From Sphingomonas rhizophila (GTDB taxonomy: Bacteria > Pseudomonadota > Alphaproteobacteria > Sphingomonadales > Sphingomonadaceae), in the NCBI RefSeq assembly GCF_014396585.1, contig NZ_CP060717.1, positions 62,001-126,000 of the forward strand: DNA of 64,000 bases, given 5' to 3'. Each line of letters starts with the position of its first letter. Position 1 is the first letter of the stretch. The notes under the pieces are model-generated. The model did no database searches and was not told where the DNA came from. It worked only from the letters and a program-made list of their open reading frames with translations. The position numbers were made by a program, and so were the translations under genes. Below are positions 1-64,000 of this stretch, one piece after another.

Positions 1-1635
1 TCCAGCGACGGTTCGCGGGCCAGCGCCGACGATATACTGGTCGGCGATGTCTGGCTCTGCTCCGGGCAATCGAACATGGAATATCCGCTCCGCCGCACCT
101 TGGACGGCGATGGCGAAGTGGCGGAAGCGGATGACCCGCAACTGCGGCTGATGAAGGTCGAAAGGCAATTGGCGGACAGCGCGCAAGCGTCGTTCGCGAA
201 AGCGCCGCAATGGCAACGCTCGACCCCCGGCAGCGCCCGCGATTTCTCGGCGGCCTGCTTCATCATGGCGAAGGATCTGCGCGACAGCGGCGGCGTCGCG
301 ATCGGCGCGATCGACGACAGCTGGGGCGGTACCCCTGTGCGGGCCTGGATGAGCGAAGGTGCGGCGCGGGCCAGTGGCAATGCCGAGCCTGCTGCGCTGC
401 TCGACGCCTTCCGGCGCGACCGGCCGACGGCGCTCCGTCAATTTGGGGAGCAGTGGGGGGCGTGGTGGCGCGGCCAGACCGGCGACAAGCCCGGCGAAGA
501 ACCGTGGAATGCGCCGGGCCGGTTGGCGTGGAAACAATTTCCGTCGATGGCCTACTGGAACGACTGGGGCGGCGACTGGCCCAAGTTCGACGGGCCGATC
601 TGGGCCTATCGCACTGTCGACCTGTCTGCGGCTGAAGCGGCGCAGGGAGCGACATTGTCACTCGGCGTCATCGATGACATGGACCAAAGCTGGATCAATG
701 GCGTCGCCGTGGGTGGTAGCAGCGATCCCGCCGCGCCGAGGGTTTACAAGATCGCCCCAGGGGTGCTGCGCGCGGGCCGAAACAACATTGTCGTCTATGC
801 CCGCGACTTGTGGGGCCCGGGCGGTTTCAAGGGGCCGGCGGAGGTGCTGGAGCTGACGCTGGCCGACGGAAGCCGTAAACCGCTGGGGACGGGCTGGCGA
901 TACACACGAATGGCCGAGAATGACGGCCCGCCGGTGCCCCCCTGGGGCAACTCGTCTGGCGTCTCGACGATCTACAACGCGATGGTCGCGCCGCTCGGAC
1001 CGATCCGCCTGACCGGCGTTGCCTGGTATCAGGGCGAGGCTGATGTCGGGCAAGCGGGCTACGACCGGCGGCTCTCGGCGATGATGGCGAATTGGCGCAC
1101 CCAGTTCGGCGACCCGAAACTGCCGTTCCTCATCGTCGGGCTCGCGGCGTGGGGCAAACCTTCGGCCACGCCCACCGACAGCGGCTGGGCGGCGACGATC
1201 GACGAACAGCGCCGCGCTGTGGTCGCGGACCGCCGGTCGGCGCTGGTGAGCGCGATCGATCTTGGCGAATGGAACGACATCCACCCGGCCAACAAGACGG
1301 ACCTTGGCCATCGTCTGGCGTGGGCCGCGAATACGCTGATCGCTGGCGGAAAGTCAGGCAAGGTCGGACCGCTTCCGCTTCGTGCCGTCCGCCAGGGCGG
1401 CGACGTCGTCGTGACCTTTTCGAAGCCCTTGCAGGCTCTGAGTTCGTCGCGCCCAATCGGCTTCGAACTGTGCGCGGCGACCTGCCGCTACGCAGAGGCG
1501 TCGATTGAGGGGGCGACAGTGCGCTTGAGCGGGACGGGCACCAGCGTTCGCTACGCCTGGGCCGATGCGCCAGTGGTCAACCTCTACGACCTCGACCTTC
1601 TGCCCGCGCCGGTTTTCCAGATCCCCGTTCAGTGA
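1..1635 (+). CDS. Sialate O-acetylesterase-type acetyl esterase (5' end outside window)
   Basis: The reading frame is open from base 1, so the N-terminus is cut by the window edge. SGNH-type esterase. The nucleophile block GQSNM has its Ser codon at 70-72, a later block reads AWYQGEAD, and the catalytic Asp-His pair is DIHP at 1276-1287. A jelly-roll-like insertion (roughly 570-900) separates the two halves of the hydrolase domain, as in sialate O-acetylesterases and in the xylan acetylesterases related to them. Its place in a xylan locus suggests it removes acetyl groups from xylo- or manno-oligosaccharides, not from sialic acid. This substrate is inferred. It overlaps the convergent dehydratase gene by 7 nt. 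Confidence 0.85.
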   Translation, partial: SSDGSRASADDILVGDVWLCSGQSNMEYPLRRTLDGDGEVAEADDPQLRLMKVERQLADSAQASFAKAPQWQRSTPGSARDFSAACFIMAKDLRDSGGVAIGAIDDSWGGTPVRAWMSEGAARASGNAEPAALLDAFRRDRPTALRQFGEQWGAWWRGQTGDKPGEEPWNAPGRLAWKQFPSMAYWNDWGGDWPKFDGPIWAYRTVDLSAAEAAQGATLSLGVIDDMDQSWINGVAVGGSSDPAAPRVYKIAPGVLRAGRNNIVVYARDLWGPGGFKGPAEVLELTLADGSRKPLGTGWRYTRMAENDGPPVPPWGNSSGVSTIYNAMVAPLGPIRLTGVAWYQGEADVGQAGYDRRLSAMMANWRTQFGDPKLPFLIVGLAAWGKPSATPTDSGWAATIDEQRRAVVADRRSALVSAIDLGEWNDIHPANKTDLGHRLAWAANTLIAGGKSGKVGPLPLRAVRQGGDVVVTFSKPLQALSSSRPIGFELCAATCRYAEASIEGATVRLSGTGTSVRYAWADAPVVNLYDLDLLPAPVFQIPVQ

Positions 1636-3407
1636 TTGTGCCGCGGCACCTTCCTGGAGGTGCCGCGATACTTCACCGTGAAGTCGAGCACCGCGCCGTC
1701 GGCTAGCTGCCCGGTCATCTGCCGGTAAAGCTCCTCCCACGGGGTATTGCTTTGCGGAATTTCCGGAAGGCCCTCGCCCCGGCGCCGCTCGATCTCCTGC
1801 TCGTCGACCAGCGCGTCGCATCGCCCCTTGTTGAGGTCGATGCGGATGATGTCACCGGTGCGTAGCCAGGCAAGGCCACCGCCGGCCGCGCTTTCCGGGG
1901 AAGCGTTGAGGATCGAGGGACTGTCCGATGTCCCCGACTGACGCCCGTCACCCAGCGTCGGAAGGCTGGTGATGCCGCGCTTCAACAGGGCATCGGGCGG
2001 CTGCATGTTGACCACCTCCGCGCTTCCCGGCCAGCCGATCGGGCCCGATGAGCGAATGACGAGGATGCAATGCTCGTCGATCTGAAGCGCCGGGTCGTTG
2101 ATGCGGTGATGATAATCGTCCGACCCGTCGAAGACGATTGCGCGAACGTCGAACACGCCTTCGGATCCTCGCGTCGAAAGATACCGGGCGCGGAAATCAT
2201 CCGAGATGACGCTGGTCTTCATGATCGCGAAATCGAACAGGTTTCCGCTAAGCACGAGGAAGCCGCCGTGGGTCATCAGCGGCTCGCCGTACGGCCTGAC
2301 GACCTCGCGGTCTGATGATTCCCGCCCCGCTAGGTTGTCGGCCTGCGATCGACCGGTGCAGGTTAGCGCCCCGCCCGAAAGCTTTCCGGCTTGCAGCAAT
2401 TCCCACATCACAGACGGTACGCCGCCGGCGCGATGGAACCGCTCGCTAAGGAATTTGCCCGCCGGCTGGACATTGGCGAGCAGCGGGATTTCATACCCGT
2501 ACTCGGTCCAGTCCGATGGCGTCAGTTCGACGCCGGCATGGCGGGCCATGGCGACGATATGCGGCTGGGCATTGGTGGACCCGCCGATTGCGCTCACCGT
2601 GCGGATGGCGTTGAGGAAGGCGTCGCGGGTCAGGATCTGCGACGGGCGCAAATCCTCGTACGCCATGTCGACGATCCGGCGCCCGGTTTCGTAGGCCATC
2701 TGCGCGCGCTCCCGGTACGGCGCGGGAATGGCGGCATTGCCGGGCAGGCACATGCCGAGCGCTTCGGCGACCGCATTCATCGTCGATGCGGTCCCCATCG
2801 TGTTGCAATGACCCGCCGACGGCGCACTGTCGGTGGCGCGGCGGAGGAACTCTTCTTCGTCGATTTCACCCGCGCCGAGCAGTCGCCGCGATCGCCAGAT
2901 GACGGTGCCCGAACCGACCAGCTCGCCCTCATGCCATCCGTCGAGCATCGGCCCGCCCGACAGGGTGATGGCCGGAACATCGACCGTCGACGCGGCCATG
3001 ATCCCCGCCGGCGTGGTCTTGTCGCATCCGGTCGTAACCACCACCGCGTCGATCGGGTAGCCGTTGAGAATCTCGACGAGCCCGAGATAGGCGAGGTTGC
3101 GATCCAGCGCCGCCGTCGGCCGGCGGCAATTCTCGAATATGGGATGGGTCGGAAACTCCATCGGAATGCCACCGGCATCGCGAATGCCCTCGCGGATGCG
3201 CTGCGACAGTTCGAGATGGATGCGGTTGCACGGAGTCAGGTCGCTGCCCGACTGGGCGATGCCGATGATCGGTTTGCCGGACCGCAGCTCCTGTGCGGTC
3301 AGGCCATAGTTCATGAACCGCTCCAGGTAGAGCGCGGTCATGTCGCTACGCCCCGGCGCGTCGAACCATTCGCGTGAACGGAACGGGCGGCGGGGCGTAC
3401 GCGTCAC
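1629..3407 (-). CDS. xylD: D-xylonate dehydratase (IlvD/Edd family)
   Basis: 592 aa, GTG start. Dehydrates D-xylonate to 2-keto-3-deoxyxylonate, the third step of oxidative (Weimberg/Dahms) xylose catabolism in the cytoplasm. The sequence follows Caulobacter XylD almost end to end as I remember it: RTPRRPFRSR start, MTALYLERFMNYG, the Cys-bearing TTGCDKTTP, SAGHCNTMGTASTMNA and the C-terminal PRHNH. The conserved Cys residues fit the Fe-S cluster of this family. It lies 11 nt downstream of the sugar porter gene and is probably co-transcribed with it. The xylose dehydrogenase and lactonase that should precede it in the pathway are not in this window. L-arabinonate dehydratase is a less likely alternative. 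Confidence 0.93.
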   Translation of the reverse strand: MTRTPRRPFRSREWFDAPGRSDMTALYLERFMNYGLTAQELRSGKPIIGIAQSGSDLTPCNRIHLELSQRIREGIRDAGGIPMEFPTHPIFENCRRPTAALDRNLAYLGLVEILNGYPIDAVVVTTGCDKTTPAGIMAASTVDVPAITLSGGPMLDGWHEGELVGSGTVIWRSRRLLGAGEIDEEEFLRRATDSAPSAGHCNTMGTASTMNAVAEALGMCLPGNAAIPAPYRERAQMAYETGRRIVDMAYEDLRPSQILTRDAFLNAIRTVSAIGGSTNAQPHIVAMARHAGVELTPSDWTEYGYEIPLLANVQPAGKFLSERFHRAGGVPSVMWELLQAGKLSGGALTCTGRSQADNLAGRESSDREVVRPYGEPLMTHGGFLVLSGNLFDFAIMKTSVISDDFRARYLSTRGSEGVFDVRAIVFDGSDDYHHRINDPALQIDEHCILVIRSSGPIGWPGSAEVVNMQPPDALLKRGITSLPTLGDGRQSGTSDSPSILNASPESAAGGGLAWLRTGDIIRIDLNKGRCDALVDEQEIERRRGEGLPEIPQSNTPWEELYRQMTGQLADGAVLDFTVKYRGTSRKVPRHNH

Positions 3408-3418
3408 CTTGGTCGTCC

Positions 3419-4843
3419 CTAGCCCTGCATTTCCTCAAGCTCCTTGCCCTTCGTTTCGTGGACGGCCCACTGGACGAGGAAGAAGCTGATGACGGCGCAG
3501 ATTGCATAGAAGGCATAGCTGGTGGTCAGGCCGAGGCTCGCCGCCATCACCGGGAAGCTCATGGTGATGAGGAAGTTCGCGAACCACTGGAAGAATCCCG
3601 CCACCGCCAGCGCCGACCCGCGGATCTGGTTGGGGAACATCTCTCCTAGCATGACCCACATCACCGGGCCCCAGCTGACGTTGAAGAAGATGACGTACAG
3701 GTTGGCCGCGACCACGGCGATGGTGCCGAGTTGCTGCGACAGCTGCAGATTACCGTCCGCATCGAGCGAACCCTGGCTGAAGGCGTAGACCATTACGAAC
3801 AGGGTGACGGCCATGCCGGCCGACCCGATCAGCAGCAGCGGCTTGCGGCCGATCTTGTCGATTACCGCGACGGTGATCAGGCACGCCGCGATCGAGACCG
3901 CGCCCGACACGATATTGATCAGCAGCGACTGGTCTTCGGTGAAGCCGGCCAGCTGCCACAGTGTCGCGCCGTAATAGAAGATGACGTTGATGCCGACGAG
4001 CTGCTGGAACACCGCCAGCATGATGCCCGCCCACACCACCGGGCGGATGCCGCCGCCGGGCGACTTGATGTCGCTGAGGCGCGGGCGATGGTCTTCGGCG
4101 AACGTGTTGCGGATTTCGACGAGCTTGGCATCGGCGATTTCCGCACCGAACAGCGAGGTGAGCACGCCGCGCGCTTCCTGGTCGCGATTCTTCGAGACGA
4201 GGTAACGCGGGCTTTCCGGAATGAAGAATAGCGCGACCAGGAAGATCGCGGCCGGCAACGCCTGCATCAGGTACATCCAGCGCCACGCCTCGATCCCGGC
4301 CCAGTGGACGCCCGTCGACGTGCCGGCAGACTTGGCGAGGAAATAGTTGACCACGAACGCCGCCGTCAGGCCGGTGATGATCATGATCTGCTGGATGGTG
4401 GTCATCCGGCCGCGAATGTCGGCCGGCGCGACTTCGGAAATGTAGGCGGGGGAGAGCACGCTGGCCGCGCCGACCGCCATGCCGCCCATAATGCGGGCCA
4501 GCAGGAACAACGTGTGATCGTGCGCAAAACCCTGAAGCAGCGCGCCGACGAGGAACAGCACGGCAGCGATCCGCATCACGCTGCGGCGTCCGGCAAGGTC
4601 GGCGAGCCGGCCGGCGAAGAATGCGCCGATGGTGCAGCCGATCAACAGGGACGCGACCGTAAAGCCAAGGCCGTCACTGATTGAAAAGCTTCCGGGGACG
4701 AGGCCGAACGCAGCTTTCAGTCCATCCTGCGTGCCGTTGACGGCGCCGCTGTCGTACCCGAACAGAAAGCCGCCGATGGTCGCCACCGCGACGATCGAGC
4801 TTATGAAGCCCATGTTGGCACGTTGCGATACGGTGTCGGTCAT
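3419..4843 (-). CDS. MFS sugar porter, D-xylose:H+ symporter-like
   Basis: 474 aa inner-membrane transporter of the MFS sugar porter family with about 12 hydrophobic segments. Family marks are GGFLFGYDSGAVNG in TM1, GRLADLAGRRSVM after TM2, PESPRYLV at the end of the first half and DKIGRKPLL in the second half. It should bring xylose or another monosaccharide into the cell for the adjacent xylonate dehydratase. The ATG at 4843 is preferred over one 21 nt upstream because AAGGGGAG lies just before it. A LacI-type palindrome at 4887-4900 is 44 nt upstream. It is first gene of the porter-xylD operon. The exact sugar is inferred from context. Confidence 0.88.
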   Translation of the reverse strand: MTDTVSQRANMGFISSIVAVATIGGFLFGYDSGAVNGTQDGLKAAFGLVPGSFSISDGLGFTVASLLIGCTIGAFFAGRLADLAGRRSVMRIAAVLFLVGALLQGFAHDHTLFLLARIMGGMAVGAASVLSPAYISEVAPADIRGRMTTIQQIMIITGLTAAFVVNYFLAKSAGTSTGVHWAGIEAWRWMYLMQALPAAIFLVALFFIPESPRYLVSKNRDQEARGVLTSLFGAEIADAKLVEIRNTFAEDHRPRLSDIKSPGGGIRPVVWAGIMLAVFQQLVGINVIFYYGATLWQLAGFTEDQSLLINIVSGAVSIAACLITVAVIDKIGRKPLLLIGSAGMAVTLFVMVYAFSQGSLDADGNLQLSQQLGTIAVVAANLYVIFFNVSWGPVMWVMLGEMFPNQIRGSALAVAGFFQWFANFLITMSFPVMAASLGLTTSYAFYAICAVISFFLVQWAVHETKGKELEEMQG

Positions 4844-4886
4844 TCCACTCCCCTTGAATGCCATCGCCCGTTCGTCCGGGCTTCAT

Positions 4887-4900
4887 TGTTACCGGTAACT
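4887..4900. promoter_or_regulatory. LacI-type operator upstream of porter-xylD
   Basis: The site TGTTACCGGTAACT contains the perfect 12-base palindrome GTTACCGGTAAC with a central CG. It sits 44 nt upstream of the porter start. It is the most divergent of the seven boxes in the locus, so it may bind the same regulator more weakly or a paralogue. Confidence 0.6.
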
Positions 4901-4956
4901 TCTCCATCCTTCGCCGCGAAATGCAACCGCGCCGGCAATGAAAATTTGCGCGTGGG

Positions 4957-6008
4957 TCAGGCCTGCGGCGGGGCAGCGGATTCGCGAATTACCAATTCGT
5001 AATCCAGGATGCGTTCCTCGGGCGCCGGCTCCTCGCCGCTTCGGCGCAGGCGCAGGTCCGCCAGCAACAGTTCAAGGGCCGAGCGGGCCATGGCCGACAC
5101 CGGCTGGCGGACGGTCGTCAGTTCGGGCCACACGGCGGTTGCGAGGTATGTGTCGTCGAAACCGACCACACTGAGGTCGCGGGGCACGTCGAGCGATCGC
5201 CGGTGGGCTACGCCGATGACCGCAGCCGCCATGTCGTCGTTACAAGCGAAAATCGCCGTCGGCGGGGTGGGCAGGTCGAGCAGCTTTTCCGCGGCTTCCA
5301 GCCCGGAGCGAAAGGTGAAATAGCCCTGGGCGATCAATTCCTCGTCCACCGCAATTCCAGCGTCGGCCAGCGCGGCGCGATATCCGCGCTCGCGCTCGAT
5401 CGTGGCGATATGATCCGGGCTGCCCTTGATGAATCCGATCCGCTGATGCCCAAGCGACAGGAGGTATTCCGTCAGATCGACGGCCGCCTTGCGATCGTCG
5501 ATCCGGACATTGAGCGGATTGGGGTGTTGTTCGCCCATCGCGACGGTCACGACAGGCGTCCCGCTCGCCGCCAATTCCTTCAGGATCGGTTCGGCCTCCG
5601 ACAATGGCGGCGGAAGGATGACGCCTTCAACGGGACCGGTCGCAATATGGCGGGCCACCGCCACCCGGTCGGCGTCCGCGTCGGTTTCGCAGGCTTCGAT
5701 GACCAGATGGCAGCCCGCCGCCCGCGCACCTTCCAGCGCGCCGACCAGGAACTGGCTGAGGTAGGCGGCGCTGGGGTTGGAATAGATGAGGCCGATATGT
5801 GTCGCTTCCCCGCGGCCAGGCTTCGGGCGGCGGTGTTGGGCGTGTAGCCAAGTTCGGCGATGCTGCGGTGGACCTTTTCGCGGGTCTTTTCGCGGACATT
5901 CTTTTCGTCGTTGACCACGCGCGAAACCGTCATCGCGGACACGCCGGCATGACGCGCGACATCCTGGATTGTGACCGTGCCGCGGCTGCGGCGGGTCTGC
6001 TTTGTCAT
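4957..6008 (-). CDS. LacI-family transcriptional regulator (apparent frameshift)
   Basis: About 350 aa after repair. The N-terminal helix-turn-helix reads [20 protein letters not shown], followed by a hinge and a periplasmic-binding-protein-like effector domain ending near [11 protein letters not shown]. The frame breaks at the CCCC run 5808-5811. Restoring a fifth C gives a continuous [17 protein letters not shown]. The gene is divergent from the GH3 gene, with a perfectly placed operator at 6073-6086 in the 104-nt gap, so it probably represses itself and GH3 until a xylo-oligosaccharide or xylose-derived inducer appears. It is the only transcription factor seen in the sugar locus and is the natural candidate to bind all seven boxes (inference). 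Confidence 0.88.
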
Positions 6009-6072
6009 GGGCCCTCCAGCCGCGACCCTTAGGCTTGGCCCAAAATCATTGCAACGCCACCGGGAGCGCCTA

Positions 6073-6086
6073 TGGTAGCGCTATCA
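6073..6086. promoter_or_regulatory. LacI-type operator between lacI-type gene and GH3
   Basis: The site reads TGGTAGCGCTATCA, differing from a perfect palindrome at one position. It lies between the divergent regulator and GH3 starts, 26 nt before the GH3 ATG, so one site could control both promoters. Confidence 0.75.
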
Positions 6087-6112
6087 ATAAGAAGAAGACG
6101 TTCGGAGGGGAC

Positions 6113-8515
6113 ATGAGCCGGAAATTGTGGGCGCTGCCAAGCCTGGCGGCCATTGGACTGACGCTGGCCTGGCCCATAACCGGCGCCGACGGCGCCCCGG
6201 CGAAGGCCGTTTCGTCCGCGATCTACAAGGATCCGAAACAGCCGATCGAACGTCGCGTTGAGGATTTGTTGCGGCGCATGACCCTCGAGGAAAAGGCCGC
6301 GCAGCTGCAGACGATCTGGGAGCAGAAGGCGAAGGTCCAGGATGCCGCCGGGACGTTCGATCGGGCCGCCGCATCGCGTAACTTCCCCGACGGCATCGGC
6401 CAATTCGCGCGGCCCTCCGACCGGCGCGGTGTCAGCCAGTCGAACACTGGCGCGGCCGGCGCGGCCAGCGACGGCCGCAACCGTACCGCTCGCGAGACCG
6501 CGGACTATGTCAACGCGGCGCAGCGCTGGGCGGTCGAGGAAACGCGGCTGGGCATCCCGATCCTGATGCACGAGGAGGCGTTGCACGGTTATGTCGCGCG
6601 CGACGCGACCAGCTTCCCGCAATCGATCGCGCTCGCCAGCAGCTGGGACCCGGTATTGGTCGAGCGGGTGTTCGGCGTCGCCGCACGCGAGATGCGTGCC
6701 CGTGGCGCGACCCTGGCGCTGGCGCCCGTCGTCGACGTTGCTCGCGATCCGCGCTGGGGACGGATCGAAGAGACCTATGGCGAGGACCCGTATTTGGTTG
6801 GCGAGATGGGTCTGGCGGCGATCCGCGGCTTCCAGGGCAGGACCCTGCCGCTGGCCAACGACAAGGTGATGGTGACGCTGAAGCACCTCACGGGTCATGG
6901 CCAGCCGGAAAACGGCACCAATGTCGGGCCCGCTGAAATCAGCGAGCGTACCCTTCGCGAGAATTTCTTCCCGCCGTTCGAACGCGCGGTGAAGGAGCTG
7001 CCGATCCGGTCGGTGATGGCGTCGTATAACGAAATCGACGGCATCCCCAGCCATGCCAACCGCTGGCTGCTGACCGACGTCCTGCGCAAGGAGTGGGGGT
7101 TCAAGGGCGCGGTGGTCAGCGACTATTTCGCGATCAACGAGATGATCACTCGCCACAAGCTGTACGGCACCACAAGGGTGGCGGCCGAGCAGGCGATCAA
7201 GGCGGGCGTCGATAGCGAGACGCCCGATCCGCAGACCTTCCCCGACCTTCCCGCGCTGGTTCGCGACGGCAAGGTGCCGCTGGCGCTGGTCGATGCTTCG
7301 GTGCGGCGTATGATGCGTCTGAAGTTCGAGGCTGGCTTGTTCGAGCATCCCTATGTCGATGCAGGGTCGGCGGACTCGAAGACCGCGACGCCGGACGCGG
7401 TGGCGCTGGCGCGGCTCGCTGCGCAGCGATCGATCGTCCTGCTGAAAAACGAGCGCCAGCTGTTGCCGCTCGACCCGTCCCGCATTCGCCGGATGGCGGT
7501 GCTGGGCACGCACGCGCGGGACACGCCGATCGGCGGCTACAGCGATGAACCGCGGCACGTCGTCAGCGTGCTGGAAGGGCTGCAACGGGCGGCGGCGGGC
7601 AAGTTCGCCGTCGACTATGCCGAAGGCGTGCGGATCACCGAGGAGCGCATCTGGGCGAAGGACGAGGTCAAGCTGGTCCCGGCCGACGTCAACCGCCGCC
7701 TGATCGCGCAGGCAGTCGCGACGGCGCGCAAGGCGGATGTCGTGGTCATGGTGCTGGGCGGCAACGAACAAACCAGCCGCGAAGCGTGGGCGGACAATCA
7801 CCTTGGCGATTCTTCCGACCTGAACCTGCCCGGACAGCAGGAAGAACTGGCCCGGGCCGTGCTGGCGCTCGGAAAGCCGACGGTTGTCGTGCTGCTGAAT
7901 GGCCGGCCTTTGTCGGTCAACTATTTGGCGGAGCAGGCGCCGGCGATCATCGAAGGATGGTACCTGGGCCAGGAAACCGGCCACGCCATTGCCGACGTCC
8001 TTTTCGGCGCGGTCAATCCGGGTGGGAAGTTGCCCGTTTCCATCGCCCGCCACGTCGGCCAGTTGCCGATCTTCTACAATCACAAGCCGACGGCGCGGCG
8101 CGGCTATTTGTTCGATACGACCAAGCCGCTTTATCCGTTCGGCTTTGGGTTGAGCTACACCCGGTTCGACATGTCGGCGCCGCGCATCCTGACGCCGTCG
8201 ATTGGCAAGGGGCAGACCGCACGAGTTGCAGTTGATGTGGCAAACGTCGGCGCGCGAACGGGCGACGAAGTGGTGCAGCTTTACGTCCGCGACGATGTCG
8301 CGACCATCACCCGGCCGGTGCTCGAGTTGAAACGGTTCCAGCGGATCACGCTCGCCCCCGGTGAGCGTCGCACGGTGACGTTCGACCTGACCCCGGACGA
8401 CCTGTCGTTCTACAACATCGCGATGAAGCGGGTGGTCGAACCCGGCACCTTCACCGTTTCTGCCGGTCCGAACTCGGTCGAGCTCAAGTCGGCGACGCTG
8501 ACGGTCAAGGAGTAG
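6113..8515 (+). CDS. GH3 beta-xylosidase/beta-glucosidase, exported
   Basis: 800 aa. The ATG at 6113 follows GGAGGGG and opens a signal peptide with cleavage near ADGAPA. The GH3 N-terminal barrel holds the nucleophile Asp337 in VVSDYF, then the GH3 C-terminal domain, then a fibronectin type III-like domain (about 690-790, starting near VAVDVANVG). It should release terminal xylose or glucose from oligosaccharides in the periplasm. The divergent regulator gene and shared operator tie it to the locus. The family does not by sequence alone separate beta-xylosidase from beta-glucosidase; xylan context favours the former. It overlaps the convergent deacetylase gene by 11 nt. Confidence 0.92.
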   Translation: MSRKLWALPSLAAIGLTLAWPITGADGAPAKAVSSAIYKDPKQPIERRVEDLLRRMTLEEKAAQLQTIWEQKAKVQDAAGTFDRAAASRNFPDGIGQFARPSDRRGVSQSNTGAAGAASDGRNRTARETADYVNAAQRWAVEETRLGIPILMHEEALHGYVARDATSFPQSIALASSWDPVLVERVFGVAAREMRARGATLALAPVVDVARDPRWGRIEETYGEDPYLVGEMGLAAIRGFQGRTLPLANDKVMVTLKHLTGHGQPENGTNVGPAEISERTLRENFFPPFERAVKELPIRSVMASYNEIDGIPSHANRWLLTDVLRKEWGFKGAVVSDYFAINEMITRHKLYGTTRVAAEQAIKAGVDSETPDPQTFPDLPALVRDGKVPLALVDASVRRMMRLKFEAGLFEHPYVDAGSADSKTATPDAVALARLAAQRSIVLLKNERQLLPLDPSRIRRMAVLGTHARDTPIGGYSDEPRHVVSVLEGLQRAAAGKFAVDYAEGVRITEERIWAKDEVKLVPADVNRRLIAQAVATARKADVVVMVLGGNEQTSREAWADNHLGDSSDLNLPGQQEELARAVLALGKPTVVVLLNGRPLSVNYLAEQAPAIIEGWYLGQETGHAIADVLFGAVNPGGKLPVSIARHVGQLPIFYNHKPTARRGYLFDTTKPLYPFGFGLSYTRFDMSAPRILTPSIGKGQTARVAVDVANVGARTGDEVVQLYVRDDVATITRPVLELKRFQRITLAPGERRTVTFDLTPDDLSFYNIAMKRVVEPGTFTVSAGPNSVELKSATLTVKE

Positions 8516-9449
8516 AGGTCGCCGGACCCGCGCCCGGGCACATCGTCATCACGCGCGAATAGTCGGGCTCCGGCGGAAGGGCGATGCCCAAGTCGCGGGC
8601 GCGCGGCGCGAAGAACTGGTTGCGCGGCGGCAGGCGCGGGTCGTTATCCTCGGCATAGGCCGGATCGGATTGGGCTTCGGCCAGCGACACGAACTGAAAG
8701 CCTTCGCGGCGGTAGAGATCGAGAAGGCGCGGCATCATGTGCGCGGTCATGCCGCCGACATGCAGCAGCAGGACGTGCGGGATGTCGCGCCCGTACATTC
8801 GCTTCGAGACCAGCCGGCTGTAGTCGATGTCGGCTTTCGCCGCCTCCATGTAGGTCCGCTCGAGTTCGGCCATGGCGGCGCGATCGCCAGCCGCGGTGCA
8901 ACGCGCGTAGGGCGCCGACCACTGCCAATCGCTGAAGCTCATCGACACGCTGGCAATGCGATAGCCGTGGTCTGCAAGCCAGGTCCGAACGGCAAGGCGC
9001 TTGGCCGGATCATCGCCCTCGGCAAGGTAGGGGAAGCGATACCATTTGAAATCGTCGCGGCCATTCAGCGCTGCCAGGACAGGTTCGTTGCGTTCGATCT
9101 CGCGTTCGTAATCGGTGACGGTTAGGTCGTTGAGGTTCTTGTGCGACCAGCCGTGGTTGCCGAGCGGGATTCCGGCATCCCGCCACGCGTCCAAAGCCTT
9201 TTCGGTCGAAGGATCGACCTCGACCGAGGCGGCATTGACGAACGCGGTCACGCCAGGGACTCGAGCCTTCACCAGCGCGTCGATCAATTGAAAATTGACG
9301 TCGTTGGGCGAGACGCCGGGCGGGAACGGCGCGTGCGTCGGAAGGTCGTCGATGGTGATCGCCATCTTCGGGGCCGACGTCGGTGTCGTGGTGGCGGCAC
9401 AGCCCGTTAGAAGGGCGGCAAGCATCAGCGTAATCGGTTTGGCAATCAT
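8505..9449 (-). CDS. Polysaccharide deacetylase-family lipoprotein
   Basis: 314 aa with a lipoprotein signal (LLTGC lipobox). NodB/CE4-type motifs are visible: TIDDLP with the paired Asp, NHGWSH with the two metal-binding His, and the arginine block RFPYL. The family removes N- or O-acetyl groups from polysaccharides with a divalent metal. Its ATG overlaps the TGA of the GH67 gene (ATGA), so the two are translated together, suggesting that it strips acetyl groups from glucuronoxylan fragments at the cell envelope. The acetyl-xylan substrate is inferred. Confidence 0.82.
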   Translation of the reverse strand: MIAKPITLMLAALLTGCAATTTPTSAPKMAITIDDLPTHAPFPPGVSPNDVNFQLIDALVKARVPGVTAFVNAASVEVDPSTEKALDAWRDAGIPLGNHGWSHKNLNDLTVTDYEREIERNEPVLAALNGRDDFKWYRFPYLAEGDDPAKRLAVRTWLADHGYRIASVSMSFSDWQWSAPYARCTAAGDRAAMAELERTYMEAAKADIDYSRLVSKRMYGRDIPHVLLLHVGGMTAHMMPRLLDLYRREGFQFVSLAEAQSDPAYAEDNDPRLPPRNQFFAPRARDLGIALPPEPDYSRVMTMCPGAGPATSTP

Positions 9450-11508
9450 CTGGGCGTCCCCGGAATGCTGTTGAAACGGAGCGAACGATAGGTTTCGAGA
9501 GAGTGCAAGGGCCGTGCGTGACCAGCGGGGACTTTTAAGCCCGATTGTCGTTCGAAATAGGCCAGCGAAGCGTCACGCCACCATTGCGCTTCGCGTCGCT
9601 GCCGGCTGAGCCTTGCCGAGACCGCATCGAACCGCTGGCGATCGACCCGGCCTTGCAGCGACGCCCAATCCATTTGCATCCGATCAACCTCGCCAAGGCC
9701 GTGGTCGTACCGGTTGGCCAGTGCCTGCCACAATGTTTCGCCCGACCGCATCCGGTAGGTCCATGGCACGTGGTGGAACCACAGCAGCAGCCGATCGGGC
9801 ACACAGCCGAGCGATGACCAGCATGAGGCGACGGGCGCGGCATATTGATCCGCCGCGCCGCCGCCGCGCGCGGTCCGGTCGAAGCCGATGCCGCCGCGAT
9901 CCGCCTGATGATAATAGGTGGGGTTCCAGTCGGGGCGCGGCATGTTGTCGACCCACGGCGCCGGGCCATGATGATGATCGCTTCCCATCAGATGGGTCAG
10001 GCCCAGCGGCGTCATGGTATCGACAACCGCTTCGCGCGACCGCAGCATCATCGACCGGATGGTCGCGACGACCGCGGGGTCGAGGCCCCAGGTCTGAGCG
10101 ATCCATTCGTCGGCGATCGCGGCCGGATCGAGCGACGGATCCCATGCCATGCGCCCGAACGCGTACCAGTTGGCCTGGTCGAAGTCGGATCCGGTCCAGT
10201 TGCGATCGTCGCCAACGTTTGAAACGCCGCTCATCGCGGCGAGATGGCCGGCGACGTCGTGGCCACAGGCGGGGCGGCACGTATCCGCGGCCAGCACTTC
10301 TTTCCACAGCGGGGCGAGGAACGCGAGGTGGGTGGAAAAGCCGAGGTATTCCTTCGTCACCTGCCCTTCGAAGGCCAGCCGCGTTCGCGGCATCGCGCCG
10401 AACAGGGGATGGAAAGGCTCACGCGGCTGGAAATCGAGCGGTCCGTTCTTGACCTGGACGATGACGTTCGACCGGAATTTGCCGTCGAGCGGCGCGAATT
10501 CGTCATAAGCCTGGCGAACCCGGTCAGTCGTCCCGGGCGTGTAGACGAACGCCCGCCACATCACGACACCGCCATGCGGCGCCAGCGCGTCGGCCATCAT
10601 GTTCGCACCGTCGGCGTGGCTTCGGCCGTATTGCTGCGGACCCGGCTGGCCTTCGCTGTTGGCCTTGACCAGGAATCCGCCGAAGTCCGGGATGGCGCGG
10701 TAGATTTCGGCGGCCTTCGCTTTCCAGAACGCCCGCACGGCGGGATCGAGGGGTCGGCGGTCGTCAGTCCGCCGATCTCGATCGGCGCGCTGAACCGTGC
10801 CGTCAGATAGACGCGCATTCCCCATGGCCGAAGGATGTCTGCTACCGATGCGGCCTTGCGGATGAAGGCCGGCGTAAGTATCGTCGCGCTGGCGTTGACG
10901 TTGTTGAGCACCGCGCCGTTGATTCCGATCGACGCATTGGCGCGGGCGTAGTCGGTCAGTCGCCGGTCGGACGATGCTGGCAGCAATGACCACCGGAAGA
11001 TGGAGCGGCCGGCGTAGCCGCGTTCCACGAACCCATCGAGATTGTCCCAGTGATTGAGCAGGCGGAGTGGGTAGCGCGGCTTGTCCGCTTGCTCGATCCG
11101 CGCCCCGGCCGCGCCGGTTTGGACCAGGCGGAGATAGGCGAATGCGCCATAGAGAACGCCGGCCGGCTGGTTGGCCGCAATCACGATGGCATCGCCGCCG
11201 CCGACGCGGAGAGTGCGGATCGAATATCCTTCCTGGCCGAGGGCGCTCAGATCCAGTTTGAGCGATGCGATGGCAGGACTGCGCGGCGTCCCGACGATCA
11301 GCCTTTCCGGCCGTCCGCTCAGTCCCCGGCGAAGTTCGTCGACCGCCGACCGGATGATCGGGTGACGCTCACTCGCGGCGATCGACGGCGCGGCAGCACC
11401 GGGCCGTTCGTCGTGGTAGCGAAGCCATAAGCGATAGCCATCCTCCGCCGCTGCCGGGCTTGCGGCGAACAGGATCAACAGGAGGAACAGGACACGCAAT
11501 CGATACAC
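9446..11508 (-). CDS. GH67 alpha-glucuronidase (apparent frameshift)
   Basis: About 687 aa after repair. Cleaves the alpha-1,2 bond between (4-O-methyl)glucuronic acid and the terminal xylose of xylo-oligosaccharides. Visible are a signal peptide (FAASPAAAED), the N-terminal GH67 domain, the barrel with LLNHWDNLDG and the strongly conserved VKANSEGQPGP, and a C-terminal part with MRSGETLWQALANRYDHG. The frame breaks at GGGG 10750-10753. A fifth G restores TTADPLDPAVRAFW. The start is a GTG. It is divergent from GH10 with one operator between them and is followed by the deacetylase gene with a 4-nt overlap. Confidence 0.92.
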
Positions 11509-11544
11509 TCCGGCGACACTTCCGTTGAGCGACGCGGCGAAGCC

Positions 11545-11558
11545 TGTTAGCGCTACCG
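11545..11558. promoter_or_regulatory. LacI-type operator between GH67 and GH10
   Basis: The site reads TGTTAGCGCTACCG and lies in the 76-nt gap between the divergent GH67 and GH10 genes. It matches the locus consensus with a central CG and could serve both operons. Confidence 0.68.
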
Positions 11559-11584
11559 CAAGAAATCAAGCGGAGCCTTCGTCC

Positions 11585-12745
11585 ATGTCGTTTTCCATCG
11601 ATCGTCGTGCTGCGCTTGCCGGTATGGGCGGTGGCCTGGTTGCTGCCTGCACGCCGCTTCCACCTTCCAGGACCGTCGCACCCGATTCGCTCGACGGGCT
11701 GGCGCGGCGCAGCGGGCGGCGGTTCGGTTCGGCCGTCGCCTGGGGCCGTCCGGGCGCCGATCGCGGCAGCTTTGCCAACCCTGCCTACGCCGCGATCCTT
11801 GAGCGCGAATGTTCGCTGCTGGTGCCGGAAAATGAGCTGAAGTGGCAGTGGACCCGACCGTCGGCCGACCGCTTCGACTTCGCCCAATTCGACGAGATCG
11901 CCGCCTATGCGAAGGCCGGGAACTTCGGGCTTCGCGGACACACGCTCTTCTGGTTTCCGCAAAAATGGTATCCATCCTGGCTCGCGCGCCATGATTTCGG
12001 CGCTCGGCCATCCTTCGCCGCCCAGCTTCTGACCAGCCATGTCCAGACGGTTTGCCGGCGTTACGGGAACGCGATTGAATCCTACGACGTCGTCAACGAA
12101 GCGATCGAGCCCGCGACCGGCCAGATTCGCGACACCGTCATTTCGCGGACCCTTGGCGGGGAAGCGGCCATCGACCTCATGTTCCAAACGGCGCGGGCGG
12201 AGGCGCCTCACGCCGAGCTTGTCTACAACGACTATATGAGCTGGGAGCGGACTGGCGAGGACGAGACGCACATGCGTGGCGTCCTGAAATTGCTCGAAGG
12301 CTTTCGTCGGCGCGGGATACCGGTCGACGCGCTCGGCATCCAGTCGCACATCCGACTGCTCAAGAACCAGCCGGTCGCCGCAATCGTTCGCGAATCCGGG
12401 GGACCCTGGCGCCGTTTCGTCGAGGAAGTGGTTGCGATGGGTTACCGGATCCATCTCACGGAATTCGACGTGAATGACAAGGCGGCACCGGACGACGTCG
12501 CGGTTCGCGATTCGATGGTCGCTGACTTCGCTGGCGCGTACCTTGACCTGATGCTCAGCTTCCCGGCCGTGCGTGACGTCCTGGCTTGGGGAATGGTCGA
12601 CCGTTATAGCTGGCTGACCGATTTCGACCCGCGTGCGGACAAGTTGGTAAAGCGCGGTACGCCCTACGATTCGCAGTTCCGTCCCAAGCCGCTGCGCGCG
12701 GCCATCGCGCGCTCGCTGGCCGCGGCCCCACGCGCGGCCTCTTGA
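11585..12745 (+). CDS. GH10 endo-1,4-beta-xylanase, exported
   Basis: 386 aa. Cuts internal beta-1,4 bonds of xylan. A paired-arginine signal (SIDRRAALAGMGGG) ends in a possible lipobox LVAAC, which suggests Tat export and anchoring to the membrane. The barrel carries the acid/base Glu172 in DVVNEA and the nucleophile Glu293 in HLTEFDV, both typical for GH10. An in-frame start 60 nt upstream exists but would overlap the operator at 11545-11558, so 11585 is preferred. Divergent from GH67. Confidence 0.93.
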   Translation: MSFSIDRRAALAGMGGGLVAACTPLPPSRTVAPDSLDGLARRSGRRFGSAVAWGRPGADRGSFANPAYAAILERECSLLVPENELKWQWTRPSADRFDFAQFDEIAAYAKAGNFGLRGHTLFWFPQKWYPSWLARHDFGARPSFAAQLLTSHVQTVCRRYGNAIESYDVVNEAIEPATGQIRDTVISRTLGGEAAIDLMFQTARAEAPHAELVYNDYMSWERTGEDETHMRGVLKLLEGFRRRGIPVDALGIQSHIRLLKNQPVAAIVRESGGPWRRFVEEVVAMGYRIHLTEFDVNDKAAPDDVAVRDSMVADFAGAYLDLMLSFPAVRDVLAWGMVDRYSWLTDFDPRADKLVKRGTPYDSQFRPKPLRAAIARSLAAAPRAAS

Positions 12746-12769
12746 TTGATGGCCACGCCAGGTTCAGTT

Positions 12770-12783
12770 TGATAGCGCTAACG
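12770..12783. promoter_or_regulatory. LacI-type operator upstream of the PRC-like/JmjC/GH27 operon
   Basis: The site reads TGATAGCGCTAACG, a close match to the locus consensus, 44 nt before the first gene of the three-gene operon that ends with GH27. Confidence 0.7.
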
Positions 12784-12826
12784 GATCGACGCGAACCATC
12801 CGAAGCCGCGTGAGAGGATTGAAATC

Positions 12827-13267
12827 ATGAAGTCGAAAATCCTGGGCCTTATCCTTGCCATCGGCGTTTCCGGCCCCGCCCTCGCGCAGGCCACCGGCGC
12901 CGCCGTTCCGGGTGGCGGCGATGCGTCGCGCATCACCAACAACAACCGCCTGGAAAACAGCAATTACAACCGGGTCGTTTCCAAGATCGACCCGGTCAAG
13001 CCGGCCGATGAGAAGCCCGTCGCGGTCCGCAATGCCCGGCCGGCCCAGCCCGCCGAGGTGGTGGCCGGCAGCGCGCTTCGCGACGTCAACGGAGTTCCGG
13101 TCGGCAAGGTCGAGAGCGTGGAGTCGGATGGCGCGATCATCCTGTCCGGCGAAAAACGGGTGAAGGTGCCGCTGACGGCCTTCGGCAAGGATGACAGCGG
13201 ATTGCTAATCGCCGTGACGCAGACCAAGCTCAACGAGCTGATCGCGAAGGTTTCGAGCGCGAAGTAG
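12827..13267 (+). CDS. Small exported protein with PRC-barrel-like C-terminus
   Basis: 146 aa. A signal peptide (cleavage near GPALA-QA) is followed by an Asn-rich linker (TNNNRLENSNYN) and a C-terminal segment GSALRDVNGVPVGKVESV...VPLTAFGKDD resembling a PRC-barrel fold. No enzyme motif is visible. It is the first gene after an operator, 20 nt upstream of the JmjC-type gene and in the same presumed operon as the alpha-galactosidase. Function unknown. Similar short exported proteins occur in sphingomonads, but I cannot name the family with confidence. Confidence 0.7.
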   Translation: MKSKILGLILAIGVSGPALAQATGAAVPGGGDASRITNNNRLENSNYNRVVSKIDPVKPADEKPVAVRNARPAQPAEVVAGSALRDVNGVPVGKVESVESDGAIILSGEKRVKVPLTAFGKDDSGLLIAVTQTKLNELIAKVSSAK

Positions 13268-13287
13268 GCCGTAGCCGGGGCAGCGTC

Positions 13288-14322
13288 GTGGGATTGTCAC
13301 CGCCAATCACTGACCGGGCGTTGCCGGAAATCACGTCGCTGACAGCCGACGGCCTTGAGCAGGCGATCGGCGATGCCCGACCGCTGGTGTGGCGCGGCGC
13401 GGCGAAGCACTGGCCGGCGGTGGCGGCGGGACGGCAGTCGCCAGCCGGCCTTCGCGATTATCTGTCGTCCCTGTCGAACGAGAGCAAGGTGCAGTCGTTC
13501 GTCGCCGAACCGACGGTCGGCGGGCGCTACTTCTTCGACCATGGGCTTGATCAGTTCAATTTCGAGGTAATCGAGACCAGCCTTAACCGGTTGCTGCTGA
13601 CGCTCGACGATATCGATCGCAAGCAACATGGCCACACGGTGTACATGGGTTCGACCCCGACGCGGGCGATCATGCCGCGCTTTGCCGCCGAAAACCCGAT
13701 GCCCGTCCTGGCGAACAAGCCAACCGAACCCCGCGCCTGGATCGGCAATTCGAGCCGCATCGCCCCGCATTACGACGAGGCGGATAATATCGCGGTCGTG
13801 GTCAGCGGACGGCGGCGGTTCACGTTGTTCCCGCCAGAACAGGTCCGGAACCTGTACGTCGGACCGATCGACCGGACGGTGGCTGGCCAACCGACCAGCA
13901 TCGTCGATGTCGCTGCGCCCGACCTGGAACGATTCCCGCTGTTCCGGGAGGCCATCGATAGCGCGATGGCGGCGGAGCTTGATCCCGGTGACGCGATCTT
14001 CATTCCCAGCCTGTGGTGGCATGCGGTGGAAAGCGACGGGCCGCTCAACCTGCTGGTCAACTATTGGTGGGCCGATGGCCCCCCGGACGCCGGATCGCCG
14101 ATGCATGCCATCGTCCACGGCTTGCTGACGATCAGCCACCTTCCCGCCGACAAGCGGAAGGCGTGGCGGGAGATGTACGACCATTTCGTGTTCCGTCTGG
14201 ACAGCGATCCGGTCGCTCACATTCCCGAAAATTCGAGGAGCATTCTCGGTCAGACGTCCGAAACGCTTCGCCGCCGCATTCGCCATTATCTGATGAATGT
14301 CCTGCGGGCACTCGACCGCTAA
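13288..14322 (+). CDS. Cupin-8/JmjC-domain protein, putative Fe(II)/2-oxoglutarate oxygenase
   Basis: 344 aa, GTG start, cytoplasmic. The JmjC/cupin-8 core shows the metal-binding pair HYD in RIAPHYDEADN, a GRRRFTLFPPEQ strand, and a distal His in PGDAIFIPSLWWHAVE. This layout matches factor-inhibiting-HIF-like protein hydroxylases. The target is unknown. It sits between the PRC-like gene and GH27 (23 nt before GH27). As I recall, proteins of this type often occur near TonB receptors and tryptophan-halogenase homologues in Caulobacter and sphingomonads, which is also the case here. Confidence 0.82.
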   Translation: MGLSPPITDRALPEITSLTADGLEQAIGDARPLVWRGAAKHWPAVAAGRQSPAGLRDYLSSLSNESKVQSFVAEPTVGGRYFFDHGLDQFNFEVIETSLNRLLLTLDDIDRKQHGHTVYMGSTPTRAIMPRFAAENPMPVLANKPTEPRAWIGNSSRIAPHYDEADNIAVVVSGRRRFTLFPPEQVRNLYVGPIDRTVAGQPTSIVDVAAPDLERFPLFREAIDSAMAAELDPGDAIFIPSLWWHAVESDGPLNLLVNYWWADGPPDAGSPMHAIVHGLLTISHLPADKRKAWREMYDHFVFRLDSDPVAHIPENSRSILGQTSETLRRRIRHYLMNVLRALDR

Positions 14323-14345
14323 CGTCACATATTGAGGGGAAGCAG

Positions 14346-15569
14346 ATGATGATCAGGCGACGGGGCAAGTGGCTTTCCGGTTGTCTCGCGGCGGCGCTGA
14401 TGACCGTCCCGGCGGGCGCGCAGGAATTCGACCCCAATCATTTGCCCCCGTCGAAGGACCCGGCGCGAGTTCCCAACGGCTTGGCCAAGACGCCGCCGAT
14501 GGGCTGGAACAGCTGGAACAAGTTTGCGTGCGACATCAATGAACAGACCGTCCGCGCCAGCGCCGACGCGATGGTGTCGAGCGGCATGAAGGACGCTGGC
14601 TATACCTATGTGGTGATCGACGATTGCTGGCACGGTGAACGCGACGCCAACGGCTTCATCCAGGCCGACCCGGTCAAGTTCCCGTCGGGCATCAAGGCGC
14701 TCGCCGACTATGTGCACTCAAAGGGCCTGAAGTTCGGAATCTACTCCGACGCCGGCCGGATGACCTGCGGCAAGCGTCCCGGAAGCCAGGGGCATGAGTA
14801 TCAGGACGCGCTGACCTATGCGCGGTGGGGCGTCGATTATCTCAAGTACGACTGGTGCTACACGGGCACGCGCAATGCCGAGGAAGCCTACGCACTGATG
14901 GCCGATGCCCTAAAGGCAAGCGGGCGCGAGATTATCCTGTCGATCTGCGAATGGGGCACCAACAAGCCGTGGCTGTGGGCGTCGAAGATCGGCAATTTGT
15001 GGCGGACTACGGGCGACATTGGCGACTATTGGTCGGGCAAGCGGGAATGGCGTCGCGGGATCCTGGACATCGTCGACGAGAATGAGCCGCTGGCTCCCTA
15101 TGCCGGGCCGGGACATTGGAACGATCCCGACATGCTGGAAGTCGGCAACGGCGGGATGACCACCGCCCAGTATCGGTCGCATTTTTCGCTTTGGTCGATG
15201 ATGGCCGCGCCGCTGATTGCCGGCAACGACATTGCCAACATGGACGCCGCCACGCGCTCGATCCTGCTCAACCGCGACGTCATCGCGATCAACCAGGATG
15301 TGCTGGGCAAGCAGGGCCGCCGCATCCGTCGGCACGGCGACCTGGAGGTGTGGTCCCGGCCACTGTCCGGTGGACGGACAGCCCTGCTGTTCTTCAACCG
15401 CGGCGCGGCGGCGGCGCCGGTTGCCGTGCGCTGGTCGGAGCTGGGGCTGACGAGCGCGCGGCCAAAGGTGCGCGACTTATGGGCACACCGCGAGCTGGGC
15501 CGAATTGCCAACGGTCATTCGGCGACGCTCGAGCCTTATGGCGTGGCGATGTATACGCTCACGCCCTGA
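14346..15569 (+). CDS. GH27 alpha-galactosidase, exported
   Basis: 407 aa with a signal peptide (AALMTVPAGAQE). Removes alpha-1,6-galactose side groups, for example from galactomannan. GH27 marks are PPMGWNSWNKF, the nucleophile Asp169 in YLKYDWC and the acid/base Asp262 in NDPDMLEVG, followed by a C-terminal beta domain. The ATG at 14346 is preceded by GAGGGGAAG. Last gene of the operator-12770 operon. It overlaps the convergent GH5 mannanase gene by 11 nt, which fits joint action on galactomannan. Confidence 0.93.
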   Translation: MMIRRRGKWLSGCLAAALMTVPAGAQEFDPNHLPPSKDPARVPNGLAKTPPMGWNSWNKFACDINEQTVRASADAMVSSGMKDAGYTYVVIDDCWHGERDANGFIQADPVKFPSGIKALADYVHSKGLKFGIYSDAGRMTCGKRPGSQGHEYQDALTYARWGVDYLKYDWCYTGTRNAEEAYALMADALKASGREIILSICEWGTNKPWLWASKIGNLWRTTGDIGDYWSGKREWRRGILDIVDENEPLAPYAGPGHWNDPDMLEVGNGGMTTAQYRSHFSLWSMMAAPLIAGNDIANMDAATRSILLNRDVIAINQDVLGKQGRRIRRHGDLEVWSRPLSGGRTALLFFNRGAAAAPVAVRWSELGLTSARPKVRDLWAHRELGRIANGHSATLEPYGVAMYTLTP

Positions 15570-16928
15570 CGGTGGGGAGGGCGCTAAGTTCCGCGGCGTG
15601 GCGGCGAAGCAGGTCCTGCGTCGAGGCATCGCCGTCGAGCACGCTGTACCATCCCTGCGGCTCATGCGGGGATCGCCAAGATAGCTGCTGTCGCCGGGCT
15701 TGAAGGCGAAGTCGGCATGGGCGGCGCGGCCTTCGCCGCCCCACGCCCAGAAGTTCGTCCCGGCCACCGGTCCGCCGGCGCGCATGCTGTCGAGCGCCAG
15801 TTCGAAGATGAGGCCGTAGAAGCGGTCGCGCCATCGCGTCGAGGCCGAGCGCTCGAAACCGCCGCTGTCGCGCGGGAAGCCGAATTCCTCGACCACCAGT
15901 GGCTTGCCGAGTTGGCTCGCGATGGCAATCTGTCGGGCGAGATAGGCGCGCGTGTTTGTTTCGACCTTCGGCCAGCTGCCGGCCAGGTCCTTGGGATCGG
16001 CCCACTCCCAGTTTTGCGGCCAGATGTGCGCGGTGACATAATCGATCGACGGCGCCGAATGCGCGTTGATAACGCAGGCGTCGTCATCTAGGCATCCTTG
16101 AGTCCCCTCGCTTCCGGTCGAGACGAGATGGTTGGAATCGAGCGACTTGATCAGGCGCGACGTGTCGGAAATCCACGCGAGATAATCGCGCAAATGATTC
16201 AGTCCAACCTCCTTGCCGCCGCCGGGCCGCGGCTCGTTGGCAAGCTGCCATGACTGGATGGTCGGGTCGTCGGCATAGCGGATGCCGGTCACGCTGTTGG
16301 TGCGCGTCACGACGGCGCGGACATAGTCGTGATATTGCGCGACAGCCTGCCGGTTGGCGTAGAACTGCGAGGACATGTCGGCGAATTCCGGCCACGGGTG
16401 GGCCGGGTCGTTCATGTTGATGAAGCGGCCGCCGTTGTTCCAGTAGAGATAGGTCATCATCCCGCCGGACCATTCCCAGAAATTGGTCAGGTAGATGACC
16501 GCACGGAGGCCGCGTTTGCCCATCTCGGCAAGTGTAAAATCGAGCCCTTTCAGAAGGGTCTCGCTGTAAGCCGACGTTCGATCGCGAAACGTGGGCGTGA
16601 CCGAATTCTTGAGCGGCGAATCTTCCGACGAACCCAGCAGCCTGATGTTGGTCAGTCCCAGCACGGCGATCCGGTCCAGCTCCCGCTGCAACCGGCCGCG
16701 GTCGCCGTACGCCGCCTCAGCACCGAGATAGGCAGCGTACCACATGTTCGTTCCGACATAGCGATAGCGCCGCCCGTCGAGCGTCAGCGCCGTGCCCGAT
16801 CGTCCGACGAACGGGCGGGCGACCGGGGCACCAACAGGAATGGCGCATGAAGCAAGCGCCGCGGCGGTCCCGCCGACGAAGGTGCGCCGGCCGAGCGGCG
16901 TCGACAGAATGTTGCGCGGTGATGTCAT
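15559..16928 (-). CDS. GH5 endo-beta-mannanase, exported (apparent frameshift near C-terminus)
   Basis: About 456 aa after repair. A Tat-type signal (LGRRTFVGGTAAALASC, with a possible lipobox) precedes a GH5 barrel with acid/base Glu232 in WQLANEPRP and nucleophile Glu348 in VVEEFGFP, and the NFWEWSGG block seen in mannanases. The frame breaks at GGGG 15668-15671. A fifth G gives the sensible end YLGDP-PHEPQGWYSVLDGD, stopping at 15559; without repair the reading continues as a low-complexity tail to 15477. The ATG at 16928 is chosen because the Tat signal follows it directly. It is divergent from the TonB receptor with an operator between. Confidence 0.88.
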
Positions 16929-17040
16929 GATGGATTTGCTCCCCTGGGGACCCCGGCCTCTCCGGACCGGTTGTGACAAAATTGCTGCACTAAGCGGATG
17001 CCGTGTCGCGTTTAATCAGAATGCACATTGCGCGGTTAAT

Positions 17041-17054
17041 TGATAGCGCTATCA
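17041..17054. promoter_or_regulatory. LacI-type operator between GH5 mannanase and TonB receptor
   Basis: Perfect 14-base palindrome TGATAGCGCTATCA in the 197-nt gap between the divergent mannanase and receptor genes. It is identical to the site at 30776-30789. Confidence 0.82.
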
Positions 17055-17125
17055 TTCAAATCGACTCGTAGAGATTGCGGCCACGATTCGTGGACCGCGG
17101 CCGGAGTTCATAGGGGAGGGCATCC

Positions 17126-20100
17126 ATGATTTCTCGCTCGGTTCGTCTTCGTGCGCGGTCGCTCGCTGCGGGGCCTCTTCGGTCGTGCTTGCGACGATGT
17201 TCCTGCTGCCTGGCCATGCCTTTGCGCAGCAGACCGATGACTCGGCCTCGGCGACGACGTCGGTCAGCGCTCAGACCGACCCTGACGCGGGCAACAATCC
17301 GGAAACATCGCCCGCCAATGCAGCGACCGACGATCCGACAACGGTCATCGTGACCGGCCAGCGCCGCGCCCTCGCGACGTCGCGCAACATCAAGCGCAAC
17401 GCCGACACGGTCGTCGATTCGATTACCGCGACCGACATCGGCGCCTTTCCCGACAAATCGGTGGCGGAAGCGCTCCAGCGCGTGCCCGGCATCACCGTCA
17501 ACCGGTTCGCCGCGACCAGCGACACCGCGCACTTCTCGGCTGAACCGTCGGGCGTCATCGTCCGCGGCCTCCCGCAGGTCCGCTCCGAATTCAACGGCCG
17601 CGATTCGTTCAGCGCCAACAGCTCGCGCGGCCTCAGCTGGGGTGACATTACGCCGGAACTGATGGCGGGTGTGGACACCTACAAAAACCAGACCGCCGAA
17701 ATGATCGAAGGCGGGATCGCCGGCTCGATCAACTTGCGTACGCGCGTGCCGTTCGATGCGACCGGGCAGCTGTTCCAGGTCGGCGCGAACATGAACTACA
17801 ACGACCTGTCGAAGAAGTGGACGCCCGACGCGAACGTCTTCTACAGCAATCGCTGGCAGACCGGCATCGGCGAAATCGGCCTGATGGGCAACGCGGCCTA
17901 CTCGCGGGTCGTCACGGCCTCGCAGGGCATCCAGTATGGCCGTGCCGCGATCATCGACAACGGCTTCGGGCCGGACGGTCCGGACACGGCCTACATCCCC
18001 TATTCGATCAACTTCCTCGACAACGAATATGACCGCAAGCGCACCGGCATCGCGCTCGCCGGCCAGTGGCGCAGCAACGATCGCAAGCTGCTCTTCACGA
18101 CCCAGTTCAACCGGTCGGTGTACAAGAACACCTGGCAGGAACGCTCGTTCGGCGCCTTCGGCCTTGGCCCCGACCTTTTCGGTCAGGATGTTCGCGCCCG
18201 CGTCGTCGGACCGCTCAATGGGTCTGGCAATCTGAGCGGACGCGTTCCGATTCCGGCACCGGGGACACCTGACTTCACGTTCGATTCGGACGGGAATTTC
18301 CAGTCGGGGACATTCAACCGCGACAACAGCGCGGGCAATTCTGGTGGGGCAGCCCGGACGCGAACCAGGGGTTTGGCGCCAACGACCAGGGCGAGCCGAT
18401 GTTCAACGCCTGCTATAACTGGGGCGGCGCGGCGAATTGCGAATATCGTGCGCCCGGCCAGCCAAGCTATGCGTCGGAAGTCGGCACCGGCAGCCGCATG
18501 AACCAGAACCGCAACATGACGATGGACTTTGCGGGCAACCTGAAATGGGAGGCGACCGACCGCCTGCGGTTCAATTTCGACGGCCAGTATGTGAAGTCGG
18601 AAATCGACAACTACGACATCTCGGTCGAACATCACTCATTCGCCAACGTCTTCCTCGATGCGACGGGCGAATATCCGCGCATCGAGCTGTCGGCCCCGAC
18701 CAACGTCAACCAGTCGGCTGGCGGCCTCGCCAACGCCAACAACTGGTACCTCCGTTCGGTCATGGACCATCTGGAGGAAAGCGAAGGCACCGAATGGGCC
18801 TTCCGCGGCGATGCGGAATATGACCTCAACACCAATTGGCTGTCATCGCTGAAGGTCGGCGCTCGCTATGCTGATCGCGACCAGACGGTGCGGTGGTCGA
18901 CCTACAACTGGGGCAATGTCGCCAACACCTGGGGCGACAACCAGCAGGCGTATTGGAACCTCGACAGCCCGGTTTATCCCAGCGGCCTCTTCGAAATTTC
19001 GCCGTTCGGCCAGTCGTTCTTCGGCGGCAACCTCGGCGAATTCCCGTTCGTGCCGGTCGACGCGCTGAAGGCGCACCGGACCGACGAATACAGCTACGAC
19101 AACATCGGGGTTGGTTCGCAACAGTGGCGCCCGATCTGCACCCGCCTGAACGAACTCCCGGACAGCTGCTTCGTCGACAACGAAATCGCCGACGTGTCGG
19201 AAACGACCAAGGCGCTGTACGCCATGCTGCGTTTCGGCGGGCCCGATGCCCAGATCGGCGGGATGACGATTTCGGGCAACGTCGGCGTTCGTTACGTCAA
19301 CACGAAGAATGTCAGCTCGGGCTACACCCGCTTCCCCCAGAACAACTACGTCTATTTCGAAGGCGATCCGCCCGAGGCCGTTTGCGACGGTGTCCTGGAA
19401 GTCGATCCGGAGCAGCCGCCGCCTCCGGCGGGCACTCCGGCAGACCCGGCGTTCTGCTACCTGTCGGACGATGACCTGGCCTTCATCAACGGTGCCTCGA
19501 CCTCCAGCACGGCCAAGGCTTCGCATCATCAATGGCTGCCAAGCTTCAACGTCAAGGCGGACCTGTCGCCGGGCTGGCTGGTGCGCTTCGCCGCGTCGAA
19601 GGCCATGTCTCGTCCCGACATGGGGCTCCTGAAGAACTTCACGTCGGTGACGACCGGCCTGCCCAGCGACGCCAGCGATCCTCGCTACATCCGCGAAGGC
19701 AACAGCCCGACCGGCGAAGTGATCGGGGTCACGCCGACGTACGAGGCGAATGCCTACAACCCGTATCTGAAGCCGACGACCGCGTGGCAGTTCGACCTTT
19801 CGCTCGAACATTACTTCGGGAACGCCGGCCTGTTCAGCTTTGCCGTGTTCCACAAGAGCTTCAAGGATTACATCCAGTACGGCATCTTCAACCTCGACCT
19901 GACGAATAACGGGGTCACGCGGACCGTCCGTGTCCGTGGTCCGGCCAATGGTGGCGGCGCCAAGATCAAGGGCTTCGAAGTGGCCTACAACCGCTTCTTC
20001 GACTTCCTGCCGAAGCCGCTCGACGGTCTCGGTATCCAGGCCAACTACACCTATGTGAAGAACAGCGGGGTGCCGAATTCGGCGCTGACCCCGGTGGGTA

Positions 20101-20519
20101 GCACCGGCGGCAACCAGACGAACGACGGCAACGCCGGAACGGCCTTGAACCCGGGTTCGCTCGAAGGACTGTCGAAGCATTCGGCCAACCTTGTCGGCCT
20201 GTATGAAAAGAACCGTCTGGCGGTTCGACTGGCCTACAACTGGCGGTCGAAATATCTCGTCACGGTGGTCGACTGCTGCGTCTATCTGCCGGTGTGGCAG
20301 AAGTCGGCAGGCTTCCTCGATGGCTCGATCCGCTACGGGCTTAGCGACAATATCGAATTGAGCTTCCAGGGCAGCAACCTGCTCAACACCAAGACCAGGC
20401 TCTTGCAGCAGGTGACCGACGAAGACAGCCCCGAAGGGCGCATCGTCCTGACGCCGAATGCCTGGTTCCAGAACGACCGCCGCTTGACCATGGGTGTCCG
20501 CGTCCGGTTCGGTAAGTAA
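17126..20519 (+). CDS. TonB-dependent outer-membrane receptor (two apparent frameshifts)
   Basis: About 1131 aa after repair. Takes up oligosaccharides across the outer membrane using TonB energy. The ATG at 17126 follows GGGGAGGG. A G missing from GGGG 17170-17173 breaks the signal peptide, which resumes as VVLATMFLLPGHAFAQQ. The TonB box region (TTVIVTGQRRALATS) and plug domain (ITATDIGAFPDKSVAEALQRVPGI) match the Xanthomonas/Caulobacter receptor type. A second break near GGG 18333-18335 is repaired to SAGQFWWGSPDAN. The barrel ends with VRVRFGK. No SusD-like partner is encoded nearby. An operator lies upstream and a strong terminator follows. Confidence 0.9.
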
Positions 20520-20534
20520 TCGTTCGTCACGATC

Positions 20535-20570
20535 AGGGCGCCACTCCTCCGGGTGGCGCCCTTTTTCTTT
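20535..20570 (+). terminator. Rho-independent terminator after the TonB receptor
   Basis: The perfect 10-base stem AGGGCGCCAC / GTGGCGCCCT (20535-20544 and 20553-20562) with an 8-base loop is followed by a T-rich run to 20570. It separates the receptor from the halogenase genes, so the latter need read-through or their own promoter in the short gap before 20623. Confidence 0.85.
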
Positions 20571-20622
20571 CTGCGCCAAAGTGAGGCGGTGAACGCTTGC
20601 GCGAACGGTGGGGCCGACAACC

Positions 20623-22125
20623 GTGAATGAACCGATCGATGTGATCATCCTTGGCGGTGGCACGGCCGGGTGGATGGCGGCGACCGGCCTCGTTTCGCTC
20701 CTGCCACCAGCCCGTTGCCGGGTGCACCTGATCGAAAGCGACGAAATCGGGATCGTCGGCGTCGGCGAAGCGACGCTCCCGCAGATGAAGTCGTTCAACG
20801 ACCTGTGCGGCATCGATGAAGCTGAAATGATGCGGGCGACCAACGCCACCTTCAAGCTTGGCATCCAGTTCGTCGATTGGGGCTCGCTCGGCTCCTCCTA
20901 CATCCACCCGTTCGGGATTCATGGCCCGCCAGGCACCGAGCATATCTTCCACCACAAATGGCTTCGCGCGTCGCGGGAAGGCCTTCCCGGCCAGATCGAC
21001 GATTTCAGCTTCGCCTGCCGGGCAGGAGTGGCGAACCGTTTCGACTTCCCGCCCAAATCCAGCCAGTCCATCGGCAGCAGCTACAGCTACGCCTACCACT
21101 TCGATGCCAGCCTGTACGGCCGATACCTTCGCACCATCGCCGAGCGCCGCGGCGTCCGCCGGACCGAAGGCAAGGTCGCCAACGTCGAGACCGACGCGGA
21201 GAGCGGCAATATCGTCGCGCTTCGACTGGAGAATGGCGAAGAGATTCGCGGCGATTTCTTCATCGACTGCTCTGGGTTCCGTTCACTCCTGCTGGGGCAG
21301 ACCCTGGACTCGCCGTGGGAGGACTGGACGAAATGGTTGCCCTGTGACCGCGCCCTGGCTGTTCCGACCGAACGCGCCGGCGAGTTGACGCCTTACACAA
21401 GGTCGACGGCGATGGAGGCAGGCTGGCGCTGGCGCATTCCGCTTCAGCATCGCACGGGCAATGGCTACGTTTTCTCGTCGCGCTTCATCGACGAGGACCG
21501 CGCTGCCGAACAGCTGCTGTCAGCGCTTGACGAACCGACCCTGGCGGAACCGCGACTGCTGAAATTCGGCGCTGGTCGCCGGACTGAATCCTGGCGCAAG
21601 AACTGCGTCGCGCTCGGTCTCTCGAGCGGTTTCCTGGAACCGTTGGAATCGACCAGTATCTACTTGGCGCAGATCGCCATCATGCACTTCGTGCCGTTGT
21701 TCCCCGAACGTCGCGCGGACCCCTCGCTCGCAGCCGAGTTCAACCGCCGGGTCGACCTTGAATATGATCGCATCCGTGACTTCCTGATCCTCCATTATCA
21801 TTTGAACCAACGCGACGATTCCGAACTGTGGCGCTATTGCCGGTCGATGAGCGTGCCCGACAGCCTGACCGAGAAAATGGAGCTGTTCCGCCATTCCGGG
21901 TTCGTCGAGAAATATCGCGACGGCCTGTTCACGCCGCCCAGCTGGCTTGCGGTCTATTTCGGCCAGGGCCTCAGACCTGAGCATTACCATCCGCTCGCCG
22001 ATGCCATCCCGGCGGCTGCACTGATGGACGAAATGGACGACCTCCGCGCTGACATCGATGATCGTGTCGACGCCATGCTGAAGCATTCGACCGTCGTCGA
22101 GCGCTACGCCGGGATCAACGGATGA
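20623..22125 (+). CDS. Flavin-dependent tryptophan halogenase-family protein 1
   Basis: 500 aa from the GTG at 20623 (a GTG 15 nt upstream lacks a ribosome site). The FAD-binding motif GGGTAGWMAA, GEATLP, the halogenase signature GWRWRIP, and LEPLEST with the catalytic Glu are all present. Lys78 in NATFKLGIQF aligns with Lys79 of RebH/PrnA, which carries the hypohalous acid, so the active site looks complete. Substrate unknown: free tryptophan is unlikely in this setting, and related enzymes from Brevundimonas and Xanthomonas accept indoles and favour bromide. The stop overlaps the next start (ATGA), so the three halogenase-family genes form a coupled operon. Confidence 0.88.
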   Translation: MNEPIDVIILGGGTAGWMAATGLVSLLPPARCRVHLIESDEIGIVGVGEATLPQMKSFNDLCGIDEAEMMRATNATFKLGIQFVDWGSLGSSYIHPFGIHGPPGTEHIFHHKWLRASREGLPGQIDDFSFACRAGVANRFDFPPKSSQSIGSSYSYAYHFDASLYGRYLRTIAERRGVRRTEGKVANVETDAESGNIVALRLENGEEIRGDFFIDCSGFRSLLLGQTLDSPWEDWTKWLPCDRALAVPTERAGELTPYTRSTAMEAGWRWRIPLQHRTGNGYVFSSRFIDEDRAAEQLLSALDEPTLAEPRLLKFGAGRRTESWRKNCVALGLSSGFLEPLESTSIYLAQIAIMHFVPLFPERRADPSLAAEFNRRVDLEYDRIRDFLILHYHLNQRDDSELWRYCRSMSVPDSLTEKMELFRHSGFVEKYRDGLFTPPSWLAVYFGQGLRPEHYHPLADAIPAAALMDEMDDLRADIDDRVDAMLKHSTVVERYAGING

Positions 22126-23614
22126 CGGACCGCGTGCGCCGCCTGGTTGTCGTCGGTCGGGACATCCCGCTCTGGCTTTCAGCGATCGGCCTCCAAAGCG
22201 CACTTGGCCGCGCGGATCTCGAGGTCCGGGTCGTCGAGTTGCCAAGCTATCTGCAGCCGACCGACGCCCTTGCCGCCGTCCCGTCGATCGTCGCGCTGCA
22301 CCGTACACTCGGGATCAGCGATGCGGTGCTTCCCCGGCTGTGCGGCGCGGTGCCGATGGTCGGGCAGCGGTTTGCAAACTGGTCGGGCGGGGCGCCGCCG
22401 TTCGTGCTCGGCTTCGACACCGAACCGCCCGGCGACGGCGACATCCCGTTCGCACAATATTGGGCAAAGGGCCGGCTGGAGGGTCTTCGCGTTCCGCTGG
22501 AGGACTTTTCCCTCGGCTCGGTGGCCGCGCGTCAGGGCCGGGTGCCCGGCCTGTCTGACGAGACGTCTGGGCCGCTCAATGCAGGTTTCGGCTACCACCT
22601 CGAAGCCGGGCCATATGCAGCCGTCCTCCATCGCTTCGGCCAGCAGGCGGGCATCCCGTCCACCTTTACGAACGGCGTAACGGTGGAGCGCGAGGGCGAC
22701 CGGATCGTCGCGGTCGTCACGGCGGAGGGCGAGCGCATCGAAGGCGACCTGTTCATCGACGCGTCGGGACCGGATGCGGTGCTGTCGTCGCCGCAGCACG
22801 ACGATTTCGAGGACTGGAGCCGCTGGCTTCCGTGCGATCGGATCCTGACCGCGTCCGCCGCCCAGTTGCCCAACCCGCCAGCCTACAGCCAGGTGTCTGC
22901 TTTCGCGCAGGGTGGGTCGGCCTGTATCCGCTCGCTCGGCGAACCGGGGTCATGGCCGCTTTCTCGTCCGCGCATATCGACGAACGGCGCCTTGCCAAAC
23001 AGCTGCCGGCGCTGACCGGTCTGCCGCTCGCCGGCGACGTCGTGGTCGCGGCGCTGCGCCCCGGCATGCGGTCGCCGTGGCAGGGCAATTGCATCGCCAT
23101 TGGTGAGGCGGCTGCCTCTCTCGATCCGCTCGATGCGATGGCCATCCACGTCATCCACGCCGGCCTTTCGCACCTGATCGCCCTGTTCCCGACGACCAAG
23201 TCGTCATTTCCCGAGGCGGCGGCCTACAATCGCCAGTTGCGCGGACTGCTGACCGGCATTCGCGATTTCCAGGCGGCGCACTACGCCCTGAACCGGCGCT
23301 TCGACGAGCCATTGTGGGATGCGGTTCGCGATGCCGCCCCGCCCGAGACGCTGGAACGAAAAAGCCGACTGTTTGCCCTGCGCGGCGACGTCCCCATCCT
23401 TGACGAGGAACCATTCGACGCGGCGCGGTGGACCGAGTTGTTCGTCGGTCACGGCGTGGTGCCGGAGTCTTACGACCCGCGCGTCGACCTATTGCCGGAT
23501 GCCGCGCACATCCAGCGGGTCCAGCAGCGGCTGCGCGATATCGCGACGCTTGTCGAGGCAATGCCGACCGTGACGCAATTCTTGCGCGGCTTCCAAACCG
23601 AGCCTGCCCAGTGA
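22122..23614 (+). CDS. Degenerate tryptophan halogenase-family protein (apparent frameshift)
   Basis: About 497 aa after repair. Clearly related to its neighbours (ASGPDAVLSS, DWSRWLPCDR, and a similar C-terminal half) but the key motifs are lost: the FAD loop reads VVVGRDIPLW, position 79 is Met in place of the catalytic Lys, the signature is GWVGLYP instead of GWRWRIP, and LEPLEST is LDPLDAM. It is probably not a halogenase and may be a binding or scaffold subunit. The frame breaks near GGG 22910-22912; one extra G gives FAQGWVGLYPLARRTG. Start and stop overlap both neighbours by 4 nt. Confidence 0.82.
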
Positions 23615-25116
23615 CCGCAGATCCCGTCCGCGACGTTGTCATTGTCGGCGGTGGAACGGCCGGCTGGATGGCCGCCAGCGCCTTGATCAAGGCGCTGGGA
23701 AACAAGATCACCGTAACCCTGATTGAATCCGATGAGATCGGTACGGTCGGCGTCGGTGAAGCGACCATCCCGCCGATCATGTTCTTCAACAAGCTGCTTG
23801 GTCTCGACGAAAATGAGTTCGTTCGCGAGACCAACGCGACCTTCAAGCTGGGCATCGACTTCGTCGACTGGCGCCGCCTTGGTCATCGCTATTTCCACAA
23901 CTTCGGATTGCTCGGCGCGGAGATCCGCAACGGCACCGGCTTCATCCAATATTGGCTGCGATCCATCGCCGGCAACGCCAGCGCCGACCCGTCCACGTTC
24001 AGCGCCGAGACGCTGGCGGCCGCGCAAGGGCTGTTCGGGCGGGCCGGCCGCGACAACAGCGGCCTGCCCAACATCAATTACGCCTTCCACTTCGATGCAT
24101 CGACCTACGCCGCGTTCCTCCGCCGCTATTCCGAACGGCGCGGAGTGGTTCGGCGCGAGGGCAAGGTGGTCGGGGTCGAGCAGGATGGAGAGAGCGGCAA
24201 TATAACTTTCGTGACGATGGCCGACGGGCGGCGAATCAAGGGCGACCTGTTCTTCGATTGCTCCGGCTTTCGCGGCCTGCTGATCGGCGAGACCCTTGGC
24301 TCCGATTACGAAAGCTGGAACCATTGGCTGCTCAACGACCGCGCCATCGCGGTGCCGTGCGAGCGGACCGAGCAGACCACGCCCTACACCCGCGTGACCG
24401 CGCGCAAGGCCGGGTGGCAATGGCGCATCCCGTTGCAGCATCGCATCGGCAACGGCCATGTCTTCGCCGACTCCTTCATCAAGGAAGACGAGGCGCGCGA
24501 CATCCTGCTCGCCAACGTCGACGGCAAGCCGCTTGCCGATCCTCGAACGCTGCGATTCACGCCGGGGCGCCGGCGCCGCTGCTGGGTCAAGAATTGCATC
24601 GCAATGGGCTTGTCGAGCGGTTTCCTCGAGCCGCTGGAATCGACCAGCATCCACCTTATCCAGGTGGCGGTGATGAAGCTGATCGCCTTCTTCCCCGACC
24701 GTCGCTTCGATCCGATCGTCGTTGACCGCTACAACGACGAGATGAACCTGTTGCTGGAAGCCATCCGCGACTTCCTCATCGCCCATTATCACGTCACCGA
24801 ACGCGACGATTCCGACTATTGGAATTACCTCCGGACGATGGAAATTCCGACCTCGCTCGCCGACAAGCTGGAACTGTTCCGGACGCGCGGTGAAACCCTG
24901 CCGGGTCCCAACGAACTGTTCAGCGAGATCAGTTGGTTCGCGATCCTGTGGGGGCAGGGCATCCGGCCCACTGGCTATCATCCGGTCGCGGACGCCATGC
25001 CGCAGGACGACCTCAACCTTACCCTCGACCGTATTCGCGCCGCCATTCAGCAGCGCGTCGCCGGGCTGCCCATGCACGACGATTACATCCGCCAGAACTG
25101 CGCGTCGGCGACCTAG
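23611..25116 (+). CDS. Flavin-dependent tryptophan halogenase-family protein 2
   Basis: 501 aa, GTG start overlapping the previous stop (GTGA). Complete motif set: VGGGTAGWMAA, GEATIPP, Lys79 in NATFKLGIDF, GWQWRIP and LEPLEST. The C-terminal half has HYHVTERDDSDYW and GQGIRPTGYHP, shared with the other members here. It probably uses FADH2, oxygen and halide, so a flavin reductase must be supplied from elsewhere; none is encoded in the window. Its TAG is interlocked with the stop of the convergent SGNH gene (CTAG). Confidence 0.88.
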   Translation: MTADPVRDVVIVGGGTAGWMAASALIKALGNKITVTLIESDEIGTVGVGEATIPPIMFFNKLLGLDENEFVRETNATFKLGIDFVDWRRLGHRYFHNFGLLGAEIRNGTGFIQYWLRSIAGNASADPSTFSAETLAAAQGLFGRAGRDNSGLPNINYAFHFDASTYAAFLRRYSERRGVVRREGKVVGVEQDGESGNITFVTMADGRRIKGDLFFDCSGFRGLLIGETLGSDYESWNHWLLNDRAIAVPCERTEQTTPYTRVTARKAGWQWRIPLQHRIGNGHVFADSFIKEDEARDILLANVDGKPLADPRTLRFTPGRRRRCWVKNCIAMGLSSGFLEPLESTSIHLIQVAVMKLIAFFPDRRFDPIVVDRYNDEMNLLLEAIRDFLIAHYHVTERDDSDYWNYLRTMEIPTSLADKLELFRTRGETLPGPNELFSEISWFAILWGQGIRPTGYHPVADAMPQDDLNLTLDRIRAAIQQRVAGLPMHDDYIRQNCASAT

Positions 25117-25853
25117 CGCCGCGCCTTCGGCAAGCGGGCAAGGACAGGTTCCAGCACGCCCTCCATCGCTCGGTAGCCGGCGATGGTGGGATGGACGCCA
25201 TCATCGGCGTAGCCGGCCTTCATGCCGCCAGATCGGTCGGCCATCGCCGGGTGATAATCGACGAACGTCAGTCCGCGTCCGCGCGCAAAGTCGCGCAGCC
25301 AGCGGTTGAGCGACGCGATCGGCGCCAGCGTTTCGACACCCGGCCGCCACGGGAATGAAGCGGCGGGCGGGATCGACGCCAGGACCAGGCGAACGCGGTG
25401 GGCGGCGGCGATGTCGGCGATCATGGCAACGTTATTGCGGCTCATCGCCTCGGTCATCGGCCCGGTGTTTCCGGCGATGTCGTTGGTGCCGGCCATGAAG
25501 TGCATCGCCCTCGGCCTCAATTCCACCACATCGGCAATCATCCGCAGCAACATCTGCGATGTCGTCTGGCCGCTTATCCCACGGCCGACCCGGCCAGGGC
25601 TGAAAAAGCCTGGCCGCGATCCGCGCCAGCCTTCGGTGATGGAATCGCCAAGGAAGACAATATCGACCGGTTCGCCCGCGGCCAGGATGCGCGCGTTATC
25701 GTCGCGATACTTGGCCAACTGGGCGAAGTCGGTGAGCAGGGTGCGCTTGCGCTGCTCTTCCCAACTATCCTCGGCCAGGGCCGGCGTCGCGGCCAATGCC
25801 AGCGGCGCGGCGAGGGCCCCGCCAAGGATAGAACGACGATGAAGGCTCATCAC
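25113..25853 (-). CDS. SGNH/GDSL-family hydrolase, exported
   Basis: 246 aa from a GTG at 25853 (an ATG at 25850 is equally possible). The N-terminus HRRSILGGALAAPLALAATPALA looks like a Tat signal. All four SGNH blocks are present: GDSITEG (Ser), GRGISGQ (Gly), GTND (Asn) and DDGVHP (Asp-His). It should be a periplasmic esterase, in context a deacetylase of acetylated hemicellulose fragments, although lysophospholipase-type activity cannot be excluded. The start overlaps the stop of the carboxylesterase gene. Confidence 0.86.
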   Translation of the reverse strand: MMSLHRRSILGGALAAPLALAATPALAEDSWEEQRKRTLLTDFAQLAKYRDDNARILAAGEPVDIVFLGDSITEGWRGSRPGFFSPGRVGRGISGQTTSQMLLRMIADVVELRPRAMHFMAGTNDIAGNTGPMTEAMSRNNVAMIADIAAAHRVRLVLASIPPAASFPWRPGVETLAPIASLNRWLRDFARGRGLTFVDYHPAMADRSGGMKAGYADDGVHPTIAGYRAMEGVLEPVLARLPKARR

Positions 25854-27313
25854 AGCCTTTCCAGCTTCGAGCAGATTTCAGGCCGAAGGTCGCCCCGGAT
25901 CGTTGCGCCGTCGGCGTCGAACAGGACATGCTTGCGGTCCTTGCCGTCGAACCGCGGCCACTCGGGAAGGCCGCGCCCGTTCGGATTCCCAGTGGTGATG
26001 AAATTGACCCAATAGGGCTTCAGCGACAACCCGGGCTTTAACTCCCGGTCGCCAAAGGCATAGCCGATTTCGAGCGCGTGGGTCGTACGGCCGCCACCCG
26101 GCGCCGCGTCGAATTCGTAGCGCCACACCCGCGATCCGGTCGCGGCGAGCAGGCGGGACAAGGTTCCCGCGGGACAGCGAAACGTCACGTCGGTCGCGAT
26201 CTGCTGATCGAGTGTCCCCAAACGCGGATGCGGTTCGGGATCGGGCTCGCTCGCCTTGTAGAAGGAGCGGGCGAAAGCATCATTCCTGCCGAACGCCTTG
26301 GCAATGAACGCGTCGCGGCGGACCCGGCCCCCGGGCAGGTCGAGCTCCAGCGCATTGCTGCCGACGATCACCGGGCGCGGTGGTGCCGTGCGAAGCAGCC
26401 GGTCCGGCGACGCGGGCAGGACCCGACCGTCAATCGTCGTCCTGAGCCAGAGATAGTCGTCCGCTTCCAGCGCATCGTCGTGCAATTGCTTGTCGGCGGC
26501 GAGCAGTGCCGGGGCGGACATTTCGCGCAACCGCAAAATGTCGCCGCCGCTGGCCATCAGCCAGTCGAGCTGATCGCCGAGGCGCAGCGCGTCTTCCAGC
26601 GGCCGGAAGGGAAGGCCGAATCCCGGCGTCCCGCTTTCCATGATCGCCTGGGCGAACAGGCCCCTGGCGGCCGGCGAGGCGAGCAACAGCGACGTATCCT
26701 GCGAGCCGGCGCTTTCGCCGGCGATTGTTACGCGCGCCGGATCGCCGCCAAAGCGCGGGATGTTCCGGTTGACCCATTGCAGGGCGGCGATCTGGTCCAT
26801 CAGGCCGTAATTGCCGGACGCACCGCCTCCTTCCGCCGCGGCCTGGCGGTGGGACAGGAAGCCGAAGATGCCGAGGCGATAGCGAACACCGACGACGACG
26901 ATGTCCGGGCCCAGGTTCGCGGTGACGATATCGTTGGGTCCCCCCGCGCGGTTGCTGCCGCCGTGAATCCACACCAGCACCGCCCGCTTGCCGGTGAGCG
27001 ACGGCGTGCGCACGTCGAGCGTCAGGCAGTCCTCGCTGCCGATCAGGAAGTCGCCTCGGTTCCAGCCATAGTCGTTCTGCAGGCACGACTTCGGTTGGGC
27101 GACCGGCGCCCGAACGCCGGTCCACGGCACGGCCGCCTGCGGCGCGCGCCAGCGAAGAGCGCCGATAGGCGGAGCGGCGAATGGGATGCCTCGGAAAATG
27201 ACGCCGCCGTTGTGCGGACTGCCCTGCACTTGCCCGCTGGCCGTCTGGACCACTTGCGCGTGCGCCGTGGTGGAAATCAGCGCACTCAATGAAAGAAACA
27301 AGAATCGGAGCAC
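25850..27313 (-). CDS. Type B carboxylesterase, exported
   Basis: 487 aa from the GTG at 27313, which opens the signal peptide LRFLFLSLSALISTTAHAQ. Alpha/beta hydrolase of the carboxylesterase type B family: oxyanion region WIHGGSNRAGG, nucleophile Ser in GESAGSQD, and a late His in THALEIGYAF. It probably hydrolyses ester decorations such as acetyl or feruloyl groups. The substrate is not visible in the sequence. Translationally coupled to the SGNH hydrolase gene, divergent from the FucP-like porter, with an operator in the gap. Confidence 0.83.
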   Translation of the reverse strand: MLRFLFLSLSALISTTAHAQVVQTASGQVQGSPHNGGVIFRGIPFAAPPIGALRWRAPQAAVPWTGVRAPVAQPKSCLQNDYGWNRGDFLIGSEDCLTLDVRTPSLTGKRAVLVWIHGGSNRAGGPNDIVTANLGPDIVVVGVRYRLGIFGFLSHRQAAAEGGGASGNYGLMDQIAALQWVNRNIPRFGGDPARVTIAGESAGSQDTSLLLASPAARGLFAQAIMESGTPGFGLPFRPLEDALRLGDQLDWLMASGGDILRLREMSAPALLAADKQLHDDALEADDYLWLRTTIDGRVLPASPDRLLRTAPPRPVIVGSNALELDLPGGRVRRDAFIAKAFGRNDAFARSFYKASEPDPEPHPRLGTLDQQIATDVTFRCPAGTLSRLLAATGSRVWRYEFDAAPGGGRTTHALEIGYAFGDRELKPGLSLKPYWVNFITTGNPNGRGLPEWPRFDGKDRKHVLFDADGATIRGDLRPEICSKLERL

Positions 27314-27342
27314 CGGCACATCCCCCTTGCGATTGAGCCGGA

Positions 27343-27356
27343 CGGTAACGCTACCG
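27343..27356. promoter_or_regulatory. LacI-type operator between carboxylesterase and FucP-like porter
   Basis: The site reads CGGTAACGCTACCG, inside a longer palindrome (ACGGTAACGCTACCGTT with one mismatch). It lies between the divergent esterase and porter genes and has the same spacing and central CG as the other boxes. Confidence 0.65.
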
Positions 27357-27420
27357 TTCGCCCTTGTGCCATCGGTTTTTCGCTGCCACTCCTTCGCGAC
27401 CATAAAAAGGGGAGGAATGG

Positions 27421-28779
27421 GTGGTCTCGGAAAGCAAGCCGACCTCTGGCGTCACCGGCGCGTTCATCATCGTCACATGCCTGTTCTTCGCGTGGGGCTT
27501 CATCACCGCCCTCAACGATCCCTTGGTCGCCGCGGTCAAAGGCATCTTCACACTGACGCGCTTCGAGGCGCAGTTCGTCGCCTTCGCCTTTTTCATCGCC
27601 TACGGCCTGATCTCCTTCCCCGCCGCCGCATTGCTGTCGCGGGTGCGGGCGATGCCGTCGATCATCGCGGCGCTGATCGCGATGATCGTAGGCTGCCTGA
27701 TCATCCTGCTGGCGGCCAATGCAGCGGTATTCACGCTGGTGCTGGTCGGCCTGTTCGTCCTGGCGAGCGGGATCACGATCCTTCAGGTCGCGGCCAACCC
27801 GCTGGTCGCCGCTCTGGGCGATCCGTCGAAAAGCCACTTCCGCCTGACGCTCAGCCAGACGTTCAACTCGCTGGCGACGTTCATCGCCCCGATCCTCGGC
27901 TCCCACCTTTTCCTGAAGGGGCTGGAGGTCAAGGAAGGCGTCGTCGTGACCGAAGAAGTGCGGCAACGCGCGCTCGGCGGCATCGACACCGCCTATGTCT
28001 GGCTGTGCGGGATGATTGCCGCGCTGGCGCTGTTCATGTGGATTTATCGCCGCACGGTCACCGCCGCGCTTCCCGCCCCGGCGGCTGACAGCGGGCAGGG
28101 CGTCGGTGCGCTTATCAGCGACGCCCTCTCATCGAAGTGGGCGCTGTTCGGCGGCGCCGCGATCTTCCTCTACGTCGGCGCGGAAGTCGCCATCGGGACG
28201 CAGATGACCGCGTTCCTCAACGACAACGCCATCTGGGGTCTGTCCGACGCCCCGTTCGCTGTTCCATTGCTCGGTGCGACGATGGGCAGCGACGGCATCG
28301 CCGGCGTCTCGGTCGAGGAGGCAGGCAAGGCTGTCGGCTTCTACTGGGGCGGCGCGATGGTCGGCCGGGCGATCGGTTCGGTCCTGCTGGCGCGCTTCTC
28401 GGCGCCGAAGCTGCTGGCCGTGTTCACCGCCATCGCCGCGGCGATGTGCCTCTATGTCGTGATGGTCGGCGGCGTCAGCGCCGGATTCGTCGCGTTGGGC
28501 ATCGGCCTGTTCAATTCGATCATGTTCCCAGTGATCTTCACGATCACGCTCGAACGGTCGACGGCCAGCACCGAAGCGACGTCGGGCCTGCTGTGCACGG
28601 CGATCGTCGGCGGCGCGCTTCTCCCGCTACTGGTCGGCAAGGTGTCGGAAATCACCAGCTACCACGCGGCGCTGATCGTTCCGGCCGCCTGCTATGCCCT
28701 GCTTTGTGTGTTCGCGATTGCGTCGCACAAGGCCAAGGTCACGCTGCGCGACGAACCAACCGCCGCGACGGTTCACTAG
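27421..28779 (+). CDS. MFS hexose transporter, FucP/GluP family
   Basis: 452 aa, GTG start after GGGGAGG. Twelve predicted membrane segments. Family marks are FFAWGFITALNDPL in TM1, ILQVAANPLVAALG in TM4 and RLTLSQTFNSLATFIAP in TM5, all typical of FucP-type proton symporters for fucose, glucose or galactose. In this locus it may import galactose or mannose released by GH27 and GH5. The sugar is inferred. Its TAG is interlocked with the stop of the convergent halogenase gene. Confidence 0.88.
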   Translation: MVSESKPTSGVTGAFIIVTCLFFAWGFITALNDPLVAAVKGIFTLTRFEAQFVAFAFFIAYGLISFPAAALLSRVRAMPSIIAALIAMIVGCLIILLAANAAVFTLVLVGLFVLASGITILQVAANPLVAALGDPSKSHFRLTLSQTFNSLATFIAPILGSHLFLKGLEVKEGVVVTEEVRQRALGGIDTAYVWLCGMIAALALFMWIYRRTVTAALPAPAADSGQGVGALISDALSSKWALFGGAAIFLYVGAEVAIGTQMTAFLNDNAIWGLSDAPFAVPLLGATMGSDGIAGVSVEEAGKAVGFYWGGAMVGRAIGSVLLARFSAPKLLAVFTAIAAAMCLYVVMVGGVSAGFVALGIGLFNSIMFPVIFTITLERSTASTEATSGLLCTAIVGGALLPLLVGKVSEITSYHAALIVPAACYALLCVFAIASHKAKVTLRDEPTAATVH

Positions 28780-30278
28780 CTTGCGACGGCGCGGTCGATA
28801 AACTCGGAAGCCGAGGGCATCGACCGCGCCGTGTCGGCGTAGGCCGCTCGAAGTTCCGTCATCGCTGACAGGACGCCGGCGTCGGGCAGGGCGTCCGCGA
28901 CCGGATCGATCCCGCGCGGGATCAACCCCTGGCCGATCATCACCGCCACCCAGCTCGAGATGTCGAACAGCTCTTCGTTGTAACGGAAAACGCGGCCATG
29001 CTCGGCCCACAGGTCGAGCTTGTGCTGCAAACTGTCCGGGACGGCCATCTCGCGGCGCTCGACCCAGAACGGCTCCGTCCGGCGGTTCGCCTTGTAGTGC
29101 AGGATGATGAAGTCGCGGATCGGCTCATAGCTTTCGACCATGTGCCGGTTGTACTCGTCCCGCTCCACCGTCATCGACCGCCTGTCGGGGAACAGCGCGA
29201 TCAGCTTCTGAATGCCGCGCTGGATAAGGTGGATGCTGGTCGACTCCAGCGGCTCAAGGAAACCGCTCGACAACCCGATGCCGACGACGTTGCCGGCCCA
29301 ACTCCGCTCCCGCCGTCCCGCCTTGAAACGAAGGCGGTTGACCGCCGCGATCGGCTCACCGTCGAGCGATTCAAGCAGCAGCCGCTCCGCTTCGTCGTCG
29401 CTCATGTGGGCGCTCGAATAGACATGACCGTTGCCGGTTCGGTGCTGCAGCGGGATTCGCCATTGCCAGCCCGCGGGGCGCGCCGTCGACCGGGTGAAGG
29501 GCGTCATCGGATCGGTCCGCGCCGACGGAACGGCCGCTGCCCGATCGCACGGCAGCCAGTGGCTCCAGTCCTGGAAAGGAACGCCCAGCGTCTCGCCCAG
29601 CAGCATGCTCCGGAATCCCGAACAGTCGACGAACAGGTCGCCGCGGACCTTGCGTTCCCCTTCGATCGAGACCGCGGCTACATCGCCTGTTTCGCCGTCG
29701 CGGTGGATCTCGACGATGCGGCCCTCGATCCGTTCGACACCGCGCGCTTCGGCAAATCCTCGTAGGAACTGGCCATAGAGCGACGCATCGAAGTGGAAGG
29801 CGTACGACAAGGCGTTGAGCGGGGAGTTAGGCTGGCCCGTCGGCCAGGCAAACCGGCACTGGGCCGCGGCGGCGCCCGACATCGAATAATCGTCGAGCGG
29901 ACCGACCCGACTGTCCGAACGGTGCTTCAGCCACAATTGGTAGAGCGCGGATCCCTCGAGCGGATGGCCGATATCGCCGAATTGGTGAAAGTAGCGATGG
30001 CCCGGTTCGAGCCATTCGTCGAAAGAGATGCCAAGTTTGTAGCTTGCCTTCGTCGCACGCAGGAATTCGCGTTCGTCGATGCCAAGCGACCGGTTGAATT
30101 CCAGGATGGGCGGGATCGTCCCTTCGCCGACGCCGACCGTGCCGATCGCATCCGATTCGATCAGGATGATCCGGCGTCGGCCGCCGCCCAGGAACCGCGA
30201 CAGCGCGGCGGCGGTCATCCAGCCGGCGGTGCCGCCGCCGACAATCACGATGCGGCGAATCTGATCCTCGCGCGACAC
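28776..30278 (-). CDS. Flavin-dependent tryptophan halogenase-family protein 3
   Basis: About 500 aa. The GTG at 30278 follows GGGGGGAG; an ATG at 30296 is possible. Motifs: VGGGTAGWMTAA, GEGTIPP (Gly where the others have Ala), the catalytic Lys in KASYKLGISF, GWQWRIP and LEPLEST. It stands alone, about 3.7 kb from the three-gene halogenase operon, and follows a small lipoprotein gene by 19 nt on the same strand. Closest in outline to the protein at 23611-25116. Substrate unknown. Confidence 0.87.
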   Translation of the reverse strand: MSREDQIRRIVIVGGGTAGWMTAAALSRFLGGGRRRIILIESDAIGTVGVGEGTIPPILEFNRSLGIDEREFLRATKASYKLGISFDEWLEPGHRYFHQFGDIGHPLEGSALYQLWLKHRSDSRVGPLDDYSMSGAAAAQCRFAWPTGQPNSPLNALSYAFHFDASLYGQFLRGFAEARGVERIEGRIVEIHRDGETGDVAAVSIEGERKVRGDLFVDCSGFRSMLLGETLGVPFQDWSHWLPCDRAAAVPSARTDPMTPFTRSTARPAGWQWRIPLQHRTGNGHVYSSAHMSDDEAERLLLESLDGEPIAAVNRLRFKAGRRERSWAGNVVGIGLSSGFLEPLESTSIHLIQRGIQKLIALFPDRRSMTVERDEYNRHMVESYEPIRDFIILHYKANRRTEPFWVERREMAVPDSLQHKLDLWAEHGRVFRYNEELFDISSWVAVMIGQGLIPRGIDPVADALPDAGVLSAMTELRAAYADTARSMPSASEFIDRAVAS

Positions 30279-30297
30279 GTCACTCCCCCCGATCATT

Positions 30298-30669
30298 TCA
30301 GCGGTAAGGCACCCAGTCCTGCAAGTTGCAGGTGGGCCCGGCGATGATTGCGCCAGGCTCTGCCGCGCGCACGCGATCGCCGCGGCAAATCTCGGACCCG
30401 CCGCGTTCAACGATCACCAGATTGTGGGGATCGAGCGACGGGCAATTCGCAAGCAGGGTATTCACCCAGAGGGTGCGCCCGTTCTCGTAGGCGACATGAC
30501 GCGAGTCGATCACCCGAATGTTTTGTGACGGCGTGGTCGACACGCAACGTTGCGCTGCGCCTGCGGTCCGGCCCGCCAACGCTTGCGCCAGGATGTCGTC
30601 GTTCCGCTCGACGGGCACCGCACAGGCGGTGATCGCCGCGATCGCCGGGAGGACAATGGTCGTACGCAT
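30298..30669 (-). CDS. Small lipoprotein, DUF6491-like
   Basis: 123 aa from the ATG at 30669 (GAGGAAC just upstream), with a signal ending in the lipobox ITAC. The body holds four conserved-looking Cys (QRCVS, NCPSLD, EICRGDR, PTCNLQ) and the pattern RVIDSRHVAYENGRTLWVN that I associate with DUF6491. Function unknown. It is the first gene of a two-gene unit with the halogenase-family gene at 28776-30278, and is divergent from a GH5 gene with a perfect operator between. Confidence 0.7.
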   Translation of the reverse strand: MRTTIVLPAIAAITACAVPVERNDDILAQALAGRTAGAAQRCVSTTPSQNIRVIDSRHVAYENGRTLWVNTLLANCPSLDPHNLVIVERGGSEICRGDRVRAAEPGAIIAGPTCNLQDWVPYR

Positions 30670-30775
30670 GATGGTTCCTCGTATCCTGCTCCGCCGCCGC
30701 CATCGATTGAGCACCGTTCCGGCATTCATCGCAAGCGAAAGCATGGCACGGCCATTGCCGCATCGGCCCGGTTGA

Positions 30776-30789
30776 TGATAGCGCTATCA
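30776..30789. promoter_or_regulatory. LacI-type operator upstream of GH5 (and of the lipoprotein-halogenase unit)
   Basis: Perfect palindrome TGATAGCGCTATCA, 20 nt before the GH5 start and 106 nt upstream of the divergent lipoprotein start. Identical to the box at 17041-17054. Confidence 0.82.
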
Positions 30790-30809
30790 CAAAAATGGGG
30801 AGAGTGACG

Positions 30810-31805
30810 ATGAAGCGTATATTGGCGGCGCTTGCCGGATTGGCCGCAGCACTCGCTATGCCGGGGGCCGCAGCGGCAAAGGATGCGCCGGCGGCCAGCG
30901 AATTCCGGCGGGGCGTCAACGTGCTGGGCTACGACCCCTATTGGAAACACGAGGCGAGCGCGCGTTTCCAATGGCGTCATTTTGCCGCGCTGAAGTCGGC
31001 GGGCTTCGACCATGTCCGTTTGAACCTGTTCGTCTTCGACAAGATGGATTCGAAAAACCGGCTTCCGGAGGCGTGGCTTCGCAAACTCGATCGGGTCGTC
31101 GACGAGGCGTCGAAGGCGGGGCTGGGCATCATCCTCGACGAACATGACTTCAACGCCTGCGCCAAGGACGTCGCGACCTGCCGCGTAAAGCTTGGCGCCT
31201 TTTGGGAACAGGTTGCGCCGCGCTACCGGTCGCGCCCCGCCAGCGTTGCCTTCGAGCTTCTGAACGAGCCGCACGCCAAGCTGGATGCGGCGGCGTGGAA
31301 CACCATGCTGGTCGAGATGCTGGCGATCGTCCGGCGGTCGAACCCGACGCGAAAGGTCATCATCGGCCCGACCAGCTGGAACAGCTTTCGCGAGCTTCCG
31401 TCGCTCAAGCTGCCGGCCGACGACCGCAACCTCATCGTCACTTTCCATTATTACGACCCGTTCCGCTTCACCCACCAGGGGGCAAGCTGGACCGACCTGC
31501 AGGAATTGCGCGGTGTGACCTGGGGCAGCGAGGCCGATCACCGGCAATTGTCGGAGGATTTCGCCAAGGTCGCGGACTGGGCGAAGGCCAACAATCGCCC
31601 GATCTACCTCGGCGAATTCGGCGCCTACGACAAAAGCGGGACGCCGACCGATCAGCGCGTCGCCTGGACGTCGGCAGTGGCGCGTGAGGCGGAGAAGAAC
31701 GGCTTCACCTGGGCCTATTGGCAGTTCGACAGCGACTTCCTGCTGTGGGACATGAAAGCAGACCGCTTCGTCGAGCCGATCCGGGGCGCACTCATTCCCC
31801 GCTAG
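30810..31805 (+). CDS. GH5 beta-glycanase (cellulase-type), exported
   Basis: 331 aa, signal peptide AMPGAAAAKD. The ATG at 30810 follows GGGGAGAG; the earlier ATG at 30795 lacks a ribosome site. GH5 barrel with acid/base Glu153 in ELLNEPH and nucleophile Glu269 in YLGEFGAY, plus FHYYDPF. It probably cleaves beta-1,4-glucan or mixed/xyloglucan-type chains, endo-acting; the fine specificity cannot be read here. A perfect operator just upstream places it in the xylan regulon. The stop is interlocked with the convergent epimerase gene (CTAG). Confidence 0.88.
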   Translation: MKRILAALAGLAAALAMPGAAAAKDAPAASEFRRGVNVLGYDPYWKHEASARFQWRHFAALKSAGFDHVRLNLFVFDKMDSKNRLPEAWLRKLDRVVDEASKAGLGIILDEHDFNACAKDVATCRVKLGAFWEQVAPRYRSRPASVAFELLNEPHAKLDAAAWNTMLVEMLAIVRRSNPTRKVIIGPTSWNSFRELPSLKLPADDRNLIVTFHYYDPFRFTHQGASWTDLQELRGVTWGSEADHRQLSEDFAKVADWAKANNRPIYLGEFGAYDKSGTPTDQRVAWTSAVAREAEKNGFTWAYWQFDSDFLLWDMKADRFVEPIRGALIPR

Positions 31806-32653
31806 GATGGCGTCCAGCGCAGGGGAAAATGCCACGTCCTGCGCTCCCCGGGCGAAAGCACCGCCATCGCTTCGCGGTCGCCGCGGCCCAGGGCATCCGG
31901 AGGATGGGTGACGGGCTCCACGCAGAAGTGCGCGAGACCCGTGGGAACGTAGAGGTGAAAGCCGGCGGCGTCGCCGAGCGGGATCTCGATGTCGCCTGCG
32001 GGCGCGGAAATGCGAACCGGGTCCGACGCCGGGAAGAAATGGTCGAGGCCTTCCAACTCGTCGACGCTTCGGCTGCCATCAGCGAAGCGCGTGTCGTCGG
32101 CCGAGGCGACGGCCAGCCCGCTGGCGTCATTGTCCCATCGCTGCTTGGCGACTGCCGTGACGCGACTGGTGACGAAGCGGGGGAAGTAGGGGTGTATGCC
32201 GGCACCGGCTGGCATCGGTTGCGGCGAAAGATTCTCGATGGTGATCGCCGTCCGAAGCTCCAGCGGATCGAGTTCGATGTGCTGGCGGGCGCGATAGGTC
32301 CAGGGCCACGCGTCATCGCCGGGCCGTTCGAATTCCAGCATGACCGAACGATCGGACTGGTCGACGACGATCCAGGCGCTTTCCCAGCCATGACCGTGAA
32401 GCGCATGCGGATCGGCGACCGGGTGAGGGCCGGGTAAGGCGTCGATCTCGTCGAAACGGAATCGGCCGTGAGCGATGCGATTGGCGAACGGCACCAGCGG
32501 AAAGCTCGCCAGTTCCAACGGCGAGACGGCACCGGCCGCGGCGGGCCGCAATATGTCGATCCCGCCGATCCGCCACGCCAGGATCGATCCGCCAAGCGCG
32601 GGCGCGACGAGGCACTCGGCCGGGCCGTTGCGCAACGCGACCGTTGGCGTCAC
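31802..32653 (-). CDS. Aldose 1-epimerase (mutarotase)
   Basis: 283 aa from the GTG at 32653, which overlaps the TGA of the upstream gene. Interconverts alpha and beta anomers of free sugars. Catalytic residues are visible: His in HALHGHGW, His in GIHPYFPR and Glu in CVEPVTHPPDA. No signal peptide, so it is likely cytoplasmic. A longer open frame continues upstream to 33502 but there it only shadows the isomerase-like gene. It ends the recJ, isomerase-like, epimerase series of overlapping genes. Confidence 0.86.
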   Translation of the reverse strand: MTPTVALRNGPAECLVAPALGGSILAWRIGGIDILRPAAAGAVSPLELASFPLVPFANRIAHGRFRFDEIDALPGPHPVADPHALHGHGWESAWIVVDQSDRSVMLEFERPGDDAWPWTYRARQHIELDPLELRTAITIENLSPQPMPAGAGIHPYFPRFVTSRVTAVAKQRWDNDASGLAVASADDTRFADGSRSVDELEGLDHFFPASDPVRISAPAGDIEIPLGDAAGFHLYVPTGLAHFCVEPVTHPPDALGRGDREAMAVLSPGERRTWHFPLRWTPS

Positions 32654-33462
32654 CGAAGGCCTTTGCGGACCAGGAACCGCCGCCCCCGGTCCAGCGATCG
32701 GACAGCGTCCTGAGGATCGTCCCGTTCGATATAGGCATGGGTCACGCCGGCGGCGCGGGCGGCCCTCATCAGCGCCGGCCAGTTGAGGCAGCCGTCGCCG
32801 ACGTCGGCAAAAGCGCGCGTCCGGCAATCGATGTCCTTGAGGTGGAGCAGCGGCGTCCGGCGGCCGAGCGACCGGACCAGCGCAACCGGATCGCGCCCTG
32901 CCTTTGCCGCCCAGTAGACGTCGATTTCGAAGTCGACGAGGCGCTGGTCCAGCCCGTCGCGGAGTAGGTCGAACGGGACGATTCCGTCCACCTGCCCGAA
33001 TTCGAAGTCGTGCGGGTGGTAGGCCATCCGCAGGCCGCGACGCCTGGCTTCGAGCCCTAGGCGATTGAGCCGCGCGACCCACACACGCCACTGCGCCGCC
33101 GTCGCCCGTTCCTCCGGGGGCAACCAGGCGAGGACGACGAAGCGCGCTCCCAGAATGCGAGCATCGGTGAAGACGGACGCCGGAGTATCGCGGAGTAGCT
33201 TCCAGTCGGCGTGGAAGGCGTGGGCGCGAAGTCCGGCGCGGTCGAGCGACCGCCGGAGGCGGGCGGCGGGAACTTGGCCAACGCCAGCAACTTCGACATC
33301 GCGATATCCGCTTTGGCGAATGGCGCCCAGGGTCCCGGGCAGATCCCGGGCGAGCGCGTCGCGGGCGGTATAAAGCTGCGCACCGACGATCATGCGCGCC
33401 GGGGCCGCCGGTGGAGCGGCGGCGACCAGCAAGGCGGCGAGGCAGAGGCGAAACCTGGTCAT
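32650..33462 (-). CDS. Exported TIM-barrel sugar isomerase/epimerase-like protein
   Basis: 270 aa from the ATG at 33462, overlapping the recJ stop (ATGA). The N-terminus MTRFRLCLAALLVAAAPPAAPA is a signal peptide, then a xylose isomerase-like barrel (AP endonuclease 2 type) begins with GAQLYTARDAL. Possible metal ligands are His in MAYHPHDFEF, Asp/Glu in DFEIDVYW, His in LLHLKDID and Glu in AYIERDD. Family members act as isomerases, epimerases or dehydratases on sugars or inositols; the substrate is not evident. Export of this fold is seen in sugar loci of related bacteria. Confidence 0.8.
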   Translation of the reverse strand: MTRFRLCLAALLVAAAPPAAPARMIVGAQLYTARDALARDLPGTLGAIRQSGYRDVEVAGVGQVPAARLRRSLDRAGLRAHAFHADWKLLRDTPASVFTDARILGARFVVLAWLPPEERATAAQWRVWVARLNRLGLEARRRGLRMAYHPHDFEFGQVDGIVPFDLLRDGLDQRLVDFEIDVYWAAKAGRDPVALVRSLGRRTPLLHLKDIDCRTRAFADVGDGCLNWPALMRAARAAGVTHAYIERDDPQDAVRSLDRGRRFLVRKGLR

Positions 33463-35243
33463 GACGCGATCGCTGCGTCTTCGAGATGCATTTCCGCGGC
33501 ATTGCCCCCGTTCCATTCGTCCCGGCGGATGGTCCCGGCGAGATACCAGCGCGAATCCGCCGGGGCGGACAAGATGGCCTGGCCCAGCGGCGTATCGGCG
33601 GCGCGGAAGGCGATCAGCTTGAACGACTTGCCGTCGTCGCCGATTGCAACCGCCCGGACGTGACCGTTGCCGACAACGCCGGGGCGCAGCAGACGTGCCG
33701 GACCCGCCGCGACGCGCGGCGCCGGCCAGCCGGCGCCATAGGGCCCCGCCTGATCCAGCGCATCGCACAGCGAGGCCGCGACGCCCCCGGGCGCGACCAA
33801 TGCGTCGAGCGTCAGTGCACGCTGGCCCCGCGCTTCGGCAATGGTCGCCGCCAGCCGTTCGTTGAGGAAATCGGACAGCGCAGCGACGCCGCCGGGCGCG
33901 ACGGTCACGCCCGCCGCCATGGCATGACCGCCGCCGGCGACCAGCAGGCCGTGATCCTTCGCGGCGAGCACCGCAGCACCGAGGTCAACGCCGTTGATCG
34001 ATCGGCCGCTCCCCTTGCCGGTGCCTTCCTCATCCTCGGCGATGACGATGGCGGGGCGTCCGTATTTTTCCTTCAGGCGGCTGGCGACGATCCCGACGAC
34101 GCCGGGGTGCCAACCGCGGCCCGAGACGATGATCAGCGGCGCGTCGGCCTGCGCGTCGGCAGCGGCGGTGGCCTGTTCGGTGACGATCATTTCGATCGCT
34201 CGCCGTTCCTCGTTGAGGCGGTCGAGTTCGGCGGCGATGGTCCGCGCTTCTTCGGGATCGGTGGCGGTCAGCAGGCGCACGCCAAGGTCGGACTTGCCGA
34301 CCCGGCCGCCGGCATTGATCCGCGGGCCCAGCGCGAAACCAAGGTCGCGCGACGACGGCGGTTTCACCAGCCGCGCGGCTTCGGCCAGCGCGGCAAGGCC
34401 GATGTTCTGCCGTCCGGCCATGACCTTCAGGCCCTGGGTCACAAAGGCGCGGTTGAGGGTTTTCAGCTTGGCGACGTCGGCGACGGTGCCGAGCGCAACC
34501 AAGTCGATCAAATCGAGGATCTTGGGTTCCGGGCGGCCATCGACGAAGCGGCCCCGGCGGCGCAATTCGCGTAGCAGGGCGACCCCGAGGATGAATGCCA
34601 TTCCCACCGCGGCAAGGTGGCCATGAGCGGCGCCGTCCTCGCTCTCGTCGAGCCGGTTGGGGTTGATCACCGAATGGGCGGCCGGCAGAGTCGCGGCGCA
34701 TTGATGGTGATCGCAGACGATGACATCGAGCCCCGCGGCCTTCGCCTCGGCCAGCGCATCGAACGCCTGCGCACCGCAATCGACGGTCACCGCCAGCGAG
34801 GCGCCCCGTTCCTTGAGTTCGACCAGCGCGCGGCCCGACGGGCCGTACCCTTCCATCAAACGGTCCGGGATGTAGACCATCGGTTCGACACCCAGCCGCC
34901 GCAGCAGCAGGGTTAAGAGGGCGGCGGAGGTCGCGCCGTCGACGTCGTAGTCGCCGAAAATGGCGATCGTCTCTCCGTCGTCGACCGCATCCGCCAACCG
35001 CGCCGCGGCCCGGTCCATGTCGGCAAATCGGGACGGATCGGGCAGGAAATCGCGGAGCGTCGGCGCGCGGTGGCGGACAAGGTCGTCCGCCGCGATGCCG
35101 CGGGCGAGCAGCAACTGGTCGGTCAGGTCGACGTCAAGTTCATCGCCACCCCGCCGCCGCCAGCGCCACGGCTGGCCGGTGACCGACTGGGCCACGCCGC
35201 AGGCCAGGTCGTCGAGCGATTCGCGGATCGATTGGGTCGCCAT
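33459..35243 (-). CDS. recJ: Single-stranded-DNA-specific exonuclease RecJ
   Basis: 594 aa. A 5'-3' single-strand DNA exonuclease of recombination and mismatch repair. DHH-superfamily motifs: IFGDYDVDGATSAALL (motif I), VIVCDHHQC (motif III, DHH) and the DHHA1 region ending VAGGGHAMAAG. Length and order are normal. Its TGA overlaps the start of the sugar isomerase-like gene, so a housekeeping repair gene appears to lead a small sugar-related operon at the edge of the xylan locus. Confidence 0.95.
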   Translation of the reverse strand: MATQSIRESLDDLACGVAQSVTGQPWRWRRRGGDELDVDLTDQLLLARGIAADDLVRHRAPTLRDFLPDPSRFADMDRAAARLADAVDDGETIAIFGDYDVDGATSAALLTLLLRRLGVEPMVYIPDRLMEGYGPSGRALVELKERGASLAVTVDCGAQAFDALAEAKAAGLDVIVCDHHQCAATLPAAHSVINPNRLDESEDGAAHGHLAAVGMAFILGVALLRELRRRGRFVDGRPEPKILDLIDLVALGTVADVAKLKTLNRAFVTQGLKVMAGRQNIGLAALAEAARLVKPPSSRDLGFALGPRINAGGRVGKSDLGVRLLTATDPEEARTIAAELDRLNEERRAIEMIVTEQATAAADAQADAPLIIVSGRGWHPGVVGIVASRLKEKYGRPAIVIAEDEEGTGKGSGRSINGVDLGAAVLAAKDHGLLVAGGGHAMAAGVTVAPGGVAALSDFLNERLAATIAEARGQRALTLDALVAPGGVAASLCDALDQAGPYGAGWPAPRVAAGPARLLRPGVVGNGHVRAVAIGDDGKSFKLIAFRAADTPLGQAILSAPADSRWYLAGTIRRDEWNGGNAAEMHLEDAAIAS

Positions 35244-35847
35244 GTCAGGCCTGAAAGTTTCCTAAGTTTACGGCACGTCCCCCCACCTTGCCATCGCGCG
35301 ACCGCAGTCGGGTCGGTCGCGCGGGGGAACCCAAGGTCAGCATTCGAGCATCATGGCGCAAAGCAGCAGCGTAGGACAGTGGGCGCGCTGACGTTCTGCT
35401 TTGGGTGGAATGCGGACGCGAAGCTTTCGCAGTGCGAGATTACGGCCCCTGCGGTGCCGTATCCACCAAAGCAGTGACCGCATTGTACAGATGCTTGGTC
35501 ATGCCGATCAGGGCCTCGTCTTCGGCAAGTAAGAGAACTGCTTCGGAGAGCAAAGGAAGCTCCAGCCGGCAAAGACGAAAGCCAATCCGTGGGGTAATCG
35601 ACTTGCAGCGCGGGCGAGCCAAGCGGGCGATCCGCTGCTCTAATAGTCACGGGAGCGCAGGCCTGGCGAAACATCGCGATCCCGACGGGAAAAAAATTCT
35701 TGGCTATCAATTATTTAATTTATCGCTTAAAGCAGGCAAGCTTTCAGTCGCAATCGATGGTCTTCGGCGCTTTGCGGCTCCGCTTCCTTCCCTGGCCTCT
35801 CATAGCTGAGGAACCGATGTCCGGTTTCTCAATCGAAGGAATGTATT
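35244..35847. other. 604-base stretch without a supportable gene
   Basis: Between recJ and the cold-shock gene. Open frames here are short and lack protein-like composition or ribosome sites. The part around 35690-35740 (AAAAAAATTC, TTATTTAATTTATC) is clearly more AT-rich than its surroundings and may hold the promoter and leader of the cold-shock gene. A minus-strand frame at 35440-35622 contains LAEDEALIGM, faintly like a receiver-domain start, but the rest does not continue as a receiver. Confidence 0.5.
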
Positions 35848-36066
35848 ATGACCACCGGCACCGTAAAATTCTTCAATGACGCCAAGGGTTTTGGCTTCAT
35901 CACTCCGGAACAGGGCGGGAGTGACGCCTTCGTCCACATTTCCGCCATCGAGCGCGCGGGTATGCGCACGCTTAGGGAAGGCGATCGCGTCTCCTACGAC
36001 CTCGAAGAAAATCGCGGGAAAATGAGTGCCTGCAATCTGAAGGCCGTCGAGCCTTCGGCCGAGTAG
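35848..36066 (+). CDS. Cold-shock domain protein (CspA family)
   Basis: 72 aa single cold-shock domain, an RNA/ssDNA chaperone. The two nucleic-acid-binding motifs are KGFGFI (RNP1) and DAFVHIS (RNP2). The start [10 protein letters not shown] is typical. AAGGAATG lies a few bases upstream of the ATG. It is followed after 3 nt by a small unknown gene on the same strand. Confidence 0.95.
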
Positions 36067-36069
36067 GCT

Positions 36070-36282
36070 TTGAACAGCAACTCCCTGCAATTTTATCGCG
36101 ATCGCGCCGACCAGGCGCGCCGCGAGGGTGAAGAGGCTACGCTTTCGCATGTGCGTGAGCGTTGCCTTCGCGCCGAGGAGGCGTGGACGATCCTGGCGGA
36201 TCGCATTGCCCAGACCGCTGCCAAGCGACAAGCCAACGAAAGAGAGAAGGCGGCATTGCCGCCCCAAGATCATGAACAATGA
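36070..36282 (+). CDS. Small helical protein, unknown function
   Basis: 70 aa, TTG start 3 nt after the cold-shock gene, so probably co-transcribed. Highly charged, mostly helical composition with YRDRADQARREGEEATLSHVRERCLRAEEAW, cut into heptad-like spacing. Proteins of this outline (a short chain starting FYR-RA and ending A-W--LA) are frequent in sphingomonads as far as I recall. No function is known to me. Confidence 0.6.
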   Translation: MNSNSLQFYRDRADQARREGEEATLSHVRERCLRAEEAWTILADRIAQTAAKRQANEREKAALPPQDHEQ

Positions 36283-36414
36283 AACTTCGCGGACCGATCG
36301 AACGGTTCGCATCCATCATCCCGATCCGAAGACCTTGCGGTTGTATCCGCCCCAGCGAAACCGGCTGGCATATGCCGCCGCGCTGGAGGTTATCGGCTAA
36401 CCGAGTAGAACGGT

Positions 36415-36442
36415 CCGCCGCCCCTAATCCCAAGGGCGGCGG
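36415..36442. repeat. Perfect 9-base inverted repeat
   Basis: CCGCCGCCC at 36415-36423 and GGGCGGCGG at 36434-36442 with a 10-base loop, inside the 281-base gap between two small genes. It can form a stable stem but has no T-run, so it could be a factor-dependent terminator or an mRNA structure. No other feature is seen in this gap. Confidence 0.45.
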
Positions 36443-36563
36443 TCATCTGGCCCGTGATTAGGCCCGTTGACCGCACTGTGTTATGAGCGTTCATCGCACG
36501 AAATCGTTTCAGGCAATGTGCGACTGAGAGACCGCCCGCGCTCCCGCTTTCCCGGGAGCATTC

Positions 36564-36725
36564 ATGGACCTGAATTTCATTTACCGCGAACATTGCATTG
36601 CACGGATCGGCGCCGCGAACGCTCCGTCGGAGCAAGCGCGCGCCGTCCACCAGAGGATTGCAGATCGCCTTTTCGGCCTGATCGAGCGTGCGAAGCTCGA
36701 CGGCACGATTGGCCTTGCCTCGTGA
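36564..36725 (+). CDS. Very small MDLN-family protein
   Basis: 53 aa, CGGGAG 9-14 nt before the ATG. It begins MDLNFIYREHCI and has an internal ARAVHQRIADRLFGLI. It resembles the protein encoded on the other strand at 37623-37805 (MDLNYLYSRHQI, ARIAHQQLSRAYGEMI), so the two are paralogues about 1 kb apart. I recall many short sphingomonad proteins with an MDLN-Y-Y start and no known role. Its stop overlaps the next start (GTGA). Confidence 0.65.
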   Translation: MDLNFIYREHCIARIGAANAPSEQARAVHQRIADRLFGLIERAKLDGTIGLAS

Positions 36726-36895
36726 AGGCGGCTGATCCGGCGCCGGTCGAGCAGCTTCGGGAGGATGCCGAATCGTGCCGCCGCCTTGCCGCAAGCAGGC
36801 TCGCATCCGACGGTGGGCAAATCTTCTTGAGCATTGCTCATTATCTCGAAGATCACGCACGCAGCATCGAACGATTGCGCCAGCGCGGATGGTGA
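36722..36895 (+). CDS. Very small helical protein, coupled to the MDLN gene
   Basis: 57 aa from the GTG at 36722, which overlaps the previous stop. The sequence LREDAESCRRLAASRLASDG and HYLEDHARSIERLRQRGW is charged and helical, like other short sphingomonad proteins. Coupling to the MDLN-type gene suggests a two-protein unit. Unknown function. Confidence 0.58.
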   Translation: MKAADPAPVEQLREDAESCRRLAASRLASDGGQIFLSIAHYLEDHARSIERLRQRGW

Positions 36896-36994
36896 CCGCG
36901 AAGGGCGATGTCAGGCGAGTAGATCTGGGTCGCAATGAGCCGCTTCCCGCACAAGATAGGCTATGGCCGGAAGGCCCCATCAAGAGAATGGCAA

Positions 36995-37198
36995 ATGTTA
37001 TTTCTGCAAACTTCGAGCGGCTTCATATCCGAACGATTCATCATCAGGCTTGAGGAACGCTCCTCCGACCGATGGGTGGTGCTGTACCAGGTTGGCATGG
37101 AAACACGTCTAGCCGACGTGCATGCCAAGGATGCGCGGGCGCTACTCCAGATTGAAAAGCTCAGCGGGCGCTTCCCGGGACGCCGCTCGATCGCCTGA
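36995..37198 (+). CDS. Possible small hypothetical protein
   Basis: 67 aa from the ATG at 36995, or 87 aa from 36935. The body ERFIIRLEERSSDRWVVLYQVGMETRLADVHAKDARALL reads like a compact beta-alpha domain with balanced composition, which favours a real gene, but there is no clear ribosome site and no family that I recognise. Confidence 0.4.
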   Translation: MLFLQTSSGFISERFIIRLEERSSDRWVVLYQVGMETRLADVHAKDARALLQIEKLSGRFPGRRSIA

Positions 37199-37226
37199 TA
37201 CCTGAACTCGCTTCAGGAGCTATCCG

Positions 37227-37507
37227 TTAACGCGATGCGACCGCTTCGACCTCGGCCGCTCGCGCGTAAAATTCGCTCTTCAAACTGTAGACTTGAAACG
37301 TGCGCGGGTCCGCGCTCTGTGCCGCCAACCGCAGATGGTCAGTCGCTAAACCCACATAGCGCGCGATCCGGTCCGGCGTTGACAGGCCAGATTCGCCAGC
37401 CGTCACCAGATTACGCGCCGGCTGGTCAGGGCAAAACGGGCTGCATCGTCCGGCATCAGTTTCGTTCGAAGGCTATGGCGCATCTTGGCCGCGCCATCGA
37501 TACTCAT
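37227..37507 (-). CDS. Possible small helical protein, broken by a frameshift
   Basis: Two minus-strand frames join into one plausible chain of about 93 aa. The first part from the ATG at 37507 reads MSIDGAAKMRHSLRTKLMPD then DAARFALTSR. The second reads NLVTAGESGLSTPDRIARYV then GLATDHLRLAAQSADPRTF and ends EVEAVASR at 37227. The shift is near 37410-37420, and one added base would restore the frame. Both halves look protein-like and helical. Unknown function. Either an assembly error or a decayed gene. Confidence 0.4.
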
Positions 37508-37622
37508 GCAAACCAGCCTGACCCTCCACCCGGCAGGGGCTCAAGGGTCGAGATGTCGACATCGATTTTCGAACAGGCCGACTTGATGTCGGCGGGCGAC
37601 ATTTGCACGTTCATTGCCCGGC

Positions 37623-37805
37623 TCATCGGGCGATGCCCTTGTCGGCGCATTCACCGGTGTGATGCAATGCTCCGCCAAGGTTCCTGATCATTTCGCCATA
37701 GGCTCGCGACAGCTGTTGATGGGCAATCCGTGCCCCGGGATCGACCGCTGCATCGGCGTTCACCAGCGAAATCTGGTGGCGGGAATAGAGATAATTGAGG
37801 TCCAT
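37623..37805 (-). CDS. Small MDLN-family protein
   Basis: 60 aa from the ATG at 37805. It starts MDLNYLYSRHQISLVNADAA and continues ARIAHQQLSRAYGEMIRNLG. Paralogue of the 53-aa protein at 36564-36725. No membrane segment, mostly helical. I associate the family with sphingomonads but know no function. The 208 bases between it and glpX show nothing recognisable. Confidence 0.6.
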   Translation of the reverse strand: MDLNYLYSRHQISLVNADAAVDPGARIAHQQLSRAYGEMIRNLGGALHHTGECADKGIAR

Positions 37806-38013
37806 CGTGGCCTCCCATGCGTAAGCGAGAGCGCGACGTCTCCCAGCCCCGCCTGGCCTACAAACCAATATGGCGCGATAGGTCCTTGTAACACATGGCT
37901 GACGGATCGCCTAACGGGTGCCTCAGCCTAAGAACGCGATTCTCAGTCCCTCTTATCGTCAAGCACCCGCCGAGCGCCGACTTCGTGGCGGTCACCATCG
38001 GGGAAACGGGCGC

Positions 38014-38991
38014 CTAGGCGACGCCCTTGCGATGTTCACCGGTGATGCGGCGGACGGTGCCGCTGCTGGCGCGCATGACGATGGATTCGGTGCGGATGCA
38101 GTGGTCCTTGCGGCGCTTGACGCCTGACAGCAGCGATCCGTCGGTGACCCCGGTGGCGGCGAAGATGCAGTCGCCCCGCGCCATGTCCTCCAGCTTGTAG
38201 ACGCGGTCGAGGTCCTCGATGCCCCAACGGCGGGCGCGGGCGCGTTCGTCCTCGTTGCGGAACACCAGCCGGCCCTGGATCTGGCCGCCGACGCAGGCCA
38301 GCGCCGCCGCCGCCAGCACGCCTTCCGGCGCGCCGCCCTGGCCGATGTAGATGTCGACGGTGGTGTCGGGGTCGGTGGTGGCGATGACGCCCGCGACGTC
38401 GCCGTCGGGGATCAGCATGATACCGCAGCCCAGCGCGCGCAGCTCCGCGATGATCGACGCGTGACGCGGGCGATCGAGGACGCAGGCGATGATCTCGCCC
38501 GGTTCGACGCCCTTGGCCGCGGCCAGCGCCTGCACGTTGTCAGTGACAGACTTGGTGAGGTCGATCGTGCCTTCGGGATAGCCCGGGCCGATCGCGATCT
38601 TGTCCATATAGGTGTCGGGCGCGTTCAGCAGGCCGCCCCGCTCGGCGATGGCCAGCACGGCCAGCGAATTGGCGCCGCCCTTGGCGGTGATGGTGGTGCC
38701 TTCCAGCGGATCGAGGGCGATGTCGATCGCCGGCCCGCTGCCGATCGCACTGCCGACCTTTTCGCCAATGTAGAGCATCGGCGCTTCGTCGCGCTCACCC
38801 TCGCCAATGACGACCGTGCCGTCCATCGGCAGTTCGTTGAGCGCAGCGCGCATCGCCTCGACCGCGGCGGCGTCGGCGGCTTTTTCATCGCCCCGCCCGA
38901 CCAGCGTGGAGGCGGCGATGGCGGCCGCCTCTGTCACCCGGACCATTTCAAGGACGAGAACGCGGTCGAGGACCGAAGACGGACGAATCAT
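38014..38991 (-). CDS. glpX: Class II fructose-1,6-bisphosphatase
   Basis: 325 aa. Hydrolyses fructose 1,6-bisphosphate to fructose 6-phosphate in gluconeogenesis. Metal- and substrate-site motifs of the GlpX family: VVIGEGERDEAPML, DIALDPLEGTT, IYIGQGGAPEGVLAAAA and ATGVTDGSLL. Full length. In other sphingomonads I remember glpX lying directly next to recJ; here about 2.8 kb of small genes separates them. Confidence 0.94.
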   Translation of the reverse strand: MIRPSSVLDRVLVLEMVRVTEAAAIAASTLVGRGDEKAADAAAVEAMRAALNELPMDGTVVIGEGERDEAPMLYIGEKVGSAIGSGPAIDIALDPLEGTTITAKGGANSLAVLAIAERGGLLNAPDTYMDKIAIGPGYPEGTIDLTKSVTDNVQALAAAKGVEPGEIIACVLDRPRHASIIAELRALGCGIMLIPDGDVAGVIATTDPDTTVDIYIGQGGAPEGVLAAAALACVGGQIQGRLVFRNEDERARARRWGIEDLDRVYKLEDMARGDCIFAATGVTDGSLLSGVKRRKDHCIRTESIVMRASSGTVRRITGEHRKGVA

Positions 38992-39098
38992 GACTGGTTA
39001 AGCCCCCGGATCAGGCAATGCATACGAATGCACGGCCCGATAGGCGGGCGCCGCGCCCCTGTCGAGCAGGGGCGTCGAGCCCGCCGCCCGGTCCGGCG

Positions 39099-39904
39099 TT
39101 ACTTGCCCTTCTTGGGTGCGGGCTTGTCGGCCGCCTTGGGCGTTTCCTTCTTCGGCGGCTTGGGCAGGTGCGCGGTCGCGGCGGCGATCCGCATCATCGC
39201 GCCTGGCGCGGCGTATACCATCTCCGGCATCGTCCCCATCATTGAGCGCATCATTTCCGGATCGAACCACAGGCCGAGGAAATGCGCGCCCATCGCCTTG
39301 CCGCTGTCGGTCGCCAGGAAAGCGTTGATGTCGGCGAGCTGCTTGTCGTTGAAGCGGCGCGCAATGCCGCGGGCAAGGCCCTCTCGGAGTTTCGGCTCGA
39401 TCACCACCGACAGCTTGTCGAGCTCGGTCATGATCGCGCCGCGGGTGAGGCGATAACGTTCGTCGAAGTGGGGATCGTCGGCGGCAAGCCGCTGGCGAAG
39501 GGTCAGGTTGCTGGTGACCTTGGCCGGCATCGGCTTGCCGTCCTTGCCCACCTTGGGCTTGTCGAACATCTCGAAGTCGGAGCCCTTGAGCGCGAGGACG
39601 CGGGTGGCCATCCCGTCCATGAACTCGCCCATTCCCTTGCCGTAGGAACCGGGCGGAAGCAGCGCCATCGCGGTCGATTGCGCCGCGGCCAGCCGCCGGG
39701 GTCGGGCGCCGGTAGCGGCGGGAAGAATTTGTCGAACATCTGCATGACCTTCGCCATCTCGGCGAACGGATCGACGGCGGGCGTGGAATCGGCCGGCTCC
39801 TTGGCGTCCGATTTCGGCGCGACGGTGATGACCTTCGGCGGCGCTGAGGTGGCGGGCTGGGCGACAGGCGTGGCGGCGGCCAGCGCGACGGCGGCGAAAA
39901 GCAT
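39099..39904 (-). CDS. DUF2059-type exported protein (apparent frameshift)
   Basis: About 268 aa after repair. Signal peptide LFAAVALAAATPVAQPA, a Pro-rich stretch, then a helical domain with RLTRGAIMTELDKL and FNDKQLADINAFLATDSGKAM, which fits DUF2059, and a C-terminal Lys/Pro tail (KPPKKETPKAADKPAPKKGK). The frame breaks at GGGG 39698-39701; a fifth G joins PLPAPDP-RRLAAAQSTAMALLPPG. Function unknown. Confidence 0.75.
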
Positions 39905-39966
39905 GGTCGTGAAAACTCCCCCTTTGAAGCGCTCCTTCTAACGTCGCCGGCGAGGCTCGCCAATCG

Positions 39967-40452
39967 TCATTCGGCGTCGTCGGCCTGGTGCATCAGCACT
40001 TCGGAGCGGATGCGCACCGCGCGGCCGGCAAGCTGCGTTTCGTGGAGGAAGATGGCGAACGCCGCGCCAACCGCGATCATGGCGGCGATGAACAACAGGG
40101 CCACCGCCGTTCCCAGCGCCCAGCCGGTCAGGAAGGCGGCGAACAGGAGGACGACGACAGCGCAGATCAAGAGGGCCGAGAGGACCGAGAAGAACACCGT
40201 CCGGCTGACGAGGCGCATGCGGCGGTCGAGCAGGCGGATCTCGCCGACCAGCCGGTCATGTTCCGGCCCGCGGCTGGCCAGCAGCCGCGGCTCCAGCTGG
40301 CGCGCGCGGTCGACGATGCGCGCGAGGCGGCCGGTGGTGACGTTGAGGAAGGCGCCGACGCCGGCCAGCAGGAAGACCGGCGCGACGGCCTGGCTGATGA
40401 TCGTCGCCAGTCGGCCAAGGTCGGGGGCGTGGGGCAGGATCGACGGTTCCAT
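39967..40452 (-). CDS. DUF2721-family membrane protein
   Basis: 161 aa. Three hydrophobic segments (AVAPVFLLAGVGAFL, FFSVLSALLICAVVVLLFAA, LGTAVALLFIAAMIAVGAAFAI), with the cytoplasmic block NVTTGRLARIVDRARQLE between the first two, typical of DUF2721. Function unknown. Flanked by unrelated small genes. Confidence 0.85.
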   Translation of the reverse strand: MEPSILPHAPDLGRLATIISQAVAPVFLLAGVGAFLNVTTGRLARIVDRARQLEPRLLASRGPEHDRLVGEIRLLDRRMRLVSRTVFFSVLSALLICAVVVLLFAAFLTGWALGTAVALLFIAAMIAVGAAFAIFLHETQLAGRAVRIRSEVLMHQADDAE

Positions 40453-40494
40453 GCCCGGGCTATGCCCCAGGCGGCGCGCAAAGGCGAGGCGGTC

Positions 40495-40893
40495 CTAGCG
40501 GTAGGGGTAGGGGCCGTACCCGTCGGGATAGGGGCCGTAATAGCCGTTACCACGCCCCGTCTCGAAGCTGACGGCCGCCGTGCCCTGGCTGCCGATCGGG
40601 ACGACGGCGGTGCCGAAGGCAGAGCGATAGCCGCCCGTGCCGACGGCGAATCCCATCTCGCCGTGAAGGGGACGTACCGGCTTTTCCGGTTCCAAGGAGG
40701 GTGCGATCATGTCGGTGTGCCGAGTGTAACCGGCGTCCTGCGCCTCTCGCTTGGCCGCGGCCTCGTCGAGTACCCTCTGGATCTCCGCTTCGCTCAGGCG
40801 GTGTTCGCCCTTGATATCAGCGGCCTGCGCGACACCGGGCGCGGCGAGGGCGATCACCAATACTGCCAATCGCAATCTCACGCGCTTCTCCAT
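40495..40893 (-). CDS. Exported hypothetical protein with Gly/Tyr/Pro tail
   Basis: 132 aa from the ATG at 40893. Signal peptide LRLAVLVIALAAPGVAQAA, then a charged helical stretch (EHRLSEAEIQRVLDEAAAKRE), a middle with MGFAVGTGGYRSAFGTAVVP, and the tail YYGPYPDGYGPYPYR. Probably periplasmic or surface-associated. No family recognised. Confidence 0.68.
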   Translation of the reverse strand: MEKRVRLRLAVLVIALAAPGVAQAADIKGEHRLSEAEIQRVLDEAAAKREAQDAGYTRHTDMIAPSLEPEKPVRPLHGEMGFAVGTGGYRSAFGTAVVPIGSQGTAAVSFETGRGNGYYGPYPDGYGPYPYR

Positions 40894-40954
40894 TTGGCCA
40901 GAAGATGAGCGCCATCGCCTTTCAATCGGATGAACGAGTTTCATGACGTCCTTG

Positions 40955-41626
40955 TCATTCGTCGTTCTGTGCCATCTTCAGATAATGCCCGGCCAGCGGC
41001 AGCACCTCGTCCGGTCGTTCGGCAACGCAGTGCGCGCCGGCGTCGGTTAACTCCTCTCGCTCGTGGTATCCCCAGGCCGCGCCGATGGCGCCGCACCCGG
41101 CGTTAATGGCGCAGCCCATGTCCCAGGCAGTGTCGCCGATGAAAACCGTATGCTCGGGAAGCGCCGATGCTTCCTCCATCGCCGCCAGGGCCATGCCCGG
41201 CGCGGGCTTGGACGGGTTGCGGTCCGCGGTTTGCAGCGTGACGAAGCGATCGTGCAGGCCGTGACTGTCGAGGCAATGGCGGAGGCCGCGGTCACTTTTG
41301 CCGGTGGCGACGCCCAGCGCCCATCCGTCCGCTTCCATCGCATCGAGCAAGTCGACGATGCCCTCGAACAGCGGCTCTTCGACCTGCCCGGCGCCGCGCA
41401 GGCCGATAAACGCTTCCTTGTAGGTTTCGGCCAGCGCGACATGGTCACCGTCGGGCACCAGCGCGGCCATTGCCTCGACCAGGCTGAGGCCGATGACCTT
41501 GCGGGTCAGCTCGCGCGGCGGGCAGGCGAGGCCGTGGGCGGGCAGCGCCAGTTCCAGCGCACGGTGGATCGTCGCGCCGCTGTCGACCAGCGTGCCGTCG
41601 CAATCGAAGATCGCCAGCCGGGTCAC
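40955..41626 (-). CDS. HAD-family phosphatase (phosphoglycolate phosphatase-like)
   Basis: 223 aa from the GTG at 41626, overlapping the stop of the pseudouridine synthase gene (GTGA). HAD motifs: FDCDGTLVDSG (nucleophile Asp), GVATGKSDRG (motif II), NPSKPAPG (Lys, motif III) and FIGDTAWDMGCA (motif IV). The cap position and length fit Gph-like enzymes. Likely a small-molecule phosphatase. The frame stays open upstream to 42220 but only as a shadow of the neighbouring gene. Confidence 0.86.
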   Translation of the reverse strand: MTRLAIFDCDGTLVDSGATIHRALELALPAHGLACPPRELTRKVIGLSLVEAMAALVPDGDHVALAETYKEAFIGLRGAGQVEEPLFEGIVDLLDAMEADGWALGVATGKSDRGLRHCLDSHGLHDRFVTLQTADRNPSKPAPGMALAAMEEASALPEHTVFIGDTAWDMGCAINAGCGAIGAAWGYHEREELTDAGAHCVAERPDEVLPLAGHYLKMAQNDE

Positions 41627-42777
41627 TTGCGCTTGGTCGGGCGGCGGGCCGGCCGCTTGGGCGCCGGTTGGCTGCCCCGCGCGCGCCGCTCGCCCTTGCG
41701 GGCCTTGCGCGCTGTCTTGGCGGCGGCGGCGGCACGGCGCGCCTTGGTCTCGGGCGCCTTGGCGGGATCGGGCGTGTCGAGCGGCATCATCTCGCCCGCC
41801 ATCGTCTCGAATCCCAGCGTTTCCAGGCTTTCGGCGAAATGCGGCGGAAGTTCCGCCGTCAGGTCGATCGGCTTGCCATCCATGCCGTCGACCTTCAGCC
41901 GGCGGGCATGGAGGTGCATCTTGCGGCTGATCCCGCCGGTCAGGAATGCAGCGGCGCCGCCATATTTGGCATCGCCGATAATCGGGTGGCCGATGGCCGC
42001 CATGTGGGCGCGAAGCTGGTGCGTGCGCCCGGTCAGCGGCTGCAGCTCGACCCAGGCGGCGCGATTGCCGGCGCGGTCGATCAACCGGTAGCGGGTGCGC
42101 GCGGGCAGGCCGTTTTCCTCGTCGACGTGCATCTTTTCGCCGCCGGTTCCCGGCTGCTTGGCGAGCGGCGCATCGATCTGCCCTTCCTCCAGGCTCGGCA
42201 CGCCGACCACCAGCGCCCAATAGACCTTGCGCGCGGTGCGACCCGAAAAGGCCTTGGCGAAATGCCCCGCCGCGCGTGCCGATCGTGCGACCAGCAGCGC
42301 GCCGCTGGTGTCCTTGTCGAGGCGGTGGACCAGCTTCGGCCGATGCCCGTCGTCATCGGCCAGCCCGTCGAGCAGGCGGTCGAGGTGCTGGACGGTCTTG
42401 GTCCCGCCCTGGGTTGCCAGGCCGGGCGGCTTGTTGAGCATGAACCAGTCGCGGCCGCGGCCGATGACCATTTCGCGCACGAATTCCATCTCGTCGTCGC
42501 TCAGCGGCTCGACGATCCGCTTCGGCCGCGCGCCCGGCCCCTCCGCCTGGGCGGGTTCGGCCGGAGGGACGCGCAGCACCTGCCCGGCTTCCAGCCGATC
42601 GCCCGGGGTGGCGCGCTTGCCGTCGACGCGCAGCTGTCCGGTCCGCGCCCAGCGCGACACGAGGTTGAAGCTGACGTCCGGCAGGTTGCGCTTGAACCAG
42701 CGGTCGAGACGAATGCCGTCGTCGTCGTCGCCGACGGTGAAGCTGCGAACATTGTCGCCGGTGGCGGGGGTGGACAT
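41623..42777 (-). CDS. RluC/RluD-type rRNA pseudouridine synthase
   Basis: 384 aa. An S4 RNA-binding domain (DGIRLDRWFKRNLPDVSFNLV) is followed by the pseudouridine synthase domain with the catalytic block HRLDKDTSGALLVAR and GRTHQLRAHMAAIGHPI. The last 45 or so residues form a very basic Lys/Arg/Ala/Pro tail. Modifies uridines in 23S rRNA, probably as RluC. Followed by the coupled HAD phosphatase gene. Confidence 0.9.
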   Translation of the reverse strand: MSTPATGDNVRSFTVGDDDDGIRLDRWFKRNLPDVSFNLVSRWARTGQLRVDGKRATPGDRLEAGQVLRVPPAEPAQAEGPGARPKRIVEPLSDDEMEFVREMVIGRGRDWFMLNKPPGLATQGGTKTVQHLDRLLDGLADDDGHRPKLVHRLDKDTSGALLVARSARAAGHFAKAFSGRTARKVYWALVVGVPSLEEGQIDAPLAKQPGTGGEKMHVDEENGLPARTRYRLIDRAGNRAAWVELQPLTGRTHQLRAHMAAIGHPIIGDAKYGGAAAFLTGGISRKMHLHARRLKVDGMDGKPIDLTAELPPHFAESLETLGFETMAGEMMPLDTPDPAKAPETKARRAAAAAKTARKARKGERRARGSQPAPKRPARRPTKRK

Positions 42778-42786
42778 GGCGGCGCC

Positions 42787-43158
42787 TTAGCCGTTCGGCG
42801 AACTTTCTGCCATTGCCCAATGATCGAACGTCACCTGTTGCAGTTTTCGAATGAATCGCGCCGCCTGCGGGCCCTCCCACGGACCGGTGTAGCCATGAGG
42901 CTTGCCACCGCCGCCGATCCACCAGCCTTGCCCGGGCAGGCCGTCCGACTGGCGAACGACCAGCACCGCCAGCTCCGGCTCACCGCGCTCCGCCGCTTCT
43001 TCGTCGACCACGGCCAGCGTCTTGCACAGAGCGCGCATCCTGGGCCGCGAGAAATGGTGGCCAAGCCGTTCCAGCAGTTCCGAATAGGTCAGCGGGTGAC
43101 CGGCGGCCGCCGCGGCGACGAGATGCGCCCGAACATCGGCCGCATCGCCGATGTTCAT
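42787..43158 (-). CDS. Conserved-looking hypothetical protein
   Basis: 123 aa, cytoplasmic. N-terminal helical part (LTYSELLERLGHHFSRPRMRALCKTL) and C-terminal part with GWWIGGGGKPHGYTGPWEGPQA. The first half has the look of a winged-helix or small DNA-binding domain, but I cannot assign a family. The start overlaps the stop of the DUF4893 gene by 4 nt. Confidence 0.7.
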   Translation of the reverse strand: MNIGDAADVRAHLVAAAAAGHPLTYSELLERLGHHFSRPRMRALCKTLAVVDEEAAERGEPELAVLVVRQSDGLPGQGWWIGGGGKPHGYTGPWEGPQAARFIRKLQQVTFDHWAMAESSPNG

Positions 43159-43841
43159 GGGGCGGGCTGGTCGGCGACCGGGGTCAGTTCGAACACTTCC
43201 AGTTTCGATCCGTCCTGCGGGAACGGAATGACGAGGCGCCAGCGGAACGGCGCGATCCGTTCGAACAACCCGGCCATGTCACGCTTCGGATCGTCGCCAT
43301 AGGCGCGCGCCTCTTCCTCGTTGCCCAGGGCGAGGGTGCCGAGGAAGACGAGGCGGTTGGGCGAGTCATCCTCCCACAGGCGGCCGGCCGGCCGCTGGCT
43401 TCCGGTCTGCTTGACGATGGTGAACAGGTCCCCTTCCAGCCCGATGTAGCAGAAGAACGGCTTGAACCGCTCGAACGTCGGGCCCTTTTTCGAATCGCGG
43501 CCCAGGGTGACCAGGCGGCAGCGATAGCTGCCCGGGGTTGGCGCCGGCCGCGGCAGGGCGGCATTCGGCTTCAGCAGGTCTCCTTCGTCGGCGACCTCCT
43601 TCGCATGGGCGCGCTTCGCCTCGGCAAGACCTTGCGCCCAGGCGATCGACGATCGGTCGATCCGGCTCTTGTCGGCCAGGCTTGCGATGCCCTGCCAGGC
43701 TTTCGCCTTGGTGACCTCCTCCACCGCGACGGGTGGGGCGGACTTCGGCGCGGGCGCCGGGACGCAAGCCGACAGGGCCGCAAGGCCCATCAGTGCAGGC
43801 AGGGCAGCAATGGAAATCCGGTGCTTCAGGCGCAAAACCAT
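43155..43841 (-). CDS. DUF4893-type lipoprotein
   Basis: 228 aa from the ATG at 43841. Lipoprotein signal with lipobox LSAC, then ADKSRIDRSSIAWAQGLAEA and the C-terminal SYRCRLVTLG, FFCYIGLEG and MAGLFERIAPFRWRLVIPFP, a pattern I associate with DUF4893. Function unknown. It is divergent from rarD across a 127-base gap that presumably holds both promoters. Confidence 0.76.
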   Translation of the reverse strand: MVLRLKHRISIAALPALMGLAALSACVPAPAPKSAPPVAVEEVTKAKAWQGIASLADKSRIDRSSIAWAQGLAEAKRAHAKEVADEGDLLKPNAALPRPAPTPGSYRCRLVTLGRDSKKGPTFERFKPFFCYIGLEGDLFTIVKQTGSQRPAGRLWEDDSPNRLVFLGTLALGNEEEARAYGDDPKRDMAGLFERIAPFRWRLVIPFPQDGSKLEVFELTPVADQPAP

Positions 43842-43968
43842 TCTCCCATCCGCAAACGCCAACGCTCCGGTCCGGGCTCCAAGGTGGCAGGCGGCGAAGC
43901 CGCTGGCAACTACCGCGCCATTGACCACATGCCTTGACTTGGCGTTCTCCCGGACTAGCCCGCGCCCG

Positions 43969-44892
43969 ATGAACGACGCAGCCCCCCTGTCGGCGGACCA
44001 CCACCGCCATCGCGCCCGTGCCGGGGTCGGCTTTGGCCTCGCGGCCTATGGCCTGTGGGGTATTCTTCCGGTCTATTTCAAAATGGTTGCGGACGTGTCG
44101 CCGTTCGACATCGTCGCACACCGGGTGGTCTGGTCGATGGTCCTGCTGGGACTGGGCATCACCCTGTTCGGCCGATGGGCGGTGGTCCGCGCCGCAATCG
44201 CCGATCGCCGCAGCATTCGCCTGCTGGCGGTCACCGCAACTCTGATTGCCGGCAACTGGCTGCTCTACGTCCACGCGATCAATTCAGGGCACATCCTCGC
44301 CGGAAGCCTCGGCTATTACCTGAACCCCCTCGCCAACATCCTGCTGGGCCGGTTCCTGCTGTCGGAGCGGTTGACCAGGCTGCAATGGCTGGCGGTCGCG
44401 CTTGCGGGGGCGGGGGTCGCGGTCCTCGCCGCCGGCGCGCTGGAGACGTTGTGGATCAGCCTGACGCTCTGCTTCAGCTTCGCCTTCTACGGTTTCTTCC
44501 GCAAGGGAATCGCGGTCGACTCCGTGACCGGACTGACGATCGAAACCATGATGCTGTTTCCACTCGCCACCGCCTGGCTGGCGTTGGGCCTCGCCGACGG
44601 CCGCGCGGCGCTTGGAGACGATGCGGCAACCTTCGGGCTTCTGGCCAGCGCCGGCGTCCTGTCGACCGCGCCACTGCTGCTGTTCACCGAAGCGGCGAGG
44701 CGCCTGCGCTATTCAACCGTCGGCATGCTGCAGTTCATCGCGCCGACACTGCAATTCCTGCTGGCGGTGTTCATCTACGGCGAGCCGCTTCGCCAGGCGC
44801 ATATCGCCGCGTTCGCCGCCATCTGGATCGCTCTGGCGCTTTACATTGCCAGTTCGGTTCACGCCGCGCGCCGGGTGCCGTTGCCGGAATGA
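43969..44892 (+). CDS. rarD: RarD-type EamA-family permease
   Basis: 307 aa, ten hydrophobic segments in two EamA repeats. RarD marks: GLAAYGLWGILPVYFK, AHRVVWSMVLLGL, NWLLYVHAINSGHILAGSLGYYLNPL and LRYSTVGMLQFIAPTLQFLL. Inner-membrane drug/metabolite-type transporter with unknown substrate. Confidence 0.9.
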   Translation: MNDAAPLSADHHRHRARAGVGFGLAAYGLWGILPVYFKMVADVSPFDIVAHRVVWSMVLLGLGITLFGRWAVVRAAIADRRSIRLLAVTATLIAGNWLLYVHAINSGHILAGSLGYYLNPLANILLGRFLLSERLTRLQWLAVALAGAGVAVLAAGALETLWISLTLCFSFAFYGFFRKGIAVDSVTGLTIETMMLFPLATAWLALGLADGRAALGDDAATFGLLASAGVLSTAPLLLFTEAARRLRYSTVGMLQFIAPTLQFLLAVFIYGEPLRQAHIAAFAAIWIALALYIASSVHAARRVPLPE

Positions 44893-44916
44893 TTCACTCA
44901 GGTTAGTCTTCGCGCC

Positions 44917-45510
44917 ATGGCCACGCGCGACCCCCGTATTGACGCCTACATCGCCGGGAAGAATGCGTTCGCTCATCCGATCCTCCAGCACATTCGTGAT
45001 CGCATCCACGCGGTGGTGCCGGATGTCGAAGAGACGTTGAAATGGGGTGCGCCTGCCTACCTCAAAGACGGGTCGATCCTGGCGATCACTGCCGCGTTCA
45101 AGGCCCATGCGGCGCTCAATTTCTGGCGAGGCGGCGAGATTGCCGGTGGCGATGCCAAGGCCGGCGCAATGGGGCAGTTCGGAAAGCTCCAATCGGTCGA
45201 CGACCTTCCCGCCAATCTTGACGAGATCATCGCGGAAGCGGCAGCCTTGGCGGCGACCGCCCCCGCCTCACGCAGGCCGAAGACGGCGGACAAGGCGCCG
45301 GTCGAGCTTCATCCCGAGTTCGCGGACGCGCTCGCCGCCAATCCGACTGCCCGGGCGACGCTTGACGGTTTCAGCTCCAGCGCGAGGCGCGACTATCTGG
45401 AATGGATCGCGGAGGCCAAGCAGGACGCCACCCGCGCCAAGCGGATCGCGACCGCCGTCGAATGGCTGGCGGAAGGCAAAAAGCGCCACTGGAAGTATGA
45501 GAATTGCTGA
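44917..45510 (+). CDS. DUF1801/YdeI-type protein
   Basis: 197 aa. The N-terminal DUF1801 domain (HIRDRIHAVVPDVEETLKWG, NFWRGGEI) is joined by an Ala/Pro linker to a C-terminal OmdA/YdeI-like segment (ARRDYLEWIAEAKQDATRAKRI, GKKRHWKYENC). The family has been linked to bacteriocin or peptide tolerance through YdeI, but its biochemical role is not established. Cytoplasmic. Confidence 0.84.
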   Translation: MATRDPRIDAYIAGKNAFAHPILQHIRDRIHAVVPDVEETLKWGAPAYLKDGSILAITAAFKAHAALNFWRGGEIAGGDAKAGAMGQFGKLQSVDDLPANLDEIIAEAAALAATAPASRRPKTADKAPVELHPEFADALAANPTARATLDGFSSSARRDYLEWIAEAKQDATRAKRIATAVEWLAEGKKRHWKYENC

Positions 45511-45561
45511 GCGTCACGCTCCTGTGCGTACCGGTCCACCTATTTCGCGGGGGTTGCGGGC

Positions 45562-45861
45562 ATGAGCGAGGGCGAGGTTCCACGGCAAGGTGAGCGGCGG
45601 CCGCTGAGCTGCGAGATCGAGTTCCGGCGGCGCGGCGATGTCGCCTATCGGGTCGACCTGATCGACCTGTCACCGCAGGGCTGCCGCATCAATCCGCCGA
45701 TCCGGGTCAATCCCGACGAAGGCGTGTGGCTCAAAATCCCCGGCATGGAAGCCATCCCGGCGCGGGTCGCCTGGGCCAAGGAATGGGACGTCGGCATCGA
45801 ATTCGAACGGCCGTTCTACCCGTCCGTTTTCGACATGGTCGTGCAACGCCTTGAGGGCTGA
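45562..45861 (+). CDS. PilZ-domain protein
   Basis: 99 aa, a single PilZ domain. The typical core DLSPQGCRI and the strand VWLKIPGMEAIPARVAWAKEWDVGIEFE are present. The N-terminal Arg-rich motif is GERRPLSCEIEF, so the c-di-GMP-binding RxxxR is imperfect and binding is uncertain. Often couples second messenger to motility or polysaccharide. It ends 3 nt before the convergent phaC stop. Confidence 0.84.
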   Translation: MSEGEVPRQGERRPLSCEIEFRRRGDVAYRVDLIDLSPQGCRINPPIRVNPDEGVWLKIPGMEAIPARVAWAKEWDVGIEFERPFYPSVFDMVVQRLEG

Positions 45862-45864
45862 GGC

Positions 45865-47609
45865 CTAGCGGGTCCGGACGTAGCGCCCGGGCGCGTCCTC
45901 GATCGCCTTCAGCTTGCCTTCGCCCGGGATTCGAGCGCCCTTCGCCTCGACCATCTTCGGCGCCTGCTTGCGCAGCCACTCGATCCAGTCGGGCCACCAG
46001 CTGCCCTTATGCTCGGCCGCGCCGGCGATGAACTCGTCGAGGCTGGCGGGTTCCTCATCGCCGTCGTTGATCCAGTACTGATACTTGCCGGCGGCCGGCG
46101 GATTGACCACCCCGGCGATGTGCCCCGATCCCGCGAGGACGAAGCGCTTCGGCCCCGAAAGGACCTTCATCAGCTTCCACACGCTTCGAACCGGCGCGAT
46201 ATGATCTTCCTTGCCGGCCTGGATGTAGGCCGGGGTCTCGATCTTCGTCAGGTCGATGGGCACTCCGCCGAGCGTGATGGCGCCCGGCTTCATCAATAGG
46301 TTTTCGCGGTACAGCCGCATCAGATAATCGCGGTGCCATTCGCCGGGCAGGTTGGTCACGTCCCCGTTCCAGTGCAGCAGGTCGAACGGCGCTGGGTCGT
46401 TCCCCATCAGGTAATTGTTGACGACATAGTTCCAGATGAGGTCGCGGCCGCGCAGCAGGTTGAACGTCGCGGCCATCACCCGGCCGTCGAGGATTCCCGT
46501 GTCAGCGGTGAGTTGCTGGAGCGAAGCCATCGTCTCGTCGCCAAGGAACAGCTTCAGCTCGCCCGCGTCCTCGAAATCGACCTGGGCGGTGAAGAAGGTC
46601 ACCGACCTGGCCTTGGCTGCCTCGCCCTTGGCCGCCAGCATGGCGAGCGTCGCGGCCAGTGTCGTCCCCGCCACGCAATAGCCGATGGTGTGCACCGCCT
46701 CGACGTCCAGCAGGTCGCGGATGGTGTCGATCGCATCGACCTGCGCCGCGACATAATCCTCCATGCCGATGTCGCGGATGCTTTCGTCGGCCGATTTCCA
46801 GCTGACCATGAACAGCGAGACGCCCTGCTCGACGCACCAGCGGACGAAGCTCTTCTCCGGCGTCAGGTCGAGGATGTAAAAGCGGTTGATCCAAGGGGGA
46901 AGATGACCAGCGGTGTTTCCAACACCGTGTCGGTCGTCGGCGCGTAGTGGATCAGCTGGTAGAGCGGCGTTTCGTGGATGACCTTGCCCCGCGTCATGGC
47001 GAGGTTCCGGCCAAGCTCGAACGCGCCCTCTGGACTCTGCGTCACCTGCCCGCGCGAGATGTCGGTGAGCATGTTCTTGAGCCCGGCGAGCAAATTCTCG
47101 CCCTTGGTCTCCATCGTCCGCTTCAGCACGTCGGGGTTGGTCGCAGCGAAATTGGCGGGGCTCATCGCGTCGACCAGGCCCTGCGTGGCGAAGCGCAGGC
47201 GGCTGCGCGCGGCGTCGTCCAGGCCCTCGATCTCCTCGACCGTTCCGAGCAGCTTGTCGGCGACGGCGAGATAGCCCTGGCGGATAGTGTCGAACATCGG
47301 GTTGGACGACCATTCCGGGCTGGCGAAGCGGCGATCGCGCGCCTCGCCGGCCTTGGTCGCCTGGCCGATCATCTGGCTCCACGCCTCCAGTCCCTTCGAC
47401 CAGGCTTCCGCACCCGCGCTCATCCACTGCATCGGGTCGGCTGCGTTGGCCGGCGCACCCAGGCCGAACCCCGGCATGGTCGACGCCTTGCCGAGGTTGT
47501 CGGCCCACGCCTCCATGATCATCTGCTGGGCCCGCGCCATCAGCAGCGTCCAGTGCTGGACGTCCTCGACTCCGGGCATGGCGGTGGTGGTGGTCGTGTC
47601 CTCTTCCAT
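45865..47609 (-). CDS. phaC: Class I poly(3-hydroxyalkanoate) synthase (apparent frameshift)
   Basis: About 581 aa after repair. Polymerises hydroxyacyl-CoA into PHA granules. The N-terminal PhaC domain (FDTIRQGYLAVADKLL, RLRFATQGLVDAMSPANF, NPDVLKRTMETKGENLL) leads to the alpha/beta hydrolase core with the catalytic Cys in GYCVAGTT, then GNDPAPFDLLHWNGD and the His region VLAGSGHIAGVVNPP. The frame breaks at GGGGG 46895-46899; a sixth G gives LVIFPPWINRFYILDL. A phasin is encoded about 3.6 kb away. Confidence 0.92.
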
Positions 47610-47688
47610 GGCGCCGATATAGCTGCTCGCGATCGGGCTGTCGAAGCAGCGCTTTCATGACGCTTCGCGAACGACTAGGGCGACTGAC

Positions 47689-48309
47689 ATGGACCCGCCT
47701 GCCATCCCGCCCGACGCGCTCGTCCTGCTCGATTATGTCGGGATCGCCGTGTTCGCGGTGTCGGGAGCGCTGCTGGCCGCGGAAAAGCGACAGACGCTGG
47801 TCACCTTCATCTTCTTCGCGGTCGTGACCGGGGTCGGCGGCGGCACGTTGCGCGACCTGTTGATCGGCGCACCGGTGTTCTGGGTCGGCACCAATTCGAC
47901 CCTGCTGATCTGCATCGGTGCTGGAATCGCGGTCTGGATGTTCTCGCGAAAGATGTTCGCAGAGCGTGCGCTGCTTTGGTTCGACGCCGTCGGGCTTGCC
48001 GCCTATGCTACCTACGGCGCGGCCAAGGCGCTCAGCTATGCGGTTGCCCCGGTGCCGGCCTTCGCGATGGGCGTGATGACCGCCTGTGTCGGCGGAATCA
48101 TTCGCGACGTCCTGGCGGGGGAGCCTTCGATCCTGATGCGGCCCGAGCTTTACGTCACCGCGGCGGCGCTGGCGTCGGGCCTTTATGTCATCGCCAGCCT
48201 GGCCGGTGCGCCGCCCGCACTGGCGGCGTTGGTCGCCGGCCTCGCCGGCTTCGCCCTGCGCGGTGCCGCCATCGCCCGCGGCATCAGCCTCCCCGCTTAC
48301 GACCGCTAG
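47689..48309 (+). CDS. TRIC-type channel (UPF0126/YadS family)
   Basis: 206 aa, seven hydrophobic segments built as two repeats, each with the glycine-rich block GGGTLRDLLIG and GGIIRDVLAG. Members are trimeric cation channels of the bacterial TRIC group, and some are proposed amino-acid channels. Divergent from phaC. Confidence 0.88.
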   Translation: MDPPAIPPDALVLLDYVGIAVFAVSGALLAAEKRQTLVTFIFFAVVTGVGGGTLRDLLIGAPVFWVGTNSTLLICIGAGIAVWMFSRKMFAERALLWFDAVGLAAYATYGAAKALSYAVAPVPAFAMGVMTACVGGIIRDVLAGEPSILMRPELYVTAAALASGLYVIASLAGAPPALAALVAGLAGFALRGAAIARGISLPAYDR

Positions 48310-48348
48310 CCGGTTGCCGCACTGCACAATCGCCGCCATGATGGGCCG

Positions 48349-49527
48349 ATGACCGACGATTTCTACCGCATCCAGCGCCTGCCGCCGTACGTCTTCGCCG
48401 AGGTGAACGCGATGAAGGCAGCGGCGCGCGCACGCGGCGAGGACATCGTCGACCTTGGCATGGGCAATCCCGATGGCGCCCCGCCCAAGCATGTCATCGA
48501 CAAGCTGGCCGAGGTCGCCGCCAAGCCGACCGCCCACCGCTATTCCGCGTCGAAGGGCATCCCCGGCCTGCGCAAGGCCCAGGCGGCCTATTACAAGCGG
48601 CGTTTCAACGTCGACCTCGACCCCGACAGCGAAATCATCGTCACCCTAGGCAGCAAGGAAGGTCTCGCCAACCTGGCGCAGGCGATCACCGCGCCGGGCG
48701 ATGTCGTGCTGACCCCCAATCCCAGCTACCCGATCCACCACTTCGGCTTCATCATCGCCGGTGCCGCGATCCGCTCAATCCCCGCCGTTCCCGGTCCGGA
48801 TTTCTTCGACCGGCTGGAAAAGGCGATGCGCTACACCGTGCCGCGCCCAAAGGTGCTGGTGATCGGTTACCCCTCCAACCCGACGGCGCAGGTGGTCGGC
48901 CTCGACTTCTACGAAAAGCTTGTCGCCTTCGCGCGCGAGGCGGGACTGATCCTGATTTCCGACCTTGCCTATGCCGAGATCTACTTCGGCGACACGCCGA
49001 CCCCGTCGATCCTTCAGGTCGAGGGCGCCAAGGACGTCGCGGTCGAATTCACGTCGATGTCGAAGACCTATTCGATGGCCGGATGGCGGATGGGATTCGC
49101 GGTCGGCAACGCGCGGCTGATCGGGGCGCTGACCCGGGTGAAGAGCTACCTCGACTATGGCGCCTTCACGCCGATCCAGGCCGCGGCGACCGCGGCGCTC
49201 AACGGGCCGCAGGATATCATCGACTTCAACCGCGCCCTCTACAAGAAGCGCCGCGACGTGATGGTCGAATGTTTCGGCCGCGCCGGCTGGGACGTGCCGG
49301 TACCGGAAGCGAGCATGTTCGCCTGGTCGCCGATCCCCGAACCCTTCCGCCACCTCGGCAGCGTCGAATTCGCCAAGCGGCTGATGACCGAGGCGCACGT
49401 CGCGGTCGCCCCCGGTGTCGGCTTCGGCGAGGAAGGCGAAGGCTTCGTCCGCCTCGCGCTCGTCGAAAACGAACAACGCCTCCGCCAGGCAGCCCGCGGC
49501 ATCAAGCGCATGATGGCAGGCGCATGA
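48349..49527 (+). CDS. PLP-dependent aminotransferase, AlaC-like
   Basis: 392 aa, fold-type I class I/II aminotransferase. PLP Lys in SMSKTYSMAGWRMGFAVG, Asp in LILISDLAYAEIYF, and the N-terminal RIQRLPPYVFAEVNAMK typical of the AlaC group, which makes alanine from pyruvate and glutamate. A LL-diaminopimelate aminotransferase role is possible. Its TGA overlaps the next start (ATGA). Confidence 0.86.
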   Translation: MTDDFYRIQRLPPYVFAEVNAMKAAARARGEDIVDLGMGNPDGAPPKHVIDKLAEVAAKPTAHRYSASKGIPGLRKAQAAYYKRRFNVDLDPDSEIIVTLGSKEGLANLAQAITAPGDVVLTPNPSYPIHHFGFIIAGAAIRSIPAVPGPDFFDRLEKAMRYTVPRPKVLVIGYPSNPTAQVVGLDFYEKLVAFAREAGLILISDLAYAEIYFGDTPTPSILQVEGAKDVAVEFTSMSKTYSMAGWRMGFAVGNARLIGALTRVKSYLDYGAFTPIQAAATAALNGPQDIIDFNRALYKKRRDVMVECFGRAGWDVPVPEASMFAWSPIPEPFRHLGSVEFAKRLMTEAHVAVAPGVGFGEEGEGFVRLALVENEQRLRQAARGIKRMMAGA

Positions 49528-49757
49528 ACGCGCCTCGATCGACCGACGAGGAATTGTGGCGGAAGCGGTTTTGGCTGTTTGCGCTGATCCGCGTCGGCGG
49601 GATCGCCGTCATCCTGCTGGGCGTCGCTATCGCATTCACCGACATCGTCCGCGACGGCGGGCATCGCTATCTCGGAGCGATCCTGATTGTCCTCGGCTCG
49701 ATCGACCTGTCGTTCGGGCCCGTCCTGCTCAAGCATCTGTGGAACCGCCAGCCGTGA
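49524..49757 (+). CDS. Small two-helix membrane protein
   Basis: 77 aa from the ATG at 49524. Two membrane segments (RVGGIAVILLGVAIAFTDIV and YLGAILIVLGSIDLSFGPVL). It sits between the aminotransferase and ATP12 genes with 4-nt overlaps on both sides, so it is in the same operon. Unknown function. Confidence 0.74.
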   Translation: MNAPRSTDEELWRKRFWLFALIRVGGIAVILLGVAIAFTDIVRDGGHRYLGAILIVLGSIDLSFGPVLLKHLWNRQP

Positions 49758-50446
49758 AGCGGTTCTGGACGTCGGTCGACCTGACCGAGGCGGACAGCGG
49801 TTTCGGCATTTCCCTCGACGGCCGTCCCGTGCGCACGCCGGCCCGCGCCTTGCTGGCATTGCCGACGCGCCCGCTCGCCGAGGCGGTGGCGGAGGAATGG
49901 CGGACGCAGGGGGAGGCGATCGACCCGCGTTCGATGCCGCTCACCGGGCTTGCCAACGCGGCGATTGATCGCGTCGCGGCGGACCCGACCGGTTTTGCCG
50001 GAACGCTGGCGGGCTACGGCGAAAGCGATCTCCTCTATTACCGCGCCGACCATCCCCGGCGGTTGGTCGAGCGGCAACGCGCGGCGTGGGACCCGTTGCT
50101 CGCCTGGGCGCGGAGGCGGTTCGACGTCGACTTCAGCACCGGCAGCGGAATCATCCACCTGCCGCAGGACGAGGCGACGCTGGCGCATCTTCGCCATGCG
50201 GTCGCGGCGCTCGACCCGTTTCGCCTCGCGGCCCTGTCGCCGTTGGTGACGATCAGCGGATCACTGATCGCCGCGCTGGCGGTGATCGAAGGGGCATTCC
50301 CAGTCGACGAGGTGTGGCAGGCGGTGACCGTCGACGACCGATTCCAGATGGACGAGTGGGGCACCGATGCGGAGGCCGAAGCCGCGCTGGAAAACCGCCG
50401 CCGCGATGTCGAAAGCGCCGCGCGCTTCGTGTCGCTACTCGCCTAG
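49754..50446 (+). CDS. ATP12-family F1-ATPase assembly chaperone
   Basis: 230 aa from a GTG overlapping the previous stop. The N-terminal LDGRPVRTPARALLALPTRPLAEAVAEEW and the AIDPRSMPLTGLANAAID block are characteristic of ATP12, which helps assemble the F1 alpha subunit. Alphaproteobacteria commonly carry it. The stop is interlocked with the convergent gmk stop (CTAG). Confidence 0.9.
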   Translation: MKRFWTSVDLTEADSGFGISLDGRPVRTPARALLALPTRPLAEAVAEEWRTQGEAIDPRSMPLTGLANAAIDRVAADPTGFAGTLAGYGESDLLYYRADHPRRLVERQRAAWDPLLAWARRRFDVDFSTGSGIIHLPQDEATLAHLRHAVAALDPFRLAALSPLVTISGSLIAALAVIEGAFPVDEVWQAVTVDDRFQMDEWGTDAEAEAALENRRRDVESAARFVSLLA

Positions 50447-51096
50447 TTGGGGCGCTCGACCAGCTCGCGGACGAAGCCGAGCAGATAGGGCTGGCGTTCG
50501 CGCCGAAGCCGCTCCGCCGCGACGATCGCCTGCACCGCCCGCGTGCATTTCTCGACGTCGTCGTTGATCAGCACATAATCATATTCCGCCCAGTGCCCGA
50601 TCTCGGCGGCGGCGCGGTCCATCCGGAATCGGATGACTTCCGCATCGTCGGTGCCACGATCCGCCAGGCGGCGTTCAAGCTCGGCCATCGACGGCGGTAG
50701 GATGAAGATCCGTACCAGGTCGGTGCGGAAGGCATATTCCAGTTGCTGCGTGCCCTGCCAGTCGATGTCGAACAGCGTGTCGCGGCCGTCCTTCAGCGCT
50801 TCCTTGATCGGCTCCTTCGGGCTGCCGTAGCGGTGTTCGAAGACGTACGCCCATTCGGCGAACTCGTCGTCGTCGACCATTTGCTGGAACCGGGCATCGT
50901 CGACGAAGTGATAGTCGACGTCGGCCACTTCCCCTTCGCGCATGCCACGAGTGGTCGCGCTGATCGACATGGTGATGGTCGGATCGCTCTCCATTAGCTT
51001 GCGGCTGATCGTCGACTTGCCCGCACCGGATGGCGAGGAAAGGACGATGAGGAGGCCGCGGCGGCGGTTGAGGGCGGTCGGGGAATGGTCGGCCAT
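50443..51096 (-). CDS. gmk: Guanylate kinase
   Basis: 217 aa from the ATG at 51096; an upstream in-frame start at 51204 adds an unlikely Cys-rich leader. Phosphorylates GMP to GDP. P-loop SSPSGAGKST, GMP-binding TTRGMREGEVADVDYHFV and LFDIDWQGTQQL. Divergent from the phasin gene. Confidence 0.95.
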   Translation of the reverse strand: MADHSPTALNRRRGLLIVLSSPSGAGKSTISRKLMESDPTITMSISATTRGMREGEVADVDYHFVDDARFQQMVDDDEFAEWAYVFEHRYGSPKEPIKEALKDGRDTLFDIDWQGTQQLEYAFRTDLVRIFILPPSMAELERRLADRGTDDAEVIRFRMDRAAAEIGHWAEYDYVLINDDVEKCTRAVQAIVAAERLRRERQPYLLGFVRELVERPN

Positions 51097-51223
51097 GGGC
51101 GCTCTTGCCGTGCCGCACCGCTTGCCGTCAACCCGCGCCCGAAACGAAAATGGTGCACCGCACAAAAAAGCTTGCAACTGTCCGCCGCAATGACTATTGT
51201 GCACTGCAGCAAAGGAGTTTTAC

Positions 51224-51994
51224 GTGGCTGACGAAACGAACATCGAGACCAAGGCCGAGACCGTCGTCGACGCCATTGCCGCACCGGTCGAGGCGGTTGC
51301 CGCCAAGGTCGAAAAGGCCGTGGCCAAGCCGGCCGCCGCCGTGAAGGCCGTGGTTGCCAAGCCGGTCGCCAAGGCGAAGCGCGCTGTCGCCAAGCGCAGC
51401 GCCCGCAAGGCACCGGTTCGTGTCGCCGCCGCCGTGACCAAGACCAACCAGCGCGTCGCCAAGTCGGCGCGCAAGGCGACCAAGGCCACTGCGGCCGTCG
51501 CCGCGACCCAGATCGAAAGGACCACCGAAATGACCTACGACTTCAACAAGCTGTTCGCCGGCTTCCAGTTCCCGACCGCCGACAAGTTCCAGACCCTGTT
51601 CGCCGATGCCGGCGCCAAGGGCCAGGAATATGCCGCCAAGGGCCAGAAGGCCGCTGAAGAAGTGACGGAACTGGCCAAGGCCAATTTCGAAGCCATCGCC
51701 GAGGCCGGCCGTATCGCCGCTTCGGGTGCCAAGTCGATCGGCCAGGACGCGATCGCGTCGAGCAAGGAAGGTCTCGAGCTGGCGTCGCAGAACGTCAAGA
51801 CGCTCGCCGGCGCGACCTCGCCGACCGAGTTCGTCCAGCTCCAGTCGGAACTGGCCCGCGCGTCGTTCGACCGCTTCGTGACCGAGACCTCGAAGTGGAC
51901 CGAGCAGGTCGTCAAGCTCGCCGGTGAAGCGATCCAGCCCATCTCGAACCGCGCCAGCCGCAACGCCGAGCGCATCAACGAGCTTCTGGCCTAA
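51224..51994 (+). CDS. Phasin with a histone-like N-terminal half
   Basis: 256 aa from the GTG at 51224 with AAAGGAG upstream. Residues about 20-100 are an Ala/Lys/Pro/Val-rich histone H1-like stretch ([40 protein letters not shown]). Then the phasin domain begins at [20 protein letters not shown], with [20 protein letters not shown] and the helical end [16 protein letters not shown]. It should coat PHA granules. An internal ATG at 51530 opens exactly at the phasin domain and might give a short form. A strong terminator follows. Confidence 0.86.
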
Positions 51995-52028
51995 CCCCTC
52001 CCTCTCCATAGGGTTGGACCAGACCGAG

Positions 52029-52065
52029 CGGCCGCTCCCCAATGTGGGGGCGGCCGTTTTCGTTT
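52029..52065 (+). terminator. Rho-independent terminator after the phasin gene
   Basis: Stem CGGCCGCTCCCC with GGGGGCGGCCG (one imperfect position) around the loop AATGT, followed by TTTTCGTTT. It is 35 nt past the phasin stop. Confidence 0.82.
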
Positions 52066-52139
52066 CTCGCCATTTTGGGACGCCATGTCGCAACCTCCCT
52101 TGCGGGCGCTCGCGGCGATGCCATATTCGCAGGCACAGC

Positions 52140-52496
52140 ATGACTGACTTGACGATTCTGATGGCCGGCGATGAGCCGGGCCGCGGCGACGGGCTCGACG
52201 AGATCGAGACCGGCGTCGTCACTCGCACGCGGCCCAAGACGAAGAAGCCGTCGAATTACAAGGTGCTGATGCTCAACGACGATTACACGCCGATGGAATT
52301 CGTTGTGCTCGTCCTCCAGAAATTCTTCACCATGGACATCGAGGACGCGACCCGCGTCATGTTGCAGGTCCACCAGCAGGGCATCGCCGTATGCGGGGTG
52401 TTTACCTACGAAGTCGCCGAAACCAAGGTCAGCCAGGTGATCGACTTCGCGCGCGAGAACCAGCACCCGCTGCAGTGTACGCTGGAAAAGGCCTGA
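52140..52496 (+). CDS. clpS: ATP-dependent Clp protease adaptor ClpS
   Basis: 118 aa. Delivers N-end-rule substrates to ClpAP. The core [20 protein letters not shown] has the Asn-Asp pair that binds the substrate's N-terminus, followed by [23 protein letters not shown]. The N-terminal 40 residues are charged and variable, as usual. clpA is not adjacent. Confidence 0.95.
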
Positions 52497-52534
52497 CGGC
52501 TTGCGCGCCGCGCCGTGACGCGTAAAGCGCGGCG

Positions 52535-53817
52535 ATGGATTCCATTCGCATCACCGGCGGCAAGCGCCTGGAAGGTCAGATCCCGATTTCGGGGCGAAGA
52601 ACAGCGCGCTGACGCTGCTGCCCTGCGCGCTGCTGACCGACGAGAAGCTGACGCTTAGCAACCTGCCGCGTCTCGCCGACGTCGACAACTTCTCCCACCT
52701 TTTGAATGGCCTCGGTGCGTCGACCTCGGTCGCGGGCGTCAAAAAGGGCGAGATCGGGCGGCGCATGACGCTTCATGCCGCGGAGATCGCCTCCACCGTC
52801 GCGCCCTATGACATGGTGCGCAAGATGCGGGCGTCGATCCTGGTGCTCGGCCCGATGCTGGCCCGCGCCGGCGAATCGACCGTGTCGCTGCCCGGCGGTT
52901 GCGCCATCGGCGACCGTCCGATCGACCTGCACCTTCGCGCGCTGGAAGCGATGGGTGCGGAGATCGAGCTCGCCGCCGGTTACGTGAAGGCCAGCGCGCC
53001 CAAGGGCCGCCTTCCGGGCGGTGAGTATAGCTTCCCGGTGGTGTCGGTCGGCGCGACCGAAAACGCGCTAATGGCGGCGGTGCTCGCCAGCGGCCAGACC
53101 CAGTTGTTCAACGCCGCGCGAGAACCGGAAATCGTCGACCTGTGCAACCTGCTGGTGGCGATGGGCGCGAAGATCCAGGGCATCGGTTCGTCGCACCTGA
53201 TCATCGACGGGGTCGAGGGACTTCATGGCTGCACCTATGCGGTCATGCCCGACCGTATCGAGGCGGGAAGCTACGCCTGCGCCGCGGGGATTACCGGCGG
53301 GTCGATCGAACTGGTCGGCGCCCGTCCGGCCGACATGCTGGCGATCACCAACGGACTGGCGGCGGCCGGGCTGGTGGTGGAATTCACCGACCGGGGCATG
53401 CGCGTCACTGCCGACAAGCCGCTCAAGCCGCTCGCCGTCTCGACCGCGCCCTTCCCGGGATTCCCGACCGACATGCAGGCACAGTTCATGGCGATGCTGT
53501 GCGTCGCCGACGGCCAGTCGTTCCTTGAGGAAACGATTTTCGAGAACCGCTACATGCACGTCCCCGAACTGCGCCGCATGGGCGCGGACATCGAAGTCCA
53601 CGGGCGTTCGGCGATCGTCCATGGCGGCAAGCCGCTGACCGGCGCTCAGGTCATGGCGACCGACCTTCGCGCCTCAATGAGCCTGGTGCTTGCCGGCCTC
53701 GCCGCCGAAGGCGAGACCGAAGTGCTTCGCGTCTACCACCTCGACCGTGGCTACGAACGGCTCGAGGAAAAGCTGAGCGCCGTCGGCGCGACCATCGAGC
53801 GAGTGTCGGCAGGCTAA
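52535..53817 (+). CDS. murA: UDP-N-acetylglucosamine 1-carboxyvinyltransferase (apparent frameshift)
   Basis: 427 aa after repair, the normal length. First committed step of peptidoglycan synthesis, transferring enolpyruvate to UDP-GlcNAc. The frame breaks after 20 codons at GGGG 52591-52594; a fifth G restores [18 protein letters not shown] with the catalytic Lys. Later parts are intact: [47 protein letters not shown] and [13 protein letters not shown]. At the position of the usual active-site Cys the loop reads SLPGGCAIG, the expected Cys form. As murA is essential, the break is almost surely a sequencing artefact. Confidence 0.94.
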
Positions 53818-54245
53818 GTCCGCACCGGCTGCTCCACGGCTAAAATCCGGATCCGCCGTTGCTCGCCCGTCCGGTCGGGCCAATCGATCGTCTGGCCTGC
53901 GCTCAGCCCGTACAAGGCTGCGCCGATTGGGGTGAGGATCGAAATGCGACCGAGGGAGATGTTGGCGTCGCCCGGTAGCACCAGCGTGACCGTCCGAAGG
54001 CGGGCGGTTCGTTCGTCGACGAATTTCACCGTTGCGCCAAGCGTGACTACATCGCCAGGCAGATTGGCGTCGTCATGGATTTCGGCACGGTCGATTTCGG
54101 CCAGCAGCATCGCCGCGACCAACGGCTGCCGATGCTCGGCGCGGACGGCGAGGTTGCTGACCAGGTCGGACTCGCGCTCGCCGAGATGAAGCGGCGGCCG
54201 CTCGCCGCCGCCGGTGAGGACTTCGTACATTGGATACACTTCCAT
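53814..54245 (-). CDS. rnk: Rnk/GreA C-terminal-domain protein
   Basis: 143 aa. The C-terminal GreA/GreB-like domain shows [20 protein letters not shown] and [20 protein letters not shown], without the long coiled coil of GreA, as in the nucleoside diphosphate kinase regulator Rnk. Likely binds RNA polymerase. The ATG at 54230 is an alternative start. The stop overlaps the convergent murA stop. The 181 bases upstream contain no gene that I can support. Confidence 0.82.
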
Positions 54246-54426
54246 TCCCGATAATGATGATCGTCGGTCCCCGGCGCAGTCGAAGCACGCGCGCCGGGGT
54301 CAGGGTCGCGCGGGAAGCTGGCCCGAATGGAGGACGAAACGCCGGAAGAAGTTCATCACGAGCGGCATGATCGGATGATGGGGATTCAAACGGTCGAAGT
54401 CAAAGGACCGCGCGGATGGGCAAGAG

Positions 54427-55128
54427 TCAGAAATGCTTGGCGAAGCGCAGGCTGGGCTGGTCGTAGCCTAGCGCGGTGTAGAATTTATGGGCGTCGAGGT
54501 GGCGCTTGTTGCTGGTGATCTCGATCAGCTTGCAGCCCGCGCGGCGCAATCGTTTCTCCGCTTCCTCGACCAGCATTCGCCCAAGGCCGCTGCCGCGCTG
54601 ATCCTCGGTGACCACCAGGATTGCAATCCGCCCCACGGGATAGTCGCGATGGATGTGCGTCGTCATGTCGAGGCCGCACAATCCGACGATGTCCTTGCCG
54701 AGCGTGGCGACCAGCGTCGGCGCGGCGACCGACTTCAGCCGCTTGCGGACGCCGGCCGCGCTGACGTTATGGTCCAGCAACTTCATCAGCGCGACCATCG
54801 CGTCGGCATCGGCCGCCTTCGCGTCACGAACTTCAGGCCTAAGCGGGTCGGGCGGGGGCTTGGGCGCGGCCTTGCGTTTCGCCTTGGGCACCGACGCCAG
54901 GCCGAGCGATTCGCTCCAGTCGCTGCTTTCCTGCTGTCGAAGGTATTCGCGGACCTCGTCGGCGGACGCGCTCGGGTGCTTGCCATTGCCGAGGACGGTC
55001 GTGCCCTTCGAATCCTGCAACGCGAACTTGCCGAAAGCGCGCTTGCCCGGCGTCCGCACGCGGGAGCGGACGAGCTTCAGGCCGCGATTGCGCGCGGCCT
55101 CGGCAAGGGCATCCGCTTCCTCGGTCAC
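54427..55128 (-). CDS. GNAT-family N-acetyltransferase with N-terminal extension
   Basis: 233 aa, GTG start overlapping the DUF445 stop (GTGA). The first about 90 residues are a charged region ([20 protein letters not shown], then a Lys/Pro linker). The rest is a GNAT domain with the acetyl-CoA loop [20 protein letters not shown] and [17 protein letters not shown]. Substrate unknown. Confidence 0.83.
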
Positions 55129-56384
55129 AGCGTGTCGGCAGCGTGGAGCAGCAGGCCGACCGTGCCGCCGACCAGCGTGCCGTTGATCCGGATATACTGG
55201 AGGTCGCGGCCGACGGCGTTTTCCAGCCGGTCGGTGATCGTCCGCGCGTCCCAGCGGCGAACGGTCTCGCTGACCAGCTTGACGATCGACCCGCCGTAGC
55301 TGGCCGCCATGCCGGCGACGGCGCGGCGCGCGAACTGGTTAATGGCGCGGCGCATGCGCGGGTCGTTCTCCAGGCTCTGGCCCATCGATTTCAGGACGTC
55401 GCCCAGCTTGCCCGCCATCGCCGCGTCGGGATTTCGCGCGGCGCGGATGATCGCCTCACGGCCCTTCTGCCACAGCGTGTCGATCCATAGGCCCACCGAC
55501 CTGTTCTCGAGCAGGTCGAGCTTCAACTGCTCGACTTTTTCGCGCGTCTCCGGCTTGGTCTGGAGGTCATTGGCAAGGTCGGCCAGTGCCTGCTCGATCC
55601 GCACCCGTACCGGGTGGGCCGGATCGGTGTGCATGTCGGCCGAAAGCTTGCGCAGGCCATCCAGGATCGAGTCGGACAGGCGGGTATCGACCCCGGCCAG
55701 CTTCAAAATCCAGTTGGTCCGCTTCTTGACCATGTCGCGGATCAGTTCCTCGTTGGCGTCGAGGGCGCGGGCGATCCAGCGGATCGCGGCCTCCAGCATC
55801 GGCACGTGGCGATCTTCGTTGATCGCGGAGGCGAGGGCATGGCCGAGTAGCGGCGACACTTCGGCATTGCGCAGGCGGGTCGAGATGGCGCCCTTGACCA
55901 GACCGCCCAATCGCTCGTCGTCGAGGCTTTCGAACAGGTCCGCAATCAGGCGGCTGGCACCTTGGCGAATGCGGGTTTCCTGCCCCTGCGGCGCCTGCAG
56001 GAACTTGCCCGCCGCCCCGGCCAGGTCGATGTTGCGCATGCGCCGCGCCACGACCGGCGCAACCAGGAAGTTGTCCTTGAGGAAATTGGCGAGTGAATCG
56101 CCGATCCGGTCCTTATTGCGCGGGATGATCGCGGTGTGCGGGATCGGCAGGCCCAGCGGATGGCGGAACAGGGCGGTGACCGCGAACCAGTCGGCCAGGC
56201 CGCCGACCATTCCGGCCTCCGCGAATGCCTTGACCCAGGCCAGCCACGGGTAGCTCGCCTCGAACGCCCGCGCCCCGAAGAAGACCACCGCCATGACCAC
56301 CAGCAGGCCGGTCGCCGCGGCTTTCATGCCGGCGGCGCCGGGCTGGGCCGCGCTGAAGCGGCTGGCGGGCAGGGGGGCGGTCAT
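55125..56384 (-). CDS. DUF445-family membrane-anchored protein
   Basis: 419 aa from the ATG at 56384. One N-terminal membrane segment ([18 protein letters not shown]), then the DUF445 hallmark [20 protein letters not shown] and [19 protein letters not shown], a long helical body, and a C-terminal hydrophobic end ([20 protein letters not shown]). Function unknown. Coupled to the GNAT gene. Confidence 0.88.
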
Positions 56385-56416
56385 CTTCCGCCCGTCTAAC
56401 GCGCGAGCGGTCAAAG

Positions 56417-59400
56417 TCACTCCGCCGGGACGGGCTCCGCGTCGGGACGATGCTCCTCGCCATTGTCGACCAGGCTGGAGAAGCGCTTTGCAAGCCACTG
56501 CTCGATATCGATGGCGATCGAGAAGAAGGCCGGCACCAACAGCAGCGTGAGGATGGTCGAGAAGATGAGGCCGCCGATGACCGTCACACCCATCGGCGCG
56601 CGCCAGCTGGCGTCACCGGAGAGCGACAGGGCAATTGGCAACATGCCGGCGATCATCGCCACCGTGGTCATGACGATCGGCTGGGCGCGCTTGTGACCGG
56701 CCTCGTAAATCGCCGTGTTCTTGTCCATGCCGTGTCCGATCATCTCGACCGCGAAATCGACCAGCAGGATCGAGTTCTTGGCGACGATGCCGAACAGCAT
56801 GAGGATGCCGATCAGCACCGGCAGCGACAGCGAGTTGCCGGTGACGAGCAGGGCCAGCGCCGCGCCGAGCGGTGCCAGCACCAGTGAGCCCATGTTGACC
56901 AGCGGCGACAGGAAACGGCGATAGAGCAGCACCAGCACCGCGAACACCAGCAGCACGCCGGAAGCGAGTGCGATCCCGAAGTAGTAGAACAGTTCCGCCT
57001 GCCACTTCTGGTCGCCCAGGTTCAGGCGAGTGATGCCCTGCGGCAGGTTCTTGACCGACGGCAGTTCGTTGATCTTCGTCCACGCGTCGCCCGAGACGAG
57101 TCCAGGCGCGAGATCGGCCGTGACCGCGATGCGCCGCACCTGGTTGGTGCGCTGGACGGTGGTCGGACCGGCGCCGAAGCCGAAGTCGGCGACAGCCTTC
57201 AGCGGAACCGATCCGCCGCTGACTGTCGGCACCGGCAGGTTCTGCAGCGTGGCGATGTCGCGGCGGCTCGATTCGGCCAGCGACACCTTGATCGGCACCT
57301 GGCGGTCGGACAGCGAGAATTTCGCGCTGTTCTGGTCGATGTCGCCGAGCGTTGCGATGCGGATCGTCTGGCTGAGCGCAGCGGTGGTCACGCCGAGGTC
57401 CGCGGCGAGGTCGAAGCGCGGCTTGATCAGGATTTCCGGACGGACGAGGTCGCCGCCGACGCGCGGGGCGCGCAGCTCCTTCATCTTTTCCATGTCGGCG
57501 GAAATCTTGTTGGCGTGCTCGAACAGCTTCTCGGGGTCGTCGCCGCCAAGGAACAGCATGATGTCGCGCCCGCCGCCGCCCGGTCCGCCGCCGCCCTGAC
57601 TTTGGAAGTTGACGCGGGCGTCGGCGATGGCCGACAGTTCGGGCGTCAGTTTGCGTTCGAACTCGGTGCTGGTTTTCTCACGGTCCTTCTTGAGGACGAT
57701 GTTGAGGTTGCCCGAGCCCACGAAGACGCGTTCGAAGACGCGATCGACGTCGGGATCCTTCTTGATGATGTCGGCGGCGCGGTCGACCACTTCCTCGGTT
57801 TGCGCCAGAGTGGTGCCCGGCGGCATCGCGATGCGGACGTTCGAGAAGTCGAGGTTGAGCGGCGGCTGGAACTGCACCGACAGGGACATGAACAGCGCGA
57901 CCTGGATGACCAGCGCGGCGATGCCGGCACCAACCATGGTGAAGCGATGATCCAGGCGCCACGCGGCGAAGGTTTCGCCCATGTAGGCGTACCAGCGCGA
58001 GAAGCCGTTATCGAACATCCCGAGGATGAATCCGATCAGCATCCCCAGCAGGATGAACACGCCGATCGCAACCAGGCAGCCGATGACCATGTTGACGCCG
58101 GTCAGCGGAATGAACGTGCCGAGCAGGCCCATCACCATGCCGATCGCCATGAACGAAACGATGACCCGAACGGCCGTCAGCAGGACGCCGAACAGCCAGT
58201 ACAGCGGCGTGCTGTCCACTGGCCGGAGGGTCGCGAATTTCGCGTCGGCCTTTGACGTGTCGAGGCTCCATTTCAGGATGCCCAGATACTTGTCCATCGC
58301 CTTGCCCGACGCGTGCGGCTGGATGCCCTTGGCGCGAAGGAAGTAGGCGGCGATGAGCGGCGTGATCATGCGCGCGACGAGCAGGCTCATCAGCACCGAC
58401 AGGACGACGGTATAGCCGAAGCTCTTGAAGAACTGGCCGGAGATGCCGGGCATCAGCGCGACGGGCAGGAACACCGCCACGATCGACATCGTCGTCGCCA
58501 GCACGGCGAGGCCGATTTCGTCGGCGGCATCGATCGATGCCTGGTATGCCGATTTGCCCATGCGCATATGCCGGACGATATTCTCGATCTCGACGATCGC
58601 GTCGTCGACCAGCACGCCGGCGACAAGGCTCATCGCCAGCAGCGACAGACCGTTCAGCGTGATCCCCATCAGGTCCATGAACCAGAAGGCGGGGATCGCC
58701 GACAGCGGGATGGCGAGCGCCGAAATGGCGGTGGCGCGACCGTCGCGGAGGAACAGGAAGACAACGAGCACGGCGAGCGCGGCGCCTTCGAACAGGCCCT
58801 CCATCGCCGAATGGTACTGCGACTTGGTGTAGTCGACCTGGTTGACGATTTCGGAAAAGTGGATCCGCGGATCGTCCTTCTCCAGCTTGTGGAGTTCCGC
58901 CCACGCCGCGTCGTAGGTGGTCGTTTCCGACGCGCCCTTCGACCGCTGGACGTTGAAGCTGATCACCTGCCGCCCGTTCATCTTGGCGATGGTGCGCTGT
59001 TCCGAATAGCTGTCCTTGACCTGGCCCAGGTCGGCCAGCCGGACACTGCGCCCGCCGCCGACGGCGATCATGGTCTGCGACAGGTCGTAGGCGGTGCGGG
59101 CGTTGCCGAGCACGCGAACCGACTGTTCGCTTCCGGCGATCTCGGCGCGGCCGCCGGTGGCGTTGAGGTTGGTCTGGCGAAGCTGCTGGTTGACCTGCGC
59201 GGCGGTGATGCCCTGCGCCTGGAGCGCGGCGGGATCGAGGATCACGCGGATTTCGCGGTCGACGCCGCCTTCGCGGCTGACCGCGGCGACGCCCTCGACG
59301 CCCAGCAGCCGCTTGGAAACGGTATTGTCGACATACCAGCTGAGCTCTTCGAGGCTCATGTCGGTCGTCTCGGCGGCGACGAACAGGATCGGGTCGCCGG

Positions 59401-59809
59401 AAATGTCGACGCGGCTGATCTGCGGTTCGAGGATTCCTTCGGGAAGGTCGCTGCGGATTTGCGCGATCGCGTCGCGAATATCGTTGACAGCGCGATCGGT
59501 CGGGGTGCCAATGTCGAACTGGATGAAGGTGTTGCTGGCCCCTTCGTTGACCGAACTGTTGATCTCGTCGATGCCGTTGACCTGACGGACGGCCGCCTCG
59601 ACCTTCTGCGTGACCTGGGTCTCAAGCTCCGACGGCGCGGCGCCCGGCTGGACGATCGTCACGTTTGCCGCCGGGAAGTCGATGTCCGGGTTGTTGTTGA
59701 CGTCCATCCGGCTGAACGCGACCAGTCCGGCCAGCATCAGGCCGATGAACAGCACGATCGGCGGCACCGGGTTGCGGATGCACCATGACGAGATGTTGCG
59801 GAAGCTCAT
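56417..59809 (-). CDS. RND efflux transporter permease (AcrB/HAE type)
   Basis: 1130 aa, full length, twelve membrane segments and two large periplasmic loops. TM4 carries the proton-relay Asp pair in VAGVLVDDAIVEIENIV. Other marks are FSRMDVNNNPDIDFPAANV near the start and FGIVAKNSILLVDFAVEMI late. Pumps drugs or other lipophiles out with proton entry. It follows the adaptor gene by 15 nt, the same operon. No outer-membrane factor gene lies next to it. Confidence 0.93.
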   Translation of the reverse strand: MSFRNISSWCIRNPVPPIVLFIGLMLAGLVAFSRMDVNNNPDIDFPAANVTIVQPGAAPSELETQVTQKVEAAVRQVNGIDEINSSVNEGASNTFIQFDIGTPTDRAVNDIRDAIAQIRSDLPEGILEPQISRVDISGDPILFVAAETTDMSLEELSWYVDNTVSKRLLGVEGVAAVSREGGVDREIRVILDPAALQAQGITAAQVNQQLRQTNLNATGGRAEIAGSEQSVRVLGNARTAYDLSQTMIAVGGGRSVRLADLGQVKDSYSEQRTIAKMNGRQVISFNVQRSKGASETTTYDAAWAELHKLEKDDPRIHFSEIVNQVDYTKSQYHSAMEGLFEGAALAVLVVFLFLRDGRATAISALAIPLSAIPAFWFMDLMGITLNGLSLLAMSLVAGVLVDDAIVEIENIVRHMRMGKSAYQASIDAADEIGLAVLATTMSIVAVFLPVALMPGISGQFFKSFGYTVVLSVLMSLLVARMITPLIAAYFLRAKGIQPHASGKAMDKYLGILKWSLDTSKADAKFATLRPVDSTPLYWLFGVLLTAVRVIVSFMAIGMVMGLLGTFIPLTGVNMVIGCLVAIGVFILLGMLIGFILGMFDNGFSRWYAYMGETFAAWRLDHRFTMVGAGIAALVIQVALFMSLSVQFQPPLNLDFSNVRIAMPPGTTLAQTEEVVDRAADIIKKDPDVDRVFERVFVGSGNLNIVLKKDREKTSTEFERKLTPELSAIADARVNFQSQGGGGPGGGGRDIMLFLGGDDPEKLFEHANKISADMEKMKELRAPRVGGDLVRPEILIKPRFDLAADLGVTTAALSQTIRIATLGDIDQNSAKFSLSDRQVPIKVSLAESSRRDIATLQNLPVPTVSGGSVPLKAVADFGFGAGPTTVQRTNQVRRIAVTADLAPGLVSGDAWTKINELPSVKNLPQGITRLNLGDQKWQAELFYYFGIALASGVLLVFAVLVLLYRRFLSPLVNMGSLVLAPLGAALALLVTGNSLSLPVLIGILMLFGIVAKNSILLVDFAVEMIGHGMDKNTAIYEAGHKRAQPIVMTTVAMIAGMLPIALSLSGDASWRAPMGVTVIGGLIFSTILTLLLVPAFFSIAIDIEQWLAKRFSSLVDNGEEHRPDAEPVPAE

Positions 59810-59824
59810 GACCTGGTCTTCTAC

Positions 59825-61012
59825 TTAGCGGGCGGCCGCGGCGGACGAACGGCGCGGGGCGACCTTCTGGCCGGGGTTAAGGAACGGCCCGGCCGACACG
59901 ACCACCGATTCCCGGCCCGTCAGGCCGGAGCGGATCGACACGCCCTGCTCGTCGACCGAGCCGATTTCGACCGCACGGCGCTCGATTTCGTTCTTGGCGT
60001 TGACGACGTAGACGTAGTTGCCCTTCTCGTCGCTCAGCACCGCGCTCTGTGGCAGCAGCGGGGCGGTCGAGGAACCGGCGCCGATGCGGGCTTCGGCGAA
60101 ACCGCCCGGCCGGACCGAAGGGTCGTAGGGAATGGCAATCTTGACCTCGCCCTGGCGCGATTGCGGATCGATGATCGGCGCGACTTGCCAGATGGTGCCG
60201 CTGAAGCTGCGATCCGTCCCGATCGGCGTCACCGACGCCGGCATGCCGACGCGGACGAAGGCCAGGTCCTGCTGCGACAGGCTGGCGCGGAGCTCCATCT
60301 CCCCGCCACGGGCGAGGCGGAACAGGCCGCCGCTGCCCGGGCTGACGATCTGGCCGACCTCGATGCTGCGCGACAGGATAAGGCCGGCGGTGGGCGCGCG
60401 AATGTCGAGGCGTCCGACACGGTTGCGCGATGCGGACAGCTGTGCCTGGGCGACGCGGACCCGCGCCGCGGCGGCGTCGCGGGCGGCACGCTTGCGGTCG
60501 AGGTCGGCCTTGGAGACGAAGCCCCGCCCGACCAGCGCCTGGCTGCGTTCCAGCTCGTTTTGGGCAAGCGCGGCATCGGCCCGCGCGGCCTGGACCGACG
60601 CGGCAAGCTGCGCCGTCTCCTGGACCTGCACCGACCGGTCGATCGAGGCCAGAACCTGGCCCTGGCCGACCCAGCTGCCGGCGTCGACATAGACGTTGGT
60701 CACCCGGCCGCCTTCGCCGGCGACGCCGATCGGCTGGTCGCGGCGGGCGGCGAGGGCTCCAGAAGCCGTGATCGTTCGGCCGACCTGGGTCGTGCCGGGA
60801 ACGACGACAGACACGGTCGGGATCTGCCCGCCACCGGCCCCGGGACCTTTGGCCGCCTCCTCGCTCGCGCCCTTGTCGCCGGCGAAGAAATAAGCGGCAA
60901 GCAGGAGCGCTGCGACGGCGACAGCGGCGGCGATGATGATGTTCCGCCGTCGGCGGCTGCGGTCCACCACAATCAGCGTGTCGGAAGCTTGCATCGAGGT
61001 TTCCCGGTTCAT
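59825..61012 (-). CDS. RND efflux periplasmic adaptor (HlyD/MFP family)
   Basis: 395 aa from the ATG at 61012 (an ATG at 61033 is possible). One N-terminal membrane anchor (IIIAAAVAVAALLLAAYFFA), then a lipoyl domain, a coiled coil (QAARADAALAQNELERSQAL), and beta-barrel domains with IRAPTAGLILSRSIEVGQIV and DEKGNYVYVVNAKNEIERR. Links the permease to an outer-membrane channel. The 233-base gap upstream is the likely promoter region and holds no other gene. Confidence 0.92.
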   Translation of the reverse strand: MNRETSMQASDTLIVVDRSRRRRNIIIAAAVAVAALLLAAYFFAGDKGASEEAAKGPGAGGGQIPTVSVVVPGTTQVGRTITASGALAARRDQPIGVAGEGGRVTNVYVDAGSWVGQGQVLASIDRSVQVQETAQLAASVQAARADAALAQNELERSQALVGRGFVSKADLDRKRAARDAAAARVRVAQAQLSASRNRVGRLDIRAPTAGLILSRSIEVGQIVSPGSGGLFRLARGGEMELRASLSQQDLAFVRVGMPASVTPIGTDRSFSGTIWQVAPIIDPQSRQGEVKIAIPYDPSVRPGGFAEARIGAGSSTAPLLPQSAVLSDEKGNYVYVVNAKNEIERRAVEIGSVDEQGVSIRSGLTGRESVVVSAGPFLNPGQKVAPRRSSAAAAR

Positions 61013-61245
61013 GGTCGCGTTCGGTCCTATCATTGACGCCGCGGGCGGCGCACCCCCACTGTATTACCGCTATAAGGCAGTCTCGGCAACTGCGCTTGCC
61101 CTTTCGGACGCGAAAGGGATTTTCGACCAACGACGGAAACGCTACCACCGACGGGCGTTGATGACCGGGACGGTATCCTTCCGTCGCGATCGAGAGACGC
61201 CTGTGAAGGCCGTACTAGTGGACCTTATTAGGGAGTTTAGCAGGC

Positions 61246-61505
61246 ATGATCGAGAGCTATGGCATTTTGGGCTGGATCGTCATCGGCCTTCTTGCAGGGG
61301 GATCGCCAAGCTCCTCATGCCCGGCAAGGATCCGGGCGGCTGCATCGTCACCATCCTGCTGGGCGTCGCCGGCGCGCTGCTGGCCGGCTTCATCGGCAAG
61401 TCGATCGGCTGGTATGACCAAGGCGAAGCCGCCGGCTTCATCGCCGCCATCGTCGGCGCGATCCTGATCCTGGTCATTTATCGCCTGATCCTTCGCCGGC
61501 GCTAA
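61246..61505 (+). CDS. GlsB/YeaQ/YmgE-type membrane protein (apparent frameshift)
   Basis: 86 aa after repair. Three membrane segments. It starts YGILGWIVIGLLAG, and after a break at GGGGG 61297-61301 (a sixth G is needed) continues IAKLLMPGKDPGGCIVTILL and VGAILILVIYRLILRRR. These small proteins are called transglycosylase-associated, but the true role is unknown, possibly stress-related. A second family member lies at 62380-62640. Confidence 0.85.
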
Positions 61506-61592
61506 GTCGCCGGCCCGACAGTCGTTCAGCGAGCGTCCATCGCGTCGCGGCCAGCCTGCGGCGCGATGTTTGCTGTCATGGGAGAATGGCCA

Positions 61593-62312
61593 ATGAAAAC
61601 GAAGATGCTCGCTTTGCTGGCGGCGGCGGCGGTGGTCGCCCCGGCCGTGGCCGCGGCGCAGGACGTGGCGGCGGTGCGCCCCATTTCGGGCACCCGGCTG
61701 GACGTCAGTGCAACCGGATCGGTCACCCGCGTGCCCGACGTGGCGATCATCTCCGCCGGCGTCCAGACGCTGAAGCCGACCGCCAGCGCGGCGATCGAGG
61801 ACAATGCGGTGATGATGGAGCGCGTGCGCGCCGCCCTGAAGCGCGCAGGCATCGCCGACAAGGACATCCAGACCTCGTCGATCAGCCTAAGCCCGGAATA
61901 CCGCTATACGGATGGCCAGCCACCGGTGCTGACCGGCTATCGCGCGTCCAATTCGGTCAACGTCAAGTTCCGTGACCTCAAGCGGACCGGCGCGATCCTC
62001 GACGCGCTGGTCGCCCAGGGCGCCAACCAGATCAGCGGCCCCAACCTCACCATCGACAAGCCGGAAGAAGCCCAGAACGAGGCGCGGCTGAAGGCGATCG
62101 CCGACGGTCGCGCCCGGGCCGACCTCTATGCCCGTTCGTTGGGAATGCGGGTCGTTCGCATCCTGTCGATCAGTGAAAGCGGCGGTTATGTCCGCCCGCC
62201 GATGCCCTACGCCGGCGATGCGGTGATGGTTTCGAGCCGCGCCAAGACCGAGATCGATCCCGGCACGCAGGATATCCAGGTCGGCGTGTCGATGAGCTTC
62301 GAGCTTCAGTGA
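61593..62312 (+). CDS. SIMPL-domain (DUF541) exported protein
   Basis: 239 aa from the ATG at 61593; the ATG at 61566 is less likely. Signal peptide LALLAAAAVVAPAVAAAQD. The SIMPL core runs from LDVSATGSVTRVPDVAIISA through IQTSSISLSPEYRY to EIDPGTQDIQVGVSMSFEL. Periplasmic. The family is linked to oxidative or envelope stress in some bacteria, with no defined activity. A terminator follows. Confidence 0.9.
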   Translation: MKTKMLALLAAAAVVAPAVAAAQDVAAVRPISGTRLDVSATGSVTRVPDVAIISAGVQTLKPTASAAIEDNAVMMERVRAALKRAGIADKDIQTSSISLSPEYRYTDGQPPVLTGYRASNSVNVKFRDLKRTGAILDALVAQGANQISGPNLTIDKPEEAQNEARLKAIADGRARADLYARSLGMRVVRILSISESGGYVRPPMPYAGDAVMVSSRAKTEIDPGTQDIQVGVSMSFELQ

Positions 62313-62322
62313 TCCAATGAAA

Positions 62323-62358
62323 AAGGGCCGCCAGGCAAATGCCGGGCGGCCCTTGTTC
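62323..62358. terminator. Bidirectional terminator between SIMPL and GlsB genes
   Basis: Stem AAGGGCCGCC / GGGCGGCCCTT with a short loop, A-rich on the left (AAAA) and T-rich on the right (GTTCTTTCG). It lies between two convergent genes and can end both transcripts. Confidence 0.8.
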
Positions 62359-62379
62359 TTTCGTCCGGATGGACGGGGC

Positions 62380-62640
62380 TTAGCGCACCGATCCGCGGCG
62401 GACGAGATTGACGATGGCGAGCAGGATCACCGCGCCGAGCAGCGACCACAGGATGTTGGTCAGGTCGAGCGGGTTCGAATTGTTGATGTTGCCGCCGCCG
62501 AAGATCAGGCCGGCGATGACGGCGCCGACGATGCCGACGACGATGTTGAGGATGATGCCCTGCTGACCGTCAGTGCGCATGATGAGGCTGGCAAGCCAAC
62601 CCACGATACCACCAACGACGAGCCAAAGAATGAAACCCAT
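62380..62640 (-). CDS. GlsB/YeaQ/YmgE-type membrane protein
   Basis: 86 aa from the ATG at 62640, preceded by AGGAGGGA. Three membrane segments: MGFILWLVVGGIVGWLASLI, IILNIVVGIVGAVIAGLIFG and ILWSLLGAVILLAIVNLV, with the RTDGQQG turn typical of the family. Paralogue of the protein at 61246-61505. Role unknown. Confidence 0.9.
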   Translation of the reverse strand: MGFILWLVVGGIVGWLASLIMRTDGQQGIILNIVVGIVGAVIAGLIFGGGNINNSNPLDLTNILWSLLGAVILLAIVNLVRRGSVR

Positions 62641-62761
62641 GTTGCAGTCCCTCCTGTTCACGCCGCCAGAATTAAGCAGCGGCTTCCGGCACCAAGACGC
62701 CTGATGCCCGCTGATTGTTCCGGATAAAGAACGGGAAGTCCAGCCGGAGCCGTAACGAATT

Positions 62762-62787
62762 GGGGCCTGCCGTTTCCGGCAGGCCCC
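62762..62787. terminator. Stem-loop downstream of sciP
   Basis: Perfect 11-base stem GGGGCCTGCCG / CGGCAGGCCCC with loop TTTC, 30 nt past the sciP stop. The T-run on the minus strand is weak, so it may be a poor intrinsic terminator or an mRNA 3' stabiliser. Confidence 0.6.
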
Positions 62788-62816
62788 CTAGGGTATTTCA
62801 GACAGGAATGGACGGA

Positions 62817-63116
62817 TTAGTAACGCTGCTGGCGCTCATACTGATCGCGGTAATGCTTGATCCGCGTGACGCGCAGGCCGGGCATGCCTGAACGATCGAC
62901 GGCGCGTTGCCAGCTGGTGAATTCCTCGAGGCTCAGCGTGTAGCGCTGGCAGGCTTCGTCGACGGTCAGCAGACCACCGGCGACGGCCGCCACCACTTCC
63001 GCCTTGCGGCGAACGACCCAGCGGGTCGTCGATGCCGGCGGCAGCGAATCTAGGGTCAGCGGTTCGCCGAGCGGACCGATAACCTGTGCTGGCCGAATCT
63101 TCTGGTTCTCGAGCAT
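62817..63116 (-). CDS. sciP: SciP (DUF1153) CtrA-inhibitory regulator
   Basis: 99 aa. The sequence VIGPLGEPLTLDSLPPASTTRWVVRRKAEVVAAVAGGLLTVDEACQRYTLSLEEF is the DUF1153 helix-turn-helix. In Caulobacter, SciP binds promoters and CtrA to block CtrA-driven transcription early in the cell cycle. Full length, and typical of Alphaproteobacteria. Confidence 0.92.
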   Translation of the reverse strand: MLENQKIRPAQVIGPLGEPLTLDSLPPASTTRWVVRRKAEVVAAVAGGLLTVDEACQRYTLSLEEFTSWQRAVDRSGMPGLRVTRIKHYRDQYERQQRY

Positions 63117-63206
63117 TCACGTCCTCAATCATTAACTTGCTGTCGATGGCCCCTTGTTAAACGCAAGGCCTTGCGAAATTTTGAAGCGCGCTGGTAACCG
63201 CGACCT

Positions 63207-63446
63207 TCATTTCCCCTTACCGCCCGTTAACCCTGTCGCCTTCTCGACCGTCCCGGCGAATGCCCCGCCAAGATGGGCCGCGGCGTCCTTCCACCCTTGC
63301 CCGCCAGAGAGGAAACAGGCGATTGCCTGCCTCCGCCCTTCGTCGCTCGGGCTGCCCGTCGCGAGTGCCTTGAGGAGCTCGACCTCGTCGATCGAAGCCC
63401 CGTCAGCGGCATGAATTTCCCCCTCGAAACGCGACAAGCCGGACAC
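63207..63446 (-). CDS. Small hypothetical protein
   Basis: 79 aa, GTG start with AGGGGGA upstream. Acidic first half (FEGEIHAADGASIDEVELLK) and a Gly-rich end (GWKDAAAHLGGAFAGTVEKA). Composition is protein-like and the start lies 67 nt from the divergent mnmA start, but I recognise no family. Confidence 0.5.
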   Translation of the reverse strand: MSGLSRFEGEIHAADGASIDEVELLKALATGSPSDEGRRQAIACFLSGGQGWKDAAAHLGGAFAGTVEKATGLTGGKGK

Positions 63447-63513
63447 CTTCCCCCTGTTAATCCAACCTTCGCTCTAGCCGGACAGGGTGAATTTCAGGTA
63501 AAGAACGACGCAA

Positions 63514-64000
63514 ATGATCCCCGATTTCGGACTTCCTGCCGCCGCCATCCGGCGCGCCCGCATCGTCGTCGCCATGTCCGGCGGGGTCGACTCGTCCGTC
63601 GTCGCCGCGCTCGCGGCGCGCACGGGGCATGAAGTCATCGGCGTGACGCTCCAGCTGTACGATCATGGCGAGGCGGTGAAGCGGTCGGGCAGCTGCTGCG
63701 CCGGCCAGGACATCTACGACGCCAAAACCGTTTGCGACCGGCTCGGCATCCCGCATTACGTGCTCGACTATGAAAGCCGCTTCCGCGCCGGCGTCATCGA
63801 CCGTTTCGCCGACGAATATGCCGCGGGTCGGACACCGGTGCCGTGCAGCCTGTGCAACCAGGGGGTGAAGTTTACCGACCTTATCGCCTTTGCCCGCGAC
63901 CTTGGCGCCGATTGCCTGGCCACCGGCCATTATGTCCGCCGGGTCGAGCGCGAAGGGCGCGTGGAGCTGTGGAAGGGCCGCGATCCGGCGCGCGACCAGA
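63514..64000 (+). CDS. mnmA: tRNA-specific 2-thiouridylase MnmA (3' end outside window)
   Basis: The first 162 aa are present, cut by the window end. Uses ATP and a sulfur relay to make 2-thiouridine at the wobble position of tRNA. The PP-loop [23 protein letters not shown] and the catalytic-Cys block [13 protein letters not shown] followed by [13 protein letters not shown] are all in place. Confidence 0.94.

What the first reader, a model, noticed from the sequence alone, without database searches (positions are those of the whole stretch)
12770..15569. JmjC/cupin-8 oxygenase and a PRC-like exported protein in an alpha-galactosidase operon
Seen: operator, small exported protein, JmjC-type protein with HxD and distal His, and GH27 run head to tail with gaps of 20 and 23 nt. 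Known: JmjC/FIH-type enzymes hydroxylate protein side chains. Inference: a protein-modifying oxygenase co-regulated with glycan enzymes, next to halogenase homologues, hints at post-translational tailoring of the uptake apparatus, perhaps of the TonB receptor.
Basis: partly seen in the sequence, partly recalled or inferred. Interest (0 to 1): 0.58.

Follow-up and report, generated by a model that had tools for sequence, protein, structure and literature searches.

The report
Oxygenase tied to halogenase uptake cluster
A bacterial gene for a protein-hydroxylase-like enzyme sits in a sugar-uptake locus near halogenases and an outer-membrane receptor, and similar gene groups recur in distant relatives, which hints that these enzymes modify a shared but still unknown target.

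Summary
In detail: operator (12770-12783), small exported protein (12827-13267), Cupin_8/JmjC protein (13288-14322) and GH27 (14346-15569) run head to tail with gaps of 20 and 23 nt. The oxygenase has an intact HxD...H site and models best on JMJD5, TYW5 and FIH. Of the genome's 9 TAGCGCTA operator cores, 6 lie within 48 kb here.

In the genus 25 of 45 Cupin_8 genes lie within 10 kb of a listed halogenase, 1.5 expected. Outside the class, 9 of 12 loci carry receptor-SapC-Cupin_8-halogenase. The small protein precedes a Cupin_8 gene in 4 of the 5 genus genomes with a strong match. GH27 is not a conserved neighbour.

That the receptor is the substrate is untested, and one comparison speaks against a common acceptor residue: receptors of the window's type share only 3-5 of 48 residues typical of SapC-cassette receptors. 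I favour a cytoplasmic 2OG hydroxylase acting on a protein or peptide of the uptake system: class near certain, substrate a guess. Ten searches of the openly licensed library listed no paper on the cassette.

The parts
12770..12783 (.). Operator-like palindrome TGATAGCGCTAACG upstream of the cassette
   Evidence: perfect TGATAGCGCTATCA at the same place in 3 of 3 relatives with the pair, L034, L035, L065
12827..13267 (+). C6: small exported protein with a PRC-like C-terminal part
   Evidence: ORF; signal peptide by eye; weak PRC-barrel fold matches; profile search of 71 genus genomes
13288..14322 (+). Cupin_8/JmjC-type Fe(II)/2OG oxygenase; H161, D163, H245; Arg176 where FIH has the 2OG-binding Lys214
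14346..15569 (+). GH27 alpha-galactosidase; third gene of the run, not a conserved neighbour
15477..16979 (-). GH5 mannanase-type enzyme (Man5A-like)
   Evidence: Best solved match 1uuq/Man5A, E 1e-106; no Pfam hit at 0.001
17041..17054 (.). Perfect operator TGATAGCGCTATCA before the receptor
17185..20519 (+). TonB-dependent receptor, read in two overlapping frames (frame break)
   Evidence: Plug and barrel domains in the two frames
20608..22125 (+). Flavin-dependent halogenase 1
   Evidence: Trp_halogenase E 1.4e-184; best solved matches 6y1w and BrvH 6frl
22122..23614 (+). Flavin-dependent halogenase 2, in two frames (frame break)
23428..25116 (+). Flavin-dependent halogenase 3
   Evidence: Trp_halogenase E 1.4e-183
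28776..30410 (-). Flavin-dependent halogenase 4
   Evidence: Trp_halogenase E 2.6e-182
6073..6086 (.). Operator copy at the start of the GH3 gene (6002-8515)
11545..11558 (.). Operator copy at the start of the GH10 gene (11525-12745)
30776..30789 (.). Operator copy before a GH5 cellulase-family gene (30795-31805)

Best explanation
The gene encodes a cytoplasmic Fe(II)/2-oxoglutarate hydroxylase of the JmjC (Cupin_8) group. It is the oxygenase part of a recurrent uptake module: TonB-dependent receptor, flavin-dependent halogenase(s), Cupin_8 oxygenase and often SapC. In this species group SapC is not detected in the locus, and an exported PRC-like protein (C6) stands directly before the oxygenase. 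The cassette carries the same operator core as nearby hemicellulose genes and the receptor-halogenase unit. Most likely mechanism: when plant polysaccharide is present a LacI-type repressor leaves, and oxygenase and halogenases modify side chains of a protein or peptide of the uptake apparatus before export, C6 or the receptor being the first candidates. Shown: gene order, family, intact metal site, co-occurrence, operator conservation. Inferred: hydroxylation, protein substrate, identity of the target, the repressor.
For: Cupin_8 E 1.6e-64; model pLDDT 92.9, JMJD5 Z 26.2, TYW5 25.5, FIH 24.7; metal ligands invariant in 29 of 29. Within 10 kb of a listed halogenase: 25 of 45 in the genus, 1.46 expected; 21 of 30 in genomes of at most 10 contigs, 0.94 expected, largest of 20,000 simulations 6. 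Complete receptor-SapC-Cupin_8-halogenase sets in 9 of 12 loci outside the class, 3 of 8 stretches from other alphaproteobacterial genera, and 3 of 3 in G096. C6 directly before Cupin_8 in G000, G031, G034, G012, 4 of the 5 strong matches among 71 genomes, with a conserved operator. BrvH, near relative of the halogenase, has an open site and no known natural substrate (passages of PMC5945002).
Against: No activity or modified protein was seen. The lysine holding 2OG in FIH, JMJD5 and KDM4A (PMC9712658) is Arg in 28 of 29 rows, and the Thr196 partner aligns to Ala, so 2OG binding differs from the model enzymes. No candidate acceptor position is shared by SapC-type and window-type receptors and rare in controls. 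C6 is absent from the Cupin_8 loci of most genomes, so it cannot be the general substrate. Several Cupin_8 genes stand apart from receptor and halogenase: L101, L104, L105, L123, L038, L045, L071. Halogenases are much commoner than Cupin_8 (matches in 55 against 28 of 61 genomes, weak ones included).
Confidence: 0.42

Rival explanations
1. Small-molecule tailoring: halogenases and oxygenase act on a free aromatic or amino-acid compound, for instance phenolics released from hemicellulose or indoles, and the receptor imports or senses the product.
For: BrvH brominates free indole to 3-bromoindole (abstract and passages of PMC5945002); esterase genes stand in the locus.
Against: BrvH turns indole over slowly, and its authors doubt that indole is natural; it does not accept tryptophan. 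The oxygenase's closest solved relatives mostly act on proteins.
Confidence: 0.27
2. The oxygenase modifies a general target (ribosomal protein, tRNA or a regulator) and is merely expressed with the sugar genes, as an oxygen or 2OG dependent tuning step.
For: Fold scores tie it with TYW5, a tRNA hydroxylase, and JMJD5; several Cupin_8 genes stand apart from any receptor.
Against: Repeated cassettes with receptor and halogenase in several classes are hard to explain for a housekeeping modifier; only 27 of 100 relatives have a match at all.
Confidence: 0.11
3. The protein has lost 2OG chemistry and serves as a binding or sensing protein.
For: The 2OG-binding Lys is Arg in 28 of 29 rows, and the FIH Thr196 position is Ala here.
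Against: H161, D163, H245 and N167 are invariant in 29 of 29 rows; Arg serves the same purpose in prolyl hydroxylases (PMC9712658, section 7).
Confidence: 0.1

Closest known systems
FIH (HIF asparaginyl hydroxylase), JMJD5 and JMJD7
   Same: Cupin/JmjC fold, HxD...H metal site, profile E 1.2e-32 (FIH) and 1.5e-30 (JMJD5 domain)
   Different: Arg at the 2OG-binding Lys, no alcohol residue at the Thr196 position; bacterial gene cluster with receptor and halogenase; substrate unknown
TYW5 (tRNA wybutosine hydroxylase)
   Same: Fold, Z 25.5 over 271 residues, rmsd 3.6
   Different: Genomic setting; substrate class not tested
BrvH flavin-dependent halogenase (6FRL), and 6y1w
   Same: Window halogenase 1 matches 6y1w at E 5.2e-143 and 6frl at 7.5e-140
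   Different: The BrvH paper treats the halogenase with another halogenase gene; the words TonB and cupin do not occur in it
Carbohydrate utilisation (CUT) loci with TonB-dependent receptors (PMC1790865, abstract and passages)
   Same: Receptor, sugar enzymes, sugar transporter and regulator together
   Different: The words halogenase, cupin and SapC do not occur in that paper's main text

Membership tests
Cupin_8 / JmjC Fe(II)/2OG oxygenases | Family profile above its curated cut-off | tested here: met
   218.7 bits against a cut-off of 27.4
Cupin_8 / JmjC Fe(II)/2OG oxygenases | HxD...H metal ligands | tested here: met
   H161, D163, H245, 29 of 29 rows
Cupin_8 / JmjC Fe(II)/2OG oxygenases | JmjC hydroxylase fold | tested here: met
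   Model pLDDT 92.9; JMJD5 Z 26.2, 230 aligned, rmsd 2.5
Cupin_8 / JmjC Fe(II)/2OG oxygenases | Lys for the 2OG C5 carboxylate, as in FIH and JMJD5 | tested here: not met
   Arg176 here; Arg in 28 of 29 rows. Arg could replace it, so family membership is not excluded
Cupin_8 / JmjC Fe(II)/2OG oxygenases | 2OG-dependent hydroxylation | not testable with these tools
   Needs biochemistry
Receptor-SapC-Cupin_8-halogenase cassette | Receptor and halogenase near the Cupin_8 gene | tested here: met
   Receptor from 17185, halogenases from 20608
Receptor-SapC-Cupin_8-halogenase cassette | SapC gene in the cluster | tested here: not met
   tblastn with four SapC proteins, E up to 0.01: no hit in the whole window or in eight sister stretches
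Receptor-SapC-Cupin_8-halogenase cassette | Receptor of the SapC-cassette clade | tested here: not met
   The window's receptor is split and was not placed; its counterparts L064, L067 and L033 lie outside the clade. So the window is a variant, not a member of the strict cassette
PRC-barrel proteins (for C6) | PRC-barrel profile or fold | tested here: inconclusive
   No Pfam hit; 3htr Z 6.2, Foldseek best E 7.5e-03, model pLDDT 66

The most novel reading that the evidence does not exclude
Receptor, SapC, JmjC oxygenase and flavin halogenase form a widespread oxidative tailoring system: a TonB-dependent uptake system whose own protein or peptide part is halogenated and hydroxylated on demand, with SapC or, in this lineage, the exported C6 protein as carrier or substrate. 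That would give the receptor-linked halogenases their native substrate.
Probability: 0.22. Interest if true: 0.87.

Novelty: new variant of a known kind. Interest (0 to 1): 0.52.

Why it matters
Halogenases of this kind are common here (matches in 55 of 61 genus genomes, 54 over the family cut-off), yet the authors of a studied relative could not name its natural substrate (PMC5945002). A second oxygen-using enzyme from a family that largely modifies proteins, repeatedly placed in the same cassette across classes, narrows the search. One deletion strain and one mass-spectrometry comparison of receptor, SapC and C6 would tell whether bacteria chemically modify their uptake apparatus.

Tried and rejected
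GH27 as a conserved partner: rejected. The gene after the oxygenase belongs to another family in L035 and L036, an alpha-L-fucosidase in the copy tested.

C6 as a general partner: rejected. Of seven weaker C6-like genes inspected, 0 of 7 lie near a receptor, halogenase or Cupin_8 gene in the stretch fetched.

A common acceptor residue in the receptor: 22 SapC-cassette receptors against 20 controls, 17 of them from the same genomes as cassette receptors in the set (G323, G468, G515, G497, G096) and 3 from G060 and G007, which also hold cassettes. Controls were chosen as receptors away from Cupin_8; whether they lie near halogenases was not checked. The first runs had wrong reading frames in 7 of 54 rows (found); one search replaces them. 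There 48 columns separate the groups, but the groups are different clades, so this marks kinship rather than modification. Three controls (L139, L140, L141) share 39, 32 and 29 of the 48. Window-type receptors share 3 (L064), 3 (L067) and 4 (L033), and the G007 receptor 5 (L066).

Literature: ten searches. Eight touched the cassette (8, 15, 16, 23, 31, 34, 44, 64); no listed title is about it. Searches listed only 15 of 127 and 15 of 58 papers. The library holds openly licensed PubMed Central papers only. Seen: PMC9712658 passages and section 7; PMC5945002 and PMC1790865 abstract and passages; the rest search listings.

Dropped before the count: fragments G012:C277, G010:C1:414810, G045:C5:182551 and weak rows of G022, G001 and G035. 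The halogenase list was cut by the tool and some split or partial rows were left out, so the count is a lower bound: G041:1459558 counts as a miss although one search shows halogenases on both sides. The random model spreads positions evenly over the genome and ignores contig breaks. My simple gene caller failed on L042 (three ORFs), replaced by tblastn; it may have missed other genes, so SapC counts are lower bounds.

Full report
Observation. The window is bases 62001-126000 of a 2.56 Mb single-contig genome. The nearest named relatives found for this gene are Sphingomonas segetis (58%) and S. parva (50%).

The oxygenase. Pfam gives Cupin_8 at 1.6e-64. A model built from 29 related sequences has pLDDT 92.9. 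Closest solved structures are JMJD5 (Z 26.2, 230 aligned, rmsd 2.5), TYW5 (Z 25.5, 271, 3.6) and FIH (Z 24.7, 284, 5.8); rows within one Z unit are ties. By sequence FIH leads (profile E 1.2e-32). H161, D163, H245 and N167 are invariant in 29 of 29 rows. One feature sets the group apart: the lysine that binds the 2OG C5 carboxylate in FIH, KDM4A and JMJD5 (PMC9712658, section 7) aligns to R176, and Arg stands there in 28 of 29 rows; the exception is the divergent second Cupin_8 gene of this genome, L053. The same paper says prolyl hydroxylases use Arg, so activity may persist. By eye the oxygenase has no signal peptide, while both flanking proteins do.

The small protein C6. No Pfam family. 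Its model is poor (pLDDT 66); the ordered C-terminal part matches PRC-barrel proteins weakly (that reaction-centre H subunits, RimM and CdvA hold such barrels is recalled). Among 71 held genus genomes five have a strong profile match (171 bits or more; the next is 93): G000, G031, G034, G012, G007. In four it directly precedes a Cupin_8 gene (in G012 the contig ends inside that gene). In G007 it stands beside a receptor in a halogenase cluster about 10 kb from a Cupin_8 gene. Cupin_8 of the window, G031, G034 and S. parva group together (97/100; G012 was not in the tree). No C6 was found beside the S. parva gene.

Regulation. TAGCGCTA occurs 9 times in the genome, 6 of them within 47.9 kb including this locus; 0 of 200,000 random sets were as tight. 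Window sites stand at the starts of GH3, GH10, C6, the receptor and a GH5 gene. In G031, G034 and G012 a perfect TGATAGCGCTATCA stands just upstream of C6. Core sites also lie at the receptor gene in L064 (G031) and L067 (G012); none was found in the G007 stretch L066. Binding by a LacI-type protein is inferred: the local gene at 4957-5664 has the LacI-type sugar-binding domain. Neighbouring enzymes point to mannan and xylan: Man5A-type GH5, GH27 and GH10, GH67, esterases.

Co-occurrence. In the genus 25 of 45 Cupin_8 genes lie within 10 kb of a listed halogenase, 1.46 expected; in genomes of at most 10 contigs 21 of 30, 0.94 expected, largest of 20,000 simulations 6. Of 8 stretches from other alphaproteobacterial genera, 3 have receptor, SapC, Cupin_8 and halogenase, 2 lack only SapC, 3 have Cupin_8 with neither receptor nor halogenase. 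In G096, another family of the order, 3 of 3 are complete. In a phylum sample 15 of 249 genomes have a match at E 1e-40 or better, 8 of them outside the class; their 12 fetched loci hold 9 complete cassettes, 1 without SapC, 1 with only the receptor, 1 with none. Halogenases are commoner than Cupin_8 (55 against 28 of 61 genomes), so they do not need it. The window's own form is a variant: SapC is not detected anywhere in the 64 kb, and C6 stands where other loci have SapC.

Receptor as substrate. Untested. The 22 SapC-cassette receptors form a clade that takes in 1 of 20 controls (support 0.979); receptors of the window's type (L064, L067, L033), that of G007 (L066) and those of L103 and L107 lie outside and share 3 to 5 of the 48 typical residues. 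No W, N, D, H, Y, K, R or P position is shared by SapC-type and window-type receptors while rare in controls. This speaks against one acceptor residue common to both types, not against modification as such.

Mechanism. I commit to a cytoplasmic 2OG hydroxylase acting on a protein or peptide of the uptake system, induced with the polysaccharide genes, beside halogenases whose near relative BrvH has an open site that its authors compare with MibH and think fit for larger substrates (passages of PMC5945002). Odds, as judgement: enzyme class 0.9; part of the receptor-halogenase module 0.95; protein or peptide substrate of the uptake system 0.42; C6 in particular 0.2.

Novelty. Each part belongs to a known family. 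No listed paper in ten searches describes the cassette, within the limits told under Tried and rejected. The operator-C6-oxygenase form without SapC is a variant that I have not seen described.

Noticed in passing
window 4957-6008, 9446-11508, 17185-20519, 22122-23614: Four genes (LacI type, GH67, receptor, halogenase 2) are each spread over two overlapping frames; elsewhere in the genome a receptor (333841-336419) and a halogenase (343763-345129) are split likewise. Residual assembly errors are likelier than four real breaks.
   Followed up: partly
L118, L119, L120, L122, L124, L126, L127, L128, L129: Complete receptor-SapC-Cupin_8-halogenase cassettes outside the class of this genome.
   Followed up: yes
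window 13813-13815: Arg176 replaces the 2OG-binding Lys of FIH and JMJD5; Arg in 28 of 29 aligned relatives.
   Followed up: partly
L038, L045, L071: Orphan Cupin_8 genes with a conserved neighbourhood of their own, beside a gene that looks like a class I lysyl-tRNA synthetase (recalled from its N-terminus, not tested).
   Followed up: no
L124 receptor residues 114, 302, 369, 638 (example of the SapC-cassette clade): N114, N302 and D369 (22 of 22 against 5, 3 and 2 of 20 controls) and W638 (20 of 22 against 4 of 20) mark SapC-cassette receptors; targets or mere clade markers.
   Followed up: partly
L064 2000-19136, L068: G031 and G034 carry much the same mannan-type locus (GH5, receptor, three halogenases, esterases, MFS, a fourth halogenase), with ROK kinase and a phosphomannose-isomerase-like gene in L064.
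   Followed up: partly
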